This document shows, in pieces, positions 1 through 64,000 of a stretch of DNA of 64,000 nucleotides. This stretch comes from Synechococcus sp. NB0720_010. Lineage in GTDB: Bacteria > Cyanobacteriota > Cyanobacteriia > PCC-6307 > Cyanobiaceae. The stretch lies in contig NZ_CP090898.1 of NCBI RefSeq assembly GCF_023078835.1, forward strand, positions 1,738,045-1,802,044, read 5' to 3'. The notes beneath the pieces were generated by a model, which worked only from the letters and a program-made list of their open reading frames with translations, did not search any database and was not told the DNA's origin. Made by a program: the position numbers and the translations under genes. The number at the start of each line of letters is the position of its first letter. Position 1 is the first letter of the stretch.

Positions 1-2
1 AT

Positions 3-1151
3 CACCGCAGCCGCGGCGACCAGCAGCGCCGGATCTGCCTGATCCCCACCAGTGCCCATGGGACGAACCCCGCAAGCGCCGTCATGGCTGGTTTGACGGT
101 GGTGGCCGTGGCCTGCGACGACCAGGGGAACATCGACCGGGCGGATCTGCAGGCCAAGGTCGAAACCCACAAGGACGAGCTGGCGGCCCTGATGGTCACC
201 TACCCCTCCACCCATGGTGTCTTTGAGGAGGGCATCCGTGAGATCTGCGCCTTGGTGCATCAGCACGGCGGACAGGTGTATCTCGATGGCGCCAACCTCA
301 ATGCCCAGGTGGGCCTGGCGAAGCCCGGGATTTATGGAGCGGATGTCTGCCACCTGAACCTCCATAAGACCTTCTGCATCCCCCACGGCGGTGGCGGTCC
401 GGGGGTGGGGCCGATCGCTGTGGCCTCACACCTGTTGCCCTTCCTGCCGGGCCATCCGTCTTCGGAGGCCTGTGGGGGTGATCAGGCCATCGGACCGGTG
501 AGTGCGGCCCCCTGGGGTAGCGCCAGCATTCTTCCGATCAGCTGGATGTATATCCGGATGATGGGCGGCGCGGGCCTGCGCCAGGCCAGTGCCGTTTCCC
601 TCCTGGCCGCCAATTGGTTGGCCCATCAACTGGAGGATCACTTCCCGGTGCTTTATCGCGGCCAATCCGGACGGGTGGCCCATGAATGCATCTTTGATTT
701 GCGGCCGCTCAAGCGCAGTGCCGGATTGGAGGTTGATGATCTCGCCAAGCGCCTGATGGACTACGGCTTCCATGCCCCCACGGTCAGTTGGCCGGTGGCG
801 GGAACGGTGATGGTGGAGCCCACCGAAAGCGAGGGTTTGGCGGAGCTGCAGCGCTTCTGTGATGCGATGGCCGCCATCCGTGCAGAGGCTGCAGCGATTG
901 AGTCTGGGGCGATGGATCCTGAGAACAATCCCCTTAAACGTGCCCCGCATACGTTGTCAGCGGTGACGGCGGATGTTTGGGATCGTCCCTATAGCCGTCA
1001 GCAGGCGGCCTACCCCCAGGGAGAGGCGCAGCAGCAGGGCAAGCTTTGGCCGGCGGTGGCTCGCATTGATAACGCCTTCGGTGATCGCAACCTGGTCTGC
1101 ACCTGCCCATCGGTTGAGGAAATGGCCGTTTCCACCTCAACAGCAGCTTGA
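3..1151 (+). CDS. gcvP: Glycine dehydrogenase (P protein), C-terminal part; 5' end lies outside the window
   Basis: This is the PLP-dependent decarboxylating subunit of the glycine cleavage system, which releases CO2 from glycine and passes the aminomethyl group to the H protein; in cyanobacteria it takes part in photorespiratory glycine metabolism. The reading frame is open from base 3 and encodes the last 382 residues, beginning inside the [12 protein letters not shown] stretch typical of the family. The PLP-binding lysine sits in [18 protein letters not shown] (bases about 350-405), followed by the glycine-rich loop. The C-terminus ([14 protein letters not shown]) is the normal family ending, so the 3' end is intact. 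A weak hairpin follows at 1184-1202. Confidence 0.97.
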
Positions 1152-1266
1152 TTAGGGTTTAAATTCTTTGGCAAAGGGAAAAGTGCAGAATTTCTTTCTG
1201 CATCGTCCCTTGATTTCCTCTCAAAATCTGCTGCAACTGCAGTCATCGCTGTAGTCCAGGGGGCCC

Positions 1267-1518
1267 ATGAGCGACGAGACCAAAACAACGACCCTCGAAG
1301 ATCAGCCGGCAGTGAAGTTGCCTTCTCTGCAGGGCAGCCTCCATCAAGCAGCCGTGACCGGTCAGACCCTGCGGGTCGAGGGCACCAACGTTGTGCGGGT
1401 TCCCTTCGGTGTTCGCCGCCCGCGCCGCACCCGTCCTGCTCGCCCTGAGCATTGGGCCACCGTGGTGCTGCCTTTCCAGGCTGGTGGTTCTACCCCGCCC
1501 CCGCCGCAGGCCGCCTAA
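1267..1518 (+). CDS. Small basic protein of unknown function
   Basis: I do not recognise a family. The 83-residue product has an acidic, threonine-rich N-terminus, a central stretch rich in arginine and proline (VRRPRRTRPARPEHW, residues about 50-64) and a Pro/Ala tail. No signal peptide or membrane segment is visible. It starts at ATG 1267 with GGGGG-type purines about 8 bases upstream, after a 115 bp gap that can hold its own promoter. Its stop TAA interlocks with the stop of the convergent gene (CTAA, 1515-1518). It is judged real from spacing, the ribosome site and high-G+C codon use rather than from homology. Confidence 0.6.
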   Translation: MSDETKTTTLEDQPAVKLPSLQGSLHQAAVTGQTLRVEGTNVVRVPFGVRRPRRTRPARPEHWATVVLPFQAGGSTPPPPQAA

Positions 1519-1721
1519 CTGGCGTTCTGGTCAAGGCGCCAGTCGATCAGCGCCTTGACGTCTTCCACTGAACTGGCTGGGGCCCGGAAGGGCAGCAGCT
1601 TCATGGGGCTGCGTTCGGGCCTGACCATCCAAGAGAGATCCTTCTGGGGGATCAGTACGAAGCCGCGATAGCGAACAATCCAGCGCTGAGAAGTCGGACT
1701 GGCTTTGGGCAGAGCTCCCAT
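1515..1721 (-). CDS. Conserved small protein, unknown function
   Basis: The 68-residue product reads WIVRYRGFVLIPQKDLSW, then PERSPMKLLPFRAPASS, then a helical end VEDVKALIDWRLDQ. I recall closely similar short proteins in marine Synechococcus genomes, all without an assigned role; this is recollection, not a search. It looks like a compact beta-plus-helix fold with no membrane segment. It converges on the preceding plus-strand gene with a 4-base stop-codon overlap and lies downstream of flv1 on the same strand, about 100 bp away, so it could be read through from the flavodiiron genes. Start is ATG 1721. Confidence 0.7.
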   Translation of the reverse strand: MGALPKASPTSQRWIVRYRGFVLIPQKDLSWMVRPERSPMKLLPFRAPASSVEDVKALIDWRLDQNAS

Positions 1722-1823
1722 CCAGCGGCAGTGGCGTCAGATCTTCATTTCAGCCCTTGTCAGGCTGAGCCCCCCTGAATTCAGGTTTTCTTCCGCTGCA
1801 GATCACGAGATCTTGCAGGGCGC

Positions 1824-3623
1824 TCAGTAGTTGGCGCCGCTGCGGCGTTGGTGAACGGCGGTGGTGGCCTCCGCATCCAACAGTGCTCCCGATCCCACCT
1901 GGGCATAGATCAGCCAGTGGTCGCCGCATTCCATGCGCTGTTTGACGCTGCAGTCGAGCCAGGCCAGGGCCTCGGGAAGGATCGGTTGACCGCCAGGGCT
2001 CTGCTCGAGCTCCAGGCCTGCGAAACGATCGGCCCCCGGGGCAAAGGGCTGCAGGAATTGCTTCATCGGTCCGCTCTCGCGGCCGCAGGCCAGGACGTTG
2101 AGGGCGAAGGAATCACCAACGTGCAGCAGGGCCTCCACGGCCCGATCCTTGGCGACGGCCACAGTCAGGCCCGGCGGGCTGAAGCTCGCCTGGCTGACCC
2201 AGCTGGCCACCATGGCGCCGCTGAGTTGACTTTCGCCAGCACCCTTGCGCGTTGTCAGGACGCAGAGGGATCCCACGACGCGGCCCAGGGCGAGGACGGC
2301 CGGGTTGCTGCGGCTTTCGCTGAGGCCACCACTGGTGGAGCTGCGGCGTTGGGCCTTGCGTTGCGCTGTGATCAGGCTGCGGCCCAGGCCCGTTCCGGTT
2401 TCCTCCAGGGTCTTGATCGTGGCCGCATCGGGACTGAACTTCACCCGCACCGGCTCAAAGGCGAAGCTGAAGCCGCCGTCGCGCAACTTGCTCTCCAGCA
2501 GATCGATGGCTTCACCGCTCCAGCCGAAGCTGCCGAAGACCCCAACCGGCTTGGAGCGATCACCCTCTGCCAGCACCGTGCCGAGGGCGGAGACGATCGG
2601 CGTTGGGGCATGGCCGCCGAGGGTGGGGGAGCCGATCAGCAGGGCATCGCAACTGCGGATGGTCTCCAGCAGTTTTTCGGCCGGGGTGAATTCGCAGTTG
2701 ACGCTCTCGACCCGCACGCCGGTGCGGGAGACCCCTTGGGCTAGGGCGTCGGCGATGGCGGCGGTGTTGCCGTAGGCGCTGGCAAAAAGCAGCGCCACCG
2801 AGAGGCTGGAGCGCTCCTGGGATTCACCCCAGCGCCGGTAGTCCACCAGCAGGCTGCGCCAGCTTTCGGCGATGGCCGGGCCGTGTCCCGGGGCGATGCA
2901 GCGGATGGGCAGCTCATCGATGCGGTTGAGCACCGCTTCCACCTGCCGGGCCATCGGGGCCATCAGGCAGTCATAGAAGTAGCGACGGTCTTCTTCGGTG
3001 CTGCTGCGGTTGGCTTCGGCCCACTCCTGGCTGCAGAGGTGCGCCGAGAAGAACTTGCCGCTCATCAGCAGGCCGGTGCTCTCCTCAAAGGCCATCAGCG
3101 CCCCGGGCCAGCGCGGGGTCGGAGCGGAGAGCAGGTTGATCCTGTAGCCGTCCGCGCGTTCAAGGCTGTCCTCACCGCGGACCACGGTCAGGGGCGGCAG
3201 CTCCGGCAGGGCGGGCGCTTCCTGTTCTGTGGGTTTGCGCTGGGCCCAGAGGTCCTGCAGCAACTTGGCGCCCGGGTTGGAGGCGATCAGCCGGAGCTTC
3301 TGCCAGCGGCGGGCCAGCTCGTGCAGCAGCGCAATCCGGTTGGGGTTGACGTGGCTGACGACCACCTGGAGCTCGCTGTCGCCAGGAACCAGCTCCGCCA
3401 GTTGCTCCAGGTAGGGCTCGGCGAAGGAGGCGCCGGGGGGGTGGACCAGCAGGGCAGCGGCTTCGCTGCTCGGGAGGAAGAGGAAGCTGTTGGCGCTGGT
3501 GCCCCGCTCGAGGCCGTACTCCACCTCAAAGCGCAGGCGCTTGGGGCTGAGGCCCCGCAGGCAGATCAGGCCGGGTTCGATCGGCAGCTGAATGACCTGC
3601 CGTTCTGCAGTGGCGCCGGCCAT
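1824..3623 (-). CDS. flv1: Flavodiiron protein Flv1 (partner subunit without the iron ligands)
   Basis: Flv1 and Flv3 form the cyanobacterial complex that passes photosynthetic electrons from the acceptor side of photosystem I to O2, making water without superoxide. The 599-residue protein has the class C order: beta-lactamase-like diiron domain (about 1-250), flavodoxin domain (about 270-410) and a C-terminal flavin reductase domain (about 440-599). Where Flv3 carries the H-x-E-x-D-H motif, this protein has H91-V-N93-P-N95-R96; the later His and Asp ligands are replaced by Arg (TPRWP) and Lys (SGKFF). That pattern is how I tell Flv1 from Flv3. Its ATG overlaps the flv3 stop (TGATG, 3621-3625), implying coupled translation. 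Confidence 0.93.
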   Translation of the reverse strand: MAGATAERQVIQLPIEPGLICLRGLSPKRLRFEVEYGLERGTSANSFLFLPSSEAAALLVHPPGASFAEPYLEQLAELVPGDSELQVVVSHVNPNRIALLHELARRWQKLRLIASNPGAKLLQDLWAQRKPTEQEAPALPELPPLTVVRGEDSLERADGYRINLLSAPTPRWPGALMAFEESTGLLMSGKFFSAHLCSQEWAEANRSSTEEDRRYFYDCLMAPMARQVEAVLNRIDELPIRCIAPGHGPAIAESWRSLLVDYRRWGESQERSSLSVALLFASAYGNTAAIADALAQGVSRTGVRVESVNCEFTPAEKLLETIRSCDALLIGSPTLGGHAPTPIVSALGTVLAEGDRSKPVGVFGSFGWSGEAIDLLESKLRDGGFSFAFEPVRVKFSPDAATIKTLEETGTGLGRSLITAQRKAQRRSSTSGGLSESRSNPAVLALGRVVGSLCVLTTRKGAGESQLSGAMVASWVSQASFSPPGLTVAVAKDRAVEALLHVGDSFALNVLACGRESGPMKQFLQPFAPGADRFAGLELEQSPGGQPILPEALAWLDCSVKQRMECGDHWLIYAQVGSGALLDAEATTAVHQRRSGANY

Positions 3624-5362
3624 CAGTAGTGGTTCCCCACTTTGCGGTGGTGAACAGCCGTGCGCGCCTCGGTGTCAGAGACGTTGCCCTGCTCAACCTC
3701 GCCGTAGATGATCCAGTGGTCTGGGCCCTCCATCCGCTGGCTGACGCGGCAGCCGAGGAAGGCCAGGGCATCGCCCAGGACCGGTCCGCCGTTGGCGACG
3801 CCATCGAGGGTGTTGACCCCGGCAAAGCGATCGGCACCCGGTGGGAAGCGCTTGAGGAAGTGGCGCATCAGGTCCTGGTAGTTGTCCTCCCGCAGGATGT
3901 TCAGCACGAAGCGATCACCCACCTGCAGCAGCGCCTCGATGGCGCGGTCTTTGGCCACGGCCACGGTGATGCCGGGGGGATCAAAGCTGGCCTGGCTGAC
4001 CCAGCTGGCCACCATCGCTGAGGCCCTCTCGTCCTGGCGTGCGGTCACCACATAGAGACCGCCAGAGAGACGCCCGAGGGCCTTGTCCAGGTCGCCATCA
4101 AGGGACTTCATCGCGGCGATGGTCTTGGCCCGGGTCAGGAGTTGTCCGAGGTCCGTGCCGGCTTCCTCGCAGCGCTGGTAGTCGTTGCCGTCGGGAACCT
4201 GGCGCACCCGCAGGGGCTCGAAGGCTTCCTTCTGGCCCATGCTGCGTAGCTGCGTGGCAACAGCATCAATCGGTTCGTCGTTGCCGCCGTAGGCGTCGTA
4301 GCTGCCGATCCACTGCTTGGGTTTGAGGGCCGCCAGCAGGGTGCCGATGGAGGCCTGCAGCTCCGGGTCGGGGTTGGCCGGCCAGGTGGGAACCACAACG
4401 GCGCTGGCCTCGCCGATCAGGGCGCTGAGTTCCTGGGCGTCGGTGGCCCGCAGGTCCACCAGTTGCACCTGGGCTTCGGCTTTGCCAATGCCACGGGCGA
4501 TGGCCTGGCTGAGGCGGTCGCAGAAGCCGTATTGGCTCAGATAACAGACGGCGGCGTAGGCCTCGCCTTTGCTGCGGTCGCTGCTCCAGTCCTTGTAGTC
4601 CCCCATCCAGAGGTTGAGGTGGTGGCGCAGCAGCGGTCCGTGCCCGGTGGCAATGGTGTTGATGGTGCCCTCGAGGCCATCCATGCGCTTCATGGCCTGG
4701 AGGACGCTGCGGGCGTTGGGGCCCATCAGGCAGTCGTAATAGAAGCGGAAGTCGGGAGCGAGGGCGCCGGGGTCCACATCGAAGCTGTCCTCGGAGCAGT
4801 AGTGCATCCCGAAGGCATCGCAGGTGTAGAGGATCCCGGTGCCGTGGTCGAAGGAAAAGATCGTGTCCGGCCAGTGCAGGTTGGGGGCACTGAGGAACTC
4901 GATGCGGTGCTGAATGCCGCTCTCGGGGTTGGTGCCCAGGTCCAGTTCCTCGCCGCTTTTGACGGCCCGGCTCTTAAAGGGGCGATGCACCTGGTTCTCG
5001 AGGAACTGAATCGCCACCTTCGAACCCACGACCTCAATGTCCGGGTTGAGGTCAATGACGTGGCCGACTAGGCCGGAGTGGTCCGGTTCGGTGTGGCTGA
5101 CGATCAGCACGTCGATGGCCTTGGGATCGATTTGCTCCTTGAGGAGCTCGAGCCAGATCCCTTCGAACTTGAGGTGGCTGGTGTCGATCAGGGCGGTGCG
5201 CTCACCGCGCACCAGAAAGCTGTTGTAGGTGGTGCCGTTGCGCAGGCCGAACTCAATGTCGAAGCGGCTGCGGTCCCAGTCCAACGAGCGGATGGTGCTG
5301 GTGTCCTTGGCGATGGCCTCGCACTGCAGGCTGAGCCGGGGCGTGCTTGCAACGACAGCCAT
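3623..5362 (-). CDS. flv3: Flavodiiron protein Flv3 (catalytic-type subunit)
   Basis: The partner of Flv1 in NAD(P)H- or ferredoxin-driven reduction of O2 to water, a safety valve under fluctuating light. The 579-residue protein has the diiron, flavodoxin (about 265-410) and flavin reductase (about 425-579) domains of class C flavodiiron proteins. The iron ligands are present: H90-T-E92-P-D94-H95, H163 in NLHWPD, D182 in TCDAFG and H241 in ATGHGP. It is first in a two-gene unit with flv1. Start ATG 5362 lies after a 146 bp gap that contains the hsp20 terminator, so it should have its own promoter. Confidence 0.94.
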   Translation of the reverse strand: MAVVASTPRLSLQCEAIAKDTSTIRSLDWDRSRFDIEFGLRNGTTYNSFLVRGERTALIDTSHLKFEGIWLELLKEQIDPKAIDVLIVSHTEPDHSGLVGHVIDLNPDIEVVGSKVAIQFLENQVHRPFKSRAVKSGEELDLGTNPESGIQHRIEFLSAPNLHWPDTIFSFDHGTGILYTCDAFGMHYCSEDSFDVDPGALAPDFRFYYDCLMGPNARSVLQAMKRMDGLEGTINTIATGHGPLLRHHLNLWMGDYKDWSSDRSKGEAYAAVCYLSQYGFCDRLSQAIARGIGKAEAQVQLVDLRATDAQELSALIGEASAVVVPTWPANPDPELQASIGTLLAALKPKQWIGSYDAYGGNDEPIDAVATQLRSMGQKEAFEPLRVRQVPDGNDYQRCEEAGTDLGQLLTRAKTIAAMKSLDGDLDKALGRLSGGLYVVTARQDERASAMVASWVSQASFDPPGITVAVAKDRAIEALLQVGDRFVLNILREDNYQDLMRHFLKRFPPGADRFAGVNTLDGVANGGPVLGDALAFLGCRVSQRMEGPDHWIIYGEVEQGNVSDTEARTAVHHRKVGNHY

Positions 5363-5439
5363 GGGATCACCAGGTGGGCAGCTGAACTCTACGGAGCTTC
5401 TCTGGAGAGCTGGCTGATCCAGCCATCCCTTCCAGTCAC

Positions 5440-5467
5440 AAAAAAGCCCTGGCTTGCGGCCAGGGCT
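5440..5467 (-). terminator. Rho-independent terminator of hsp20
   Basis: Perfect 9-bp stem AGCCCTGGC (5445-5453) / GCCAGGGCT (5459-5467) with a 5-base loop. Read on the minus strand it is followed by a run of six T (5445-5440). It sits about 40 bases after the hsp20 stop codon. Confidence 0.85.
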
Positions 5468-5508
5468 GGGTCCCGTCTCTCTCTGGTTGGTGTGATCGTT
5501 CTGGTCGC

Positions 5509-5904
5509 TTAGCCCTCCACCTTCACCGAGACGGTGCTCATGGTTTGGGCCTTCGGCGCCGTGACCAGCAGCAGGCCATCGCGGTAGTGGGCTTCGAGGC
5601 CCTCCCGCTCGATGCCGGAGGGGAAGCGGAAGCTGCGGCTCCAGGTGCCATAGCGGAATTCGCTCAGGAGCGGCGCTTGGGCCTCGGCGGCCTCCTCGGG
5701 GGCAAGGCGCTCGGCGCTGATGACGAGGGTGCGATCGGTGGCTTTGACATCGATCGAGTCGCGCTTCACGCCCGGCAGTTCCAGGGTGATGGCGAAGCCA
5801 GCCTCGGTTTCACGCACTTCGGCGGCGGGCACGCGCTCGGCGGTGTGCAGTTGCTGCTCGAGTTGTTCGAACAGATCAAAGGGTGATTGGCGCAGGGTCA
5901 GCAT
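5509..5904 (-). CDS. Small heat shock protein, Hsp20/alpha-crystallin family
   Basis: An ATP-independent holdase chaperone that binds unfolding proteins and, in cyanobacteria, also protects thylakoid membranes. The 131-residue protein starts LTLRQSPFDLFEQLEQQL, followed by an alpha-crystallin domain: VRETEAGFAITLELPGVK near 29-46, the TLVISAERLAPEE strand, GTWSRSFRFPSGI and the closing DGLLLVTAPK motif. The start ATG 5904 is chosen because it has GGAGG seven bases upstream and begins the conserved N-terminus; an in-frame upstream start at 6015 would only add an unrelated tail. No CIRCE inverted repeat was seen upstream, so HrcA control is not supported. Confidence 0.93.
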   Translation of the reverse strand: MLTLRQSPFDLFEQLEQQLHTAERVPAAEVRETEAGFAITLELPGVKRDSIDVKATDRTLVISAERLAPEEAAEAQAPLLSEFRYGTWSRSFRFPSGIEREGLEAHYRDGLLLVTAPKAQTMSTVSVKVEG

Positions 5905-6066
5905 GGCTGTTCCTCCAAGACTTGACTGGGCGGGGTGATGACCCGCAACGCCAATGTGGCTCCGCTGAATGACAACCAAGAGGGCGCAAACCGACCCTTT
6001 CAGTACGGCCCTCACCCCTCGGGTTCGGTTGCTACACCTTGGTTTTCGTAGGAGCCGAACCGCCCC

Positions 6067-6546
6067 TTAGAGCCACCACCAGTCGCTGAAGGCCGCGGCT
6101 TGACCGCAGGGCCGCCCATCGGCGTCCTGGAGGCACCAGAGCCGGGCGTTGTGGATCTGAAAGCGCCGGCCGCTGCGGCTGATGCGGATGCCGCTGTACC
6201 CCTCGATCGCTTGTTGGCTCAAGGCCTGCTGCAGCGCCAGCGCGCGGCTTTGGCGCTCCTGCGGTTCAGCGGTCAGTCGCGAGGGCATGCCGACCATGGC
6301 ACTCCAGGGGCGCTCCCAGAGCTGCAGGGCTGCTGCGTTGGCGTAGGTCAGGCAGGGGTCGCTGCTGCCGTCATGGGCTAGGACGACGAGATCGGCTGAG
6401 AAGAGTTCCTGGGCCGACGCTGCCAGGGGCCGGCCAAAGGCTTGGTGGTGGGATCGCAGCAGTTGCTGGGCCAGTTGGCGTTTGCCAGGGGTAAGCCAGG
6501 GGGCCGGCGCCTGCTCGAGTTGTGGTCGCTGATCGCTCAGGGACAC
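6067..6546 (-). CDS. MEKHLA domain protein (PAS-like)
   Basis: The 159-residue product has the MEKHLA fold features: a helical front (LLRSHHQAFGRPL), then YANAAALQLWERPWSAMVGMPSRLTAEPQERQ, then a PAS-like beta section ending IHNARLWCLQDADGRPCGQAAAFSDW. In plants the domain closes class III HD-ZIP transcription factors; stand-alone cyanobacterial forms have no proven role, and small-molecule or redox sensing is only an inference. I place the start at GTG 6546, two bases after the SWIM gene stop (TGAGGTG), which makes the two genes a coupled unit. Confidence 0.85.
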   Translation of the reverse strand: MSLSDQRPQLEQAPAPWLTPGKRQLAQQLLRSHHQAFGRPLAASAQELFSADLVVLAHDGSSDPCLTYANAAALQLWERPWSAMVGMPSRLTAEPQERQSRALALQQALSQQAIEGYSGIRISRSGRRFQIHNARLWCLQDADGRPCGQAAAFSDWWWL

Positions 6547-6547
6547 C

Positions 6548-7468
6548 TCAGTCGTCTTGCTTGCTGCCGGCAGCCATGGCGGTGGCCATGGCCGTGGCAC
6601 TGAAGCTGGCGCCCTGGGCCTTGAGGTGCTCGACGAATTGCTTGCCGGCCTCCGGGAAGCGGCCGTCCTCCGCCAGGGGGATGGCTCCGGCTTCATCCAG
6701 GCCGGTGTCCCCCTCCATGGCCGGGGTGATGACCACCAGGCCGGGGTCGAGGGCGGCTCCGTAGCGCCACCAGCGTTTGGGCTCGCGGATGGAGATGGGC
6801 GCGGGGTGCAGTTGGGGCGCATTGGCCTGCTCTGCGTCGGGGTTGGCCTTGGCCTCCTTGGCTTTCTTGGCCAGCAGGGCCCGGCGCTTGACCGCCAGGT
6901 CGCTGAGCAGCTGGGCGCGGGTCCGGCCCCGAAGCTGGAAGAGGACGAAGGGGTCTTCGCTGAAGCGCTCCCCCATCAGGTAGTAGACGGCGCTGACGTG
7001 CTTGCAGGGGTTGACCTTGTCCGGGCAGGTGCACTCGCTGCGCACCTCCTGCAACTTGAAGGGAAAGAGCCGCTTGCCGCTGGCGGCGAAGGCGCGCTCG
7101 ATGTCCTGGGGCATGACCCCGGCCAGCAGCTGGGCGGACCAGCGGGCCTTTTGACCGAGGGCCTCGAGGACGTAGTTCCAGTCCTCGTCGTTGAGGACAT
7201 CGAGCCAGAGTTTCACCTTGTAGGGGTCCTCGCCGCTGCCCTGCACCCGGGCGTGCACACGGCGCCCCTCAAAGCGAATGGAGAGGACGTTGCCCTCGCG
7301 GGCATAGGCCCAGGCCCGCTCCAGGCGTTTCTTGAAGCGGTAGCCGTTGATCAGCTCCATCCACTGCTCAACCCACCAGGGCTGCTGGCTCAGGCCCTCA
7401 TCGCCGAGCTGGGTGGTGATGCCGTTGGAGGGGGAGGTGAAGGTCACAAAAGATGAGCGAAGGCTCAA
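6548..7468 (-). CDS. SWIM zinc finger domain protein
   Basis: The 306-residue protein carries a SWIM zinc site C146-x-C148-x6-C155-x-H157 (CTCPDKVNPCKH) after a mixed alpha/beta N-terminal region that includes RFKKRLERAWAYAREGNVLSI. SWIM domains bind DNA or proteins and in bacteria are commonly encoded beside SNF2-family helicases, acting as their accessory subunit. Here the SNF2 gene lies on the same strand but 4.5 kb upstream, separated by a glycosylation block. The C-terminal third has a lysine/alanine-rich helix (about 197-215) and a poorly conserved tail. The stop TGA is followed at once by the MEKHLA start. Confidence 0.9.
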   Translation of the reverse strand: MSLRSSFVTFTSPSNGITTQLGDEGLSQQPWWVEQWMELINGYRFKKRLERAWAYAREGNVLSIRFEGRRVHARVQGSGEDPYKVKLWLDVLNDEDWNYVLEALGQKARWSAQLLAGVMPQDIERAFAASGKRLFPFKLQEVRSECTCPDKVNPCKHVSAVYYLMGERFSEDPFVLFQLRGRTRAQLLSDLAVKRRALLAKKAKEAKANPDAEQANAPQLHPAPISIREPKRWWRYGAALDPGLVVITPAMEGDTGLDEAGAIPLAEDGRFPEAGKQFVEHLKAQGASFSATAMATAMAAGSKQDD

Positions 7469-7569
7469 AGAAAGGTTAACGCGCGACTATTCATTTGAAA
7501 TTCCCTCTAAGCATGGGATAGATCCAGGCTTTTCTGCGGTTTTATTTTTTCTGATCTATTTTCTTCAAC
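7469..7569. promoter_or_regulatory. AT-rich divergent intergenic region at the island edge
   Basis: A 101 bp gap between the divergent SWIM and FkbM genes. Composition changes abruptly here from the G+C-rich backbone to long A/T tracts (for example around 7540-7567). It can hold the promoter of the plus-strand FkbM gene, but I see no convincing -35/-10 pair, tRNA fragment or repeat that would mark an integration site. Confidence 0.4.
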
Positions 7570-8412
7570 ATGGGGCGATTTCAGCGGATCCAGACTTGGA
7601 ACCTCACGGATGATACTGATTTGCAGTCAACATTGCCGGTACCCACTGGTCGCACAACGCAAGTGGCATTTGCCAGGTCAGGTTTTAAAAGTGCTGTAAT
7701 TCAAAAGATCGCTAAGATCGCAAATGTCTACCAGTTTGTTGATGTAGGCGCAAATCTTGGTCAGACAATGCTCGAGGTTTTCTCGAGTAATAACAACATT
7801 GAGTATTTTGGTTTTGAGCCAAATCCACAAGCATTTTCATGCCTGCAAGAGCTCGCCGCAACAATAAAAGTCAATGCTAATCTGTTCCCTTGGGCTTGTG
7901 GTACTGATTGCAGTCCAGCCAGCTTTTATAGCTCTTCAATTGAAGACTGCAGCGCGACCCTGCTCCCTGAGATACGCCCTGATACGTATTTAAAATCTAA
8001 GCCAACACATATCGCAAGCTATCCACTCGATATTTCTCTAAAGTCTCATCAACTCTCCTCATGCTTTATAATGAAAGTGGACGTAGAAGGTTTTGAGAAT
8101 GAAGTCTTGTCCGGCGCTGAAAATTTAATAGCGGCAAAAAGACCATTTATCTTTTGTGAAGTATTGCATGCTCATCGTGACTCGGAAATAGGACTAAATA
8201 ATGCACGCAAGGCATTGTTAGAGTCTTTTCTTGTGGGTGTTAACTACAGTATTTTTCAGATTCACCTCTCTGCAAGCGATCGCAATACTTTTCAAGGGTT
8301 AAACAAAATCAAGACTCTCCCAAAAAATCTGCTTTGGAAGAGCGCTCCACACACCTGTGATTTCATGTTCGTACCAAGTGAGCTTGAAGAAGGTCTACTT
8401 GCTTCAATTTAG
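7570..8412 (+). CDS. FkbM family SAM-dependent methyltransferase
   Basis: FkbM-type O-methyltransferases modify sugars of polysaccharides and natural products. The 280-residue protein has the SAM-binding motif VDVGANLG (57-64), the acidic-end strand FGFEPN (80-85) and the family motif MKVDVEGFENEVLSGA (about 167-182) followed by FIFCEVL. It is the only plus-strand gene of the AT-richer block and ends four bases before the stop of the convergent methyltransferase gene. ATG 7570 has no clear ribosome site, so the start is moderately sure. Its codon use, rich in A/T third positions, differs from the flanking genes and suggests transfer. Confidence 0.9.
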   Translation: MGRFQRIQTWNLTDDTDLQSTLPVPTGRTTQVAFARSGFKSAVIQKIAKIANVYQFVDVGANLGQTMLEVFSSNNNIEYFGFEPNPQAFSCLQELAATIKVNANLFPWACGTDCSPASFYSSSIEDCSATLLPEIRPDTYLKSKPTHIASYPLDISLKSHQLSSCFIMKVDVEGFENEVLSGAENLIAAKRPFIFCEVLHAHRDSEIGLNNARKALLESFLVGVNYSIFQIHLSASDRNTFQGLNKIKTLPKNLLWKSAPHTCDFMFVPSELEEGLLASI

Positions 8413-8416
8413 ATGT

Positions 8417-9052
8417 CTACTTTTGCTGGTAGACAGAGGTTTTGATATTCCCTCCAAAGCCATAGTAATTTAAAGTTTCTTTGTACAAAGTAAGATTGTG
8501 CTTGAATCCTTTTTGAGTGATGTCAACACCGCTCTTTAGCGAAAGTCGCGTGTGTGGTGTACCCGACTCAATATCTAAGTTCGCGACAAACTTATCAGAT
8601 GGAATATGTTCTGTAATTGCCACAAAACTAGACACGCCGTCCAAATTTGACAGAATCTTCTGGATGTCACTATTTGACAAGTGCTGAAACACCTGACGGA
8701 TGAAAATTATATCGCACTCTTCCGGGATAAACGTTCTTGCATCAGCACAAACAAAAGTAACTCCATTTTGAATGAATGAATTACGACAGTAGTCGATGAC
8801 TTTCTGCGATATATCTATGGCCATGATAGATTTGCACTTTGGTGCTATTTTCGAACCGATATTAAAATCGCCACATCCTAAGTCAACTGCATTACATACT
8901 CCAGAAAGTCTTTCCGATTCTAGAAAAGCTCCGACTGTATCAATATATGCATTGACAAGTGGTTCATGCCAAGAACCTGGACCAGAACTTAGCTGTTTTC
9001 CCCAGAGACCATTAGCATAGATTTGGTCGAAGCGATTGGCTAAATCACTCAT
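8417..9052 (-). CDS. Class I SAM-dependent methyltransferase
   Basis: The 211-residue protein has motif I AVDLGCGDFNIGS (about 55-67), then IMAIDISQKVIDYC with the ribose-binding Asp, and CDIIFIRQVFQHL in the motif IV position. The substrate is not predictable; the surrounding glycosyltransferases suggest a sugar or a glycan intermediate. Its start overlaps the stop of the upstream methyltransferase (ATGA, 9049-9052), so the two are translationally coupled. Base composition is AT-rich like the rest of the block. Confidence 0.88.
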   Translation of the reverse strand: MSDLANRFDQIYANGLWGKQLSSGPGSWHEPLVNAYIDTVGAFLESERLSGVCNAVDLGCGDFNIGSKIAPKCKSIMAIDISQKVIDYCRNSFIQNGVTFVCADARTFIPEECDIIFIRQVFQHLSNSDIQKILSNLDGVSSFVAITEHIPSDKFVANLDIESGTPHTRLSLKSGVDITQKGFKHNLTLYKETLNYYGFGGNIKTSVYQQK

Positions 9053-9615
9053 GCTTTAACAGCTCGAAGAACAAATGACTGGCCACCAATAATGTTATTG
9101 AATAAATACGCGTACGAGTCAAGCTTTCCTGGGTCAAAGCTACCTAGAACATTCTTGATGTGGTTAGCACAGTCAGGATCAATATAGCTCTGAGATGAAA
9201 TAATGCGAAAATCGACATCGTATATTAAGGCCAAAGGTGTTTTGGCATCACCTTGTTGAATGAGTCTCTTGCAAAATTCCTTGTCTAGCATTTCTAGACC
9301 TTCACGGTCAATCGATTTCTGGTGCGTGAAATCGACAATCTGCCAACGGTGGAATGGGTGAGGGCATAAGACCTTTAGCTCGCCCTGGTCTTTCATTATT
9401 CGATAGATCTCTTTTAATATTCGAAAGAAATCATTCGGACGAGCAGGGAGATGTTCAAGAACTGAATTCATTATTATTTCATCAATAGATGATGACTTGA
9501 AAGGGTAAGGTGTGTTTTCTAGGTTTAAGAGCAAATCTGGCTCACAATGCTCTGATTGATCAATGTTGACATAGCCTCTTAGTTTCTTGTTCCCGCAGCC
9601 AAGGTTAAGCTTCAT
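9049..9615 (-). CDS. SAM-dependent methyltransferase (methyltransferase 11-like)
   Basis: The 188-residue protein begins directly with the SAM-binding motif KLNLGCGNKKLRGYVNID (2-19), a layout common in small methyltransferases of surface-polysaccharide clusters, and continues with IDEIIMNSVLEHLPA. The truncated N-terminus is normal for this type and not a sign of damage. It lies three bases after the GT32-like gene and overlaps the next methyltransferase gene by four bases, so it belongs to the minus-strand operon of the block. Confidence 0.87.
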   Translation of the reverse strand: MKLNLGCGNKKLRGYVNIDQSEHCEPDLLLNLENTPYPFKSSSIDEIIMNSVLEHLPARPNDFFRILKEIYRIMKDQGELKVLCPHPFHRWQIVDFTHQKSIDREGLEMLDKEFCKRLIQQGDAKTPLALIYDVDFRIISSQSYIDPDCANHIKNVLGSFDPGKLDSYAYLFNNIIGGQSFVLRAVKA

Positions 9616-9618
9616 TTT

Positions 9619-10482
9619 TTAATCTCTTTGCTCTGTCATCATCATTTTAATCGCTTTATCTGGCTGTGCGCTAGGGCTAGCATCGTCTTGGGCCAGGACT
9701 AGGGGGGTATTTTTGCGTGAGTAGTGATTAATCATGTATTGGCAGTTTCTGTGAGTGTCAGAGCTTGTTGTAGTGGATACATTTAAGGGGTCAAGTAGAT
9801 ACTCTCGATCTTCGAAGATGGAGTAGACCAATCCCTCTTGATGGGGCATGATCACACGATAGCTCTTATTGCTAATTAGCGATTTTTGATTGATGTAGTC
9901 TTGGATTGCTCTCGAATAGGCTATCGGGCCAGTGAGCTCTAAAACAGCCATCCTTCCAAATGTGTGTTTTGACCATCTGGGGAATTCAAGAATATTACGT
10001 GTCACAGCTTTAATAGCAGATTCAAGAAACGGATGTCTTGGTCGGCCAATAATAAACCACTGTTGATATTCTCCGCCTTTGATGTCGTTCACCTGCTGGT
10101 GGAGACCCCATCCAGCATGTGGCTCTTGTGCACCGTTGTCCCACTGCCCGAGTATGTATTCATCACCCTTTCGGACTAAGTCTCTTAAAGGAACTTTTGA
10201 TGTGGACTTGATGTCCAGATACATTCCTCCAAACTTATATATTAAGCAGTAGCGAACTAGATCGGCTCGTGCCGCGCCGTAGTCGGGATTAAGCCTCTTG
10301 TATGCTTCGTATACGCGTCCAGGGTAGTACTTGCCTAAGAACGAGTCGCAATCGTTGTCGCTCAAGCAACTGTATTCCCACTCGGAATTGCGCTGCAGCA
10401 GAGACTCTCTCTCTTGTCTGACTAAGTCAATTGACTGATGTTCGGCAGAGCAGGTTGAAAACAGAAGATAGGGGATATTCAT
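9619..10482 (-). CDS. GT32-like glycosyltransferase (DXD sugar-binding region)
   Basis: The 287-residue protein resembles capsular polysaccharide and OCH1-type GT32 enzymes: IPYLLFST near the start, NPDYGAARADLVRYCLIYKFGGMYLDIKS at about 65-93, and a conserved HAGWG patch. The metal-binding DXD position reads D90-I-K92 instead of D-x-D, a variation I recall in some relatives. The start at ATG 10482 begins the conserved MNIPYLLF strand and avoids a 47-base overlap that the upstream in-frame codon at 10545 would make with the twin GT2 gene. It probably transfers a nucleotide-sugar residue onto a surface glycan. Confidence 0.82.
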   Translation of the reverse strand: MNIPYLLFSTCSAEHQSIDLVRQERESLLQRNSEWEYSCLSDNDCDSFLGKYYPGRVYEAYKRLNPDYGAARADLVRYCLIYKFGGMYLDIKSTSKVPLRDLVRKGDEYILGQWDNGAQEPHAGWGLHQQVNDIKGGEYQQWFIIGRPRHPFLESAIKAVTRNILEFPRWSKHTFGRMAVLELTGPIAYSRAIQDYINQKSLISNKSYRVIMPHQEGLVYSIFEDREYLLDPLNVSTTTSSDTHRNCQYMINHYSRKNTPLVLAQDDASPSAQPDKAIKMMMTEQRD

Positions 10483-10498
10483 TGATGATCCGAGTGTC

Positions 10499-11959
10499 TC
10501 ACATGAAAAAATCGTCGAGCACTCTTGTGACTTCTGCAGAATCAACCTTTCGCATTCTTGGAGTTTCTCCCTGTTTTCTCATCTGCTTTTTGTCAAAGGT
10601 GTTTGACTCATGTGAAATGCAGATCATTGTCTTCTCAGGAGCAAGTTGCGCCATTGGAATTGTGTAGTTGTTTAGGAACTCTTTCTCTTCATTGCATGAT
10701 GACTCGTTGTCATAAAAATGGCTTTGAGCAAACCTTCTGGTCATCGCAAATGTTCCTGCTGTGGCGTGGTTTGCGCCAAATGGACCAGAGAGCCAGAGCG
10801 TCCTGTCATGTAAGAAATAAATCAGTAGAGATGTGCTTCCAGCAAGTTCTTTGCCTTCTTGGATGAGGCGCTCGATTGCATGTCTGACTCTTTGGGGATG
10901 ATAAAAGTCGTCATCATCCATGTAGACTATGTAGTCGTGGCTGCAAAGCTTGTGAGCAACATTCCGCTTCTTGCCCAGTTGCATTTTTTGCTTCACCCTC
11001 TGGTACTTAATCTTGATTCCAGTTGTACTCGTAAGTGTAAGGTTGTGTTTGTACTCACTGGAATCGTCCAGTATCAGCCATTCAATCTTTTCCGGTGGAT
11101 AGTCCTGTGCCTCCACGCATTTCTGGAGTCGCCTAACATGCGACTCTCTGTTGTGAGTCAATGTGCATATTGATACGGTAGGCAAGTCCTTTTCGGCTGT
11201 TTTTCTTTTGTGCTGATCTGGAAATAGCTTGCTGTGCAGGGGTTTGGGAATAATGTAATTAGGGAAGCATCTCGAAGTGTTTCCGCGGTGAATTATGTGC
11301 AGGCAAATGCCAGATCCATCTTGAGTTAGATGTATTTTTTTCTTGGCGGCAATGAGTTGTTCGACAAATATTGTGTCCTCTCCAATATCTCTATCCGGGA
11401 AAGATGACCCAGTCCAGCAGTCTTTTTTGTAAAAGTAGCTGAATCCATAGCCTGTTAAGAAAGATCTGAGGGCGTTTTTGGTGAAAGTGTCCTTTTTGTT
11501 TTGGACATCTTCTGTTCCGCAAAAAATATGATGTGCAGACTTGAAGTCGGTTGTATCCCAGAAGCCGAGAGTGTTGCTTTCTTGGTGGAGTGCAAACCAG
11601 CCGCCAAGTTTCACAAAGTCGGCATGGTTGCTTTGCATTTCCCCATGCATCCAGCTGAGGTAGTTCGGCGCGTAGTAATCGTCGTCGTCGAAATGCGCAA
11701 TGATTTCGCCTGTGCTTTCGCTGACAAGTGCATTTCTCTTGGTGCCAATGCTCAGCTTCTGGCTTCGATGCCAGTATTTGACGTCGCTGTGGCTTTTTGC
11801 GAGATCCTTGAAGTTTTCGTCTTCTTGCTCGCTGTCATCGAGTACAAGGAGTTCTTTGTTTGGCCATGTTTGATTTCTGTACAGCTCAAGGAGCTGTGGA
11901 AGAAATGAAGCCCTATTCCGCGTCGGCACGATGACGGAAATCTTGGGCATCTCGGTCAT
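10499..11959 (-). CDS. Twin-domain family 2 glycosyltransferase
   Basis: The 486-residue protein holds two complete GT-A domains in tandem. Domain 1 starts ISVIVPTRNRASFLPQLL (about 7-24) with the metal motif AHFDDDDYYAP (DDDD 91-94). Domain 2 starts TVSICTLTHNRESHVRRL (about 258) with VYMDDDDFYHP near 347. Such twin GT2 enzymes often build glycans with alternating or paired sugars. It is the first gene of the minus-strand island operon, 30 bases after the SNF2 stop, with a strong AGGAGG site eight bases before ATG 11959. AT-rich codon use sets it apart from the SNF2 gene next to it. Confidence 0.9.
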   Translation of the reverse strand: MTEMPKISVIVPTRNRASFLPQLLELYRNQTWPNKELLVLDDSEQEDENFKDLAKSHSDVKYWHRSQKLSIGTKRNALVSESTGEIIAHFDDDDYYAPNYLSWMHGEMQSNHADFVKLGGWFALHQESNTLGFWDTTDFKSAHHIFCGTEDVQNKKDTFTKNALRSFLTGYGFSYFYKKDCWTGSSFPDRDIGEDTIFVEQLIAAKKKIHLTQDGSGICLHIIHRGNTSRCFPNYIIPKPLHSKLFPDQHKRKTAEKDLPTVSICTLTHNRESHVRRLQKCVEAQDYPPEKIEWLILDDSSEYKHNLTLTSTTGIKIKYQRVKQKMQLGKKRNVAHKLCSHDYIVYMDDDDFYHPQRVRHAIERLIQEGKELAGSTSLLIYFLHDRTLWLSGPFGANHATAGTFAMTRRFAQSHFYDNESSCNEEKEFLNNYTIPMAQLAPEKTMICISHESNTFDKKQMRKQGETPRMRKVDSAEVTRVLDDFFM

Positions 11960-11989
11960 GGGGCGTTCCTCCTGGCTACTCGCCTGCAG

Positions 11990-14900
11990 TTAGTCATCAC
12001 TGAGGGTGACGAGTTCTTTGAGTTGGCTTACGTCCATGCCGCCGAGCCAATCCTCACCGGAGCCAACGATGTCTTCGGCGAGTTTGGACTTCTCCTTGAT
12101 CATTCGGTCGATGCGCTCTTCGACTGAGCCACTGGTGATGAACTTGTGCACCATCACCCGGTTCTGCTGGCCGATCCGGTAGGCGCGGTCTGTGGCCTGG
12201 TTCTCCACGGCGGGGTTCCACCAGCGGTCGATGTGGAACACGTGGCTGGCCCGGGTCAGGTTCAGGCCGACGCCGCCGGCCTTGAGGGACAGCAGGAACA
12301 GTTGCGGGCCGCGGGGGTCGTCCTGGAAGCGGTCGACCATGGCCTGGCGTTCGGTCTTGCTGGTGCTGCCGTAGAGGAAGGGCACCTCTTGGCGCCACTT
12401 GTGCTCGAGATGGGCCTTGAGCAGATGGCCCCATTCGGCGAATTGGGTGAAGAGCAGGGCCCGATCGCCCGCTTCCATCACCTCCTCGAGGATTTCCTCC
12501 AGCCGCTGCACCTTGGCGCTACGGGCAGCGAACTCCTTGAAGAAGCTGGCATCCGCGTCGGCTGGGTCCTGCTTGAGGGCCAGGGCCGGGTGGTTGCAGA
12601 TCTGCTTGAGCTTGGTGAGCAGCGCCAGCACCTGACCGTGCTTCTGGCCCAGGGGCGACCGGGCGATGGCATCGAGGCTCTCGTCCACGGTCTTGGAGTA
12701 GAGCTTCTTCTGCTCGGGGGCCAGGCCCACCCATTCGCTCAGTTCCACCTTCTCGGGCAGGTCGGAAATGATCGATTTGTCGGTCTTCAGGCGGCGCAGG
12801 ATGAAGGGGCCGACGCGGCCCTTGAGGTCCCGCAGCGAGGACATGTCGCCGTAGCGCTCGATCGGCATCCGGTAGCGCTGGCGGAAGAAGGGCTCATCGC
12901 CGAGCACCTTGGGGTTAAGGAAGTCCATCAGGGCCCAGAGCTCGCTCACCCGGTTCTCCACCGGTGTGCCGGTCAGGGCGATGCGGAAGCGGGGACCCTT
13001 GCCGGGGCGCCCCATGTCCCGGGCAGCCATGGACTGCTTGGCGGCGTGGTTCTTGATCGCCTGGGCTTCATCGATCACGACCCCCTGCCAATCGACCTTG
13101 TCCAGCAGTTCGCTGTCCCGCTGCAGCAGGCCGTAGGTGGTCAGCACCAGGTCCACACCCTTCAGCGCTTTTTTCAGGGCCTCGGGGCTGGAGGGGCGGC
13201 GGGGTCCGTAGTGCTCGTTGACCGTCAGATCTGGGGTGAAGGCGGCGGCTTCCCGCTTCCAGTTGGTCAGCACCGAGGTGGGAGCGACCAGGAGCACCGG
13301 GCGTTTGAGCTCCTCTTCAGCCTTGAGGTGCTGCAGGAAGGCCAAGAGTTGGATCGTTTTACCCAGACCCATGTCATCGGCCAGGCAGGCGCCCTGATCG
13401 AAGCGATGCAGGAAGGCCAGCCAGCCCAGACCGCGCTCCTGATAGGGCCGCAGTTGTCCGGCGAACCCAGGGGGCGCTGGCAGGGGATCGGGGGCTTTCT
13501 GCTGGTGGTACTGCTCCAGCACCGCCTGCAGGCGGGGCCCGGCCGTGAAGGCATGGACCGGCAAGCGGGAGAGGGTCTCCCCTTCATTGCCCGTGATCCG
13601 CAGGGCGTCATCGAGGCTGAAGGGGGGCTCAGCGGAGCAGAACTTCTCGGCGTTCTTGAGGTCCAGGGGCCGCAGTTCGATCCAGGCCCCCTTGTGCTGC
13701 ACCAGCGGGCTGCGCTTGGCCGAGAGCTTCTCGAGGTCCTTCAGGTTCAACGTGACCCCGCCGATCATGAATTCCCAGCGCCACTCCAGGGTTTCCCCGA
13801 GAGTGAAGCCGCGGGACTTCTCGGGCAGCTCGGCGGTGATGGCCAGGCCCAGGCGGCTGGCCAGGCCACCGGAGAGGCTCGCGGGGAGCACCACCCCGAC
13901 GCCCACATCCCGCAGGCGGGAAGCGGCGGTCCGCACCAGGACGAAGGCCTCCGCGGGGGTGAGCTGCATCGCCTCAGGGGTGGCGGCATCCAGGCCCCGC
14001 TCAAGAGGCTCAAAGGCCAAGAGGGCGCGGCCCAGACCCTCCAGCAGGAGCGCTCCGGGCTGCTCCAGTTGGATCTCACCCAGGGCCAGGTTGCTGTCCC
14101 CTGCGGCCCAGACCAGTCCAGCGGGCACCCGCAGGCTGGGGTCGGCTTCCGCCTGGAGGCCGAATTTCAGTTCCCAGAGTTCCTCCCCTTCCGGCGGCGT
14201 GAACAGCTCCAGGCAGGCCCGGGCGGGAGCCACCTTGCCGGCGACGGTCTCGCGCCAGTGGTTGCTTGCGCCGCAGAGGCGCTCTTGCTCCTCTTCATCG
14301 AGTTTGAGCTTGCCGTCGCGGCTGGCCAGGCCGTCTTCCCAGGCAGACAGCAGTGGATCGAGGCCGGCTGCACCGGGTTGGAAGGCTTCGCGTAGCTGGC
14401 CGTCCACCAGCTTGTCGACGATGCTCGCCACCAGCAGCCGGTTGGAGCGGGGGCGGCCGCAGGCCAACTGGGGATCTGGGCTGGAGGCCGCCACCACCTG
14501 GGGCATGCGCAAGGCCAGCTCCTCGAGCCGGCGGCGGTCGTCCTCACGGTTCAGCAGCGGGCGCCAGCTGGCCTTGCCATCCGCGCTCTCGGGTAGCCAG
14601 CGGCCCCGGGCGATCAGGCTGAGGCACCAGCGCTGGACGTGGCACCACCAGAGCAGGTCATCACCCAGTCCGGCCTCGTAGGCCCCCGAGAGGGGCAGTT
14701 GATTGAGCCAGGCGGCAGCGGGGCCCGGTTTGAGGAACCAGCCCTCGACTTGCCAGGGCCACCAGCTCAGATCCTTCGGCAGCGGTTCTCCTGATTGCAG
14801 CGGCAGGCCGCTCCAGGCACTGGATTCGCTGCTCTTTTGTCCTTTGCTCAGTTGCTGCCGGCTCGGCAGGGTCAGGGTGACGGTGGCCTGGCGCAGGTCC

Positions 14901-15109
14901 TCGGACCAGAAGTTGTTCTCGTCCAGCCAGGTGGCCAGATCGTCCAGATCCAGGCTGAGGGGGTGGAACGGCGCCTCAGCTGCCGGACTGAGCGGTTCGG
15001 CCACGCGCCAGGTGTCCGCCCAGATCAACAGGCCGGCTGTAGGCGCCTTGCCTTTGGCGAAGCTCCCCGCCGGAACGACGGGCAGCCAGGTGGCATGCAG
15101 CAGGCTCAT
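11990..15109 (-). CDS. SNF2/Rad54-family DNA helicase-like ATPase
   Basis: A 1039-residue double-stranded-DNA translocase. The N-terminal half (about 1-550) is the SNF2-associated helicase domain seen in bacterial and cyanobacterial members. The motor follows: Walker A DDMGLGKTIQ (about 578-588), DEAQ box VVIDEAQAIKN (about 682), IALTGTPVENR, and the C-terminal helicase lobe with GGVGLNL and HIDRWWNPAVENQATDRAYRIGQ (about 950-975). Bacterial members are thought to help RNA polymerase recycling or DNA repair; which applies here is not shown. It is usually paired with a SWIM protein, which here lies beyond the AT-rich block. Confidence 0.95.
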   Translation of the reverse strand: MSLLHATWLPVVPAGSFAKGKAPTAGLLIWADTWRVAEPLSPAAEAPFHPLSLDLDDLATWLDENNFWSEDLRQATVTLTLPSRQQLSKGQKSSESSAWSGLPLQSGEPLPKDLSWWPWQVEGWFLKPGPAAAWLNQLPLSGAYEAGLGDDLLWWCHVQRWCLSLIARGRWLPESADGKASWRPLLNREDDRRRLEELALRMPQVVAASSPDPQLACGRPRSNRLLVASIVDKLVDGQLREAFQPGAAGLDPLLSAWEDGLASRDGKLKLDEEEQERLCGASNHWRETVAGKVAPARACLELFTPPEGEELWELKFGLQAEADPSLRVPAGLVWAAGDSNLALGEIQLEQPGALLLEGLGRALLAFEPLERGLDAATPEAMQLTPAEAFVLVRTAASRLRDVGVGVVLPASLSGGLASRLGLAITAELPEKSRGFTLGETLEWRWEFMIGGVTLNLKDLEKLSAKRSPLVQHKGAWIELRPLDLKNAEKFCSAEPPFSLDDALRITGNEGETLSRLPVHAFTAGPRLQAVLEQYHQQKAPDPLPAPPGFAGQLRPYQERGLGWLAFLHRFDQGACLADDMGLGKTIQLLAFLQHLKAEEELKRPVLLVAPTSVLTNWKREAAAFTPDLTVNEHYGPRRPSSPEALKKALKGVDLVLTTYGLLQRDSELLDKVDWQGVVIDEAQAIKNHAAKQSMAARDMGRPGKGPRFRIALTGTPVENRVSELWALMDFLNPKVLGDEPFFRQRYRMPIERYGDMSSLRDLKGRVGPFILRRLKTDKSIISDLPEKVELSEWVGLAPEQKKLYSKTVDESLDAIARSPLGQKHGQVLALLTKLKQICNHPALALKQDPADADASFFKEFAARSAKVQRLEEILEEVMEAGDRALLFTQFAEWGHLLKAHLEHKWRQEVPFLYGSTSKTERQAMVDRFQDDPRGPQLFLLSLKAGGVGLNLTRASHVFHIDRWWNPAVENQATDRAYRIGQQNRVMVHKFITSGSVEERIDRMIKEKSKLAEDIVGSGEDWLGGMDVSQLKELVTLSDD

Positions 15110-15127
15110 GGAGGCGGGGCCTGGGGA

Positions 15128-15574
15128 TCAGGGGCGCCGCTGGATCGGTTCAACCCGAGTCACGACAAGTCGCGATAGGGCCATCGATCCGTGCAACACC
15201 AGCGCGGCGCCGATCAGCGGCAACCAAGCACGAATGAACCCCATCATCACAGTTGGAGCGACCTGAGCCAAGCTCTCGGGCCAAGGTTCCTCCAGCGGCC
15301 AGGGCAAAAGGGCCGGTAGGCCCAGGCTGTGGATGCCGCAGACGGCCCCCACCAGGCCCGCCTGCAGGTGGCCGTCATCGGGGTCCACCCGCTGCAGGTG
15401 GAAGGCCAGCAGGCCATAGAAAAAGCCGCAGCCCCCGGCCCGGAGGGCTGACTCCAGTCCCAGGGGCAGGCCCAGGGTCAGTGCGCTGAAACCCGCACCG
15501 AGGGCCCAGGCGATGGAGCGCAGCCGCAGTTCGGCCCGGCTGTGCTCAGCGGTGGCGGGGGAGGCGGCGCTCAT
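15128..15574 (-). CDS. Small integral membrane protein, unknown function
   Basis: The 148-residue protein has several hydrophobic segments, at about 24-42, 48-62, 74-92 and 110-135, so three or four membrane spans are likely. I do not recognise a family; the acidic loop [13 protein letters not shown] and the [13 protein letters not shown] loop are the only polar landmarks. It is 18 bases upstream of the SNF2 gene on the same strand and could be cotranscribed with it. It is divergent from alaS, with an intergenic gap of only about 40 bp if the inner alaS start is used. Confidence 0.7.
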
Positions 15575-15615
15575 GCTGCGCGATCATGCCCGGTTCAGGC
15601 TCGTTTTGCTTCGCC

Positions 15616-18252
15616 ATGGCCGCCGCTCCCCGCACTGGTGCTGAGATCCGTGCGGCCTTTCTCGACTTCTACGAGCAGCGGGGCCACAAGCCGATGGCCA
15701 GTGCCTCCCTGGTGCCGGAGGACCCGACGGTTCTGCTGACCATCGCCGGGATGCTGCCGTTTAAGCCGGTCTTCCTGGGGCAGCAGCCCCGCCCGTCGGC
15801 CCGTGCGACCAGCAGCCAGAAGTGCATTCGCACCAACGACATCGAAAACGTGGGCCGCACGGCCCGGCACCACACGTTCTTCGAGATGCTCGGGAACTTC
15901 TCCTTTGGTGACTACTTCAAGGAGCAAGCGATCCAGTGGGCCTGGGAGCTGAGCACCACGGTCTTCGGCATCAGCCCCAAGAACCTGGTGGTCAGCGTCT
16001 TCCGCGAGGACGACGAAGCCGAGGCGATCTGGCGCGATGTGGTGGGGGTGAACCCCAAGCGGATCATCCGCATGGATGAAGCCGACAACTTCTGGGCCTC
16101 GGGCCCCACGGGCCCCTGCGGTCCCTGCTCGGAGATCTATTACGACTTCAAGCCCGAACTGGGCGATGAGGGCATCGACCTCGAGGACGACAGCCGCTTC
16201 ATCGAGTTCTACAACTTGGTGTTCATGCAGTACAACCGCGACGCGGAGGGCAACCTCACGCCGCTGGAGAACCGCAACATCGACACCGGGATGGGCCTCG
16301 AGCGGATGGCCCAGATCCTGCAGAAGGTTCCGAACAACTACGAGACCGACCTGATCTATCCGCTGATTGAGACGGCAGCTGGTCTCGCTGGGGTCGACTA
16401 CCGGCAACTCGATGCCAAGGGTCAGACGTCTCTGAAGGTGATCGGGGACCACAGCCGGGCGGTGACCCAGCTGATCTGTGATGGCGTCAACGCCAGCAAC
16501 CTGGGGCGCGGTTACATCCTGCGCCGCCTGCTCCGTCGCGTGGTCCGCCACGGACGTCTCCTGGGGATCGACAAGCCCTTCCTGACGGCGATGGGTGAGG
16601 CGTCGATTGCCCTGATGCAGTCGGCCTATCCCCAGCTGCTGGAGCGTCAGGAGGTGATCCTCTCGGAGCTCAAGCGCGAAGAAGCACGCTTTCTGGAGAC
16701 CCTGGAGCGGGGCGAGAAGCTGCTGGCGGATGTCCTGGCGGCCAAGCCCAAGCAGATCTCAGGGGAGCAGGCCTTTGAGCTCTACGACACCTACGGCTTC
16801 CCCCTGGAGTTGACCCAGGAGATCGCCGAGGAGCATGGCCTCGCGGTGGATCTGGACGGCTTTGAGCAGGCCATGGAGGCCCAGCGCCAGCGGGCGAAGG
16901 CCGCCGCCGTCAGCATTGACTTGACCCTGCAGGACGCCATTGATCAGATGGCCGCCGATTTGGAGGCCACTCGCTTTCGGGGGTACGAGTTGCTGGACCA
17001 CAGCAGCAGCGTTCAGGCGCTGGTGGTCAACGGTGAGCCGGCGGAGCGGGCCGAGGCTGGCGACAGTGTGCAGCTGGTGCTCGACACCACCCCCTTCTAT
17101 GGCGAAGGCGGCGGTCAGGTGGGCGACCGCGGCGTGCTGAGCGGTGACGGCTTGATCGTCGCGATTGAGGCGGTGAGCCGAAACCGCAGCGTCTTTGTCC
17201 ATAGCGGCCGGGTGGAGCGCGGCAGCGTGAGCGTCGGCGATGTGGTCCATGGCCAGGTGGATCGGACCTGCCGCCGGCGGGCTCAGGCGAACCACACGGC
17301 GACCCACCTGTTGCAGTCGGCGCTGAAGCAGGTGGTTGATCCGGGGATTGGCCAGGCCGGTTCCCTGGTGGATTTCGATCGCCTGCGCTTTGACTTCCAC
17401 TGCCCCCGGGCGATTACGGCTGCTGAACTCGAGCAGATCGAGACCTTGATCAACGGCTGGATCGCCGAGGCCCATAGCCTCGAGGTGCAGGAGATGGCGA
17501 TCGAGAAGGCCAAGGCCGCCGGTGCGGTGGCGATGTTCGGGGAGAAATACGCCGATGTGGTCCGGGTCGTCGATGTTCCCGGGGTCTCGATGGAGCTCTG
17601 CGGCGGCACCCACGTCAGCAACACCGCTGAGATTGGCCTGTTCAAGATCGTCAGCGAAAGCGGCGTGGCCGCGGGCATCCGCCGCATCGAGGCCGTGGCG
17701 GGTGCGGCGGTGCTCGCTTACCTCAATGAGCGCGATGCGGTGGTGAAGCAACTCGGCGAGCGCTTCAAGGCCCAGCCGGCGGAAATCGTCGATCGCGTCC
17801 TGACCCTGCAGAGCGAACTGAAGGCCAGCCAGAAGGCCCTGGCCTCGGCCCGTGAGGAGCTGGCACTCGCGAAATCGGCGGCCTTGGCGAGCCAAGCCGA
17901 AGCGATCGGCGACTTCCAGGTGCTGATCAGCCGTCTGGATGGCGTCGAAGGCGGCGGCCTGCAGAGCGCCGCCCAGGGGCTGGTGGATCAGCTGGGCGAT
18001 GGTGCGGCCGTGGTCTTAGGCGGTCTCCCGGATCCCTCGGATCTGGGCAAGGTGATCCTGGTGGCGGCCTTCGGCAAGGGCGTGATCGCCAAGGGTCAGC
18101 AGGCCGGCAAGTTCATCGGTGCTGTGGCTAAGGCCTGCGGCGGCGGCGGCGGCGGCCGGCCCAACCTGGCGCAAGCCGGTGGCCGCGACGGTGCAGCCCT
18201 GGATGCCGCGTTGGAGCAGGCCAAAGGCGAGCTGACTGCAGCCCTGGGCTGA
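15616..18252 (+). CDS. alaS: Alanine-tRNA ligase
   Basis: Charges tRNA-Ala and edits mischarged Ser/Gly. From ATG 15616 the protein is 878 residues, normal for the family. It has the class II catalytic core from [21 protein letters not shown] onward, the editing domain with HTATH (about 560-564) and the distal CGGTH, and the C-terminal DHHA1 domain with the glycine cluster [17 protein letters not shown] that binds the tRNA elbow. An in-frame ATG at 15586 would add ten residues unlike the family N-terminus, so I chose 15616; no clear ribosome site decides it. Confidence 0.97.
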
Positions 18253-18343
18253 TCCAGACAGCTCCGGAACCGTTCTCCTGGCGTTGCCAGGGGAGCGCCA
18301 GGAGGGGAATCCTGCAGGCAAGGACCGATGCGGGAGAGAACCG

Positions 18344-18535
18344 ATGGCGAGTTCCTTCGAAATTCATGCCCGTCACCACTGGAGTTTCCAGTTGGTGCTG
18401 ATGGGCAGTCGTCTGCAGCTGGAGGGTTGCCGCGACGGGGATGAACCCCTGCGCTGCTCCACCTGGCTGGAGCCCCAGGACACGCCCCTGGACATGGCCC
18501 ATGAGCTGATCGCCCATCCCAGCTGCGCTGTTTGA
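18344..18535 (+). CDS. Small conserved protein, unknown function
   Basis: The 63-residue product reads ASSFEIHARHHWSFQLVL then SRLQLEGCRDGDEPLRC and ends AHELIAHPSCAV. It looks like a short beta-rich domain with two cysteines in the C-terminal half and no membrane segment. ATG 18344 is favoured because it has a GGGAGAG site eight bases upstream; an in-frame ATG at 18284 lacks one. The stop is three bases before the Crp/Fnr regulator start, so it is likely cotranscribed with it. Confidence 0.6.
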   Translation: MASSFEIHARHHWSFQLVLMGSRLQLEGCRDGDEPLRCSTWLEPQDTPLDMAHELIAHPSCAV

Positions 18536-18538
18536 GCG

Positions 18539-19228
18539 ATGCCCACCGCGTTTTCGGTCCAAGAGCTTCAGGCCATTCCGTTTTTCAGCGCGATCAACGA
18601 GGAGGACGCTGCCGTTCTGCTGGATCGTCATCGCCTGGTGGAGGTGATGCCGGGGCAAACCCTGGTGATGGAGGCCGATTGGGGCGAAAACCTGATGGTG
18701 GTCATCAGTGGCCTGGCCAAGGTGCGCTCCTACAACGCTGATGGCGAGGAGTCGGTCTTGTCCTTGGTCGGTGCGGGGGAGTTGCTGGGGGAGCTGTCGG
18801 TCTTGGACGGTGATGCCCGCTCGGCGGATGTGGTGACCCTCTCTCCGGTGAAGCTGTTGAAGTTGCAGGGCACTGGGTTTCAGAGGGTGCTGCAGGCCAA
18901 CATGAGCCTGGCTCTGGGAATCGCGCGACTCGAGGCTTCGCGCTTGCGGGATCTCAATCGCCGTTTCGGCGTTCAGAAAAGCGATGCGACAACGCGGCTA
19001 CTGGATGCCTTGGCCTACCTGGCGCGCAAGAGCAGCGCTGAAGACAACCCTTTGGCACTGATGCCGCCTCTCTCCCAAGGAGAGATCGCGATCTTGGCGG
19101 GGTTGGCTCGGGAAACGGCCTCGCGAACGATGAGCAAATTGCGCAGCCGTGGGGTCGTGAATGAAGAGAACGGCTGCATGCAACTCACGTCTCTCGAGCC
19201 CCTGCAGAAACGTGGCTTGATCGCTTAG
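18539..19228 (+). CDS. Crp/Fnr family transcription regulator
   Basis: A 229-residue regulator with an N-terminal cyclic-nucleotide-binding fold (about 10-125), a long dimer helix and a winged helix at about 178-210 (SQGEIAILAGLARETASRTMSKLRSRGVV). The phosphate-binding cassette retains the key Glu and Arg: GE85LSVLDGDAR94SADV. There are no Fnr-type cysteines, so an iron-sulfur sensor is unlikely. It is distinct from NtcA, whose recognition helix reads differently as I recall it. A cAMP-responsive role is an inference supported by the CHASE2 cyclase gene about 2.3 kb downstream. Confidence 0.9.
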   Translation: MPTAFSVQELQAIPFFSAINEEDAAVLLDRHRLVEVMPGQTLVMEADWGENLMVVISGLAKVRSYNADGEESVLSLVGAGELLGELSVLDGDARSADVVTLSPVKLLKLQGTGFQRVLQANMSLALGIARLEASRLRDLNRRFGVQKSDATTRLLDALAYLARKSSAEDNPLALMPPLSQGEIAILAGLARETASRTMSKLRSRGVVNEENGCMQLTSLEPLQKRGLIA

Positions 19229-19785
19229 GCCTCCCCGATGCTTTCGAGGTGATCGGCTGCTAGGGCCATGGAGTGGCTGTATGCCCGTAGCGCCTCACAG
19301 CTGCGGGTCAGTTGTTCACGGTCTCCGGCCTGCACAGCAGAAATGCCATCGAGGAGAAGCCCCATAATTTGGTTGCTCTTGAGGCAGCGCTGGCAGATCA
19401 GGGCCAGGATCTCAATGGTGAGATCGGCATCAAACAGCATCGCTTGGAGCATCTCGTTGCCATCCACCGCGATCAATTTCGCGGGTCCATTGATGACGCG
19501 CACATCCGCGGAGTGAACCCCATTGCCGAAGAGCCCCATCTCGCCAAGGATCTCCTCGGCTTCGACAATCGCCAGGGTGTGTGGCTGGTTCTCTCCTTGC
19601 TTGAGCTGAACCGCGACCGTGCCTTCCATGAGCAGAAGGATGCGTTCCGCGATGGCGCCCTGCTCCATCAACAGTTCGCCCTCCTCGGCGATGTGTTCTC
19701 GTGCGGTCAGGTCATTGCCATGAGATGCCAACAGCAGCTTCATCCGCTCGCGGACGACACTGAGTTGTGGCTCAAGCCCCCACAT
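19225..19785 (-). CDS. Stand-alone cyclic-nucleotide-binding domain protein
   Basis: The 186-residue protein is one cNMP-binding fold (about 15-135) followed by a helical tail, without a DNA-binding or enzyme domain. The phosphate-binding cassette reads GE82MGLFGNGVH91SADV, with His in place of the usual Arg, so binding of cAMP in the ordinary way is uncertain. It lies two bases after the FecR gene stop on the same strand and may be the last gene of a cyclase-FecR-cNMP operon. Its stop interlocks with that of the convergent Crp/Fnr gene (TTAG, 19225-19228). Confidence 0.85.
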   Translation of the reverse strand: MWGLEPQLSVVRERMKLLLASHGNDLTAREHIAEEGELLMEQGAIAERILLLMEGTVAVQLKQGENQPHTLAIVEAEEILGEMGLFGNGVHSADVRVINGPAKLIAVDGNEMLQAMLFDADLTIEILALICQRCLKSNQIMGLLLDGISAVQAGDREQLTRSCEALRAYSHSMALAADHLESIGEA

Positions 19786-19787
19786 CG

Positions 19788-21542
19788 TTAGATGAATTCA
19801 GCAATTGTGAATGGGCTGCTGCATTCAGGGGTGTCATTGCGGTTGGCTGTTGTGTAGCGGGTTGCTTCGGAAAGGCCTGAGGCACTGGGCTTATAGACAA
19901 TTCCTGTTCCATTGGGATCTCTGCACACATAGGTGTACGTAACCACTTCTTCTTCAACGGGTTGTTCAACCACGGGTGGCTTGGGCAGCTTGTCCTCAGG
20001 AATCACGAGGTTGTTGTCTGCCCGCAGTCTTGGGAAGGGGGTTTGGGCCGCAATCATCCAGTCAACGCCGGTGATGGCCTGCAGGCTCGAGCTGGTGGAG
20101 CCATAGAGACGTTTGTAGCTCTCGGCGATCGCGTGACTCTCGGGGAGGAGGTTCTGCCCCTCGAGGTTGCTGACCACCAGCTTTGAGAAGCGTTCACGGC
20201 TGATGGCGCCCTTGCGGATCAGGTCGCCATTGCTGTTGAAGCTGGCTTCCTCTCCGGCCGCGATCACGGTTGCACCGGCTTGGCTCAGCAACTGCTCGCC
20301 CACGTCGCTATGCACCCGCTGTTGGCGTCCAATGGCGACCTGAATCGGCTGACCGTTGTTGAAGCTCTGGTTCTGCCAGGGCAGAGGCGACTTCTGCCTT
20401 GGGGAGGGCAGGTTGGGATCGCGAACAAACCGACCGGCCGTGGCAAATCGGTAGGTGATCTGGCCGCCGACCACCGTGTCCAGCAGCTCGTCGTACTGCC
20501 CGTAGACATTCATTTCCAGGGCATTGCCGACGGGTACGTTCACTCCGATCCGTCCACCGCCGTATTGGTTCCCTAAGCCGTGCATCACATAGGGCGCCAG
20601 GGAGAGATGGATGGAGCGCTCCCCGAGGTTCACAACGGGAATGCCCACCCGCGCGATCGCAAAGCCCAGGCTGTCCTCGCAGTTGTCTGAGGGGATGCCG
20701 CCATTGGCACTGAACTGCCAGCGGTTGAGCTCAATCTGACCGCCCACGGCGATCTGGGAGTGGAAGCAGCCGGGGATCTGCCAGCCGTCGTAGCCCACCA
20801 GGAGCGTGTTGGAGCTTTGGTTATTGGGGTCGTACCAGGTGTAGCCCACTTCGCTGCTGGCACCCCAGAAGCCATCGAAGTTGCTGGATCCCGTGCTGTA
20901 GCTGTACAGCAAGGAACTGCTGTTCTCTTGGATGATCGGCGTGAAGAAGCTCAGGTCGCCCAGGACCAGACCAGCCGCTTGGCCCAGGCTGGTTCCGCCT
21001 GCATTGCTTCCCCAGGCACTGGATCCCAGGCCGACCACGGGGCTCAGGCTCGGGTAGGTCGAGAGAATGTTGATCTCCTCTTCTGCCGCCATCGCGGTCT
21101 CGATCGCTGCGGCTTCGCCAACAGTGGCGGTCCCGGTCAGCACAGCCAGGTCGTAGCCGCCGTCCTCGGTGCTGCTCAGCACATAGGTCGTGCCGCGAAC
21201 GCCCAAGACCTTGCTGCCGAGGCAGCTGGCCTGAGGGCCATTGACCAGCACGCGTCCACTGTTCAGGCGGAAACACTCCTGGCCCAGGGTGATCAGGCTG
21301 TTCTGACCCAGGAAGCCGATGGCTCGCTTGTCAAAGAGGAGTTCAGTCCGGCTGGAGCCGGTGCTGATTTGTTGTCCGCGATCGGCCGTCTGGTTGACCT
21401 TGGCCTGTTGTTTGTCGATGTAGACCTCGCGTCCGTCGATGATCCGGCGGACCGTGGCGCTGTCAAAGGGTGCGGCGAGGGCACTGCCCATGAGCAGCGG
21501 AGCCACAGCCAGACCTTGAATCAGGCGTCTGCTGAGACCCAT
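19788..21542 (-). CDS. FecR-domain secreted protein with a beta-rich middle region
   Basis: The 584-residue protein has a signal peptide (LIQGLAVAPLLMGSALAAP), a FecR domain at about 20-150 (VNQTADRGQQISTGSSRTEL, then VLGVRGTTYVLSS) and a middle part, about 200-385, with short alternating strands and aromatic ends (VGYTWYDPNN, LLVGYDGW, MNVYGQYDELLDTVVGGQITYRF) that looks like an outer-membrane barrel of the inverse-autotransporter kind. The C-terminus has a Pro-rich linker and a Cys pair. ATG 21542 has an AGGG site and starts the signal peptide; ATG 21566, touching the upstream stop, is the alternative. FecR genes beside CHASE2 cyclases are common in cyanobacteria; the joint role is not established. 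Confidence 0.85.
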   Translation of the reverse strand: MGLSRRLIQGLAVAPLLMGSALAAPFDSATVRRIIDGREVYIDKQQAKVNQTADRGQQISTGSSRTELLFDKRAIGFLGQNSLITLGQECFRLNSGRVLVNGPQASCLGSKVLGVRGTTYVLSSTEDGGYDLAVLTGTATVGEAAAIETAMAAEEEINILSTYPSLSPVVGLGSSAWGSNAGGTSLGQAAGLVLGDLSFFTPIIQENSSSLLYSYSTGSSNFDGFWGASSEVGYTWYDPNNQSSNTLLVGYDGWQIPGCFHSQIAVGGQIELNRWQFSANGGIPSDNCEDSLGFAIARVGIPVVNLGERSIHLSLAPYVMHGLGNQYGGGRIGVNVPVGNALEMNVYGQYDELLDTVVGGQITYRFATAGRFVRDPNLPSPRQKSPLPWQNQSFNNGQPIQVAIGRQQRVHSDVGEQLLSQAGATVIAAGEEASFNSNGDLIRKGAISRERFSKLVVSNLEGQNLLPESHAIAESYKRLYGSTSSSLQAITGVDWMIAAQTPFPRLRADNNLVIPEDKLPKPPVVEQPVEEEVVTYTYVCRDPNGTGIVYKPSASGLSEATRYTTANRNDTPECSSPFTIAEFI

Positions 21543-21566
21543 CACTGCACCCTGTGGTGGACGCAT

Positions 21567-23480
21567 TCAACTTCGATCAGCTGCCTTGGGCACAGGGTTG
21601 GTGACGCTTGCCAGCGCGTACACGTGTTGGGCGGTCTGGCCTCGGATCTCGAAGCGGCCCAAGTCCTCGAGGGGCCACTGGTCACGCACTAAGTCGGCGA
21701 CCCCCTGACTCATCACGATCGTCCGCTGGCACTGTTTGGCGACGGCTTCCAGGCGGCTGGCGGTGTTCACCGCATCTCCGATCACGGTGTAGTCCATGCG
21801 GCGGCTGGAGCCGATGTTGCCGCTAATCACAGTGCCAAAGCTGAGCACGATCACCTGCTGCCAGCTGGTCTCGCCCTGTTGCTCCCAGGTCTGGTTCAGG
21901 CTGCGTAGGCGAGCTTCGATCTCCAGTGCGGCTTCGATGGCGGCTGAGGCCTCCGCTTGGTTGCCGCGGTGGATGGGGGCTCCAAACACCGCCAGGGTGG
22001 CGTCGCCGATGAACTTGTCCACCGTGGCGCCTTGCCCGTGCAGCGCCTCAACGACTTCGCTGAAGTAGACGTTCAGCCGCTCCACCAGTTCGACCACCCT
22101 GCCGCTGCTGGACATGGCTTGGGTGTAGGCCGTGAACCCCCGGATGTCGGTCATCAGGACAACGACCTCGGTCAGCTTCCCCCCCAGCAAGCCATCAGCT
22201 TCTTCCGGTTGATTGGCGATCTCGCTGGCCACCGCAGGTGAGAGATAGCGGCTCAGGCTGCGCTTGAGCCTGCGCCGATTGAGCTGCAGATTGACGGTGG
22301 CCTCCGCGCTGCTCACCACACCGACAGCGAGGGTTCCAAGGGACAAGCTGATGACGCGCAGGGCGATTCCCCACTGGCTGATCAACAGGACGCCGCTAAC
22401 CACAAGGGCTGCAGCGATCGCACCTGTGATCCCCAGGCGCCTCAGGGGCCGAGTCCAGCGCTGACTCAGTAGACCGACCCCAATCACGCTCGCTCCTGTG
22501 AACAGCGACCAGGCGATCGAGCGGGGCTGGAGCCAGAGCACTCGTTGCTCAAGGCGGTTGCCTAATTCGGTGGCATGAATTTCCACCCCGGGCATGCCTT
22601 CCGTTCCGGCAAAGGGGGTGTGATGCAGGTCCTGGAAGATCGCTGCCGTGGGGCCAACGAGCACCAAGCGATTGCGCAAGCGCCCCGAGGCGTTCAGGTG
22701 TTGATAGCTACGGGGCTCCAGCAGTTCCCAAATCGGGATGGTCTCGATCGTGCGCGGTGGTCCGTAGGGGTCCAACAGCGGCCTCCAACCGGTCCTGGTC
22801 GTCGTCTCAATGGTTGGCTGGCTGCTCTGTTGCAGCAGGGCCGAGCCCAGGCTTGGTGGCACCTGGGGGCCCAGCGTCTGGCGCAGTTGCTCGGCGTAGT
22901 GATCTGGGCGAAGACGAATCGAGCCATCGGGGTTCAGGAACCCATTCAGCAGTCCCTGGGGTACTTGCGCGAGCGCTTGAACCGGGCTGGCCAGGCTCAA
23001 TCCAGCCACTGAGCCGCGGCTTTCCAACACCTGCGCTCCGAGGACGACCTTGCCGCGATGTTTCCTGAGTCCTTGTGCGAAGGCCTGGTCGTCAGCAGGT
23101 CCGTACCCACTGGGGGTATCGAAGAGCAGGTCGAAGCCCACCGCTTTAGCGCCGCTCTCAAAGAGCCGGTTCAGAACCAGTGCATAGATGGCCCGGGGCC
23201 ACGGCCAGCTCTGCAGGCGTTGCAGTTCCGCTTGCTCGGCCAGGTCGGCATTGGCGGTTTGTTGCAGGCTGAAGTCGTCAATCGCGACGATTGCCAGTTC
23301 AGGCGGGGCCGGCCGGGGGCCTCTGAGCTCCTGACTGATCTCGGTGAGCTGATACTCCGCTTGCTCGAGCGGTTCCGGCCACAACCAAGGTGCCGCCGCA
23401 CTAAGGACTCCCAGTCCCAGGATCAGGCTCTTGCGCCGTAGCCAACCTCCAATGGATGTCGTAGCCAGGCGTGTCATCAA
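21567..23480 (-). CDS. CHASE2-domain membrane adenylate cyclase (class III)
   Basis: The 637-residue protein has an N-terminal membrane anchor (about 17-34), an extracellular CHASE2 sensor (about 45-310), three further membrane spans (about 321-341, 351-372, 375-393) and a class III cyclase domain (about 435-620). The two metal Asp are D445 (LMTDIRGFT) and D493 (KFIGDATLAVFG); K489 and T565 are the adenine-specifying pair, and N572 and R576 the transition-state residues (VNTASRLE). These favour ATP over GTP as substrate. Its stop directly abuts the first FecR start (TGAATG). The CHASE2 ligand is unknown. Confidence 0.92.
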   Translation of the reverse strand: MMTRLATTSIGGWLRRKSLILGLGVLSAAAPWLWPEPLEQAEYQLTEISQELRGPRPAPPELAIVAIDDFSLQQTANADLAEQAELQRLQSWPWPRAIYALVLNRLFESGAKAVGFDLLFDTPSGYGPADDQAFAQGLRKHRGKVVLGAQVLESRGSVAGLSLASPVQALAQVPQGLLNGFLNPDGSIRLRPDHYAEQLRQTLGPQVPPSLGSALLQQSSQPTIETTTRTGWRPLLDPYGPPRTIETIPIWELLEPRSYQHLNASGRLRNRLVLVGPTAAIFQDLHHTPFAGTEGMPGVEIHATELGNRLEQRVLWLQPRSIAWSLFTGASVIGVGLLSQRWTRPLRRLGITGAIAAALVVSGVLLISQWGIALRVISLSLGTLAVGVVSSAEATVNLQLNRRRLKRSLSRYLSPAVASEIANQPEEADGLLGGKLTEVVVLMTDIRGFTAYTQAMSSSGRVVELVERLNVYFSEVVEALHGQGATVDKFIGDATLAVFGAPIHRGNQAEASAAIEAALEIEARLRSLNQTWEQQGETSWQQVIVLSFGTVISGNIGSSRRMDYTVIGDAVNTASRLEAVAKQCQRTIVMSQGVADLVRDQWPLEDLGRFEIRGQTAQHVYALASVTNPVPKAADRS

Positions 23481-23487
23481 CCCGTCC

Positions 23488-25422
23488 TTAGCTCTGCAGG
23501 TAGGTCGTTTGCCTCAGGCTCGTCTCCAGGTGATCCATCAAACGGCGGGCCTCCTGGATTTTGAGGGTTCCTTTTTGGATGGCTGACTCGCTGGTCACCC
23601 GGAGTCGCTCCAGCAGCACTTCCGGATCGTGCTCCATCGCCTCGAGCACCTCGGCATTGGTATCCCCGCGCACGACGTGGTCGACCTGGTAGCCGCCTCC
23701 TGGTGAGAGGCGGATGTGGACAGCATTAGTCGCGCCAAAGAGGTTGTGGAGATTGCCCATGACCTCTTGATAGGCCCCGCCGAGGAACATGCCGATGAGG
23801 TAGGGCTCATCGGGTCTAAGCGCATGCAACTCAAGCAGGGGCTTGCTTTGTCCCTGGGCGATGAAGCGCGCCAGTTTGCCGTCGGAGTCGCAGGTGAGGT
23901 CGGCGAAGTGCCCCAGCTGGTCCGGTTGTTCGTTCAGCCGGTGAATCGGCAGCAGCGGGAAGAGTTGCTCAATGGCCCAGCTGTCGGGGGCGGAGCGAAA
24001 GACCGACAAGTTGGCGTAGAAGGTGGCGGCCAGCTCGGCCTTGAGGTTGCTCAGCTCCTCAGGGATTGCTGCGTTGCTGGGGAGTTTTTGTGCAATCGCC
24101 TGGGCGCAGGCCCAGGTGAGCTGCTCGGCTACGGAGCGTTCCGGAAGGCTGAGGTAGCCCAGGCGGAAGGCGTTGAGCGCATCGTCTTTGAATTTGAGGG
24201 CGTCGTTCCAGGTTTCCTGCAGCTTGGAGAGATCCCGATCGCCCTGGCCATCGACAGCTTCGATCTCAGCAAGGGTCTGGCGCAGGTTGCGGACTGTCAG
24301 GGCTTCTTCGCCTTCAGCCTCAGGACAGCCGCTGGGCACGGTGCTTTGGCCCAGCACGTTGAACACCAGCACCGAGAAGTGGCTGGCAATGGCCCGCCCG
24401 CTCTCGCTGACAAGAGTGGGAACCGGGACTCCGTGGGGTTCGCAGCATTCACGAACCGTGGCGACGACGTCGTTGGCGTAGTTCTGCAGCGAGTAGTTCG
24501 TTGAGGCTGAGGTGGCCGTGCGGCTGCCGTCGTAATCCACCCCCAGGCCGCCCCCCACATCGAGGAAACCCATGGGGGCGCCAAGCTTGGTCAGCTCGAC
24601 ATAGATCTGTCCGGCTTCCTGCAGGGCATCCTTGAGCACGGCGATGTCGTTGATCTGACTGCCCACATGGAAGTGGAGCAGCTTCAGGTCGTTCAGCAGG
24701 TTGGCCTTCTTCAGGGCCTCGACCGTGGCCAGCAGCTCGGGGATGGCCAAGCCAAATTTCGCCTTGGCGCCAACGGAGCTTCCCCAGCGGCCGGTGCTGC
24801 GGCTGGAGAGCTTGGCGCGGATTCCAATGAACGGGGCAGCACCCAGCTCCTGGCTGGCCTGGATGATGCGCTCGACCTCGTCGGCCTGTTCGATCACCAC
24901 AACGGGTTGGCGACCAAGCCGGCGGGCCAGGATCGCCGTCTCGATGTAGCGCTGGTCCTTGTAGCCGTTGCAGATCAGCAACGCCTCGGGGTCATCCACC
25001 AAAGACAGGGCGATCAGCAGTTCCGCTTTGCTGCCGGCCTCCAGGCCGAAGTGCCAGCGCTTGCCGCACGTCACCAGCTCTTCGACGACATGGCGCTGCT
25101 GGTTGCACTTCACGGGGAAGACCCCCTGGTAGCGGCCGGTGTAGCCGTATTGCGCGATGGCGCGCTCAAAGGCCCCGTGCAGTCGCTCAAGCCGGTCTTC
25201 GAGGATGTCGTCGAAGCGGATCAGCAGGGGAAGCCCCAGGCTGCGGCCTTCCAGTCCCTGGACGAGATCCAGAAGATCAAGGCTGCCGCCCCGCTCCCCC
25301 TTGGGTTGCACGCTGATGTGGCCGCGGGCATTGACCGAGAAATAGGGATCACCCCAGCGGTCGATGCCGTAGAGGGCTGCGCTGTCAGCTGCGCTCCAGC
25401 TGGTGTTTTCAGCGGAGACCAT
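23488..25422 (-). CDS. speA: Biosynthetic arginine decarboxylase
   Basis: A PLP enzyme that converts arginine to agmatine, the entry to putrescine and spermidine. The 644-residue product has the PLP lysine in [18 protein letters not shown], and the glycine-rich phosphate loop [12 protein letters not shown] of the fold III decarboxylases, plus the long insert typical of the SpeA type. ATG 25422 starts the family-like [19 protein letters not shown]; an in-frame codon at 25506 adds only an unmatched tail. It is seven bases downstream of the cyclase start region and shares the strand, but a link to the cyclase genes is not implied. Confidence 0.95.
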
Positions 25423-25538
25423 CAAGCCGGCGGCGGGGCAATGGCAGAAATCTAAGGACTCACGCCCGGGGTGCCAGCTGTGCTTGCCAAGCGGTAGGGC
25501 GGCCACGGACGATGGGCCGGATCAGATGTTTTTTTGTC

Positions 25539-25997
25539 ATGGCTGCCGAGCGCACCTTTATTGCCATCAAGCCCGATGGTGTTCAGCGCGGTTTGGTGGG
25601 TGAGATCCTCGGCCGCTTCGAGCGCAAAGGCTTCAAGCTGGTGGGCCTCAAGCAGCTCACCCCCAGCCGTGAACTGGCTGAGAGCCACTACGGCGTGCAC
25701 CGCGAGCGTCCTTTCTTCGCAGGCCTGGTGGACTTCATCACCTCCGGCCCCGTGGTGGCGATGGTCTGGGAAGGCGATGGCGTGATCGCCAGCGCCCGCA
25801 AGCTGATCGGCGCCACCAAGCCTCTCGAGGCTGAGCCCGGCACCATCCGCGGCGACCTGGCCGTCAATATCGGCCGCAACGTGATCCACGGCTCCGACGC
25901 CCCCGAAACCGCTCAGTTCGAGATCGGTCTCTGGTTCCAGGCCTCTGAGCTCAGCGACTGGACCCCCTCCGATCAGGGCTGGCGCGTCGAGGGCTGA
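25539..25997 (+). CDS. ndk: Nucleoside diphosphate kinase
   Basis: Balances nucleoside triphosphate pools by moving a phosphate from ATP through a phospho-histidine. The 151-residue protein is full length, starting [21 protein letters not shown], with the active-site H117 in [17 protein letters not shown] 25539 is chosen over an in-frame ATG at 25512 because it begins the conserved first strand. It is divergent from speA and ends in a strong terminator. Confidence 0.97.
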
Positions 25998-26019
25998 TCC
26001 CTCCAGCGATTTCAACCTT

Positions 26020-26047
26020 GCCCCCCGCGAGTGCGGGGGGCTTTTTT
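26020..26047 (+). terminator. Rho-independent terminator of ndk
   Basis: Perfect 9-bp stem GCCCCCCGC (26020-26028) / GCGGGGGGC (26033-26041) with a 4-base loop, then six T (26042-26047). It begins 22 bases after the ndk stop. Its T run includes the last bases of the stop codon of the convergent DUF3307 gene. Confidence 0.9.
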
Positions 26048-26381
26048 ATGCCCAAAGACTCAGCAGTAGGACCCAAAGCAATTTGCAGAGCAGGTGGAGG
26101 CTCTGATCCACACCGATGCGATAGCGGTGCTGGCACTTGCCGTAGTCGATCAGGGTGTGGGCGCCCCATTCGGCCAGGCCCAAGGCCGGAACCCCGCTCA
26201 GGAGAGCCACGATCAGGCCATGTATGGCGGCATGGCCGGTGAGCCACCACTGCCAAGGGAGGGTGTTGTCCTGGCCGCGGCACTTCTCGGCGGCCATGCG
26301 GTCGCTCTGCAGTCCAAAGTCCCCCAGGAAATGGCCCATGGACAGGAGGGCCAGGAGTTCAAGACCGTCTTGAAGAGGCAT
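26046..26381 (-). CDS. DUF3307 membrane protein
   Basis: The 111-residue protein is mostly hydrophobic, with segments around 8-25, 48-66 and 94-110, and short polar parts HFLGDFGLQSDRMAAEK and HTLIDYGKCQHR. The front HFLGDFxLQ-x-xxMAxxK matches the DUF3307 family of small membrane proteins, which has no known function. I place the start at ATG 26381; an in-frame codon at 26453 would run into the divergent cNMP gene. The 3' end overlaps the T run of the ndk terminator. Confidence 0.8.
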   Translation of the reverse strand: MPLQDGLELLALLSMGHFLGDFGLQSDRMAAEKCRGQDNTLPWQWWLTGHAAIHGLIVALLSGVPALGLAEWGAHTLIDYGKCQHRYRIGVDQSLHLLCKLLWVLLLSLWA

Positions 26382-26447
26382 CAGCGACGGATCTGCCAAG
26401 ACCGAACAGCGTGCATAGGTTGACGGGGAGTTCCCCAACTGTCGCTG

Positions 26448-27893
26448 ATGCAAGCGGAATCGCTGCAGTTGTTGCAGGCCATTGATGACGGGGTGGCTGG
26501 TGTTTTTGAAGGGGTTCAGGCCAGAACCTTTGCCGCAGGGGAAGAACTCGTCGCTGAAGGAGCATCCCTCGATCGACTGCTCCTGGTGTCCTCCGGGGTC
26601 TGCCGGGTCAGTTGGCAGGGCCTGCCCGAATCTCAGCGGCCCTGCCTGGGGCCTGGTTCCGTCATTGGTGACGTCTCGTTGTTGCTGGGGGGTGTGACGA
26701 GGGCGCGCATCGTCGCGTTGGAGTCCGTTGATTGCTTGGAGCTACCGAAGGCGTCTCTTGAGGAGGTCACGCGCAGCAATCCAGCCTTGGCTCTACGCAT
26801 TTATCGGGCCTTGGCATCGATTAATGCCCAGCGATTGATCCAGCAAACACACCACCTGGGTCTGCTCCAATCGCCGCCCTTCGCTGAGCCCAAGCATTTG
26901 AACGCCAGGGTGGGTCAATCCATCCGTCAATTCAAAGATGCTGCTGCTGCCTTTGAGGCGGATCTGAGGCGTACACAGCGCAACCCTGATTTATTGGTCG
27001 CTCTCAAAGAAGCCTTCCGTGGCGTTGTGCTTGTCGTCCATGAGGTGTTTCCCGCCCTCTCGGGAGCTGAGCCGGCTTTGGATTGTGCGTCGCTCCAGAT
27101 CCTGCGCACAGAGTTGCTTCCCTATTTGCTGCTGACTCGGTCTGCTGAGCGGATGTATCGCAAGCCGCGCGGCTATGCGGGTGATTTTTTGACGATTGAC
27201 TGGATGTATGCCGATGAACCAGGAGGTGCTGGTGAATTGGGTGTGGAACTCGATCGCTGTTTTTTGGACGAGCCGGCTGCCCAGGCGGTGCGAAATCGGC
27301 GGGGGTTGCTGCGGGAAGAGTTGCAGCGCTCCTTAGATCTATGCGCGGAGAGGCCTCTGCGGGTGACGAGCTTGGCCTGCGGTCCGGCGGCCGAGATCTT
27401 TGATCTTCTCCAAGATCCGCAGTTGGCGAGCCAGTTGGAGTTGACCTTGGTTGATGTGGATCAGCAGGCCTTGGATCACGTCCGTGCGCGGCTGGACCGT
27501 GAGCAGATTGAGCAGCATTTGCCTTTGCCCATCCGACTGGAGCGGCGCAATCTCTTGCATCTCTGCATCGGACGGCAACGCCTGGAGCTCAAGCCCCAGC
27601 ACTTGATGTATTCGATTGGCCTGATTGATTATTTCGATGATCGAATCGTGACCCGACTGCAGGCCTGGATTCATCAAAGCCTGGTGAGCGGCGGACGTTC
27701 CATCTTGGGGAACTTTCACCCAGACAACAGCACGCGCGGCCTGATGGATCAGCTATTGGATTGGCGCCTGATTCACCGCGACCAAGCGGACATGGAGCGC
27801 CTCGCTCAAGCGGCAGGCTTTGCCCCAGGCGCGACCGAGATGCGCTTAGAGCCCGCAGGAGTCAATCTGTTTGCGATTTCAACGCGCGGGTGA
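26448..27893 (+). CDS. cNMP-binding domain fused to a PhcB-like SAM methyltransferase
   Basis: The 481-residue protein joins a cyclic-nucleotide-binding fold (about 10-125; cassette GD75VSLLLGGVTR85ARIVA) to a long helical region and a methyltransferase domain. RMYRKPRGYAGDF (235-247) and LMYSIGLIDYFDDR are hallmarks I associate with proteins labelled extracellular factor 3-hydroxypalmitate methyl ester biosynthesis; the SAM site is VTSLACGPAAEIFDL (306-320) with an acidic LVDVD at 334-338. The fusion suggests a methyltransferase gated by a cyclic nucleotide. The product in this organism is unknown. Its 3' end overlaps thiO by 32 bases, tail to tail. Confidence 0.85.
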   Translation: MQAESLQLLQAIDDGVAGVFEGVQARTFAAGEELVAEGASLDRLLLVSSGVCRVSWQGLPESQRPCLGPGSVIGDVSLLLGGVTRARIVALESVDCLELPKASLEEVTRSNPALALRIYRALASINAQRLIQQTHHLGLLQSPPFAEPKHLNARVGQSIRQFKDAAAAFEADLRRTQRNPDLLVALKEAFRGVVLVVHEVFPALSGAEPALDCASLQILRTELLPYLLLTRSAERMYRKPRGYAGDFLTIDWMYADEPGGAGELGVELDRCFLDEPAAQAVRNRRGLLREELQRSLDLCAERPLRVTSLACGPAAEIFDLLQDPQLASQLELTLVDVDQQALDHVRARLDREQIEQHLPLPIRLERRNLLHLCIGRQRLELKPQHLMYSIGLIDYFDDRIVTRLQAWIHQSLVSGGRSILGNFHPDNSTRGLMDQLLDWRLIHRDQADMERLAQAAGFAPGATEMRLEPAGVNLFAISTRG

Positions 27894-28992
27894 AACGGCG
27901 GTAGCTGAACGCCTCCAACAGCTCCTGCTCATTGGTTGTGAGCGGTTCTGACATGACGCAGGACTTGAGCAGCTGCGCAGTGATGGCCGCCAGCAGCACA
28001 CCATTGCGGTGGTGTCCCGCCGCCAGCCAGAGGCCCGAGATGGAGCTGCCTCCCAGCAAGGGGCCTTCGTCGGGGGTGCAGGGCCGGAAGCCCCACCAGC
28101 GCTCCATCGGCGGCCAGTGTTTGGCCTCGGGGAGGAGCGCCGCAATGCCCGCCTGTAGTTGCCTCTGGCCGAAGGGCGTCAGCCCGGTGGTGAATCCAGC
28201 GTCTCGTTCGCTGGTGGCTCCGACCACCAGCAGGCCGTCTTCTCTGGGCACCAAATAGGTGCCTGGGCCAAAGATCACCCGGGGCAGGGCGTCTTTGGGG
28301 CCCTGCAGCGAGAGCATCTGCCCTTTGACCGGATAGATCGGCAGCTCTGGCAGCAGGTCGGCACTCCAGGCGCCGCAGCAGAGCACGGCCTCACGGGCAT
28401 CGATGGTCTGGAGGTCGCCTTCGGCGTTGCGGACGCGGATCCCCCGAAGTGTCTGGTCCCGCTGGAGCAGTTCCAGGACTTCAACGCCCTCCTGGAAGCG
28501 GACACCCAGGTCGACACAGGAGCGCTCCAGCGCGCGCATCAGTTGCCGGCGGTTATCGATTTGTCCGTCCTGCTGGAACAGCAGTCCGGCCCGCCAGCCG
28601 GGTCCAATGCCGGGGATTTCGCGTTCGAGGGCTGCACGATCCAGTGCTTGGCCCCAGGGAGCGGTGGGATAGATGTCGCGCTCCGCTTCTGAGGCGAAGG
28701 GCACCACGATTCCGCAGTCCCGCAGACCGCAGGAGAGGCCGCTGTCGGCTTGGATCTGCTCCACCCAGCCGGGGATCCGCCGCAGGCTGTCTTGGCCGAG
28801 GCGCAGCAGATCACCGCTGAGCCCTTCGGCATGGGGCGCGAGCATTCCGGCGGCTACAAAACCAGCGGCTTCGCTGCGCTGGCGGCTGAGCACTTCAACG
28901 GAGCGACCTGCCCGGGCGAGCTGATGGGCCAGGGCGAGACCCATGAGGCCGCCACCGAGGATCAGAACTCCGTTGCCCTGGGCGGCTGTCAT
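27862..28992 (-). CDS. thiO: Glycine oxidase ThiO-like FAD enzyme
   Basis: Oxidises glycine to the imine needed for the thiazole ring of thiamine. The 376-residue protein starts with the FAD-binding GVLILGGGLMGLALAHQLA (8-26), has the substrate-domain patch YPVKGQMLSLQGP, and the FAD C-terminal motif RPCTPDEGPLLG followed by GLWLAAGHHRNGVLLAA. Other DAO-family amine oxidases are possible, but ThiO is the usual cyanobacterial representative. It is divergent from gatB with a 93 bp gap; its 3' end overlaps the cNMP/methyltransferase gene. No TPP riboswitch was recognised upstream. Confidence 0.87.
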   Translation of the reverse strand: MTAAQGNGVLILGGGLMGLALAHQLARAGRSVEVLSRQRSEAAGFVAAGMLAPHAEGLSGDLLRLGQDSLRRIPGWVEQIQADSGLSCGLRDCGIVVPFASEAERDIYPTAPWGQALDRAALEREIPGIGPGWRAGLLFQQDGQIDNRRQLMRALERSCVDLGVRFQEGVEVLELLQRDQTLRGIRVRNAEGDLQTIDAREAVLCCGAWSADLLPELPIYPVKGQMLSLQGPKDALPRVIFGPGTYLVPREDGLLVVGATSERDAGFTTGLTPFGQRQLQAGIAALLPEAKHWPPMERWWGFRPCTPDEGPLLGGSSISGLWLAAGHHRNGVLLAAITAQLLKSCVMSEPLTTNEQELLEAFSYRRFTRALKSQTD

Positions 28993-29085
28993 GGCCGATC
29001 CAACCCGAACCGCCAGTGTTTCAGGTGATGCGCAGGGCTGACCAGCGGCCCTTCCATAGGATCAGGCGATTGACGGAGTTGGGAC

Positions 29086-30558
29086 ATGGCAGCTGAGGCC
29101 GCCTGGGAAGCAGTGATCGGCTTGGAGACCCATGTGCAACTGGGGACCAACAGCAAGATCTTCACCGGCGCCTCCACCACCTTTGGGGACGATCCCAATA
29201 CCCATATCGATCCGGTGGTGTGCGGCCTGCCGGGAACCCTTCCGGTCCTGAATCAGAAGGTGCTGGAGTACGCCGTGAAGGCCTCCATGGCTCTCAATCT
29301 GAATATTGCTGAGCACAGCAAATTCGATCGCAAGCAATATTTCTATCCGGACCTGCCCAAGAACTACCAGATCTCTCAATACGACGAACCGATCGCCGAG
29401 GACGGTTGGATTGAAGTTGAGGTGGCTGAGAAAGGCAAAGACACCTACCTCAAGAAGATCGGGATTGAGCGTCTCCACATGGAGGAGGACGCCGGCAAAT
29501 TGGTTCACGCTGGTAGCGATCGTCTCGCCGGTTCAACCCACTCGTTGGTGGATTACAACCGGGCTGGTGTGGCCCTCGCTGAGATCGTGAGCAAGCCCGA
29601 TCTGCGCACCGGCCGGGAGGCGGCGGAGTACGCCTCCGAGATCCGCCGGATCATGCGCTACCTGGGCGTCAGCGACGGAAATATGCAGGAGGGCTCCTTG
29701 CGCTGTGACGTCAACATCTCCGTGCGCCGCGGGCCGGATGCGCCTTTCGGCACGAAGGTGGAGATCAAGAACATGAACTCCTTCTCGGCCATTCAGAAGG
29801 CCTGTGAGTACGAGATTCAGCGTCAGATCAAGGCCTACGAAACGGGTGAACCGATCGTTCAGGAGACCCGCCTTTGGGATGAGGGCAAGCAGCTCACCAA
29901 GAGCATGCGCAGCAAGGAGGGTGCCAGCGATTACCGCTACTTCCCCGATCCCGATCTGGGCCCGATTGAGGTCAGTGCAGAACTGCGCGAGGGCTGGCGC
30001 TCTGAGCTGCCCGAGCTGCCGGCTGCCAAGCGCCACCGCTACGCCGAAGACCTCGGTCTGTCCCAGTACGACGCCCGTGTGCTGACGGACGAACGTCCGA
30101 TGGCGGAATTCTTTGAGGCAGCTGTGGCCACCGGAGCGGACCCCAAGGGTGTGGCGAACTGGATCACCGGTGACATTGCTGCCTACGTCAATGCCAACCG
30201 TCTCAGCTACTCCGAACTGGCCTTCCGCCCGGAGCAGGTGGCGGAGATGGTGAAGCTGATCGACGGCGGCAAGATCAGCGGCAAGATTGCCAAGGAAATC
30301 CTTCCCGAGTTGCTGGAGAAGGGTGGCTCACCGGCCAAGATCGTCGATGAGCGGGGTCTGGGCATGATCAGCGACCCTGCCGCGATCACCGCGATCGTTG
30401 AAGAGCTTCTGGCTGCTCACCCTGAGGAGGTGGAAGCGTTCCGCGGAGGAAAGAACAAGCTGCAGGGCTTCTTTGTTGGTCAGCTGATGAAGAAGACCGG
30501 CGGTAAGGCTGATCCGAAACTGGCCAACCAGATCCTGAGCCAGAAGCTCAAGGGCTGA
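29086..30558 (+). CDS. gatB: Asp/Glu-tRNA amidotransferase subunit B
   Basis: Part of GatCAB, which turns Glu-tRNA(Gln), and where needed Asp-tRNA(Asn), into the correct aminoacyl-tRNA. The 490-residue protein has the conserved start WEAVIGLETHVQL, the zinc and catalytic core (CGLPGTLPVLN, RKQYFYPDLPKNYQISQYD), KVEIKNMNSF, and the C-terminal helical YqeY-like tail ending FVGQLMKKTGGKADPKLANQIL. ATG 29086 follows a GGGAC purine stretch. A terminator follows at 30614-30638. Confidence 0.98.
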   Translation: MAAEAAWEAVIGLETHVQLGTNSKIFTGASTTFGDDPNTHIDPVVCGLPGTLPVLNQKVLEYAVKASMALNLNIAEHSKFDRKQYFYPDLPKNYQISQYDEPIAEDGWIEVEVAEKGKDTYLKKIGIERLHMEEDAGKLVHAGSDRLAGSTHSLVDYNRAGVALAEIVSKPDLRTGREAAEYASEIRRIMRYLGVSDGNMQEGSLRCDVNISVRRGPDAPFGTKVEIKNMNSFSAIQKACEYEIQRQIKAYETGEPIVQETRLWDEGKQLTKSMRSKEGASDYRYFPDPDLGPIEVSAELREGWRSELPELPAAKRHRYAEDLGLSQYDARVLTDERPMAEFFEAAVATGADPKGVANWITGDIAAYVNANRLSYSELAFRPEQVAEMVKLIDGGKISGKIAKEILPELLEKGGSPAKIVDERGLGMISDPAAITAIVEELLAAHPEEVEAFRGGKNKLQGFFVGQLMKKTGGKADPKLANQILSQKLKG

Positions 30559-30613
30559 AGAAGACCCTCCAGTTGATCTCGTTATTCTTGATCTGAGCTG
30601 AATCGGAAAATAA

Positions 30614-30638
30614 AAATCCCCTCCTCAGGAGGGGATTT
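30614..30638. terminator. Bidirectional-type hairpin between gatB and a convergent gene
   Basis: An 11-bp stem AAATCCCCTCC (30614-30624) / GGAGGGGATTT (30628-30638) with a 3-base loop. A-rich sequence on the left and T residues on the right allow it to end both gatB (plus) and the secreted-protein gene (minus). Confidence 0.8.
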
Positions 30639-30655
30639 CGTCCTTTGCAGGTTGC

Positions 30656-31369
30656 TTAGTTGCAATTGGGTCGCGACTGAATATTGGAGGGCCTGGCGGA
30701 CCTAGACCAAGTGGTGTTTTTGGTGCTTCCGGCGATGCGCTGTAGGCGCCCATTGGAGTAACGGAGAGTGGCGTTGGCTGATCTGTTGTCGCAGTAGTTT
30801 TTCCAGCGTCCTGTGATGGTGTTGCCCTTGATGGTTCCGTCGTAGAGGTTGAGAACGGAGCCATCGTTATTGAAGCCCTTCATCTGGAAGGTTGTGCCAC
30901 TGGTCTGGATGGAGTAGTAGCCGCTGTTGTTGCCCTTCCACCAGCCATCAAGGCGTACTTGTTGTGTCTGTGGAGGCTGTTGTGTGACGATTTCGCCGCT
31001 CCAGTTGCCCCGCGGTTCGTCGTCGCAGTTCCCGTATTGACCTCTAAAGCCGCTTCCGCTGAACTCAAGGGTGGCTCGACCCCAGTAATAAGAACCTGAG
31101 ATTGGATAGTTGCACCGGCGACTGCTGCCATCCTTTCGAATCCAGTGGCCTGAAAATTGACCTGAGCTCGATTTGCTCCCATACAGAAGGGCTTTGCCGT
31201 CGAGATAGGTTCCTCCCCAATTGTTGCCGTTAATTCGATTTATCTTTACGACGCCCCAATTGCTTGAGTAGGTCTCTGCTTGGGCGCTAGTCCCTAAACT
31301 CAAGAGCCCTGCGGTTGCCGTAATGCAAGCGACTCGAAGGGAAAAATGTTTAATGAGACGGGACTGCAT
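30656..31369 (-). CDS. Secreted protein of unknown function, Gly/Ser/Trp-rich
   Basis: The 237-residue protein has a signal peptide (CITATAGLLSLGTSAQAE) and a mature part rich in Gly, Ser, Asn and Trp with recurring patterns such as YLDG, SGHWIRKDGSS, NWSGE, GWWKGNNSGYYS and ITGRWKNYC. The two halves may be diverged copies of one beta module with Cys pairs. I do not recognise a family. Its codon use is less G+C-rich than the genes on both sides. ATG 31369 is taken as the start; about 60 bp separate it from coaE on the same strand. Confidence 0.75.
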   Translation of the reverse strand: MQSRLIKHFSLRVACITATAGLLSLGTSAQAETYSSNWGVVKINRINGNNWGGTYLDGKALLYGSKSSSGQFSGHWIRKDGSSRRCNYPISGSYYWGRATLEFSGSGFRGQYGNCDDEPRGNWSGEIVTQQPPQTQQVRLDGWWKGNNSGYYSIQTSGTTFQMKGFNNDGSVLNLYDGTIKGNTITGRWKNYCDNRSANATLRYSNGRLQRIAGSTKNTTWSRSARPSNIQSRPNCN

Positions 31370-31427
31370 TGTCTTGAGGCTTTGACCCTGTCACATTAAA
31401 TACATATCTCGGAGGAGTTTCTTCGCT

Positions 31428-32087
31428 TTATGAAATCTTTGGATCAGCAAGTGTTGATATTTTGTTGCGTTTTAGTGTCTTTTCTACCGCTGCACTTAGT
31501 TGGTGGCTGTGCTGTCGGTTGTCGATGATGACGTCGGCGCACTTGCGTTTGACCTCTAGTGACCATTGGCTCGCGATCCGTTGTTGGGCCGCTTCCTGAC
31601 TGATTGCATCGCGTTGTATCAGGCGTTCCAGTTGCTGCTTCTCGTCGCAGTCCACCAGCCAGATCTCGCTGCAGAGCTCTTGAAGTCCCGCTTCAAAGAG
31701 CAGGGGAATCATCAACACCACTGCTGATTCAGCTGCGAGTTCAGCGAGCGCCAGCTCAAAGCGCTGGCGGACCAGCGGGTGAACGAGTTGCTCTAGCCAG
31801 CGCTTGTCAGTCGGATTGCTGAAGACAATCGAGCCAAGGGCTCCTCGATCGATTGTTGGGCACTCGGGGCCTGTGCCACTGGTTCGAACCGCGTCGCCGA
31901 AGCGTTCCAGCACTGCTGCAGCACCGGGGCTGCCAAGTGCCAGGGCCTCACGGGCGTACTGGTCGGCATCAAGAACAGGTAGCCCTTCTGCTTCGAGCAG
32001 GCGCCCCACCGTGCTTTTGCCCGTGGCGATGCCGCCAGTCAGGCCAATGCGCCGTTGTTGCCCTTGCCAGCGGGGCCCCTGACCCAT
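31428..32087 (-). CDS. coaE: Dephospho-CoA kinase
   Basis: Last step of coenzyme A synthesis, phosphorylating the 3'-OH of dephospho-CoA. The 219-residue protein has the P-loop RIGLTGGIATGKSTV (about 13-27), followed by LPVLDADQYAREAL, the lid region and VVLMIPLLFEAGL with the substrate-binding strand. ATG 32087 is 58 bp from the divergent argJ start, so the two share a promoter region. Confidence 0.95.
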   Translation of the reverse strand: MGQGPRWQGQQRRIGLTGGIATGKSTVGRLLEAEGLPVLDADQYAREALALGSPGAAAVLERFGDAVRTSGTGPECPTIDRGALGSIVFSNPTDKRWLEQLVHPLVRQRFELALAELAAESAVVLMIPLLFEAGLQELCSEIWLVDCDEKQQLERLIQRDAISQEAAQQRIASQWSLEVKRKCADVIIDNRQHSHQLSAAVEKTLKRNKISTLADPKIS

Positions 32088-32145
32088 GGGGAGTCACTGA
32101 TCTGCCTGCACTCAGAATTGCAGGAGTTGATGCGGCTCACCAGCT

Positions 32146-33375
32146 GTGACCTACGCCTGGCGGTTGATTGATGGTGGTGTGGCCGCACCTGCGGGCTTTC
32201 AGGCGTCGGGGATCACGGCGGGCCTGAAGGCCTCGGGGAAGCCGGACCTCTCACTTGTGCTGGCACCCGAGGGCGCGGTCTGTGCCGGCACCTTCACAAC
32301 ATCCTTGGTGCGAGCGGCCTGCGTGGATCTCTGCGCCGATCGCCTGGCCTCCAGAGGTGGTATCGCCCGAGCGGTGCTCACGAATTCCGGTCAGGCCAAT
32401 GCCTGCACCGGCGACCGCGGCCTGGTTGACAGCATCCGTGCCACCCAGGCCGTGGCTGATCGCCTGGGGCTTTTGGCGGAAGAGGTCCTGATCTGCTCCA
32501 CCGGGGTCATTGGTGTCCCGATCCCCATGGAGACCCTGCTGCAGGCCATTGACCCGTTGACGGACGCCCTCAGTTCAGAGGGTGGCGCAGCGGCGGCCAC
32601 CGCGATCCTCACCACCGACCTGATTGATAAGCAGATCGCTCTGGAGGCGGACCTCGGTGGCCAGACCGTTCGCATCGGTGGGATGGCCAAGGGGTCGGGA
32701 ATGATTCACCCGAACATGGCCACGATGCTCGGCTATCTCAGCTGTGATGCCGGCGTCCCCGCTGAGGTCTGGCAGGGGATGGTCTCCCGCGCGGTGCAGC
32801 GCTCCTTCAACGCCATCACGGTTGATGGCGACACCAGTACGAACGACACCTACCTGGCTTTTGCCGCTGGCGCTCCTTTAGATCCAGCCCAGTACGCGGC
32901 CCTGGAGGAGGGGGTCACCGCGGTCTCTCAACACCTGGCCAAAGCCATCGCCCGCGATGGTGAAGGGGCCACCTGCCTACTGGAGGTCCAGGTGGACGGG
33001 GCGGCCACGGAGGCCGATGCGCTGGCCATCGCCCGCACGGTCTGCGGTTCCTCCTTGGTCAAGACGGCTGTCCATGGCCGTGACCCCAACTGGGGCCGGA
33101 TTGTCGCTGCCGCGGGTCGTGCGGGAGTCCCCTTCGATCCTGCTGCCGTCGCGCTCTGGCTCGGGGAGCATCAGCTGATGGCAGCTGGCCAACCCATGGC
33201 CTTTGATCGGCCGGCCGCCTCGGCCTACATGCGCGATCGGGCTGCCGGCGCTTACCTCTTGAATGACACCGTTGCGATTCGCCTCTCGGTCGGTGCTGGC
33301 CCTGGGAGTGGACGCGCCTGGGGCTGCGATCTCTCGGATCAGTACGTGCGCATCAACGCCGACTACACGACCTAA
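32146..33375 (+). CDS. argJ: Bifunctional ornithine acetyltransferase / N-acetylglutamate synthase
   Basis: Transfers the acetyl group from acetylornithine to glutamate in the cyclic arginine pathway and can also use acetyl-CoA. The 409-residue precursor cuts itself between A192 and T193 in KGSGMIHPNMATMLGYLSC, making two chains; that motif is intact. The start is GTG 32146, with a poor ribosome site; the preceding region is the short divergent gap with coaE. With speA in the same window it ties arginine synthesis to its decarboxylation, though they are far apart. Confidence 0.97.
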   Translation: MTYAWRLIDGGVAAPAGFQASGITAGLKASGKPDLSLVLAPEGAVCAGTFTTSLVRAACVDLCADRLASRGGIARAVLTNSGQANACTGDRGLVDSIRATQAVADRLGLLAEEVLICSTGVIGVPIPMETLLQAIDPLTDALSSEGGAAAATAILTTDLIDKQIALEADLGGQTVRIGGMAKGSGMIHPNMATMLGYLSCDAGVPAEVWQGMVSRAVQRSFNAITVDGDTSTNDTYLAFAAGAPLDPAQYAALEEGVTAVSQHLAKAIARDGEGATCLLEVQVDGAATEADALAIARTVCGSSLVKTAVHGRDPNWGRIVAAAGRAGVPFDPAAVALWLGEHQLMAAGQPMAFDRPAASAYMRDRAAGAYLLNDTVAIRLSVGAGPGSGRAWGCDLSDQYVRINADYTT

Positions 33376-33413
33376 GAGCAGGCCTAGCATCAGCCACCAA
33401 CGTCCCTGCTGAG

Positions 33414-33971
33414 ATGGCCAAGGCCGGAGCACCCCAGAAGCAGGCTCCCAATGGTCTCCCCAGGATCTGGATGGGCCCTTTGGTCGCTGGGGTGAGCTTT
33501 GCCTTGGCCTACGGCATCACGCAGCGACTGGCCGCGATCAACCTCGGCGATGTCATTCGCCTCAGTCCCCGCTTTGAGCAGAAGCAGACCCCTGGGGTGA
33601 CGCTCAAGGACATGCGCCTGCGCTACGGCGAGCAGCCCTCTGAACTGCGCTCAGATCTTGACCCCCAGCAGCTCGAGCTCTGGCGCAAGGCCCAGGAGCA
33701 GGCCGATGCTGACCAGAAGGCCAAGGCTGAGGCCGAGGTCAAAGCCGAGCGTGAAGCTGCTGCGAAAGCTGCGCCAGCTGTGGCCCCAAAACCAGTGGCT
33801 TCAACTGAAGAGCCCGCAGCGCCGGAGCCCAAGCCTGTCGTTGAGGCGCCTAAACCCAAGCCCACGCCGAAGCCGAAACCTCAGGTCCAGTCGCCTGCAC
33901 CGCGTCCGCAGCCTGCAGCACCGGCTCCGCAGCAATCGGTTCCCCTCTTGGATTTGCCCCCCCTTCAGTAA
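33414..33971 (+). CDS. Membrane-anchored, Ala/Pro/Lys-rich protein, unknown function
   Basis: The 185-residue protein has one likely membrane segment near the N-terminus (about 16-38, PLVAGVSFALAYGITQRLA), then a short ordered part (LSPRFEQKQTPGVTLKDMRLRYGEQP), a charged helix (about 85-120) and a long Pro/Lys/Ala tail (KPKPTPKPKPQ) that resembles periplasm-spanning linkers such as TonB. No TonB C-terminal domain is present. I do not recognise the family. It is 38 bases downstream of argJ. Confidence 0.7.
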   Translation: MAKAGAPQKQAPNGLPRIWMGPLVAGVSFALAYGITQRLAAINLGDVIRLSPRFEQKQTPGVTLKDMRLRYGEQPSELRSDLDPQQLELWRKAQEQADADQKAKAEAEVKAEREAAAKAAPAVAPKPVASTEEPAAPEPKPVVEAPKPKPTPKPKPQVQSPAPRPQPAAPAPQQSVPLLDLPPLQ

Positions 33972-34013
33972 CTCTGATCTGCCACGATTTGGGTGACTCT
34001 CAAGCGGCCGGCC

Positions 34014-34328
34014 ATGAGTGAGCCTCAGACCCTGGTGCAGGCGGCCCTCAATCGTCTGAGCGCCCGCCTGGGAAGTGGTTTGGCGGACGCCGCAGCTGGT
34101 CTGGCGGTCCTAGCCCAGGACGCCCCCGAGCGATTGCGTCAGGAATGGGACCTGTTTAAAGAAGAGGTGGAGCTCGAAGCCCAGCGGCTGGAGCACGGAG
34201 ATCAGGAGGTGCCGGCAGCGGAGTCCCCGATGGCTTCGTCTTCACCAGCGGCAGATCCCCAGACGCAGATTGATCAGCTGCGCGCCCAGGTCACGCGGCT
34301 TGCCCGCCGCCTCGAGGAGCCCGCTTGA
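34014..34328 (+). CDS. Small helical conserved protein, unknown function
   Basis: The 104-residue product has two predicted helical parts: LVQAALNRLSARLGSGLADAAAGLAVLAQ to about residue 38 and a C-terminal coiled segment DQLRAQVTRLARRLEEP. Between them is an acidic Glu-rich helix and a low-complexity Ser/Ala/Pro stretch. It resembles short proteins found beside UbiB kinases in picocyanobacteria, as I recall. Its TGA stop overlaps the kinase ATG (TGATG), so it is coupled to that gene and may be a regulator or partner. Confidence 0.65.
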   Translation: MSEPQTLVQAALNRLSARLGSGLADAAAGLAVLAQDAPERLRQEWDLFKEEVELEAQRLEHGDQEVPAAESPMASSSPAADPQTQIDQLRAQVTRLARRLEEPA

Positions 34329-35995
34329 TGCGTCGCCTTGGCCCGGCCCTGGCGAGCGCCCTTCGCTCCCTACGGATCTGGGGTGCCGTTCTGCAGTTGT
34401 TGGCCTTCCTCTGGTGGGATGCCCAGTCCTGGAGCTATCCAGGGGGCGTCAGTGAGGAGGGGCAGGAGCGTCGTCAGAAGCGTCGTGCCCGTTGGCTCAC
34501 GGCCCAGTTGTTGGAACTGGGCTCAGCCTTCATCAAGCTCGGTCAGCTCCTTTCGGCCAGGCCGGATGTGCTGCCGGCCAGCTGGGTAGAAGAACTCTCA
34601 CGGTTGCAGGACAGCGTCCCGGCCTTCTCCTTCGACACGGCCCAGTCGCTGCTCGAGCAGGAGCTGGGGGAGCGCTGCGCCGAGATCATTGATATTGAGG
34701 AGCAACCCCTCGGGGCCGCCAGCCTGGCCCAGGTCCATCGCGCCAGCCTTCGCAGTGGCCGGCAGGTGGTCTTCAAGATCCAACGCCCCGGGCTGGAGCG
34801 CCTGTTCCGCCTCGACCTCGAGGTCATGCAACAGGTCGCGGCGGTGCTGCAGCGCCATCCCCAGTGGGGCGTCGGACGCGATTGGGTCTCCATCGCTCAG
34901 GAATGTCGTCGTGTGCTCCTGCGTGAGCTCGACTTCCGTCTGGAGGCCGAGCACGCCGCCCGCTTCCGGCAGCAGTTTCTCGATGATCCGGGCATTCGAA
35001 TCCCAGCGGTGGTCTGGGAACTCACCACCCGGCGGGTGCTCTGCCTCGACTACGTCCCCGGGATCAAGATCAACGACCGCCAGGCCCTGATCGAGGCTGG
35101 CATCGACCCTTCGGCGGTCGCCGAGAAAGGTGCTGCCAGTTACCTGCAGCAGCTGGTGCGCTTCGGCTTCTTCCATGCCGACCCCCATCCCGGCAACTTG
35201 GCCGTAGCCCGTGATGGGGCCCTCATCTACTACGACTTCGGCATGGTCGGGACCTTGTCTCAGCGCCTCCGCAGTCGCCTGGGGCGGATGGTCACGGCGG
35301 CGGCGGCCCGCGATGCCTCGGGCTTGGTGCGTGAGCTGCAAGCCGCTGGGGTGATCGCCCCTGACATCGATCCCGGTCCGGTCCGTCGCCTCGTGCGGGT
35401 GATGCTCGCGGAGGCCCTGACCCCTCCCTTCTCCGCCAACATCCTCGACAAACTCTCCGGCGACCTCTACGAGTTGGTCTATGGGCAGCCCTTCCGTCTG
35501 CCCCCGGAGCTGATCTTTGTGATGCGGGCCCTCTCCACCTTTGAGGGGGTCGGCCGCAGCCTGGATCCCAGCTTTAGCCTCGTCGCTATCGCCCGCCCCT
35601 ATCTGCTTCCCCTCATGACCGCCAGCGGCAACGGCCCCAACGACCTCTTCAACCAGTTGGGTCGCCAAGCGGTGGAGGTGGGCAGCCGTGCCCTCGGTCT
35701 GCCCCAGCGTCTGGAGGACAGCCTCAGCCGAATTGAACAGGGCGATCTCCAGGTTCAGATCCGTGCCGGCGAGACCGACCGTCTGCTGCGTCGGTTGGCC
35801 CTGAGCCAGCAGAGCGCTGGCCAGTCGGTCCTGCTGGGTGCCTTTGCCGTCGCAGCGGCCCTGCTCGCCTCCAGCGCCAGGCCGCTGCTGACGATCATTC
35901 CCGTCGTGGCCGGGGTTCCGGTGGGTCTCAGCTGGTTGAAGCTGCAGGCCCGCCTGAAGCGCGATGCCCGCATCGACAAGCTCGGCAATTCCTAA
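34328..35995 (+). CDS. UbiB/ABC1 family atypical protein kinase-like ATPase
   Basis: A 555-residue member of the AarF/UbiB/ADCK family, which supports quinone or prenyl-lipid metabolism. It shows the family-specific KxGQ motif at K70-L-G-Q73 in AFIKLGQLLSARPDVLP, the Ala-rich nucleotide loop PLGAASLAQVHRA, the lysine in VVFKIQRPGL, HADPHPGN and DFGMVG. Two hydrophobic segments near the C-terminus (about 485-530) are probably membrane-anchoring. It starts at ATG 34328 overlapping the preceding stop. In cyanobacteria several paralogues act in plastoquinone/tocopherol biology or stress; which this is cannot be said. Confidence 0.92.
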   Translation: MRRLGPALASALRSLRIWGAVLQLLAFLWWDAQSWSYPGGVSEEGQERRQKRRARWLTAQLLELGSAFIKLGQLLSARPDVLPASWVEELSRLQDSVPAFSFDTAQSLLEQELGERCAEIIDIEEQPLGAASLAQVHRASLRSGRQVVFKIQRPGLERLFRLDLEVMQQVAAVLQRHPQWGVGRDWVSIAQECRRVLLRELDFRLEAEHAARFRQQFLDDPGIRIPAVVWELTTRRVLCLDYVPGIKINDRQALIEAGIDPSAVAEKGAASYLQQLVRFGFFHADPHPGNLAVARDGALIYYDFGMVGTLSQRLRSRLGRMVTAAAARDASGLVRELQAAGVIAPDIDPGPVRRLVRVMLAEALTPPFSANILDKLSGDLYELVYGQPFRLPPELIFVMRALSTFEGVGRSLDPSFSLVAIARPYLLPLMTASGNGPNDLFNQLGRQAVEVGSRALGLPQRLEDSLSRIEQGDLQVQIRAGETDRLLRRLALSQQSAGQSVLLGAFAVAAALLASSARPLLTIIPVVAGVPVGLSWLKLQARLKRDARIDKLGNS

Positions 35996-36006
35996 GCGCC
36001 GCCCAT

Positions 36007-36043
36007 AAAAAAATCCCGGGCTGGCTGATCCAGGTCCCGGGAT
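36007..36043 (-). terminator. Rho-independent terminator of eno
   Basis: Stem ATCCCGGG (36013-36020) / CCCGGGAT (36036-36043) continues with CTGG/CCAG inside the loop, giving a 12-bp broken stem. On the minus strand it is followed by a run of seven T (36013-36007). It lies about 34 bases after the eno stop. Confidence 0.85.
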
Positions 36044-36076
36044 AGCGATTGGGTTGGAGCCTGGCTCCGGTTGGCC

Positions 36077-37375
<1,299 letters not shown>

Positions 37376-37493
37376 CTAACGCACAACATGAGTCCTTGCA
37401 GGGATCTTATGGGTCGCCCTGCCGGGGGCCTTGGTGACCGTTGGCACCAATCCGCTGACTTTGGTCAGAATGCGGCCGTCAAGAACAGTCCGG

Positions 37494-37884
37494 ATGCGCC
37501 TTCTCCACACCATGCTGCGGGTCGGCGACCTGGAGCGCTCGATCGCGTTCTACACCGACATTCTTGGGATGCGGCTGTTGCGCCGGAAGGACTATCCCGG
37601 GGGGCGTTTCACCCTGGCTTTTGTGGGCTACGGAGACGAGAGCGACCACACCGTGCTGGAGCTCACCCACAACTGGGACACCAGCAGCTACGACATCGGT
37701 AGCGGCTATGGCCACATCGCCCTGGGTGTGGACGACATCGTTGGCGTCTGCGACCAGATCCGCGCCAAGGGGGGAAAGGTGGTGCGCGAACCGGGCCCGA
37801 TGAAGAACGGCACCACCGTCATTGCCTTCGTCGAGGACCCCGACGGCTACAAGGTTGAACTGATTGAGATGAGCTCTCGCGCCC

Positions 37885-37895
<11 letters not shown>
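37494..37895 (+). CDS. gloA: Lactoylglutathione lyase (glyoxalase I)
   Basis: Detoxifies methylglyoxal, a by-product of glycolysis, by isomerising its glutathione hemithioacetal. The 133-residue protein has the metal-binding and fold motifs [56 protein letters not shown] and [17 protein letters not shown] use ATG 37494, which begins the conserved first strand; an upstream in-frame codon at 37431 adds no matching sequence. It overlaps the ClpB-like gene by 11 bases. Confidence 0.94.
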
Positions 37896-40605
<2,710 letters not shown>

Positions 40606-40718
40606 GACATCCGTTAGTGTGTTTGTTTGCCGGCGCGTGGGCTCAACACGCCGCGCGGCCCGCTGAAGGCTCAGCAGGCTTCATGCTCTGCCCATGAGGC
40701 TTGGCCCTGATTTCCCCT

Positions 40719-40967
40719 GTGGAATCTTCATCCGTGGAATCCCAGACCGAACCACAAGTCAAGTCCGACGAGGCCGCCGCCACTGAACCGGTGAAGACCG
40801 GTTTCGTGGCAGACACCGTCGCTGAATTGCGCAAGGTGGTCTGGCCGAGCCGTCAGCAGCTGTTTGGTGAATCAGTCGCGGTGATCTTGATGGTCACCAT
40901 TTCGGCTTTTGCGATCGCTGCCGTCGATCGCTTCTACAGCTGGGGAAGCTCCCAGGTGTTCCGCTGA
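40719..40967 (+). CDS. secE: Preprotein translocase subunit SecE
   Basis: The small essential SecYEG subunit. The C-terminal half has the typical amphipathic helix FVADTVAELRKVVWPSRQQL and one membrane span (FGESVAVILMVTISAFAIAAV). The N-terminal part is acidic and variable. The start is uncertain: GTG 40719 is my choice, with TTG 40701 and GTG 40734 as alternatives; none has a well-spaced ribosome site. Position before nusG is the classic bacterial arrangement. Confidence 0.9.
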   Translation: MESSSVESQTEPQVKSDEAAATEPVKTGFVADTVAELRKVVWPSRQQLFGESVAVILMVTISAFAIAAVDRFYSWGSSQVFR

Positions 40968-41002
40968 CCCACTGAATCTTTCGCCCTCTCCTTCCTTTGC
41001 CC

Positions 41003-41665
41003 GTGTCCGACGTCGACTTGACCACTGAAGAATTCGCCGCGGCGGATCTGGCTGCCGACGCCGAACCCGCAGCTCCCGCCGCTGACTCGGAAGGCCGGGC
41101 TCTGATTGCCCGCTGGTACGCCGTTCAGGTGGCCTCCAGCTGCGAGAAAAAAGTCAAGGCCACCCTCGAACAGCGGGCCGTCACCCTCGGCGTGGACAAC
41201 CGCATCCTCGAGATCGAGATCCCCCAGACCCCCGCGGTCAAACTCAAGAAGGACGGCAGCCGCACCAGCACCGAAGAGAAGGTCTTCCCCGGCTACGTCT
41301 TGGTTCGGATGGTCCTCGATGAGGACACGATGATGGCGGTGCGGAGCACCCCAAACGTGATCAACTTCGTGGGTGCGGAAGATCGCCGTGCCACCGGCAA
41401 GGTCCGCGGTCACATCAAGCCTCGCCCCCTGAGCCGTCAGGAGGTGGATCGCATCTTCAAGCGGGCTGCCGAGAAGAAGCCTGTGGTGAAGGTCGATCTG
41501 GCCGAGGGCGATCAAATCTTGGTGACCGCTGGTCCCTTTAAGGACTTCCAAGGCGAAGTCATCGAGGTGTCGGGCGATCGCAACAAGCTCAAGGCTCTGC
41601 TCTCGATCTTTGGCCGGGAAACCCCGGTGGAACTCGAGTTCTCCCAGATCAGCAAACAAAGCTGA
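41003..41665 (+). CDS. nusG: Transcription termination/antitermination factor NusG
   Basis: Binds RNA polymerase and links it to ribosomes or Rho. The 220-residue protein has an acidic N-terminal extension rich in Glu and Ala (about 1-32), the NGN domain (RWYAVQVASSCEKKVKATLEQR), VFPGYVLVRMVLDEDTMMAVRSTPNVINFVG and a C-terminal KOW motif (DLAEGDQILVTAGPFKDFQGEV). I start it at GTG 41003; a TTG at 40997 would add two residues. It follows secE by 35 bases. Confidence 0.96.
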   Translation: MSDVDLTTEEFAAADLAADAEPAAPAADSEGRALIARWYAVQVASSCEKKVKATLEQRAVTLGVDNRILEIEIPQTPAVKLKKDGSRTSTEEKVFPGYVLVRMVLDEDTMMAVRSTPNVINFVGAEDRRATGKVRGHIKPRPLSRQEVDRIFKRAAEKKPVVKVDLAEGDQILVTAGPFKDFQGEVIEVSGDRNKLKALLSIFGRETPVELEFSQISKQS

Positions 41666-41783
41666 TTCCCGTGCGGCCGTCTCCCTGCGGAGGGCGGCCT
41701 AAGGCGGTGCTTCGGTTTTCGGAGTCCGCCGCACACGCTGCCCTAGGGTCGCGGATCCGCAGATTGCTCAAGACGCCAGGACG

Positions 41784-42209
41784 ATGGCAAAAAAAGTTGT
41801 AGCTGTGATCAAGCTGGCGCTCGACGCCGGCAAAGCAAACCCCGCGCCGCCGGTGGGCCCTGCCCTCGGTCAGCACGGCGTCAACATCATGGCGTTCTGC
41901 AAGGAGTACAACGCTCGGACGCAGGACAAAGCCGGATACGTGATTCCGGTGGAGATTTCGGTCTTTGAAGACCGCAGCTTCACCTTCATCACCAAGACCC
42001 CTCCCGCTTCCGTGCTGATCGTGAAGGCAGCCGGAATCGCTAAGGGTGCCGCCACCTCTTCCAAGGGTTCTGTCGGGGCCATCAGCCGCGCACAGCTCGA
42101 AGAGATCGCCAAGACCAAGCTGCCCGACCTCAACTGCACCAGCGTTGAGTCGGCCATGCGCATCATCGAAGGCACCGCCCGCAACATGGGCGTGGCTGTG
42201 AAGGACTGA
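41784..42209 (+). CDS. rplK: Large ribosomal subunit protein L11
   Basis: The 141-residue protein is full length, with [41 protein letters not shown] near the start (the GTPase-center binding N-domain) and the rRNA-binding C-domain ending [13 protein letters not shown] 118 bp gap from nusG carries a G+C-rich hairpin (41675-41699) without a T run. Confidence 0.98.
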
Positions 42210-42297
42210 GTCTCGGGTTCATCCCTCCCGGCTCATCCATCCTTTCTGTTCCTTAGCGGGGGAGAGCTCCTGAGCTCGTCTGCACCCCATTCCTGAC

Positions 42298-43005
42298 ATG
42301 CCCAAACTCTCCAAGCGCTATTCCGCCGCCGTCGGCAAGGTTGAAGAACGCGTCTACGCCCCGCAAGAGGCTGTCGACCTGGTGAAGGCCAACGCCACCG
42401 CCAAGTTCGATGAGACCGTCGAAGCCCACGCTCGCCTCGGCATCGACCCCAAGTACACCGACCAGCAGCTGCGGACCACCGTGGCCCTGCCCCACGGCAC
42501 CGGTCAGAGCATTCGCATCGCTGTGATCGCTCGCGGTGAAAAGGTCGCTGAGGCCAAGGCCGCTGGTGCTGATCTGGCTGGTGACGACGATCTCGTCGAA
42601 ACCATCTCCAAGGGTGAGATGGAGTTCGATCTGCTGATCGCGACCCCGGACATGATGCCCAAGGTCGCCAAGCTCGGTCGTGTCCTCGGCCCCCGTGGTC
42701 TGATGCCGAACCCCAAGGCCGGCACCGTCACCACCGACCTGGCCTCGGCCATCAGCGAGTTCAAGGCCGGCAAACTGGAGTTCCGCGCTGACCGCACCGG
42801 CATCGTCCACGTGCGTTTCGGCAAGGCCAGCTTTGACGCTGCCAAGTTGCTGGACAACCTGAAGGCACTGCAGGAGACCATCGACCGCAACAAGCCCAGC
42901 GGTGCGAAGGGTCGCTACTGGAAGAGCCTGTACATCACCTCCACCATGGGTCCTTCCGTGGAAGTGGATGTGTCTGCGCTGCAGGACATCAAGCAAGAGG
43001 GCTGA
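42298..43005 (+). CDS. rplA: Large ribosomal subunit protein L1
   Basis: The 235-residue protein has the L1 stalk-binding features [48 protein letters not shown] and the closing [16 protein letters not shown]. It follows rplK by 88 bp. L1 often represses its own operon by binding the rplK leader, but I could not confirm a matching site here. Confidence 0.98.
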
Positions 43006-43025
43006 TCGTCCCCGTCCCTCTGCGC

Positions 43026-43051
43026 AAAGCCCCCGCCCCGGCGGGGGCTTT
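43026..43051 (+). terminator. Hairpin after rplA (terminator or attenuator)
   Basis: Stem AAAGCCCCCGCC (43026-43037) / GGCGGGGGCTTT (43040-43051), followed by a modest T-rich stretch (GTTGTATGTTCTTT). It separates rplKA from rplJL and may reduce read-through, leaving rplJL with its own promoter or leader. Confidence 0.75.
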
Positions 43052-43084
43052 GTTGTATGTTCTTTCTCTGGCTAATGCCAGAAG

Positions 43085-43175
43085 GGTTACGCGCCCTACC
43101 CAAGACAGCAGGTCGAATTCCTGTTCTGCTCGCAGAACCTGAGTCCTTAAACCCTGCCGAGGTGTCCGCGACAGT
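43085..43175 (+). promoter_or_regulatory. L10 leader RNA upstream of rplJ
   Basis: The rplJ 5' region holds the recognisable parts of the ribosomal protein L10 leader: AAGACAGCAGG (43102-43112), a central hairpin GTTCTGC (43123-43129) / GCAGAAC (43132-43138), then CTTAAACCCTGCCGAGGT (43146-43163). The outer strands GCAGG (43108-43112) and CCTGC (43153-43157) pair. In other bacteria L10(L12)4 binds such a leader and shuts down rplJL expression. Match is by remembered consensus, not a covariance search. Confidence 0.8.
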
Positions 43176-43292
43176 TTTTCTCACCAGGGCTCCCTCGGGA
43201 GTTCGGGTTGGGTGAAGCGAGCCGCAGCCCTCGAGTACCGCCCGGTACTGGGGTTGCGTTCCCGGCTTGTTCCCCTGATCCGATCCTTAACC

Positions 43293-43826
43293 ATGGGCCG
43301 CACTCTGGAGAACAAGCAACAGATCGTCGAAGAGCTGAAGCAGCTCCTTGGCGAGGCCGAAATGGCGCTGGTCCTTGATTACAAGGGTCTGTCCATCAAG
43401 GAAATGTCTGATCTGCGGACTCGTCTGCAGGCCAGCAACGGTGTCTGCAAGGTGACCAAAAACACCTTGATGCGCCGTGCCATTGATGGCAATAGCGCTT
43501 GGTCGGAACTCGATTCCCTCCTCACCGGTACCAACGCCTTCGTGCTCGTCAAGGGCGACGTGGGTGGTGCCGTGAAGGCCGTTCAGACCTTCCAGAAGGA
43601 GACCAAGAAATCGGAGACGAAAGGAGGCCTTTTCGAAGGCAAGCTCCTCTCCCAATCCGAAATCAAGGCCATCGGGGATCTGCCCTCCAAGGAGGTGCTC
43701 ATGGCGCAGATCGCAGGTGCGATCAACGCCGTGGCCACCAAGGTGGCTGTGGGCATCAACGAAGTTCCTTCCGGTCTTGCTCGGGCGCTCAAGCAGCACG
43801 CCGATGGCGAGGGCAAGGCCGACTGA
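43293..43826 (+). CDS. rplJ: Large ribosomal subunit protein L10
   Basis: The 177-residue protein starts [18 protein letters not shown] and has the rRNA-binding part [18 protein letters not shown] with [11 protein letters not shown], then C-terminal helices that anchor the L12 dimers. ATG 43293 is used; an in-frame start at 43212 would read through the leader RNA. Its expression is probably set by the leader just upstream. Confidence 0.97.
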
Positions 43827-43888
43827 GGCCTGCTCTGCTGAGCTCTCCGATCCGACTGTTTACACAGATCTGTTGCTGATTCCCAACC

Positions 43889-44275
43889 ATGTCTGCTACT
43901 ACCGACCAAATCCTCGAGCAGCTGAAGTCCCTCTCCCTGCTGGAAGCCTCTGAGCTTGTCAAGCAGATCGAAGAGGCCTTCGGTGTGTCCGCCGCCGCTT
44001 CCGCTGGCGTCGTGATGGCTGCCCCCGCCGCTGGCGGTGCTGCTGAAGCTGCTGAAGAGAAGACCGAGTTCGACGTCCACCTCGAGGGCTTCGACGCGGC
44101 TGCCAAGATCAAGGTCCTGAAGGCCGTCCGCGAGGCCACCGGCCTGGGTCTGGGCGAAGCCAAGGCTCTTGTCGAGGGCGCTCCCTGCAACGTCAAGGAA
44201 GGCGTGGCCAAGGCTGATGCCGAAGCCATGAAGAAGGCCATCGAAGAGGCCGGCGGCAAGGTCTCCCTCAAGTGA
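43889..44275 (+). CDS. rplL: Large ribosomal subunit protein L7/L12
   Basis: The 128-residue stalk protein has the N-terminal dimer helix ([24 protein letters not shown]), an Ala/Gly-rich hinge (about 38-56) and the factor-binding C-domain ([24 protein letters not shown], then [11 protein letters not shown]). It lies 62 bp after rplJ and ends the ribosomal-protein run at a strong terminator. Confidence 0.98.
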
Positions 44276-44314
44276 TCCCGCCGTGGGCTGCTTCGGCAGC
44301 CCACTCCTTCAACG

Positions 44315-44344
44315 AAGCCGGCCCTTTCGGGGGCCGGCTTTTTT
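44315..44344 (+). terminator. Rho-independent terminator of rplJL
   Basis: Stem AAGCCGGCC (44315-44323) / GGCCGGCTT (44332-44340) with an 8-base loop, followed by six T (44339-44344). A smaller hairpin of the GTGGGCTGC...GCAGCCCAC type lies just before it (44283-44304). Confidence 0.9.
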
Positions 44345-44365
44345 GTGTGTAGCGGCGGCTGAGCA

Positions 44366-44395
44366 ATAAAAAAGCCCCGCCGAAGGCAGGGCTTT
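44366..44395 (-). terminator. Rho-independent terminator on the minus strand
   Basis: An 11-bp stem with one mismatch (44371-44381 / 44385-44395) and GAA loop, followed on the minus strand by a run of six T (44373-44368). No protein gene ends within 130 bases upstream, so it points to a short minus-strand transcript or to a long 3' UTR of the DUF3747 gene. Confidence 0.7.
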
Positions 44396-44464
44396 GAGCC
44401 GGAACGCTTCTGGGAGTCTGTCCTCGTTTCGACCCCGGAAGTGGTGTTCCGCACTCCTCACACA
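44366..44464 (-). ncRNA. Candidate small RNA (minus strand), unnamed
   Basis: A roughly 100-base gene-free stretch before the minus-strand terminator. A TAAGGT box (44475-44470) could be a -10 element. The transcript would fold a CGGAA/TTCCG hairpin with a 6-base loop (44436-44451), a GGGGTC/GACTCCC helix, and the terminator. The complementary (plus) strand contains ACTCCTCACAC (44453-44463), the ultraconserved core I recall of the cyanobacterial RNA Yfr1, right after the same hairpin, but no terminator follows on that strand. The direction and identity are therefore uncertain; a 3' UTR is an alternative. Confidence 0.3.
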
Positions 44465-44531
44465 CCAAAACCTTACCGCCAGAGAAAAAGACCGGGCCGC
44501 CGGTTCGGGCCGCTGTCTCAACTGTCCCTGA

Positions 44532-45194
44532 TCAGAATCGTGGCGTCTGCCCGGCGTAAGGGATCACCTGGAGGGCGATGGGGCCATTGCTGCTGCTACT
44601 AAGGGCTACCGCTGCTGGACGGTCCTGGCGCCGTTCCGCCTGGGCGATCAAGCCATCGAGGGGTTTGGGGTTGGCGAAATAGACATGGCTCAAGCTGCGC
44701 TCGCCGTACATCCGCCGTTCGAGCTGCCAGCCCGGCTCCAGCTTGAGGGCGACAAATCCGCTGCGGTCTCGCAGGGGGATCGCCCCACGCCCCACGACGA
44801 GTTCGGTCGGGTGGCTGCCGGACATCGCCAGCAGCACCAGGGTGTTCCCTTGGCTCTCGAGCCTCAGGCGATAACGGGGTGAGACGTCGTCCTCGCCGAC
44901 CCGCAGGGAATAGCCATTGCTGTCGAGGTAGCGGCTGCAGATCCCGCTGAAGTTGAAGCGGTTGAGGGCCGGATCAATCAGGCCGTCCCGGCGTTCTTCC
45001 CAGCACTTTGGTTGGGGTTTGAGCTGCTCGAGCACCAGCAGCTTCCAGTCCTGGTTGCCCACCGGTTGCCCCAGCACGGCCAGACGCTCCTGCTCGAGCG
45101 GCTGGCTTTGGAACACCCCTGCGGCGGCTTGGCTGCCCACCAGGCCTGCGCTCAGCAGAGCGAGGCCGGCCCACGGGAGGTAGCTTCGCTGCAT
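44532..45194 (-). CDS. DUF3747 secreted protein
   Basis: The 220-residue protein has a signal peptide (PWAGLALLSAGLVGSQAAAG) and the DUF3747 signature, which I know only from cyanobacteria: WKLLVLEQLKPQPKCWEER, DGLIDPALNRFNFSGICSRYLDSNGYSLRV and ELVVGRGAIPLRDRSG. The two cysteines in these motifs may form a disulfide. ATG 45194 has an AGGAGA site seven bases upstream. Function is unknown; a cell-envelope or surface role follows from the signal peptide only. It is divergent from rnhA. Confidence 0.87.
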   Translation of the reverse strand: MQRSYLPWAGLALLSAGLVGSQAAAGVFQSQPLEQERLAVLGQPVGNQDWKLLVLEQLKPQPKCWEERRDGLIDPALNRFNFSGICSRYLDSNGYSLRVGEDDVSPRYRLRLESQGNTLVLLAMSGSHPTELVVGRGAIPLRDRSGFVALKLEPGWQLERRMYGERSLSHVYFANPKPLDGLIAQAERRQDRPAAVALSSSSNGPIALQVIPYAGQTPRF

Positions 45195-45255
45195 GGGATG
45201 TCTCCTGGGCTCCTGACGAGAGCTGTGTTGTACCGGATGTTGGGGGACAAGCCCA

Positions 45256-46014
45256 GTGGTCAGTGATACGCCCAAGGTGGTTGCCGCCGCCTGCGACGGC
45301 GCTTGTAGCGGAAATCCCGGCCCTGGCGGCTGGGGTGCGTTGCTGCGTTTTGACGATGGCAGCGTTCAGGAATTCGGTGGGGCGGAGGCCAACACCACCA
45401 ACAACCGCATGGAGCTGACGGCGGCGCTGACCCTGCTGGAGCGCTTGGCGGTTCTGCCGCGTCACCCCGACCTGAGCATCCGCACGGACTCCAAGTACCT
45501 GATCGACGGCTTCAGCAAGTGGATCAACGGTTGGAAGCGCAAGGGCTGGCGCACGGCCTCCGGTAGCCCTGTTCTCAATCGCGACCTCTGGGAGGCCCTC
45601 GATGGCGCCCGGATCCAGGGCTTGCCCCTGACCTACGTGAAGGGCCACAGCGGTGATCCCGACAACGACCGCTGCGATGTCATCGCCGTGGCCTTTTCCA
45701 AGGGCAACCCGATCCAGCTGGCGGCCGGGGAGGTGGTGGAGGCGGCCCCGGCCCTTGATCTGGCCCCTCCGGCCCTGCAGCAGCTGCTGACCCGCTTGGA
45801 CTTGGCGGATCGGTTGGCCGAGGGCGACTACGGGTTGAGCCTGATGGAGCTGGCGCAGTTGGTCGAGAAGCCCCTCAAGACCCTGGAGGGACGCGATGGC
45901 CCCTGGCGGTGGCGGGATTGGCAGGTCCTTCCCCTGGACGAGGGGCGCTGGCGTCTTCGCCGTGACGCGTCAGGATCAGGGGAGCCCCAAGGCGAGGAGC
46001 GAGGAGATGGCTGA
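45256..46014 (+). CDS. rnhA: Ribonuclease HI with a C-terminal extension
   Basis: Degrades the RNA strand of RNA-DNA hybrids. The 252-residue protein has the catalytic set D14 ([17 protein letters not shown]), E53 ([10 protein letters not shown]), D78 (IRTDSKYLI) and D141 (NDRCD), with H131. The core ends near residue 150; the remaining 100 residues form a predicted helical domain ([30 protein letters not shown]) followed by [11 protein letters not shown]. The extension is not found in the common bacterial enzymes I know, though similar ones occur in cyanobacteria. Start is GTG 45256. Its stop overlaps pyrD by 8 bases. Confidence 0.93.
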
Positions 46015-47167
46015 GGTCGGCACGGGATCGCTCTACCAACGTTTTGTGGGTCCCCTGCTCCGCCGTGATGACGGTGCCGATGCTGAGCAGCTGAGCCAAC
46101 TCACACTGCAGGCCCTGGGGCAGGCCTCCCTGCGCCGCAACTGGCCCTTGGTCAGCAGTTCCCTGGCGGGCCTCGGAGCAGAGCTGCAGCGCAAGGACCT
46201 GCGGCTGGAGCAAACCCTTTTTGGCTGCCGCTTCCTCAATCCCGTCGGTCTGGCCGCCGGCTTTGACAAGAACGCCGTCGCCGCGGGCATCTGGCATCTG
46301 TTTGGTTTTGGCTTTGCCGAACTGGGCACGATCACCTGGCATGCCCAGCCTGGTAACCCCCGGCCCCGGCTGTTCCGTTTGGCGGAGGAGCGGGCCGCCT
46401 TGAACCGCATGGGGTTCAACAACCAAGGGGCCGAGGCGGCGCGCCGCACCCTGGAGCGCCAGGCTCTGCCGGCGGCCGGGCAGCGACCGGCGGTCTTGGG
46501 GATCAATTTGGGCAAGTCCAAGGTCACCCCCCTGGATCTTGCCCCGGATGACTACGCCTCGTCGTTGGAGTTGTTGGCTCCCCTGGCGGACTACGCCGTG
46601 ATCAATGTCAGCTCCCCCAACACTCCGGGGTTGCGGGAACTCCAGGACGAAGTCCAGCTGCGTCGCCTGGTGGAGCGGCTGCGGCGTCTGCCGGCCTGCC
46701 CCCCGTTGCTGGTGAAGATCGCCCCGGACCTGGAGGACGACGCCATCGATTCCATTGCCCGCTTGGCCTACGAGGAGGGCCTGGCTGGGGTGATTGCCGT
46801 CAACACCAGCCTGGATCGCCTGGGCCTGGAGGGCAGGCGCCTGGCCCAAACCGGCAAGACCTTGGCGGAGGAGGCCGGGGGACTGAGTGGTGCACCCCTG
46901 CGCCAGCGGGCCCTGGAGGTGATGCGCCGGCTGCGGGTCACCGCTGGCCCAAGCCTGCCCTTGATCGGGGTGGGTGGCATCGACTCCGCCGCGTCTGCCT
47001 GGGAGCGCATCACCGCCGGTGCCTCCCTGGTGCAGCTCTACACCGGCTGGATCTACGGCGGGCCTGGCCTGGTTCCGGAGATTCTCGAGGGCTTGAGCCA
47101 GCAGCTTGATCGCCACGGTTTCCGCAACATCAGCGAAGCCGTCGGCTCTGGGGTGCCCTGGAGCTGA
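46007..47167 (+). CDS. pyrD: Dihydroorotate dehydrogenase (quinone), class 2
   Basis: Oxidises dihydroorotate to orotate in pyrimidine synthesis, passing electrons to quinones at the membrane. The 386-residue protein has the class 2 N-terminal helical entrance, then [14 protein letters not shown], the FMN/substrate loop [37 protein letters not shown] and [12 protein letters not shown] 46007 is within the rnhA end and has a good GGAG site; an upstream in-frame codon at 45896 lies well inside rnhA. Confidence 0.96.
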
Positions 47168-47205
47168 AATCTCGATAGCTTGCGGATAGAGCAAGCGGAA
47201 GGCGA

Positions 47206-48075
47206 GTGGTGCTCGCAGGAGTTCAAGAGCGCCTCGGCCCCTTGCAAGCCTGGCTGTTTCCGCAGCGGGTCTACCTCGAGCTGCAGGATCAAGCGATCAC
47301 GGCAATGGTCCTGAGCGGCCGGGGCCTGAGCTGGGTCGATCAGTTGTCCCTGCCGCCGGGGCTCTGCCAGGGCGGACGTCCCGTGTCTGGTTCTGCCCTG
47401 GCGGATCTGTTGGGGGATTGGTTGGTGCAGTGCGGCTACCCCGGGGCCAGGATCTGGGCCGTGCTGCCGGGCAGCGCCTGCGAACTACGCCTTCTGCAGG
47501 GCAGCGCTCCTGAGCGAATGGCCATGCCCAAGGAGCTGGAGGCCCTGCGTTTGCCTTGGCCCCCGGAGACCGCGGTGGATCTGCTGAGCTGCCCTCTGCC
47601 CTCCTCCCCGGGCAGCCGTGTCTCGGTGGCGGTGGAGTCGGCCTTGCTGGAGGACTGGATCGAGGTCTTTGCCGATGCGGGCCTCGGTCTCGATGCCCTC
47701 GAGGCTGCTCCGGTCTGTGCGCTGCGCTGCGTCGAGGGCCAGAAGGGTTGGTTGTTGGGACTGGAGCCTGAGCAGAGCTGGTTGCTGCGCCTGGAGCGGG
47801 GGGCTCCGATCTGGCAGTGGCGCTTGCCGCCGTTGGAGGAGCTGGAGGCTTTGCAAAGCGAGCTCAACCAATGCCTGAGCTATTGGCAATCCCAGGCTCC
47901 TCAGCCGCGCTCGATGGATGTCGTGGTCTCAGCGGCCCTGCCGGCTTCGGCGCTGGAGACCCTGCAGAGTTGTCTTCCGCTGGAGCTCAATGGCCTGGAT
48001 CCCTTGCGGAGCGACCCAGCGCAGTGGTCTCTGGGTCTGCTCTGGGGGCTGGCCGCGGCGGAGTTGGAACGATGA
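47206..48075 (+). CDS. pilM: PilM-like type IV pilus assembly protein
   Basis: PilM is an actin-like cytoplasmic protein that docks the inner-membrane PilN/PilO pair. The 289-residue product is a diverged member (WAVLPGSACELRLLQGSAPERMAMPKEL, and the VSVAVESALLEDWIEVFADAGL helix). The call rests mainly on position: it is directly followed by PilN-like, PilO-like and PilQ genes with ATGA overlaps. The start is GTG 47206 (a GTG repeated once). It may also be read as an HofM-type protein. Confidence 0.78.
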   Translation: MVLAGVQERLGPLQAWLFPQRVYLELQDQAITAMVLSGRGLSWVDQLSLPPGLCQGGRPVSGSALADLLGDWLVQCGYPGARIWAVLPGSACELRLLQGSAPERMAMPKELEALRLPWPPETAVDLLSCPLPSSPGSRVSVAVESALLEDWIEVFADAGLGLDALEAAPVCALRCVEGQKGWLLGLEPEQSWLLRLERGAPIWQWRLPPLEELEALQSELNQCLSYWQSQAPQPRSMDVVVSAALPASALETLQSCLPLELNGLDPLRSDPAQWSLGLLWGLAAAELER

Positions 48076-48755
48076 GCCCTCGTCTTGGCCCCCTCGATTT
48101 ACTGCAGGAGCGCCGGCGTGCCAGCGGCATGGCTGAGCCAGCTGGGTCCATGCTTCCGGCCCGCCCGCTGTTGCTCAAGGGCTCGGCCATTGGCGGTGGC
48201 GTCCTTGCCTTGATGCTGCTCTTGCTGGTGGCGCTGGGGTGGCGCCAGCAGCAGGTGAACGCCGCCCTGGCGAACCTCGCCGGCATCAAGCTGCAGGTCC
48301 AGACCCTAGAGACGCGGGTCGGACGGGTGCGGCGGGCCAAGGCTCAGCTGCAGCGCAGCAGCGAGGGCTTGGCCAAGGGTCTGGTGGGGGTGTCTTCCGG
48401 CTCGGCCTTGCTGGCTCAGTTGTCCGCGGTCACCCCGGCCGGTGTGCAGCTGACGGAGGTGCGCTCCCAGAACAGCGGCTTACTGCTCAAAGGGGTCGCC
48501 GTTGATCCCCAGGCATTCCGACGGGTCAATGGGCTGAGTCTGCTGCTGTCCCAATCGCCTCTGTTTGATGCCGAGTCGGTTCAGGTGGTGAAGCTCCAGC
48601 GCGATGGCGCCAGCGGGGGGCCGGTGGACTGGGAGCTCTCCGCTCGCTTCGCGGCCCTGGCTCCGGATCAACAGTTGGCGGTGCTGCAGGCCCTGCAGGC
48701 CGACGGTTTGGTGCAGCGTTTGCGTTTGATGCAGTCCAAGGGGGTGCTGCCATGA
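48072..48755 (+). CDS. pilN: PilN-like type IV pilus inner-membrane protein
   Basis: The 227-residue protein has a cytoplasmic N-terminus (residues 1-36) with the short LDLLQERRRASG segment that binds PilM, one membrane span (about 38-58), a coiled part (about 60-95) and a compact periplasmic domain (ALLAQLSAVTPAGVQLTEVRSQN, LLLKGVAVDPQAFRRVNGLS). ATG 48072 overlaps the pilM stop by four bases. It forms a heterodimer with PilO in known systems. Confidence 0.85.
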   Translation: MSPRLGPLDLLQERRRASGMAEPAGSMLPARPLLLKGSAIGGGVLALMLLLLVALGWRQQQVNAALANLAGIKLQVQTLETRVGRVRRAKAQLQRSSEGLAKGLVGVSSGSALLAQLSAVTPAGVQLTEVRSQNSGLLLKGVAVDPQAFRRVNGLSLLLSQSPLFDAESVQVVKLQRDGASGGPVDWELSARFAALAPDQQLAVLQALQADGLVQRLRLMQSKGVLP

Positions 48756-49414
48756 GCCTGCAACTGCGGCGAGAGCAGGTGTTGCTCGGTGCACCCGTCC
48801 TTCTGGGGGTGCTGTTGGCTGCAGCGTTGGGGGGCCTGGTGGCCTGGCCCCGTTGGCAGCGCTTGCAGGCGGATCAGCAGGAGCTGCTGGTGCTGGAGGA
48901 GCAACAGCAGCGCTTGCCCTTGCTGCGCCGTCAGCTCGAGAGCTTGGAGCAGCAGCGGGAGCAAGCTGACCGCAGGAATGCCCAGATCCTGGGGTTGATC
49001 GCGGGCAGCGGCGAGCTGCAGACGTTCTTGGCCCAGCTCAGTGAACAGGCGGCCCAGACCGGCGTGCTGCTGGATGGCTATGAACCGGTTCAGGCCGTCG
49101 CACCGCCCACCAGCAAAAAAAGCAACAAGACCGCGGCTGAGACCCCGCCGGCGGATCCGTTGTTGGCCCCTGGTTTGAAGAAGACCTCGGTGCTGCTGCG
49201 CGCCCGCGGCAGTGGCCCGCAGCTGTTGGATTTTCTGCGGCGTCTGGAGCGCCTGAGCCTCCTGGTGGTCCAGAGCGATCTCTCGCTCAAAAGTGGCAAC
49301 AGCAGTAAAGACAAGGATGGCCGGGTGGTCGTGGAGCCCACGGAATTGCGGCTGAATCTGGGCCTCTATGCGAGAGATCACAGCCCAAGTCAGAAGCCTG
49401 GAAAGCCCGGCTGA
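48752..49414 (+). CDS. pilO: PilO-like type IV pilus inner-membrane protein
   Basis: The 220-residue protein has one membrane span (about 9-31), a coiled coil rich in Gln/Leu (about 32-75) and a periplasmic domain with the ferredoxin-like motif FLAQLSEQAAQTGVLLDGYEP and LLDFLRRLERLSLLVVQ. A Lys/Asn linker sits near 110-130. ATGA overlap with pilN implies translational coupling. No pilP gene follows. Confidence 0.85.
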   Translation: MSLQLRREQVLLGAPVLLGVLLAAALGGLVAWPRWQRLQADQQELLVLEEQQQRLPLLRRQLESLEQQREQADRRNAQILGLIAGSGELQTFLAQLSEQAAQTGVLLDGYEPVQAVAPPTSKKSNKTAAETPPADPLLAPGLKKTSVLLRARGSGPQLLDFLRRLERLSLLVVQSDLSLKSGNSSKDKDGRVVVEPTELRLNLGLYARDHSPSQKPGKPG

Positions 49415-49450
49415 GCATCGATACCATCCGCCCAACTGGCAAAGGGCAGC

Positions 49451-51673
49451 GTGGGTTGGCGGCGCACTGGGATCTCAGCCCTGATGGCTGCTGCCGCGAT
49501 GACGGCTCCAGCGCTGGCGCTGCCGCAGTCCAGCGCCTCTGCTCCCGCGCCGTCCGTCGCGCCGTCCGGGGGGGCTCTGCTGCTGCAGTTGCGCCGTGGC
49601 GCCAACAGCGTGGACGTGGTGGTCGAGGGCACCGGTGCGGCTCCGCTGCTGCGGCAACGCCAAACCGCGGCCGGTTGGCAGGGGCAACTGCAGCTGAGTC
49701 AATCCGCCTCCCTGAAGGTCGGCCCGCAAACGCTGACCCTGCCGGAGGCCGGCCTGAAGCGCGTGAGCATCAGGGGGAGCGGGCGCGAGTTTGAGCTGGA
49801 GGTGGTGCCGATGCCGGGGGCACCGGCCTCCAAACCGGTGGTCAGCGCCGATGGCCGCAACCTGATCTTGAGCTTCAGCGCCCCCAGCGAGTTGGTCTCG
49901 AAGACCGGCACCTTCAACCTCAATCAGCCCGGCTCGGTGCCCCAGCCGCGCTATGCCCCGCCCCTGCAACCCAGGGCGGTGGCGCCGCCCCTGGGCGACA
50001 TGGCCGTGGGAACGATGGTGCTGCGCAACCGCAGCTACCTCAACCTCAGCGGCCCGCCGGTGACGATGACCCTGCGCAACGCACCGGCCAAAGACGCCCT
50101 GATGGCCCTCAGTCAGATGGGTGGCTACGGCTTCGTCTACGTCGACGATGAGGAGCGACCGGGTGCTCAGGCCAGCGCGGGCCCGACGGTTTCGCTGTCT
50201 TTCCGCGGTGAGGCCTACAGCAAGGCCTTGAACTCGGTACTGCTGGCCTCGGGTTTGCAGGGGCGGATGGAAGGGAATCTGTTGCTGGCGGGTCCCTCGG
50301 TCATGGGCAAGACCTTCGGCACCCAGATGTCCAAGGTCTATCGCCTCAACCAGGCCTCAGCTGAGTCGGCCGCCAAGTACTTGGCCAGCCTGGGGGCGCG
50401 CATCACCCAGGTCACAACGATCACCAATGCGGTGACCTCGGGGCAGCCCGTGGCGAACCAGGTGGCTGGTGGCGAGCAAACCCAGCAGACCAAGAAGGAG
50501 CAGATCACCACCACGGAGACCTATGGCGCCTCCACCGGTCCCCTGCGTGGCTTGATTGGGACGACCGATTCACGCCTGCGCACCATCACCTTGGTAGGTG
50601 ATTCGCAGTTGGTTTCCGTCGCTGAGAACTACCTCCGGCAGATCGATCTGCGCCAGCGGCAGGTGGCGCTGTCGGTGAAGATCCTGGATGTCACCTTGAA
50701 CAACGACACCAGCCTTTCGAACTCCTTTGCCTTCCGCTCCGGCAGCAACTTCGTTGTCAGTGATCGGGGTGAATTCTTGGGTGCCTTTGGTGGCTTGCTG
50801 CCGCCGCAAGGGGATCAATTCAGTACGATCGCAGGTGGCGCTGCGAGCGCTAAGTCTGAAACTGTGACGGCTACCGGCCGGGACGCAACAGTTGCGACCA
50901 CTGAGATTCCTGCTAACAGTCCTGCCCCAATTAATCCAGGCTTTGCTTATCCATCTGGCAATGCCAACAACTACAACTACTTCGATTTCGTTCGAGGTCT
51001 GATTGAGTCGAATACGACCAAGGTGCTGGCTTCCCCGACCCTGATCATTAACGAGAATTCCGAACCGATCGTTTCCGGTAAGGCAGTCACCGTTGGTGGT
51101 TCGGGTACGGCCGCACTCAATACGGCCTCCATTGGTCGCCCCTTTGCCAATGAGTCTTTTGTGACTGTGGGGGCCCAGGAGATTGTTAGTTACACCGTGC
51201 AGGCCGGGCAAAACGGTGCCCCAAATAGCTGTCAGCCGGAGTTTGGGACGGCTGGTTTGACCTTTGGTGCGCGCGTCTCCCGCATTGATGACAACGGCTT
51301 TGTCACCTTCTCGATGTCACCGGAGATTTCGGCGGTGATTGCGACGGACGTGCGCATTGAAGGCTGCGGCACGGTCAATACCTTGACGACCCGTCGCTTG
51401 GATACGGGGGAGGTACGCGTGCGCGATGGCCAGACCTTGATCCTGACAGGTGTGATTTCTGATAACGACCAGGCCGTGGTGCGCAAGTGGCCCGTGCTTG
51501 GGGATATTCCGTTTGTTGGTCAATTCTTCAGGGATTCGATCAACAGGCGTGAGAAGCGCGAGCTGGTGATCTTGGTGTCGCCGCGCATCATCCGTGACGA
51601 CAACGGCGGCAACTTCGGTTACGGCTACCAAGCCGCGACGCCTGAAGCCCGTCAGCTGGTCTCCCCGTACTAA
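49451..51673 (+). CDS. pilQ: Type IV pilus secretin PilQ
   Basis: The outer-membrane channel through which the pilus exits and which also supports DNA uptake. The 740-residue protein has a signal peptide (ISALMAAAAMTAPALALPQ), an AMIN domain (about 38-125), an STN domain (LNLSGPPVTMTLRNAPAKDALMALSQMGGYGFVYVDD), secretin N repeats (SKVYRLNQASAESAAKYLA) and a secretin core ending VRDGQTLILTGVISDNDQ, WPVLGDIPFVGQFF and RELVILVSPRII. GTG 49451 is used. Its stop interlocks with that of a convergent gene. The lack of pilP is normal for this lineage as I recall. Confidence 0.93.
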   Translation: MGWRRTGISALMAAAAMTAPALALPQSSASAPAPSVAPSGGALLLQLRRGANSVDVVVEGTGAAPLLRQRQTAAGWQGQLQLSQSASLKVGPQTLTLPEAGLKRVSIRGSGREFELEVVPMPGAPASKPVVSADGRNLILSFSAPSELVSKTGTFNLNQPGSVPQPRYAPPLQPRAVAPPLGDMAVGTMVLRNRSYLNLSGPPVTMTLRNAPAKDALMALSQMGGYGFVYVDDEERPGAQASAGPTVSLSFRGEAYSKALNSVLLASGLQGRMEGNLLLAGPSVMGKTFGTQMSKVYRLNQASAESAAKYLASLGARITQVTTITNAVTSGQPVANQVAGGEQTQQTKKEQITTTETYGASTGPLRGLIGTTDSRLRTITLVGDSQLVSVAENYLRQIDLRQRQVALSVKILDVTLNNDTSLSNSFAFRSGSNFVVSDRGEFLGAFGGLLPPQGDQFSTIAGGAASAKSETVTATGRDATVATTEIPANSPAPINPGFAYPSGNANNYNYFDFVRGLIESNTTKVLASPTLIINENSEPIVSGKAVTVGGSGTAALNTASIGRPFANESFVTVGAQEIVSYTVQAGQNGAPNSCQPEFGTAGLTFGARVSRIDDNGFVTFSMSPEISAVIATDVRIEGCGTVNTLTTRRLDTGEVRVRDGQTLILTGVISDNDQAVVRKWPVLGDIPFVGQFFRDSINRREKRELVILVSPRIIRDDNGGNFGYGYQAATPEARQLVSPY

Positions 51674-52464
51674 ATCGAGCCTGGTAGGGCGGCCTTGGCG
51701 GCGATCGGCGCCACCATCTTGAAGGCGGCCATCAGTCCCCCCAGCAGGGCGCTGCCCATGCCATTACCTCCCTTTGCTTTCTTGCTGGGCTTGAGCAGGG
51801 TGGTTGCTGCCTCCTCCAGTGACTTGGCCTGCTGGAGCGCCCCCAGCTCGCTGTAGAGCCTGCCGGCGTAGCGGAGGTCCTGGGCAGCCAGGCTGAATTG
51901 GCCCTGCTCGGCGCGACTGACCCCCCGGGCCATCCAGCTCACAGCGGCGTTGGGGAGCCGTTCAATCGCCTGGCTGAAGAACTGCTCGGCCTCTGGAAAA
52001 CGGCCGGCCTCCGCCGCTTGAACACCAGCGTTATGGAGGGCGGCATAGCTATGGACTGCCGCGCCGACCCCGCGAGCCCCTTGCCAATGGCTGCCCTCGA
52101 GGGCGCCGGGGTCCAGTCGTGCACCGGAGAGGTCGCTGTTGCGTAGATCGGTCCCCTCCAGCACTGAGCCCCGGAGATCCGCTCCCCGCAGAGATGCGCC
52201 CGCCAGGCTGGTGAACCGCAGGTTGCTTTCCCGCAGGTCGGCTCCATCCAGGCGCGCTCCGCTGAGGTTGGCCCGCTCCAACTGGGCCCCTTGAAGCTGT
52301 GCGTCCCGCAGGTCGGCATGGACCAGGTCGGCGTCATGCAGCATGCAGCGCTCGCAGGAGCGTTGATCCAGGGTGCGAATCACCGCTTGGTCATCGGCCG
52401 CCTGGGCGGCTCCGCTGACCAGCACCAAAGCCAGGCCGGCCAGATGGAGACGCAGACGAGCCAT
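51670..52464 (-). CDS. Secreted pentapeptide-repeat protein with a TPR-like second half
   Basis: The 264-residue protein has a signal peptide (LHLAGLALVLVSGAAQAAD), an A(D/N)LXX pentapeptide-repeat stretch (about 45-125, HADLRDAQLQGAQLERANLSGARLDGADLRES) and a second part with helical pairs like TPRs (AGVQAAEAGRFPEAEQFFSQAIERLP). The right-handed quadrilateral helix of pentapeptide repeats usually mimics DNA-like shape or binds proteins; none is known here. ATG 52464 begins the signal peptide; another in-frame codon exists at 52503. It shares a four-base stop overlap with pilQ. Confidence 0.83.
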   Translation of the reverse strand: MARLRLHLAGLALVLVSGAAQAADDQAVIRTLDQRSCERCMLHDADLVHADLRDAQLQGAQLERANLSGARLDGADLRESNLRFTSLAGASLRGADLRGSVLEGTDLRNSDLSGARLDPGALEGSHWQGARGVGAAVHSYAALHNAGVQAAEAGRFPEAEQFFSQAIERLPNAAVSWMARGVSRAEQGQFSLAAQDLRYAGRLYSELGALQQAKSLEEAATTLLKPSKKAKGGNGMGSALLGGLMAAFKMVAPIAAKAALPGSI

Positions 52465-52531
52465 GGGCTGGTGCGGCCGAACTGGCGCTGTTCTAACGGT
52501 CATCTCTCCCCCCGTCGATCAGGCTGGGGAG

Positions 52532-53599
52532 ATGGAAGCCCACGGCGGCAACTTGGAGGCAACGGCACGGCGCTTGGGCTGCCGGCCGGATCAGATCCTG
52601 GATGCCAGCGCGTCCCTGGCGCCCTTTGTCCTGCCGCGGGCGGCCCGGCGGGCCCTGCGGCAGATGGATCTGCGGGCCTATCCCGACCGCAGTCACTGGC
52701 GGCTGCGTCACCAGATCGCGCGGCTGCATGACTTGGATCCGGAGCTGGTGCTTCCGGGCAACGGTGCGGCGGAACTGTTCACCTGGGCTGCCCGTGATGC
52801 GGCCAGCGGCGGTCTGTCGCTGTTGCCCCAGCCCGGCTTCGCTGACTACGCGCGTGCTCTTCAGTGTTGGGGCGGCCTGCAGCGGCCCATGGCCCTTCCC
52901 CTGGAGTGGGAGGCCTCGTTCCCGCAACCGTTTCCAGCTGACGCCGCTGCGGAGGTGCTCTGGATCACCAACCCCCATAACCCCACCGGCCAGCTCTGGA
53001 GCCGCGCGTCCTTGAGGCCGCTGCTGGCCCGTCACCGCTTGGTGATCTGCGATGAGGCCTTCTTGCCATTGGTGCCAGGCGGGGAGCAACAGTCCCTGAT
53101 TCCGCTGGTGGCCGAGCACCCCAACCTGATCGTCATCCGCAGCCTGACCAAGCTGTACGGAATTGCGGGGGTTCGGCTCGGCTATGCCGTGGCCCAGCCC
53201 GAGCGGCTGCAGCGCTGGGCCGGCTGGCGGGATCCCTGGCCCATCAATGCCGGGGCGGGAGCGCTGGCCGATGCCCTGCTCAGCGATCCCCGCTCTTACC
53301 AGCGCTGGTGCTCGCGCGTGCAGGCCTGGGTGGTGCAGGAGGGCCAGTGGCTGCAGCAGCGCCTGCGGGCGTTGCCCGGCATTCACCCGTACCCGTCAGC
53401 GGTCAATTACCTGCTGCTGCGCGCTGAGCAGGGTTCCCTGCAGCCCCTTCGGGAGGCGTTGGAGCGGCGACATCGCATCCTGGTGCGCGATTGCCGATCC
53501 TTCGCCGGGCTCGGCGAGTCCTGGTTGCGGATCGGCTACCAGAACCGCTCCGGCAATCGGCGCCTGCTGCGGGCCCTAGGCGCTGAGCTCCTGCAGTAG
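52532..53599 (+). CDS. Aminotransferase class I, CobD-like (threonine-phosphate decarboxylase type)
   Basis: The 355-residue PLP enzyme begins [15 protein letters not shown], as in L-threonine-O-3-phosphate decarboxylases, with [26 protein letters not shown] and the PLP lysine in [16 protein letters not shown]. In the corrinoid pathway CobD makes aminopropanol phosphate. A histidinol-phosphate aminotransferase is a weaker alternative. ATG 52532 has GGGGAG immediately upstream. It overlaps murG, on the other strand, by 24 bases at the 3' end. Confidence 0.83.
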
Positions 53600-54658
53600 C
53601 CCTGCGATCAGTGCTTCGGCATCGCGGACGGCCAGCTGCTCCATGCCGCGGCGTAACTGCAGCAGTGGGTCGATCACCGGATCGCAGCCCCGAAGCCTGG
53701 GACCGAGTAGACGCCAGAGGGTGCGCTCCAGGGCCGGGTGTTCAGGGGGGTGCTGCCAGACGATGACGGCCGCGCCGACGGCCGCGGCGGCACCGGCGTT
53801 GGCGTCCTGGTGTTTGTCCGCCGCTTGGGGGTAGGGGACCAGGATCGTTGGACTCCCGCAGACCGCCAATTCGCTCAGGCTGCCGGCACCCGCACGGCTG
53901 ATCACGAGATCGGCGTGTTGCAACAAGCCGGCCACCTCGTCGCTGAAGGGGCGCTCGGCGTAGCGGGGGTGTTGCAGTTGACCGCTCTCGGGGTCGTTGT
54001 TGCCGCTGAGGTGGACCACCCGGCAGCCCAGGTTCAGCAGTCGGGGCAGCAGGGGCCGGACCATGCGGTTGAGCCCCACGGCACCCTGGCTGCCGCCCAT
54101 GACCAGCAGCAGGGGGCCCGCTCCTGCCGGCACCCAACTCGGGAGTGGTGCGGCGTGCAGAAACTCCCTGCGCACGGGGGTACCCGTGACCCGCGGGCGG
54201 CAGCCCTGCAGCCGCTCCGCCGCCTGGGGCAGTCCGACGGCGACCTGGCTGCAGAGCCGCCCGAACAGGCGCGTCACTTTTCCTGGGACGCCATTGGATT
54301 CATGCAGCACCACCGGCACCCCGCACCAGCGGGCCGCCAGGATCGCCGGTGCAGCGATGTAGCCGCCGGTGCTGAAGACCAGACGGATGCGTTCCCGGCG
54401 GATCAAGCGCCGCACCGTGACCGTGGCGCCCAGCAGGCGCAACAGGTTGCTGAGCTTGCGCAGTCCCCGGCCCTGAAGGCCGCCGGCATCGACGGTGTGC
54501 AGCCGGTACTCCTGGGGAACTAGCTCGGTCTCCAGCCGGTCGGGAACCCCGAGCCACTGGATCTCCCAGTCCGAGGGCAGAGCCTGGGCCACGGCGAGGG
54601 CTGGGAAGAGATGCCCGCCGGTGCCGCTGGCAGCGATCAACAGGCGTGACATGGGCAT
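53576..54658 (-). CDS. murG: UDP-GlcNAc:lipid I glycosyltransferase MurG
   Basis: Makes lipid II for peptidoglycan by adding GlcNAc at the inner membrane. The 360-residue protein has the N-terminal glycine loop [21 protein letters not shown], the membrane-facing [17 protein letters not shown], the second glycine loop [15 protein letters not shown] and the donor site [35 protein letters not shown] 54658 or 54652 are both possible. Its 3' end overlaps the CobD-like gene. Confidence 0.96.
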
Positions 54659-54705
54659 CGCTGATGAGCGCGCCTAACTTAAGGGCACCTCCCCGTTGAG
54701 CTCCC

Positions 54706-55440
54706 GTGCAGTTGCGCTCCTTCCTGGCTGCCGCCCTCGCTCTGGCGGGTCTGGCCATGGGGGCTCCCCTTCGGGCGGCGCCCAGCCTGCAGGCCCTGCA
54801 GGAGGCCCTGAACAACGGCTCCTCATCGGAGATCTCGGCCCTGCTCGAGGCCGGTAATGGCCTGGATCCCGCGTTGGTGTTGCAGCGCCGCGACTTCTTG
54901 CGTGCCCAGTTCCCCGATGCCAGTTGGCAGGTGAGCCCCGGGGTCTCCCTCAAGGACGGACGGCCCACCACCCTCGTCACCGTTGCCGGTAGCCGTAAGC
55001 AGGGGCCCTACAAATTCCGCTTTGAAGCCACCCAGAAGCTGGTGCTGGGATCCAGCGGCGATCGCTTCAACAGCCAGGACGTGATCGAATCCAATTCGAT
55101 CCTGCGCAGCGGTGACCCCAACCTCAAGGTCAGCCTGTTGATTCCCGATGCCGTGCTGACCGGGCAGCGCTACGATCTCGACGTGATCTTTGACGACCCC
55201 CTCAACGGTGCGGTGGTGGCTGGAGCGATCAAGCCCGTCACTGTCAGCGAGTTGCTGCGGCTGCAGGCTCCTGACCTGCAGCTTGAGGCCCTCGGTGGCG
55301 GCGGCCTGTTCAAGACCGTGCAGGCCCCCTTCCAGCCGGGCAGTCAGACCTGGGCGGTGCTGTTGGTTCACCCCAAGGGGATCGTGGCGGCGTCCAAGCA
55401 GGTCCGGGTGGTCGCCAAGCGCTCTGAGCTCACCCTTTAA
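54706..55440 (+). CDS. Secreted protein of unknown function
   Basis: The 244-residue protein has a signal peptide (FLAAALALAGLAMGAPLRAAP) followed by a helical segment (SLQALQEALNNGSSSEISALLEAG) and a mostly beta C-terminal part (WQVSPGVSLKDGRPTTLVTVAG, KVSLLIPDAVLTGQRYDLDVIFDDPL). I do not recognise a family; the lack of lipobox suggests a soluble periplasmic protein. The start is GTG 54706. It overlaps the convergent dehydrogenase gene by 11 bases. Confidence 0.75.
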   Translation: MQLRSFLAAALALAGLAMGAPLRAAPSLQALQEALNNGSSSEISALLEAGNGLDPALVLQRRDFLRAQFPDASWQVSPGVSLKDGRPTTLVTVAGSRKQGPYKFRFEATQKLVLGSSGDRFNSQDVIESNSILRSGDPNLKVSLLIPDAVLTGQRYDLDVIFDDPLNGAVVAGAIKPVTVSELLRLQAPDLQLEALGGGGLFKTVQAPFQPGSQTWAVLLVHPKGIVAASKQVRVVAKRSELTL

Positions 55441-56287
55441 ACCAACGGGCCAGCGCGGAGACATCCAGCTCACCGCAGCCCTGCTCGATCAGGGCGTCCT
55501 CTAGGGCAGCTACCCGTTCGCAGATCGGCAGCTCCAACTGAGCCTCGGCCGCGGCATCCAGGGCGATGCCGAGGTCCTTGCGGTGCAGGGCCAACTTGAA
55601 CCCCAACGGATAGGAGTCGTTGATCATCTGTTGGCTCCTGTTCTCCAGGGCCCAGGAGCCAGCGGCGCCGCCCTTTAGGGCCTCCACCAGTGCGTCTTGC
55701 GGTAGCCCCAGACGATCGGCGAGGGCCAGGGCTTCAGCGACGGCGGCATAGCTGCCGGCCACCAACACCTGATTGACCGCCTTGGCCTGTTGCCCTGCTC
55801 CCACGGGGCCGAAGTGATGCAGGCTGCCGCCAATCACCTCCAGCAGCGGCCGGGCCCGCTCGAGCTGGTCCAGCTCAGCCCCGATCAACACCCGCAGGGT
55901 TCCGGCTTCGGCTCCTTCGGTGCCGCCAGTCACCGGAGCATCGATGTAGTCCACCCCCTGGGTCGCGAGCTCGCCGGCGAGGCGTTGGCTGGTGCCTGGG
56001 CTGATGGTGGAGCAGTCGATCACCAGCGCCCCAGGCTGCAGGTGGCCCTTCGCCAGGGCCAGCACCTCCTCGACCGCCTGGTCATCGCTCAAGCAGAGCA
56101 GCAGCAACGGCGACGCGGCCGCCGCCTCAGCCACGGTCGCCGCTCGCTGGGCACCCGCCGCCTCCAGGGATTGTGCGGGAGCGGCAGTGCGGTTGAAAGC
56201 GGTCAGGCTCCATCCGGCCCGCAGCAGGTTGCGGGCCATGGGGGCACCCAGGGCTCCAAGGCCCAGACAGCTCACATCAGTTGGCAT
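55430..56287 (-). CDS. NAD(P)-dependent beta-hydroxyacid dehydrogenase
   Basis: A member of the 3-hydroxyisobutyrate/tartronate semialdehyde reductase family. The 285-residue protein has the dinucleotide loop CLGLGALGAPMARNLLRAG (about 6-24), the substrate loop DAPVTGGTEGAEAGTL and the catalytic lysine in GAGQQAKAVNQVLVAG, followed by the C-terminal all-helix domain. Tartronate semialdehyde reductase (glycolate metabolism) and gamma-hydroxybutyrate dehydrogenase are both possible. ATG 56287 overlaps the end of the upstream EF-hand gene by 11 bases. Confidence 0.88.
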   Translation of the reverse strand: MPTDVSCLGLGALGAPMARNLLRAGWSLTAFNRTAAPAQSLEAAGAQRAATVAEAAAASPLLLLCLSDDQAVEEVLALAKGHLQPGALVIDCSTISPGTSQRLAGELATQGVDYIDAPVTGGTEGAEAGTLRVLIGAELDQLERARPLLEVIGGSLHHFGPVGAGQQAKAVNQVLVAGSYAAVAEALALADRLGLPQDALVEALKGGAAGSWALENRSQQMINDSYPLGFKLALHRKDLGIALDAAAEAQLELPICERVAALEDALIEQGCGELDVSALARWFKG

Positions 56288-56735
56288 GGGCTGGTTTGGA
56301 GAGGGTGTTGAGTTCGCCGCGATCCAGGCTGCCATTGCCGTTCTGGTCGATGGTCTGGAAGTGCTTGCGCAGCCAGGGGTAGCCCTGGGCTTCCTGTTGG
56401 TCGATGCGGCCATCGCCGTTCTGGTCGGCCTTACGCAGGACCCGCTCGGCGCGCGGGGGCGGCACCTTGTTACTGGGCTTGAGATCCGCAGGGGTCAGGT
56501 AGCCGCGGCGGTTCTGGTCCAGGCGGTCGAAATGACGCTGGAGGTAGGGCTGCCCTTGAACCTCCTGGCGCTCGAGTCGTCGGTTGCCGTCCCGGTCCAG
56601 TTGCTCGAAGAGCTGTTGCAGGCGCCGTTCATAGGCCTTGAGTTCCTGCGGCGTCTGAGCCTGTAAGCCCAGGGGGAAGGCCAACAGCAGGCTGGCGCCA
56701 GCGGCAAGCAGGAAACGGGAGCGGTCGCGCCTCAT
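56277..56735 (-). CDS. Secreted EF-hand calcium-binding protein
   Basis: The 152-residue protein has a signal peptide (FLLAAGASLLLAFPLGLQAQ) and four EF-hand-like loops: DRDGNRRLERQE, DQNRRGYLTPAD, DQNGDGRIDQQE and DQNGNGSLDRGE. The first, third and fourth have good calcium ligands; the second is weaker. Export suggests calcium binding at the cell surface or in the periplasm. It overlaps the dehydrogenase start by 11 bases, so the two may be coupled although their roles look unrelated. Confidence 0.88.
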   Translation of the reverse strand: MRRDRSRFLLAAGASLLLAFPLGLQAQTPQELKAYERRLQQLFEQLDRDGNRRLERQEVQGQPYLQRHFDRLDQNRRGYLTPADLKPSNKVPPPRAERVLRKADQNGDGRIDQQEAQGYPWLRKHFQTIDQNGNGSLDRGELNTLSKPAHAN

Positions 56736-56866
56736 GGCATCAGGCTATGGAGCCCTGCTCGCTGCAATCGGCCTGGCCGCTCGGCAAGGTGTGACCAGAT
56801 CTGTCTAGCGCGATTTCCGCAGCTTGATCTCCATACAGTCAGGACAGATGTTGCGCCTGCAGTCCC

Positions 56867-57607
56867 ATGGCCGTGCCTGCACGGAGCACTCCCCAACGCA
56901 TCTGGGTGGTGGATGACGATGCGGAGCAGCGGCGTTTGGTCGGCACCTATCTGACCGATCAGGGCTACGACGTTCGCTGCCTCAGTAGCGGTGAGCAACT
57001 GATGGTGCGGCTGGAGAGCCAGCGGCCCGATTTGGTGGTGCTCGACGTCATGCTTCCGGGGGATGACGGCCTGACGCTCTTGCGCCGGCTGCGCGACGGC
57101 GGCGATGACCTGCCCGTGGTGATGCTGACGGCCAAAGGGGACGGCATCGATCGGATCATTGGCCTGGAGCAGGGGGCCGACGACTATCTCGGTAAACCCT
57201 TCCTGCCTCGGGAGTTAACGGCGCGCATTGAGGCGGTCCTGCGGCGCCGGGTGGCCCTGCCTGCGGGCACGCCGCTGGCGGAGGGGCAGGTGGTGGAGTT
57301 CGGCGAGAACCGGCTGGATTTGGCCAACCGCAGCTTGGAGCGCGATGCCCATCCCGTTGTGATCACCAGCGGGGAGTTCAGCCTGCTCGCGGCTTTTGTC
57401 CAGCACCCCCATCGGCCCCTGTCCCGGGAGCGTCTGATTGAGTTGGCCCGGGGTCCGGAATCGGAGACCGACAGCCGCAGCATGGATGTCCAGGTCTCCC
57501 GGGTCCGCAAGTTGGTGGAGCCCGATCCCACACGGCCCCGCTACCTGCAGACGGTCTGGGGTTACGGCTACGTCTTTGTGCCCGATGGCCAAGCACGCAC
57601 CCGTTAA
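56867..57607 (+). CDS. OmpR/PhoB-family response regulator
   Basis: The 246-residue protein has a receiver domain (D16/D17 acid pair, phosphoacceptor D60 in LVVLDVMLPGDDG, T88, K110) and a winged-helix DNA-binding domain (about 145-243, with LERDAHPVVITSGEFSLLAAF and ETDSRSMDVQVSRVRKLVE). ATG 56867 begins the conserved protein. The gene overlaps its cognate kinase by 23 bases. The signal is not known. Confidence 0.93.
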   Translation: MAVPARSTPQRIWVVDDDAEQRRLVGTYLTDQGYDVRCLSSGEQLMVRLESQRPDLVVLDVMLPGDDGLTLLRRLRDGGDDLPVVMLTAKGDGIDRIIGLEQGADDYLGKPFLPRELTARIEAVLRRRVALPAGTPLAEGQVVEFGENRLDLANRSLERDAHPVVITSGEFSLLAAFVQHPHRPLSRERLIELARGPESETDSRSMDVQVSRVRKLVEPDPTRPRYLQTVWGYGYVFVPDGQARTR

Positions 57608-58832
57608 GTACGTCCTGGCGGGCGCGGGCATCTCCGCCCTGGCTCTGGTGGTTCTGCAATCGCTGCTAGCCCAGCGCTTGGAGCGGGCGCAGATTGCCCA
57701 GATGGGTCCCGAGGTGGCCTTCAACCTGAAGCTCGGAGAGTTGGCACTCGATCGCCTGCCGCCCGAGGCCCTGGCCCGTCTGAGTGGATTGCCGTTGCGG
57801 GTCGGTCCCTTCCCTCCCGTCAGCGGCGATGGACGTTTGCAGCGGCAAGCGCGTCTGCTGCAGCAGGAGCTCTGCCAGCGGGTGCGGCCCTGTCCGCCGG
57901 TGCTACCGGCCCAAAGTCTGGCGCCCGGCCTGTGGGTCGAGTTGCTGTCGCCCCTGGAGCCGATCTGGTTGTTCACCCCCGTGGGGCCGGCTCAGCGCTG
58001 GCCCCCTGATCCCCTCCTGCTGGGGTTGTCCTTGTTGACCGGGAGCATCTCTGCCTCGTTTCTGTTCCTCTGGCGCGAGGTGCAAACCCCCCTGCAGCAA
58101 CTGGAGCAGGCCCTGGGCTCCGTGGGGCGCTCCGGCCAGCAGCCCGCTCTGCCGGAGCGGGGGGCTCGGGTGGTTCGTTCATTGACGGGCCGCTTTAACG
58201 CCATGGTCGAGCGCCTGGCCAGCAACGATCGTGAGCGCGCAACGATGCTCGCGGGCATCGCCCATGACCTCAAAAGTCCCCTGACGCGTCTGCGCTTGCG
58301 TTTGGCGGACCAGCGGCCAGCGGAGGCGGACCTGGATGCGCTTGAGCGCATCACCAGTCAGTTCCTGTTATTTGCCGGCGGAGGGGATGCGGAGCCGCCG
58401 GTGCAGTTGCCCCTGGATCAGTGGTTGGCGGAGTTGACCGCTCCCCTTGAGGCGGACCAGGTGCAGCTGGATTTCATCCCCTTGGAGGCGCGGGTGCAGC
58501 CGGTGGCCCTGGGACGAGCGGTGGGGAATTTGATCGAGAACGCCCTGAGCCATGGACAGGCTCCGCTGCGGTTGGTCCTGCGTCCGGAGGCGGCGGAGGG
58601 TTTTCGCATTGAGGTCTGGGATCGAGGCGATGGCATTCCTGTCGAGCAGTGGGCCCAAGCCTTGATGCCGTTTCAGCGCTTGGACCGGGCCCGGGGTGGC
58701 AGCGGCCACTGCGGATTGGGGCTCGCCATTGCGGCCCGGGTCGCCGCCAGCCATGGCGGGGGGCTGAGCCGCCTGCAGTCGGAGCAGGGCTTTGCGGTGG
58801 TGCTCAGGGCCCACTCCCTCGCGGCGGCCTAG
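57585..58832 (+). CDS. Membrane histidine kinase, EnvZ-like
   Basis: The 415-residue kinase has two membrane spans (about 8-28 and 144-163) flanking a periplasmic domain of about 115 residues, a HAMP-like linker, the H-box MLAGIAHDLKSPLTRLRLRL with phosphoacceptor H227, and an ATP domain with N-box NLIENALSHGQ, DRGDGIPVEQW and GLGLAIAARVA. ATG 57585 overlaps the response regulator gene, so the pair is coupled and is surely a two-component system. Stimulus and target genes cannot be read from the sequence. Confidence 0.92.
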   Translation: MAKHAPVKYVLAGAGISALALVVLQSLLAQRLERAQIAQMGPEVAFNLKLGELALDRLPPEALARLSGLPLRVGPFPPVSGDGRLQRQARLLQQELCQRVRPCPPVLPAQSLAPGLWVELLSPLEPIWLFTPVGPAQRWPPDPLLLGLSLLTGSISASFLFLWREVQTPLQQLEQALGSVGRSGQQPALPERGARVVRSLTGRFNAMVERLASNDRERATMLAGIAHDLKSPLTRLRLRLADQRPAEADLDALERITSQFLLFAGGGDAEPPVQLPLDQWLAELTAPLEADQVQLDFIPLEARVQPVALGRAVGNLIENALSHGQAPLRLVLRPEAAEGFRIEVWDRGDGIPVEQWAQALMPFQRLDRARGGSGHCGLGLAIAARVAASHGGGLSRLQSEQGFAVVLRAHSLAAA

Positions 58833-58925
58833 CTCAGTCGGATTTGGTCACAGTTGGCGCCCGGCTTCGTCACAGCTGGGCTGTCCATTCCGCGCAGCCT
58901 GTGGGGGCACGTTGTTTTGACCGAC

Positions 58926-59315
58926 ATGTCAGCCGGTTTGCGCCTGTTTCAACCGTGGTCGAGGGCCTTGCAGCTGGGTCTGGCGCTCTGCTTGAGCACC
59001 AGCATCCCGGCCATGGCCGAGGGGCGTTCCGCGTTTGCGGAGGTGGAAGCGGAGGCCCTCTCCAAACTGAGCCGTCAGCAGCGCCATCGCTATTTCGATG
59101 ACCTGCGGGCGCTGCAGCGCCGCCGTTTTGATCAACGCCAGGCGGATCTCTCCCGTTTGGAGGGTTGCCTGAATCGCACGGCCAAGGCGAAGGCATCGAC
59201 CTGTTTTGAGCGGCAAACCCGAAAGGGGCACGCGCGTTGGCGGCGCGAGCTCCAGGCCTTGCGGCAGCGCTACAACCTGCCGGTGCCGCCGAGCCATCAC
59301 CACCGCCCCTCCTGA
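58926..59315 (+). CDS. Small secreted basic protein, unknown function
   Basis: The 129-residue product has a signal peptide (LQLGLALCLSTSIPAMAEG) and a basic helical mature part (ALSKLSRQQRHRYFDDLRAL, QRRRFDQRQADLSRLEGC) with two Cys (CLNRTAKAKASTC) and a histidine-rich end. ATG 58926 is chosen because it begins the signal peptide; an upstream in-frame ATG at 58854 lacks this. No family is recognised. A terminator serving the convergent pgk lies just after it. Confidence 0.65.
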   Translation: MSAGLRLFQPWSRALQLGLALCLSTSIPAMAEGRSAFAEVEAEALSKLSRQQRHRYFDDLRALQRRRFDQRQADLSRLEGCLNRTAKAKASTCFERQTRKGHARWRRELQALRQRYNLPVPPSHHHRPS

Positions 59316-59320
59316 GGCAT

Positions 59321-59345
59321 AAAAAAAGGGGCCCCTCGGGGCCCC
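59321..59345 (-). terminator. Rho-independent terminator of pgk
   Basis: A GGGGCCC (59328-59334) / GGGCCCC (59339-59345) hairpin with a 4-base loop, followed on the minus strand by seven T (59327-59321). It lies 24 bases after the pgk stop codon and six bases beyond the convergent gene's stop. Confidence 0.85.
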
Positions 59346-59368
59346 AGTCGCTGAATCGCCAGTGGAGA

Positions 59369-60574
59369 TCAGGCTTCGTCGAGGGCGGCCACGCCGGGGA
59401 GGACCTTGCCTTCCAGCAGCTCGAGGCTGGCGCCACCGCCGGTGGAGATGTGGGACATCTTGTCGGCCAGGCCGGCCTTCTCCACAGCAGCCACGGAGTC
59501 ACCGCCGCCGATGATCGTGCAGCAGCCCTTACCGCTGATGTCAGCCAGGGTGGTGGCGATGGCGTTGGTGCCGGCGGCGAAGGCGTCGAACTCGAACACG
59601 CCCATGGGGCCGTTCCAGATCACGGTCTTGCAGTCAGCCAGGGCGTCCTGGAAGACCTTGACGGAATCGGGACCGATGTCCAGGCCCATCCAGCCGTCGG
59701 GGATGGCATCCACCTTGGCCACCTGGCTGTTGGCATCGGGGGCGAAGTTGTCAGCCAGCACCACGTCGGTGGGCAGCAGGAACTGAACGCCCTTGGCAGC
59801 AGCCTTGGCCTCGAGCTCCTTGGCCAGCTCCAGCTTGTCCTCTTCCACCAGGCTCTTGCCGACGGCCATGCCGCGGGCCTTGTAGAAGGTGAAGATCATG
59901 CCGCCGCCGACAAGGATCTTGTCGCACTTGTCGAGCAGGGCCTCGAGCACGCCGATCTTGGAGCTCACCTTGGAGCCGCCGACGATGGCCGCCAGGGGAC
60001 GCTTGGGCTCATCGATGGCGCCCTGCAGGTACTGCAGCTCCTTCTCCATCAGGTAGCCGGCGACGCTGGGGCTCAGGTACTGGGTCACGCCCTCGGTGGA
60101 GGCGTGGGCACGGTGAGCGGCACCGAAGGCGTCGTTGACGTACACGTCAGCCAGGCTGGCCAGCTTCTTGGCGAAGTCGCCTTCGTTCTTCTCTTCTTCG
60201 GCGAAGAAGCGGACGTTCTCCAGCAGCACGACGTCGCCATCGGCCATCGCAGCAACCTTGGCCTCGGCGTCAGGGCCGATGCAGCTGTCGGTCTTCACCA
60301 CGCCCTTGCCCAGCAGTTCGCTCAGGCGAGCGGCCACGGGGGTGAGGCGCATGCCCTCGTTCACCTGACCCTTGGGACGACCGAAGTGGGCCGAGAGGAT
60401 CACCTTGGCGCCCTTGCCCACCAGATCATTGATGGTGGGGAGGGCAGCGCGGATGCGGGTGTCATCGGTGATGGCGCCGGCATCGTTCAGGGGAACGTTG
60501 AAGTCGACCCGAACCAGCACGCGCTTGCCGCGCAGCTCGTCAGCGGAAAGGCTGGCCAGGGAGCGCTTCGCCAT
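59369..60574 (-). CDS. pgk: Phosphoglycerate kinase
   Basis: Moves phosphate between 1,3-bisphosphoglycerate and ADP in glycolysis, and works in reverse in the Calvin cycle. The 401-residue protein starts [27 protein letters not shown] and has the substrate motif [41 protein letters not shown] and the nucleotide loop [19 protein letters not shown] 60574 is used; the in-frame codon at 60622 adds an unmatched tail. Confidence 0.98.
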
Positions 60575-60709
60575 GGGTGAGACAAGGGGGTAGAGGTCGG
60601 GCGAATTTAGCGGGCCAGTCAAGGGTTGCCCCGTTATCGCGCTCTGCGATGGCTTTGCTGGCCCCCCGCGCTGTCGGCGCTAGACAGAGGGTGCACCGGC
60701 CAGCCGGCC

Positions 60710-61087
60710 ATGTTTGAGATCGTTCTCTTCCCCATCGACCGCAGCCGCCAGGCTGCTGAAACCGCTGCCTTCGCCCTGAAGTTGGCCCAGCAGCACGGCA
60801 GCCGTTTGGTGCTGCTCTCCGTGGTTGAGCCCGGTCAAGACGATCCCGCTGCTGTGGCTGCGTTGTTAGAGGACGCCCGCGGTCGCTTCCAAGAACAGGG
60901 CGTCAGCTGTGAGGTGCTCGAGCGCGAAGGAAAGCCGGCTTTTGTGATCTGTGATGTGGCCGATGAAATCAATGCCGATGTGATCGTGATGGGGACCCGC
61001 GGGCTGAGCCTCGAAGCGGAGGACGCCCCCAGCACGGCCTCCCGTGTGATTCAGTTGGCCCCTTGCCCCGTGATGGTGGTGCCGTGA
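60710..61087 (+). CDS. Universal stress protein UspA family
   Basis: The 125-residue protein has the Usp fold: FEIVLFPIDRSRQAAETAAFALKLAQQHGSRLVLLSVVEP, then ADVIVMGTRGLSLEAED, STASRVIQLAPCPVMVV. The ATP-binding loop G-x2-G-x9-G-S/T is only partly conserved, so it may not bind ATP. ATG 60710 begins the fold. Its stop overlaps the GTG start of the GTPase gene (GTGA). Confidence 0.9.
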   Translation: MFEIVLFPIDRSRQAAETAAFALKLAQQHGSRLVLLSVVEPGQDDPAAVAALLEDARGRFQEQGVSCEVLEREGKPAFVICDVADEINADVIVMGTRGLSLEAEDAPSTASRVIQLAPCPVMVVP

Positions 61088-61983
61088 GTGAGCTGCTGAG
61101 TAGCGCGGCCCCGTCGATTCAGTGGTATCCGGGCCACATCGCCAAAGCAGAGCGCGCGCTCACCGACAACCTGGCCAAGGTCGACTTGGTGATCGAGGTT
61201 CGCGATGCCCGCATCCCGACGGCCACCGGCCACCCCCGTTTGCAGCGTTGGATTCAAGGCAAGCAACATCTGCTGGTTTTGAACCGCCGCGACATGATTC
61301 CAGTGGCGGCGCGGGAGGCTTGGGACGCCTGGTTCCGCGGCCAAGGCCAGACCCCTTGGTGGAGTGATGCCAAGGCCGGCACGGGGGTCAAGCAGCTCCA
61401 GCAGGCGGCGATTCGAGCGGGGGACTCCCTCAATGAGCGGCGCCGGAATCGCGGCATGCGCCCAAGGCCCGTGCGGGCGTTGATGCTGGGGTTCCCCAAC
61501 GTCGGCAAGTCCGCCCTGATCAATCGCTTGGTGCGCCAAAAAGTGGTGGACAGTGCCCGCCGCGCTGGCGTGACCCGCAGCCTGCGCTGGGTCCGGCTTG
61601 GCCAGGACTTGGACCTGCTGGATGCACCAGGGGTGTTGCCCCCTCGCCTGGATGACCAGCTCGCTGCCCTGCGTCTGGCGCTCTGTGACGACATCGGCCA
61701 GGCGGCCTACGACGGAGAGGCCGCCGCCATGGCCTTTGTCCACATGCTCGCGGCCTTGGAGGCAGCGGAGACCTCCGGGGTCAAGCCCGGCCTGCTGGAG
61801 CGTCGCTATGGCATCCCGGTCGAGACGCTGTCAGGGGAGGGCGCGCCCAAGCCGGATGTCCATGGCTGGTTAACGGGAGCGGCTGAGCGGCACACCAGTG
61901 GCGACACGGTGCGAATGGCCCAGCGGTTCCTCGATGACTTCCGCCGGGGCATGCTCGGACCGATTGCCTTGGAGTTGCCGTGA
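61084..61983 (+). CDS. Ribosome assembly GTPase, YlqF/RbgA type
   Basis: A circularly permuted GTPase that helps late 50S subunit assembly. The 299-residue protein starts with WYPGHIAKAERALTDNLAK and shows the reordered motifs: G4 NRRD (about 66-69), then G5 SDAKAG, G1 GFPNVGKS (about 136-143), G2 Thr in RAGVTRS and G3 DAPG (about 180), followed by a C-terminal helical domain. GTG 61084 overlaps the Usp stop; its own stop overlaps the RluD-like GTG (GTGA). Confidence 0.93.
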   Translation: MSELLSSAAPSIQWYPGHIAKAERALTDNLAKVDLVIEVRDARIPTATGHPRLQRWIQGKQHLLVLNRRDMIPVAAREAWDAWFRGQGQTPWWSDAKAGTGVKQLQQAAIRAGDSLNERRRNRGMRPRPVRALMLGFPNVGKSALINRLVRQKVVDSARRAGVTRSLRWVRLGQDLDLLDAPGVLPPRLDDQLAALRLALCDDIGQAAYDGEAAAMAFVHMLAALEAAETSGVKPGLLERRYGIPVETLSGEGAPKPDVHGWLTGAAERHTSGDTVRMAQRFLDDFRRGMLGPIALELP

Positions 61984-62957
61984 GTGGTTTTGGGGAAGGT
62001 GAAGGGGAGCTGCTGACGCTCACCTACCCCAAACCTCTGCCGATGCGATTGGACCGCTGGCTCGTGGCCCAACGCCCCGAGCAGAGCCGGGCCCGGATTC
62101 AGAAGTTCATCGATGCGGGCTATGTCCGCGTCAACGGAGTCACGGGCCGCGCCAAGACCCCCCTGCGTCTGAACGACACGGTGGAGTTGTGGATGCCGCC
62201 GCCGGAGCCCCTTCCCTATCTGATCCCCCAGGACATCCCCCTGGATGTCCTCTACGAGGACGAGCACCTGATCGTGCTCAACAAGCCGGCCGGGCTCACG
62301 GTCCATCCCGCCCCTGGGAACAAGGACGGGACCCTGGTCAATGGCCTGCTGCATCACTGCCCCGATCTACCGGGAATCGGCGGCGAGATGCGTCCGGGGA
62401 TCGTTCATCGCCTGGATAAGGACACGACGGGCTGCATCGTCGTGGCCAAGAGCCAGGAGGCCCTGGTCAAGCTGCAGGTGCAGATCCAGAAGCGTGTGGC
62501 GTCCCGGGAGTACCTGGCGGTGGTCCATGGGGCGCCGGCTGGGGACAACGGAACGATCGTTGGGGCCATCGGCCGCCATCCCGCCGATCGCAAGAAGTAC
62601 GCGGTGGTCCATGACGGCTCCGGGCGCCATGCCTGCACCCACTGGACCCTGCTGGAGCGCCTGGGCGATTACGCCCTGATGCGCTTCAAACTCGACACCG
62701 GCCGCACCCACCAGATCCGGGTTCACTGCGCCCACATCGGGCATCCCATCGTTGGGGATCCGGTTTATTCCCGCTGCCGCAAGTTGCCGTTGACCCTGCC
62801 CGGTCAGGCGCTCCATGCCTTCCAGCTGGGTCTGGATCACCCGATCCGTAAGGACCGAATGCTGTTTGAGGCCCCCCTGCCGGAGGTGATGGAGAAGTTG
62901 CTCAAGCTGCTGAGGCGGCGGGCAGGCGTGGACACGCCTCCACCAGAGTCCGAGTGA
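61980..62957 (+). CDS. rluD: RluD-like 23S rRNA pseudouridine synthase
   Basis: Converts uridines in 23S rRNA, in RluD's case helix 69. The 325-residue protein has an N-terminal S4 domain (RLDRWLVAQRPEQSRARIQKFI, about 23-43), the strand LIVLNKPAGLTVHPAPG and the catalytic D146 in IVHRLDKDTTG. RLU-family assignment to D over C rests on the S4 domain and helix length and is not fully certain. It is coupled to the GTPase gene, so the three genes form an operon for stress and ribosome assembly. Its 3' end overlaps the convergent ABC gene by 56 bases. Confidence 0.92.
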   Translation: MSGFGEGEGELLTLTYPKPLPMRLDRWLVAQRPEQSRARIQKFIDAGYVRVNGVTGRAKTPLRLNDTVELWMPPPEPLPYLIPQDIPLDVLYEDEHLIVLNKPAGLTVHPAPGNKDGTLVNGLLHHCPDLPGIGGEMRPGIVHRLDKDTTGCIVVAKSQEALVKLQVQIQKRVASREYLAVVHGAPAGDNGTIVGAIGRHPADRKKYAVVHDGSGRHACTHWTLLERLGDYALMRFKLDTGRTHQIRVHCAHIGHPIVGDPVYSRCRKLPLTLPGQALHAFQLGLDHPIRKDRMLFEAPLPEVMEKLLKLLRRRAGVDTPPPESE

Positions 62958-64000
62958 TGGCGGCCTGGGGCTGGCTGAGCAGCTGATCACCGGGGCCTTC
63001 TTCGACGATCTTGCCGCCATCGAGCACCACGACCCGCTGGCAGAAGCCACTGGCCACCGCCAGGTCGTGGGTGACAAAGATCAGCCCCAGACCGAGGCGG
63101 TCCTGGAGGGAGCGCAGCAGCTGCAGTACCTCGGCCTGGACTTCGGCATCGAGCATGCTCACGCTTTCGTCGCAGAGCAGCACCTGCGGTTCCAGCACCA
63201 GGGCCCGTGCGATGGCGACCCGCTGTTGTTGACCGCCGGACAGCTGGCGGGGCAGGCGCCCCTCAAAGGCTTCGGGCGGCTGCAGGCCAACGGCCTCTAG
63301 CCAGTGCCGGGCTTGTTCACGGGCGGCCGCTGGGCTGGCGAGCCCATGGATCAAGAGTGGATCGGCAATGGCCTCCCCCACGGTCATCGCTGGGTTGAGG
63401 CAGGCCAGCGGGTCTTGAAAGACCATTTGGATGCGCCGCCGGGCCTGGCGCAGGGCCTCACCCCGCAGGCGCATCAGATCAACGCCCTTGAGCTTCACGC
63501 TGCCGCCCCGGACCGGCGTCAGCCCCATCAGGGCGCGGCAGAGGGTGCTCTTGCCGCAACCGGAGGCGCCAACGACGCCCACGGTTTCGCCGTGGCGCAG
63601 TTGCAGGCTGACCCCGTCCACGGCCCGGTACCAGCGGGACTGCCAGGGCAATCCCGGCAGGGGATGCCAGCAGCGCAGTCCCTCCAGCTCCAGCAGGGGA
63701 GAGGCATTGGACGGGGCGGGTGTGACACCGCCTTCCCGGGCCCGCGCGGCCCCCACGAGCCGTTGGGCCAGGGGCGATTGGGGTTGGGTGAGCAGGGTCG
63801 TCGCTGGGGCCTGCTCCACCAGTCGGCCCTGGTCCAGGACGGCGATTTGATCGCACCAGCGCCCGGCCATGGCCAGGTCATGGCTGATCAGCAACAGGGC
63901 GCTGCCGGCCTCCCGGCAGAGGTCGCAGAGCTCCTGCATGACCTGCCCGGCCACGGCCACATCCAGGCTGGTGGTGGGTTCATCGGCAATGACCAGGGCG
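62902..64000 (-). CDS. Peptide-type ABC transporter with two fused ATPase domains; 5' end outside the window
   Basis: Only the last 365 codons are in view. The first ATPase domain shows just its Walker B ADEPTTSLDVAV and the following H-switch region ISHDLAM. The second is complete: Walker A GASGCGKSTL, signature LSGGQQQRVAIARALV, Walker B VLLCDESVSMLDAEV and ISxTHDLAVAS. The link between them carries the peptide-transporter patch QLVGAARAREG. The order matches DppD-DppF-type ATPases fused in one chain, as in GsiA. The substrate is probably a di- or oligopeptide, but nickel or glutathione cannot be ruled out. Confidence 0.9.
   Translation of the reverse strand, partial: ALVIADEPTTSLDVAVAGQVMQELCDLCREAGSALLLISHDLAMAGRWCDQIAVLDQGRLVEQAPATTLLTQPQSPLAQRLVGAARAREGGVTPAPSNASPLLELEGLRCWHPLPGLPWQSRWYRAVDGVSLQLRHGETVGVVGASGCGKSTLCRALMGLTPVRGGSVKLKGVDLMRLRGEALRQARRRIQMVFQDPLACLNPAMTVGEAIADPLLIHGLASPAAAREQARHWLEAVGLQPPEAFEGRLPRQLSGGQQQRVAIARALVLEPQVLLCDESVSMLDAEVQAEVLQLLRSLQDRLGLGLIFVTHDLAVASGFCQRVVVLDGGKIVEEGPGDQLLSQPQAAITRTLVEACPRLPAASAA

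Follow-up and report, generated by a model that had tools for sequence, protein, structure and literature searches.

Gene content of the SNF2-SWIM junction

The window analysed here, a 64-kb stretch of the genome of Synechococcus sp. NB0720_010, carries five genes between those for an SNF2 helicase and a SWIM zinc-finger protein, with a MEKHLA-domain gene beyond (Table 1). Pfam matches bear out the gene content given in the original prediction: three methyltransferases, a GT32-like enzyme and a twin GT2 enzyme. That prediction had set the edges of the AT-rich block at about 7.47 and 11.96 kb; the shift there is sharp, and the edges can be refined to the bases adjoining the SNF2 stop codon (11990-11992) and the SWIM start codon, a GTG ending at 7447. 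The gap between SNF2 stop and SWIM start is thus filled exactly by the block. The five genes had also been placed on the same strand, which proved wrong: four do lie on the minus strand, but the FkbM gene is on the plus strand, convergent with the Methyltransf_25 gene, which it meets at 8412/8417, and divergent from SWIM. All five reading frames are open.

Table 1. Features of the block and its flanking genes, in window coordinates
Feature	Position	Strand	Basis
MEKHLA-domain gene, 3' of SWIM (domain part only)	6067-6480	-	PF08670 E 1.6e-44, residues 116-250 of a 251-aa ORF
SWIM zinc-finger gene, 299 aa, start GTG (ATG in relatives)	6548-7447	-	PF04434 E 3.6e-5; start alignment with G017, G007 and G014
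Inserted AT-rich block, 4.5 kb, five genes	7448-11989	both	Bounded by SWIM start codon and SNF2 stop codon
AT-rich spacer separating the divergent SWIM and FkbM genes	7448-7569		Sequence
FkbM-family methyltransferase, 280 aa	7570-8412	+	PF05050 E 1.4e-13; TIGR01444 70.9 bits, cut-off 37.7
Class I SAM methyltransferase (Methyltransf_25), 211 aa	8417-9052	-	PF13649 E 1.3e-11
Small methyltransferase (Methyltransf_11), 188 aa	9049-9615	-	PF08241 E 4.9e-6
GT32/OCH1-like sugar transferase ORF, 308 aa from TTG	9619-10545	-	PF04488 E 5.5e-9
Twin GT2 glycosyltransferase, 486 aa	10499-11959	-	PF00535 E 7.2e-37, two stretches
30-nt leader, SNF2 stop to GT2 start, G+C-rich, with AGGAGG	11960-11989	-	Sequence
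SNF2 helicase gene, 1039 aa	11990-15109	-	PF00176 E 1.3e-64; PF12419 E 4.2e-31

The twin GT2 protein matches PF00535 with 127.3 bits against a cut-off of 23.3 and has a DDDD stretch in each of its two domains; an AGGAGG stands shortly 5' of its ATG. Its single-sequence structure model, with a mean pLDDT of 37.9, was unusable. The FkbM protein scores above both the Pfam and the NCBIfam cut-offs. For the GT32-like protein the PF04488 score of 37 bits exceeds the curated cut-off of 23; the canonical DXD motif is absent from its translation, which reads YLDIK instead. Since the same D-x-K is common to seven distant homologues (34-40% identity), we regard it as a trait of a subfamily and keep the name GT32-like. 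The true start of this ORF may instead be an ATG near 10482.

Among the flanking genes, a longer MEKHLA ORF (6067-6822) overlaps SWIM in another frame and is probably spurious in its N-terminal part. A TTG at 7468 is, judging from the relatives, probably not the native start of SWIM. On the window's side, 297 codons of SWIM have accumulated 21 synonymous codon changes against 3 nonsynonymous ones, a purifying pattern that includes the period before the insertion. The SNF2 protein ends in SDD, compared with SED in most relatives, and the GAGG found within the last SNF2 codons in 17 of 20 genus relatives is GATG here. We do not take this decay as proof of relaxed selection, since a single lineage cannot separate relaxation from drift. 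We rejected a role for SNF2 in a defence system: its matches to the ZorD, DpdE and DrmD models cover their helicase half, and it falls short of the NCBIfam cut-offs, a resemblance that we read as generic SNF2 similarity.

Foreign composition and empty sites in relatives

The lower G+C and divergent codon use anticipated for the block are confirmed. The G+C content of 7469-11989 is 0.435, compared with 0.663 for 3000-7468 and 0.665 for 11990-16500, and GC3 is 0.37-0.52 in the five block genes against 0.84-0.91 in five neighbours. The genes are all alike in G+C (0.40-0.45). We sampled 464 kb of the host genome, made up of the window and 20 stretches of 20 kb. Among 1,499 windows of 4.5 kb in that sample, the one starting at 7501 has the lowest G+C; the tetranucleotide distance of the block is reached by 1 of 260 windows, again the overlapping one at 7501. 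In G+C, tetranucleotides and GC3, the block is thus unlike its host, as is typical of genomic islets.

SNF2 and SWIM are usually neighbours, as had been supposed. They lie less than 150 bp apart in 78 of 117 genomes of the family and at least 150 bp apart in the other 39, counts of genomes that share ancestry and not of independent events. These 117 have both genes on one contig and one strand; they come from the best ~150 of 175 and the best ~150 of 172 genomes with a match, with 136 in both lists, of which 19 were left out (16 with the genes on different contigs, 3 on opposite strands). In the three nearest relatives (G017, G007 and G014) the SNF2 stop is followed by 4 nt and then by the SWIM ATG, and the same arrangement is found in all 12 genus genomes whose junction is empty. 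The window genome falls in a clade of six with an SH-aLRT support of 100, and the other five members are all empty (the inner branching order of a clade of four is not settled in our tree). Close relatives therefore retain the empty site, the phylogeny indicates a gain, and the block was inserted into an ancestral SNF2-SWIM pair, as predicted. Neither of the contrary outcomes that the prediction had named, relatives without the adjacency or a composition like that of the flanks, was found.

Origin of the block

Relatives of the block genes are scarce in the family. Searches of a 201-genome family sample used the twin GT2, FkbM and GT32-like proteins as queries. They gave matches in 4 genomes for twin GT2 (E 1e-20), 7 for FkbM and 11 for the GT32-like protein (both E 1e-10), the window's own genome included each time, and no match for any of the three in the 10 other genus genomes of the sample. 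In G046, G085 and G098 the twin-GT2 relative is a large protein with an additional match to a sulfotransferase domain (below the curated cut-off in G085), as expected of surface-glycan enzymes. Around nine homologue loci we found no second block gene, and hence no conserved cluster, apart from a weak 25% match to the Methyltransf_25 protein in a Xanthomonadales MAG.

Several sources were considered and rejected. No donor genome could be named from only three MAG loci at 41-44% identity. For a plasmid origin, 90 records match twin GT2, all below 60% identity, and the protein matches in the phage and plasmid searches together stay below that level. A phage origin gained nothing from a blastn search of the block against phages, which gave no match; protein searches found five phage records for twin GT2 (24-33% identity) and two records of one Caulobacter phage for FkbM. 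Scanning IMG/VR with patterns from three of the five block proteins, an approach limited to close relatives, confirmed none, and PHROGs matches were to generic methyltransferase and glycosyltransferase families and one family of unknown function. Nor was the leader copied from host sequence elsewhere: its first 28 nt occur, at up to 3 mismatches, only here among 25 genus genomes.

We consider it likely that the block is a horizontally acquired five-gene islet for surface-glycan synthesis and methylation, inserted on the branch to this genome into the few bases between SNF2 stop and SWIM start of a compact operon, with the four minus-strand genes read together with SNF2 and the slot itself labile. 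Its parts need not have come together: the FkbM gene on the plus strand converges with the four-gene unit on the minus strand, and an FkbM homologue in G129 (47% identity) does not lie beside homologues of other block genes. Independent arrival is a possibility that we regard as rather unlikely, however, given how similar the five genes are in G+C and GC3.

More doubtful is an origin as cargo of a site-specific mobile element, of the tyrosine-recombinase type, whose recombinase has since been lost. Two genus relatives, G002 and G015, do carry AT-rich elements with a PF00589 recombinase at a different tight junction, roughly 4 kb distant and on the same side of the operon, with CACTACT at both element ends in G002. 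Like the block, these lie at a stop/start boundary of adjacent co-directional genes, but they carry their own recombinase and are located at a flavoprotein pair, not at SNF2-SWIM. In the block itself we found no mobility gene among the five genes and no recombinase domain in the Pfam and PHROGs matches, no tRNA gene in positions 1-24000, and no long flanking repeats among the matches listed (the best 20 of 33 direct and 25 of 32 inverted families). The one sequence that we saw shared by the ends is a TGACC at each of the two start codons, which is too short to carry weight. The block thus shows neither the recombinase and defined ends of such an element nor the integrase, tRNA gene or repeats that mark some islets, although these are not present in every islet.

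That the block is ancestral, and the empty sites derived by loss, is very improbable. Loss does occur at this junction, since G024 retains a remnant of a HepT-MNT pair that is present in the near-identical G018, and G020 retains the MNT part only. But the window genome sits among five relatives with empty sites, the whole remaining clade is empty without a scar, and each loss would need to restore the identical 4-nt spacer; in addition, the codon use is foreign and the glycosyltransferase and FkbM genes are unmatched in the other genus genomes sampled. An assembly or contamination artefact, to which the sharp composition edges might point, is extremely unlikely: the genome is a single 2.41 Mb contig with an estimated completeness of 99.99% and contamination of 0.02%, both edges coincide with gene boundaries, the flanking genes are intact, and the frames of the five block genes are open.

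A labile slot and its consequences

Within the genus, the SNF2-SWIM gap is at least 150 bp in 9 of 21 measurable genomes, so that the SNF2/SWIM/MEKHLA group envisaged in the original prediction holds as the usual adjacency but is looser than proposed. At three nearby junctions, gaps of this size occur in 0 of 14, 0 of 15 and 0 of 19 genomes. It was the insert that drew attention to this junction and led to the regional comparison; with the window genome left out, the figure is 8 of 20, and here too the genomes share ancestry. The slot is not unique, since the flavoprotein junction is filled in 3 of 14 genus genomes. Four of the 25 genus genomes were unmeasurable at SNF2-SWIM: G001 (genes on separate contigs), G004 (interrupted by a contig end), and G011 and G023 (no SWIM match). 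For the flavoprotein junction the rows for G013, G014, G002, G015 and G022 were dropped because the stretch contained just one of the two genes; other stretches served to measure G002 and G015 anew, and likewise G019 and G001, and the SNF2-SWIM gaps of G005 and G006 were measured apart from the nearby-junction comparison.

Filled slots in relatives hold, among others, HepT-MNT pairs, genes resembling ceramidases, a type I restriction system and a desaturase. HEPN-MNT genes were detected by tblastn in 10 of 41 filled slots (several queries came from the slots of G109, G013, G041, G213, G106, G019 and G188, whose rows match by construction), and Pfam places a HEPN gene (PF08780) next to an MNT gene in G109. 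In G013, G012 and G008 the pair's start codon lies 4 nt past the SNF2 stop. HEPN-MNT pairs are a known toxin-antitoxin system (PMC3710099, PMC7641770). They share the slot with our block, but are unrelated to its genes, have host-like G+C and are absent from it. The HEPN gene leads in the slots that we read; according to PMC3710099, MNT is nearly always the first of the two. We conclude that this junction is a labile slot, at which genes have repeatedly come and gone across the family.

The layout suggests how the rearranged operon may be read. Our promoter and terminator scan, in which sites were no more numerous than in shuffles, gave no minus-strand terminator-like or promoter-like site in the 30-nt leader; in the AT-rich spacer it gave no promoter-like site and a single weak minus-strand terminator-like hairpin (7454-7467), not above chance. 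It would allow the four minus-strand genes, the first of which starts 30 nt past the SNF2 stop codon, to use the SNF2 promoter, and these genes, with twin GT2 and its own AGGAGG first, are most likely co-read with SNF2. Simple read-through into SWIM is unlikely because the FkbM gene is opposed, an orientation that the original prediction had not considered. FkbM would need its own promoter in the spacer, and SWIM, severed from SNF2, would require a separate start, so that the spacer would have to hold new promoters.

The enzyme classes suggest a surface-glycan product. Probable roles are building or branching of a cell-surface sugar chain for the glycosyltransferases and capping of its sugars for the methyltransferases, which would alter what phages and grazers see; any ecological benefit may lie there. 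The best reading is that this is an islet of a kind already known in picocyanobacteria. Published accounts describe glycosyltransferase-rich genomic islands in marine Synechococcus and Prochlorococcus (PMC2441476, PMC7522525), and PMC2441476 states that, among island genes of known category in marine Synechococcus, glycosyltransferases and glycoside hydrolases predominate. The block differs from the islands described in those accounts in its small size (4.5 kb), in its limits, which an empty site defines exactly, and in lying within a compact operon of conserved genes.

More speculatively, the SNF2 3' end could serve the whole family as a "cargo bay", an idea to which we give little credence as yet. 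Genes starting right behind the SNF2 stop would be translated from the GAGG site in the last SNF2 codons and expressed with the helicase, and strains would swap toxin-antitoxin, restriction, lipid and surface-sugar genes there by selection, not chance; in the window, the glycosyltransferase operon would have brought its own AGGAGG, after which GAGG decayed to GATG.

Here the entry of a probable surface-sugar islet into a compact operon can be placed cleanly and to the base, with the site still empty in the nearest relatives, and gains and losses at the junction can be tallied throughout one cyanobacterial family. Should built-in expression be what favours the slot, gene-content turnover would be tied to operon translation in an ecologically important group.

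The empty junction and the gain of the block

The three closest relatives (G017, G007 and G014) have the SNF2 stop codon followed by 4 nt and then by the SWIM ATG, an arrangement shared by every one of the 12 genus genomes whose junction is empty (these three together with G010, G021, G002, G016, G015, G022, G009, G005 and G006). The window retains the SNF2 stop and also the SWIM coding sequence from its start codon on, now GTG for ATG, and the block replaces the 4 nt. On a tree of the SNF2 and SWIM proteins (34 rows, quick method, SH-aLRT support only, few columns for G010 and G024), the window genome belongs to a group of four and to a larger group of six, each with support of 100, and the other five members of the latter are all empty. 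The simplest reading is that the block was gained on the branch of the window genome. The core of the original prediction, an insertion between ancestral SNF2–SWIM neighbours, thus proves right, on the strength of the empty sites in the nearest relatives and the tree position.

The block contains no recombinase domain and no tRNA that could be found, and no long repeats flanking it are among the repeats listed. The twin GT2 gene and SWIM share TGACC directly after the first base of their start codons; a match of five bases allows no interpretation. The block may have entered by transduction or natural transformation and been integrated by illegitimate recombination; a search for a phage or plasmid source found none.

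The block, its genes and its two neighbours (positions in the window)
Feature	Position	Strand
SWIM gene	6548–7447	-
AT-rich block	7448–11989	
FkbM methyltransferase gene	7570–8412	+
Methyltransferase gene	8417–9052	-
Methyltransferase gene	9049–9615	-
GT32-like gene	9619–10545	-
Twin GT2 gene	10499–11959	-
SNF2 helicase gene	11990–15109	-

Composition, layout and origin

The genome is a single contig of 2,410,448 bases, the window being bases 1,738,045–1,802,044. From about 0.66 in the surroundings, G+C falls to 0.39–0.47 across most of 7.5–11.9 kb of the window. Within 464 kb sampled from the genome, the block has the lowest G+C (0.435) among 1,499 windows of 4.5 kb, and is the most deviant among 260 such windows. 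Its five genes have GC3 values of 0.37–0.52, compared with 0.84–0.91 in SNF2, SWIM, alaS and two flavoprotein genes, and codon-adaptation-like values of 0.19–0.27, compared with 0.65–0.75 in the comparison genes, which are the reference set scored on itself. G+C, GC3, codon values and window ranking all agree with the prediction of an AT-richer block whose codon use is unlike that of its flanks, as the domain search does with the earlier domain assignments. The five genes had also been placed on one strand; FkbM, in fact, is on the plus strand, and the block therefore comprises a minus-strand four-gene unit and a convergent FkbM gene. The unit (twin GT2, GT32-like and two methyltransferases) begins 30 nt after SNF2, and its genes overlap or sit a few bases apart. 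Elsewhere in the genome, a 400-kb sample includes two further AT-rich stretches (L067 10751–20000 and L071 13501–20000), with 4.5-kb G+C down to 0.476 and 0.453.

Homologues of the block genes are sparse. At E 1e-20 a match to the twin GT2 enzyme is present in 4 of 201 family genomes, its own included (best other 53% over half its length, in G046); a phylum-wide set of 386 genomes has two at E 1e-40, again counting its own. Including the window genome, FkbM has a match in 7 of the 201 (best other 47%) and the GT32-like protein in 11 (best other 40%). None of the three has a match in the 10 other genus genomes of the family samples, and the surroundings of nine homologue loci yielded none of the remaining block genes, except for one weak 25% match. 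The twin-GT2 homologue in G046 (L114) is part of an AT-rich 1,240-aa ORF with a sulfotransferase domain; ORFs that by eye appear transposase-like surround it, and SNF2 and SWIM are 503 kb apart there.

Occupancy and contents of the SNF2–SWIM slot

The SNF2–SWIM gap is at least 150 bp in 9 of 21 measurable genus genomes (8 of 20 without the window). This contrasts clearly with the alaS/148-aa gene (0/14), 148-aa gene/SNF2 (0/15) and SWIM/MEKHLA (0/19) junctions at the same genus loci; the contrast with the flavoprotein gene pair, where 3 of 14 reach 150 bp (two above 5 kb, one 167 bp), is not clear. Between MEKHLA and the small heat-shock gene the usual gap is 158–171 bp, with one of 14 larger (G004, 1,453 bp), and between heat-shock and flavoprotein genes it is 118–227 bp (n = 14). 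The flavoprotein pair is intact in the window. In G002 (L096 3778–10060) and G015 (L098 10000–15152), its stop/start overlap, equivalent to a point near 3623 in the window, is occupied by AT-rich elements that encode a tyrosine recombinase (PF00589, about 490–500 aa); the G002 element has CACTACT at each end.

Among the matches listed for the family sample, SNF2 and SWIM share a contig in 117 cases, 78 of them less than 150 bp apart, 33 at 150–2,000 bp, five at 2–14 kb and one at 503 kb; in 16 further genomes they lie on different contigs and in three on opposite strands. The tree requires at least six switches between the empty and the filled state.

Leaving the window's aside, the contents of 41 filled slots were compared (37 from the family sample, plus the genus genomes G012, G024, G018 and G003), with queries taken partly from the slots themselves. 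HepT and MNT homologues occur together in 10, MNT alone in two, a 290-aa protein that matches no Pfam family in six and a fatty-acid desaturase in seven (on the opposite strand where read, in G213). One of the 10 with both, the 13.8-kb slot of G019 (L099 1591–15395), combines a HepT–MNT pair with HsdM, HsdS, HsdR-like and SMC-type proteins (type I restriction-modification); that of G188, from another genus, is a second AT-rich insert (L100 5219–9075; 3.9 kb, G+C 0.45) with two CsgG-like genes, and that of G106 holds GNAT and TMEM175-like genes. Fourteen slots match no query, including those with a HepT–MNT remnant (G024), a ceramidase-like gene (G053, G094), a ferredoxin/lactamase-fold protein (G074) and transporter-like and pentapeptide genes (G003). 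HepT in G013, G012 and G008 begins where SWIM does in empty genomes, with 4 nt between the SNF2 stop and its start codon. By eye, the HepT-like proteins of G012 and G008 (L027, L028) seem to be without the R-x4-6-H motif present in G013 and G018 (RNLMTH, RNLMAH), as if the toxin in the former two were inactive.

Expression and possible role

The last SNF2 codons contain GAGG in 17 of 20 relatives (not G017, G018 or G024). As a possible ribosome site this is suggestive only, because GAGG may merely be Glu-Asp codons; the window has GATG in its place, and the incoming GT2 gene has its own AGGAGG. The four minus-strand genes are probably carried on the SNF2 transcript, and SWIM and FkbM would require starts inside their 122-nt spacer, where a consensus scan found no promoter. 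Codon changes in SWIM number 21 synonymous and three nonsynonymous on the window side, and 11 and three on the G017 side; as far as can be told from these, SWIM is still under purifying selection.

Searches of open-licence papers, where absence is weak evidence, found none on the SNF2–SWIM junction. Islets of this kind are already known, and a paper on an Antarctic Synechococcus-like cyanobacterium also considers glycosyltransferase variation as viral evasion (PMC9716671).
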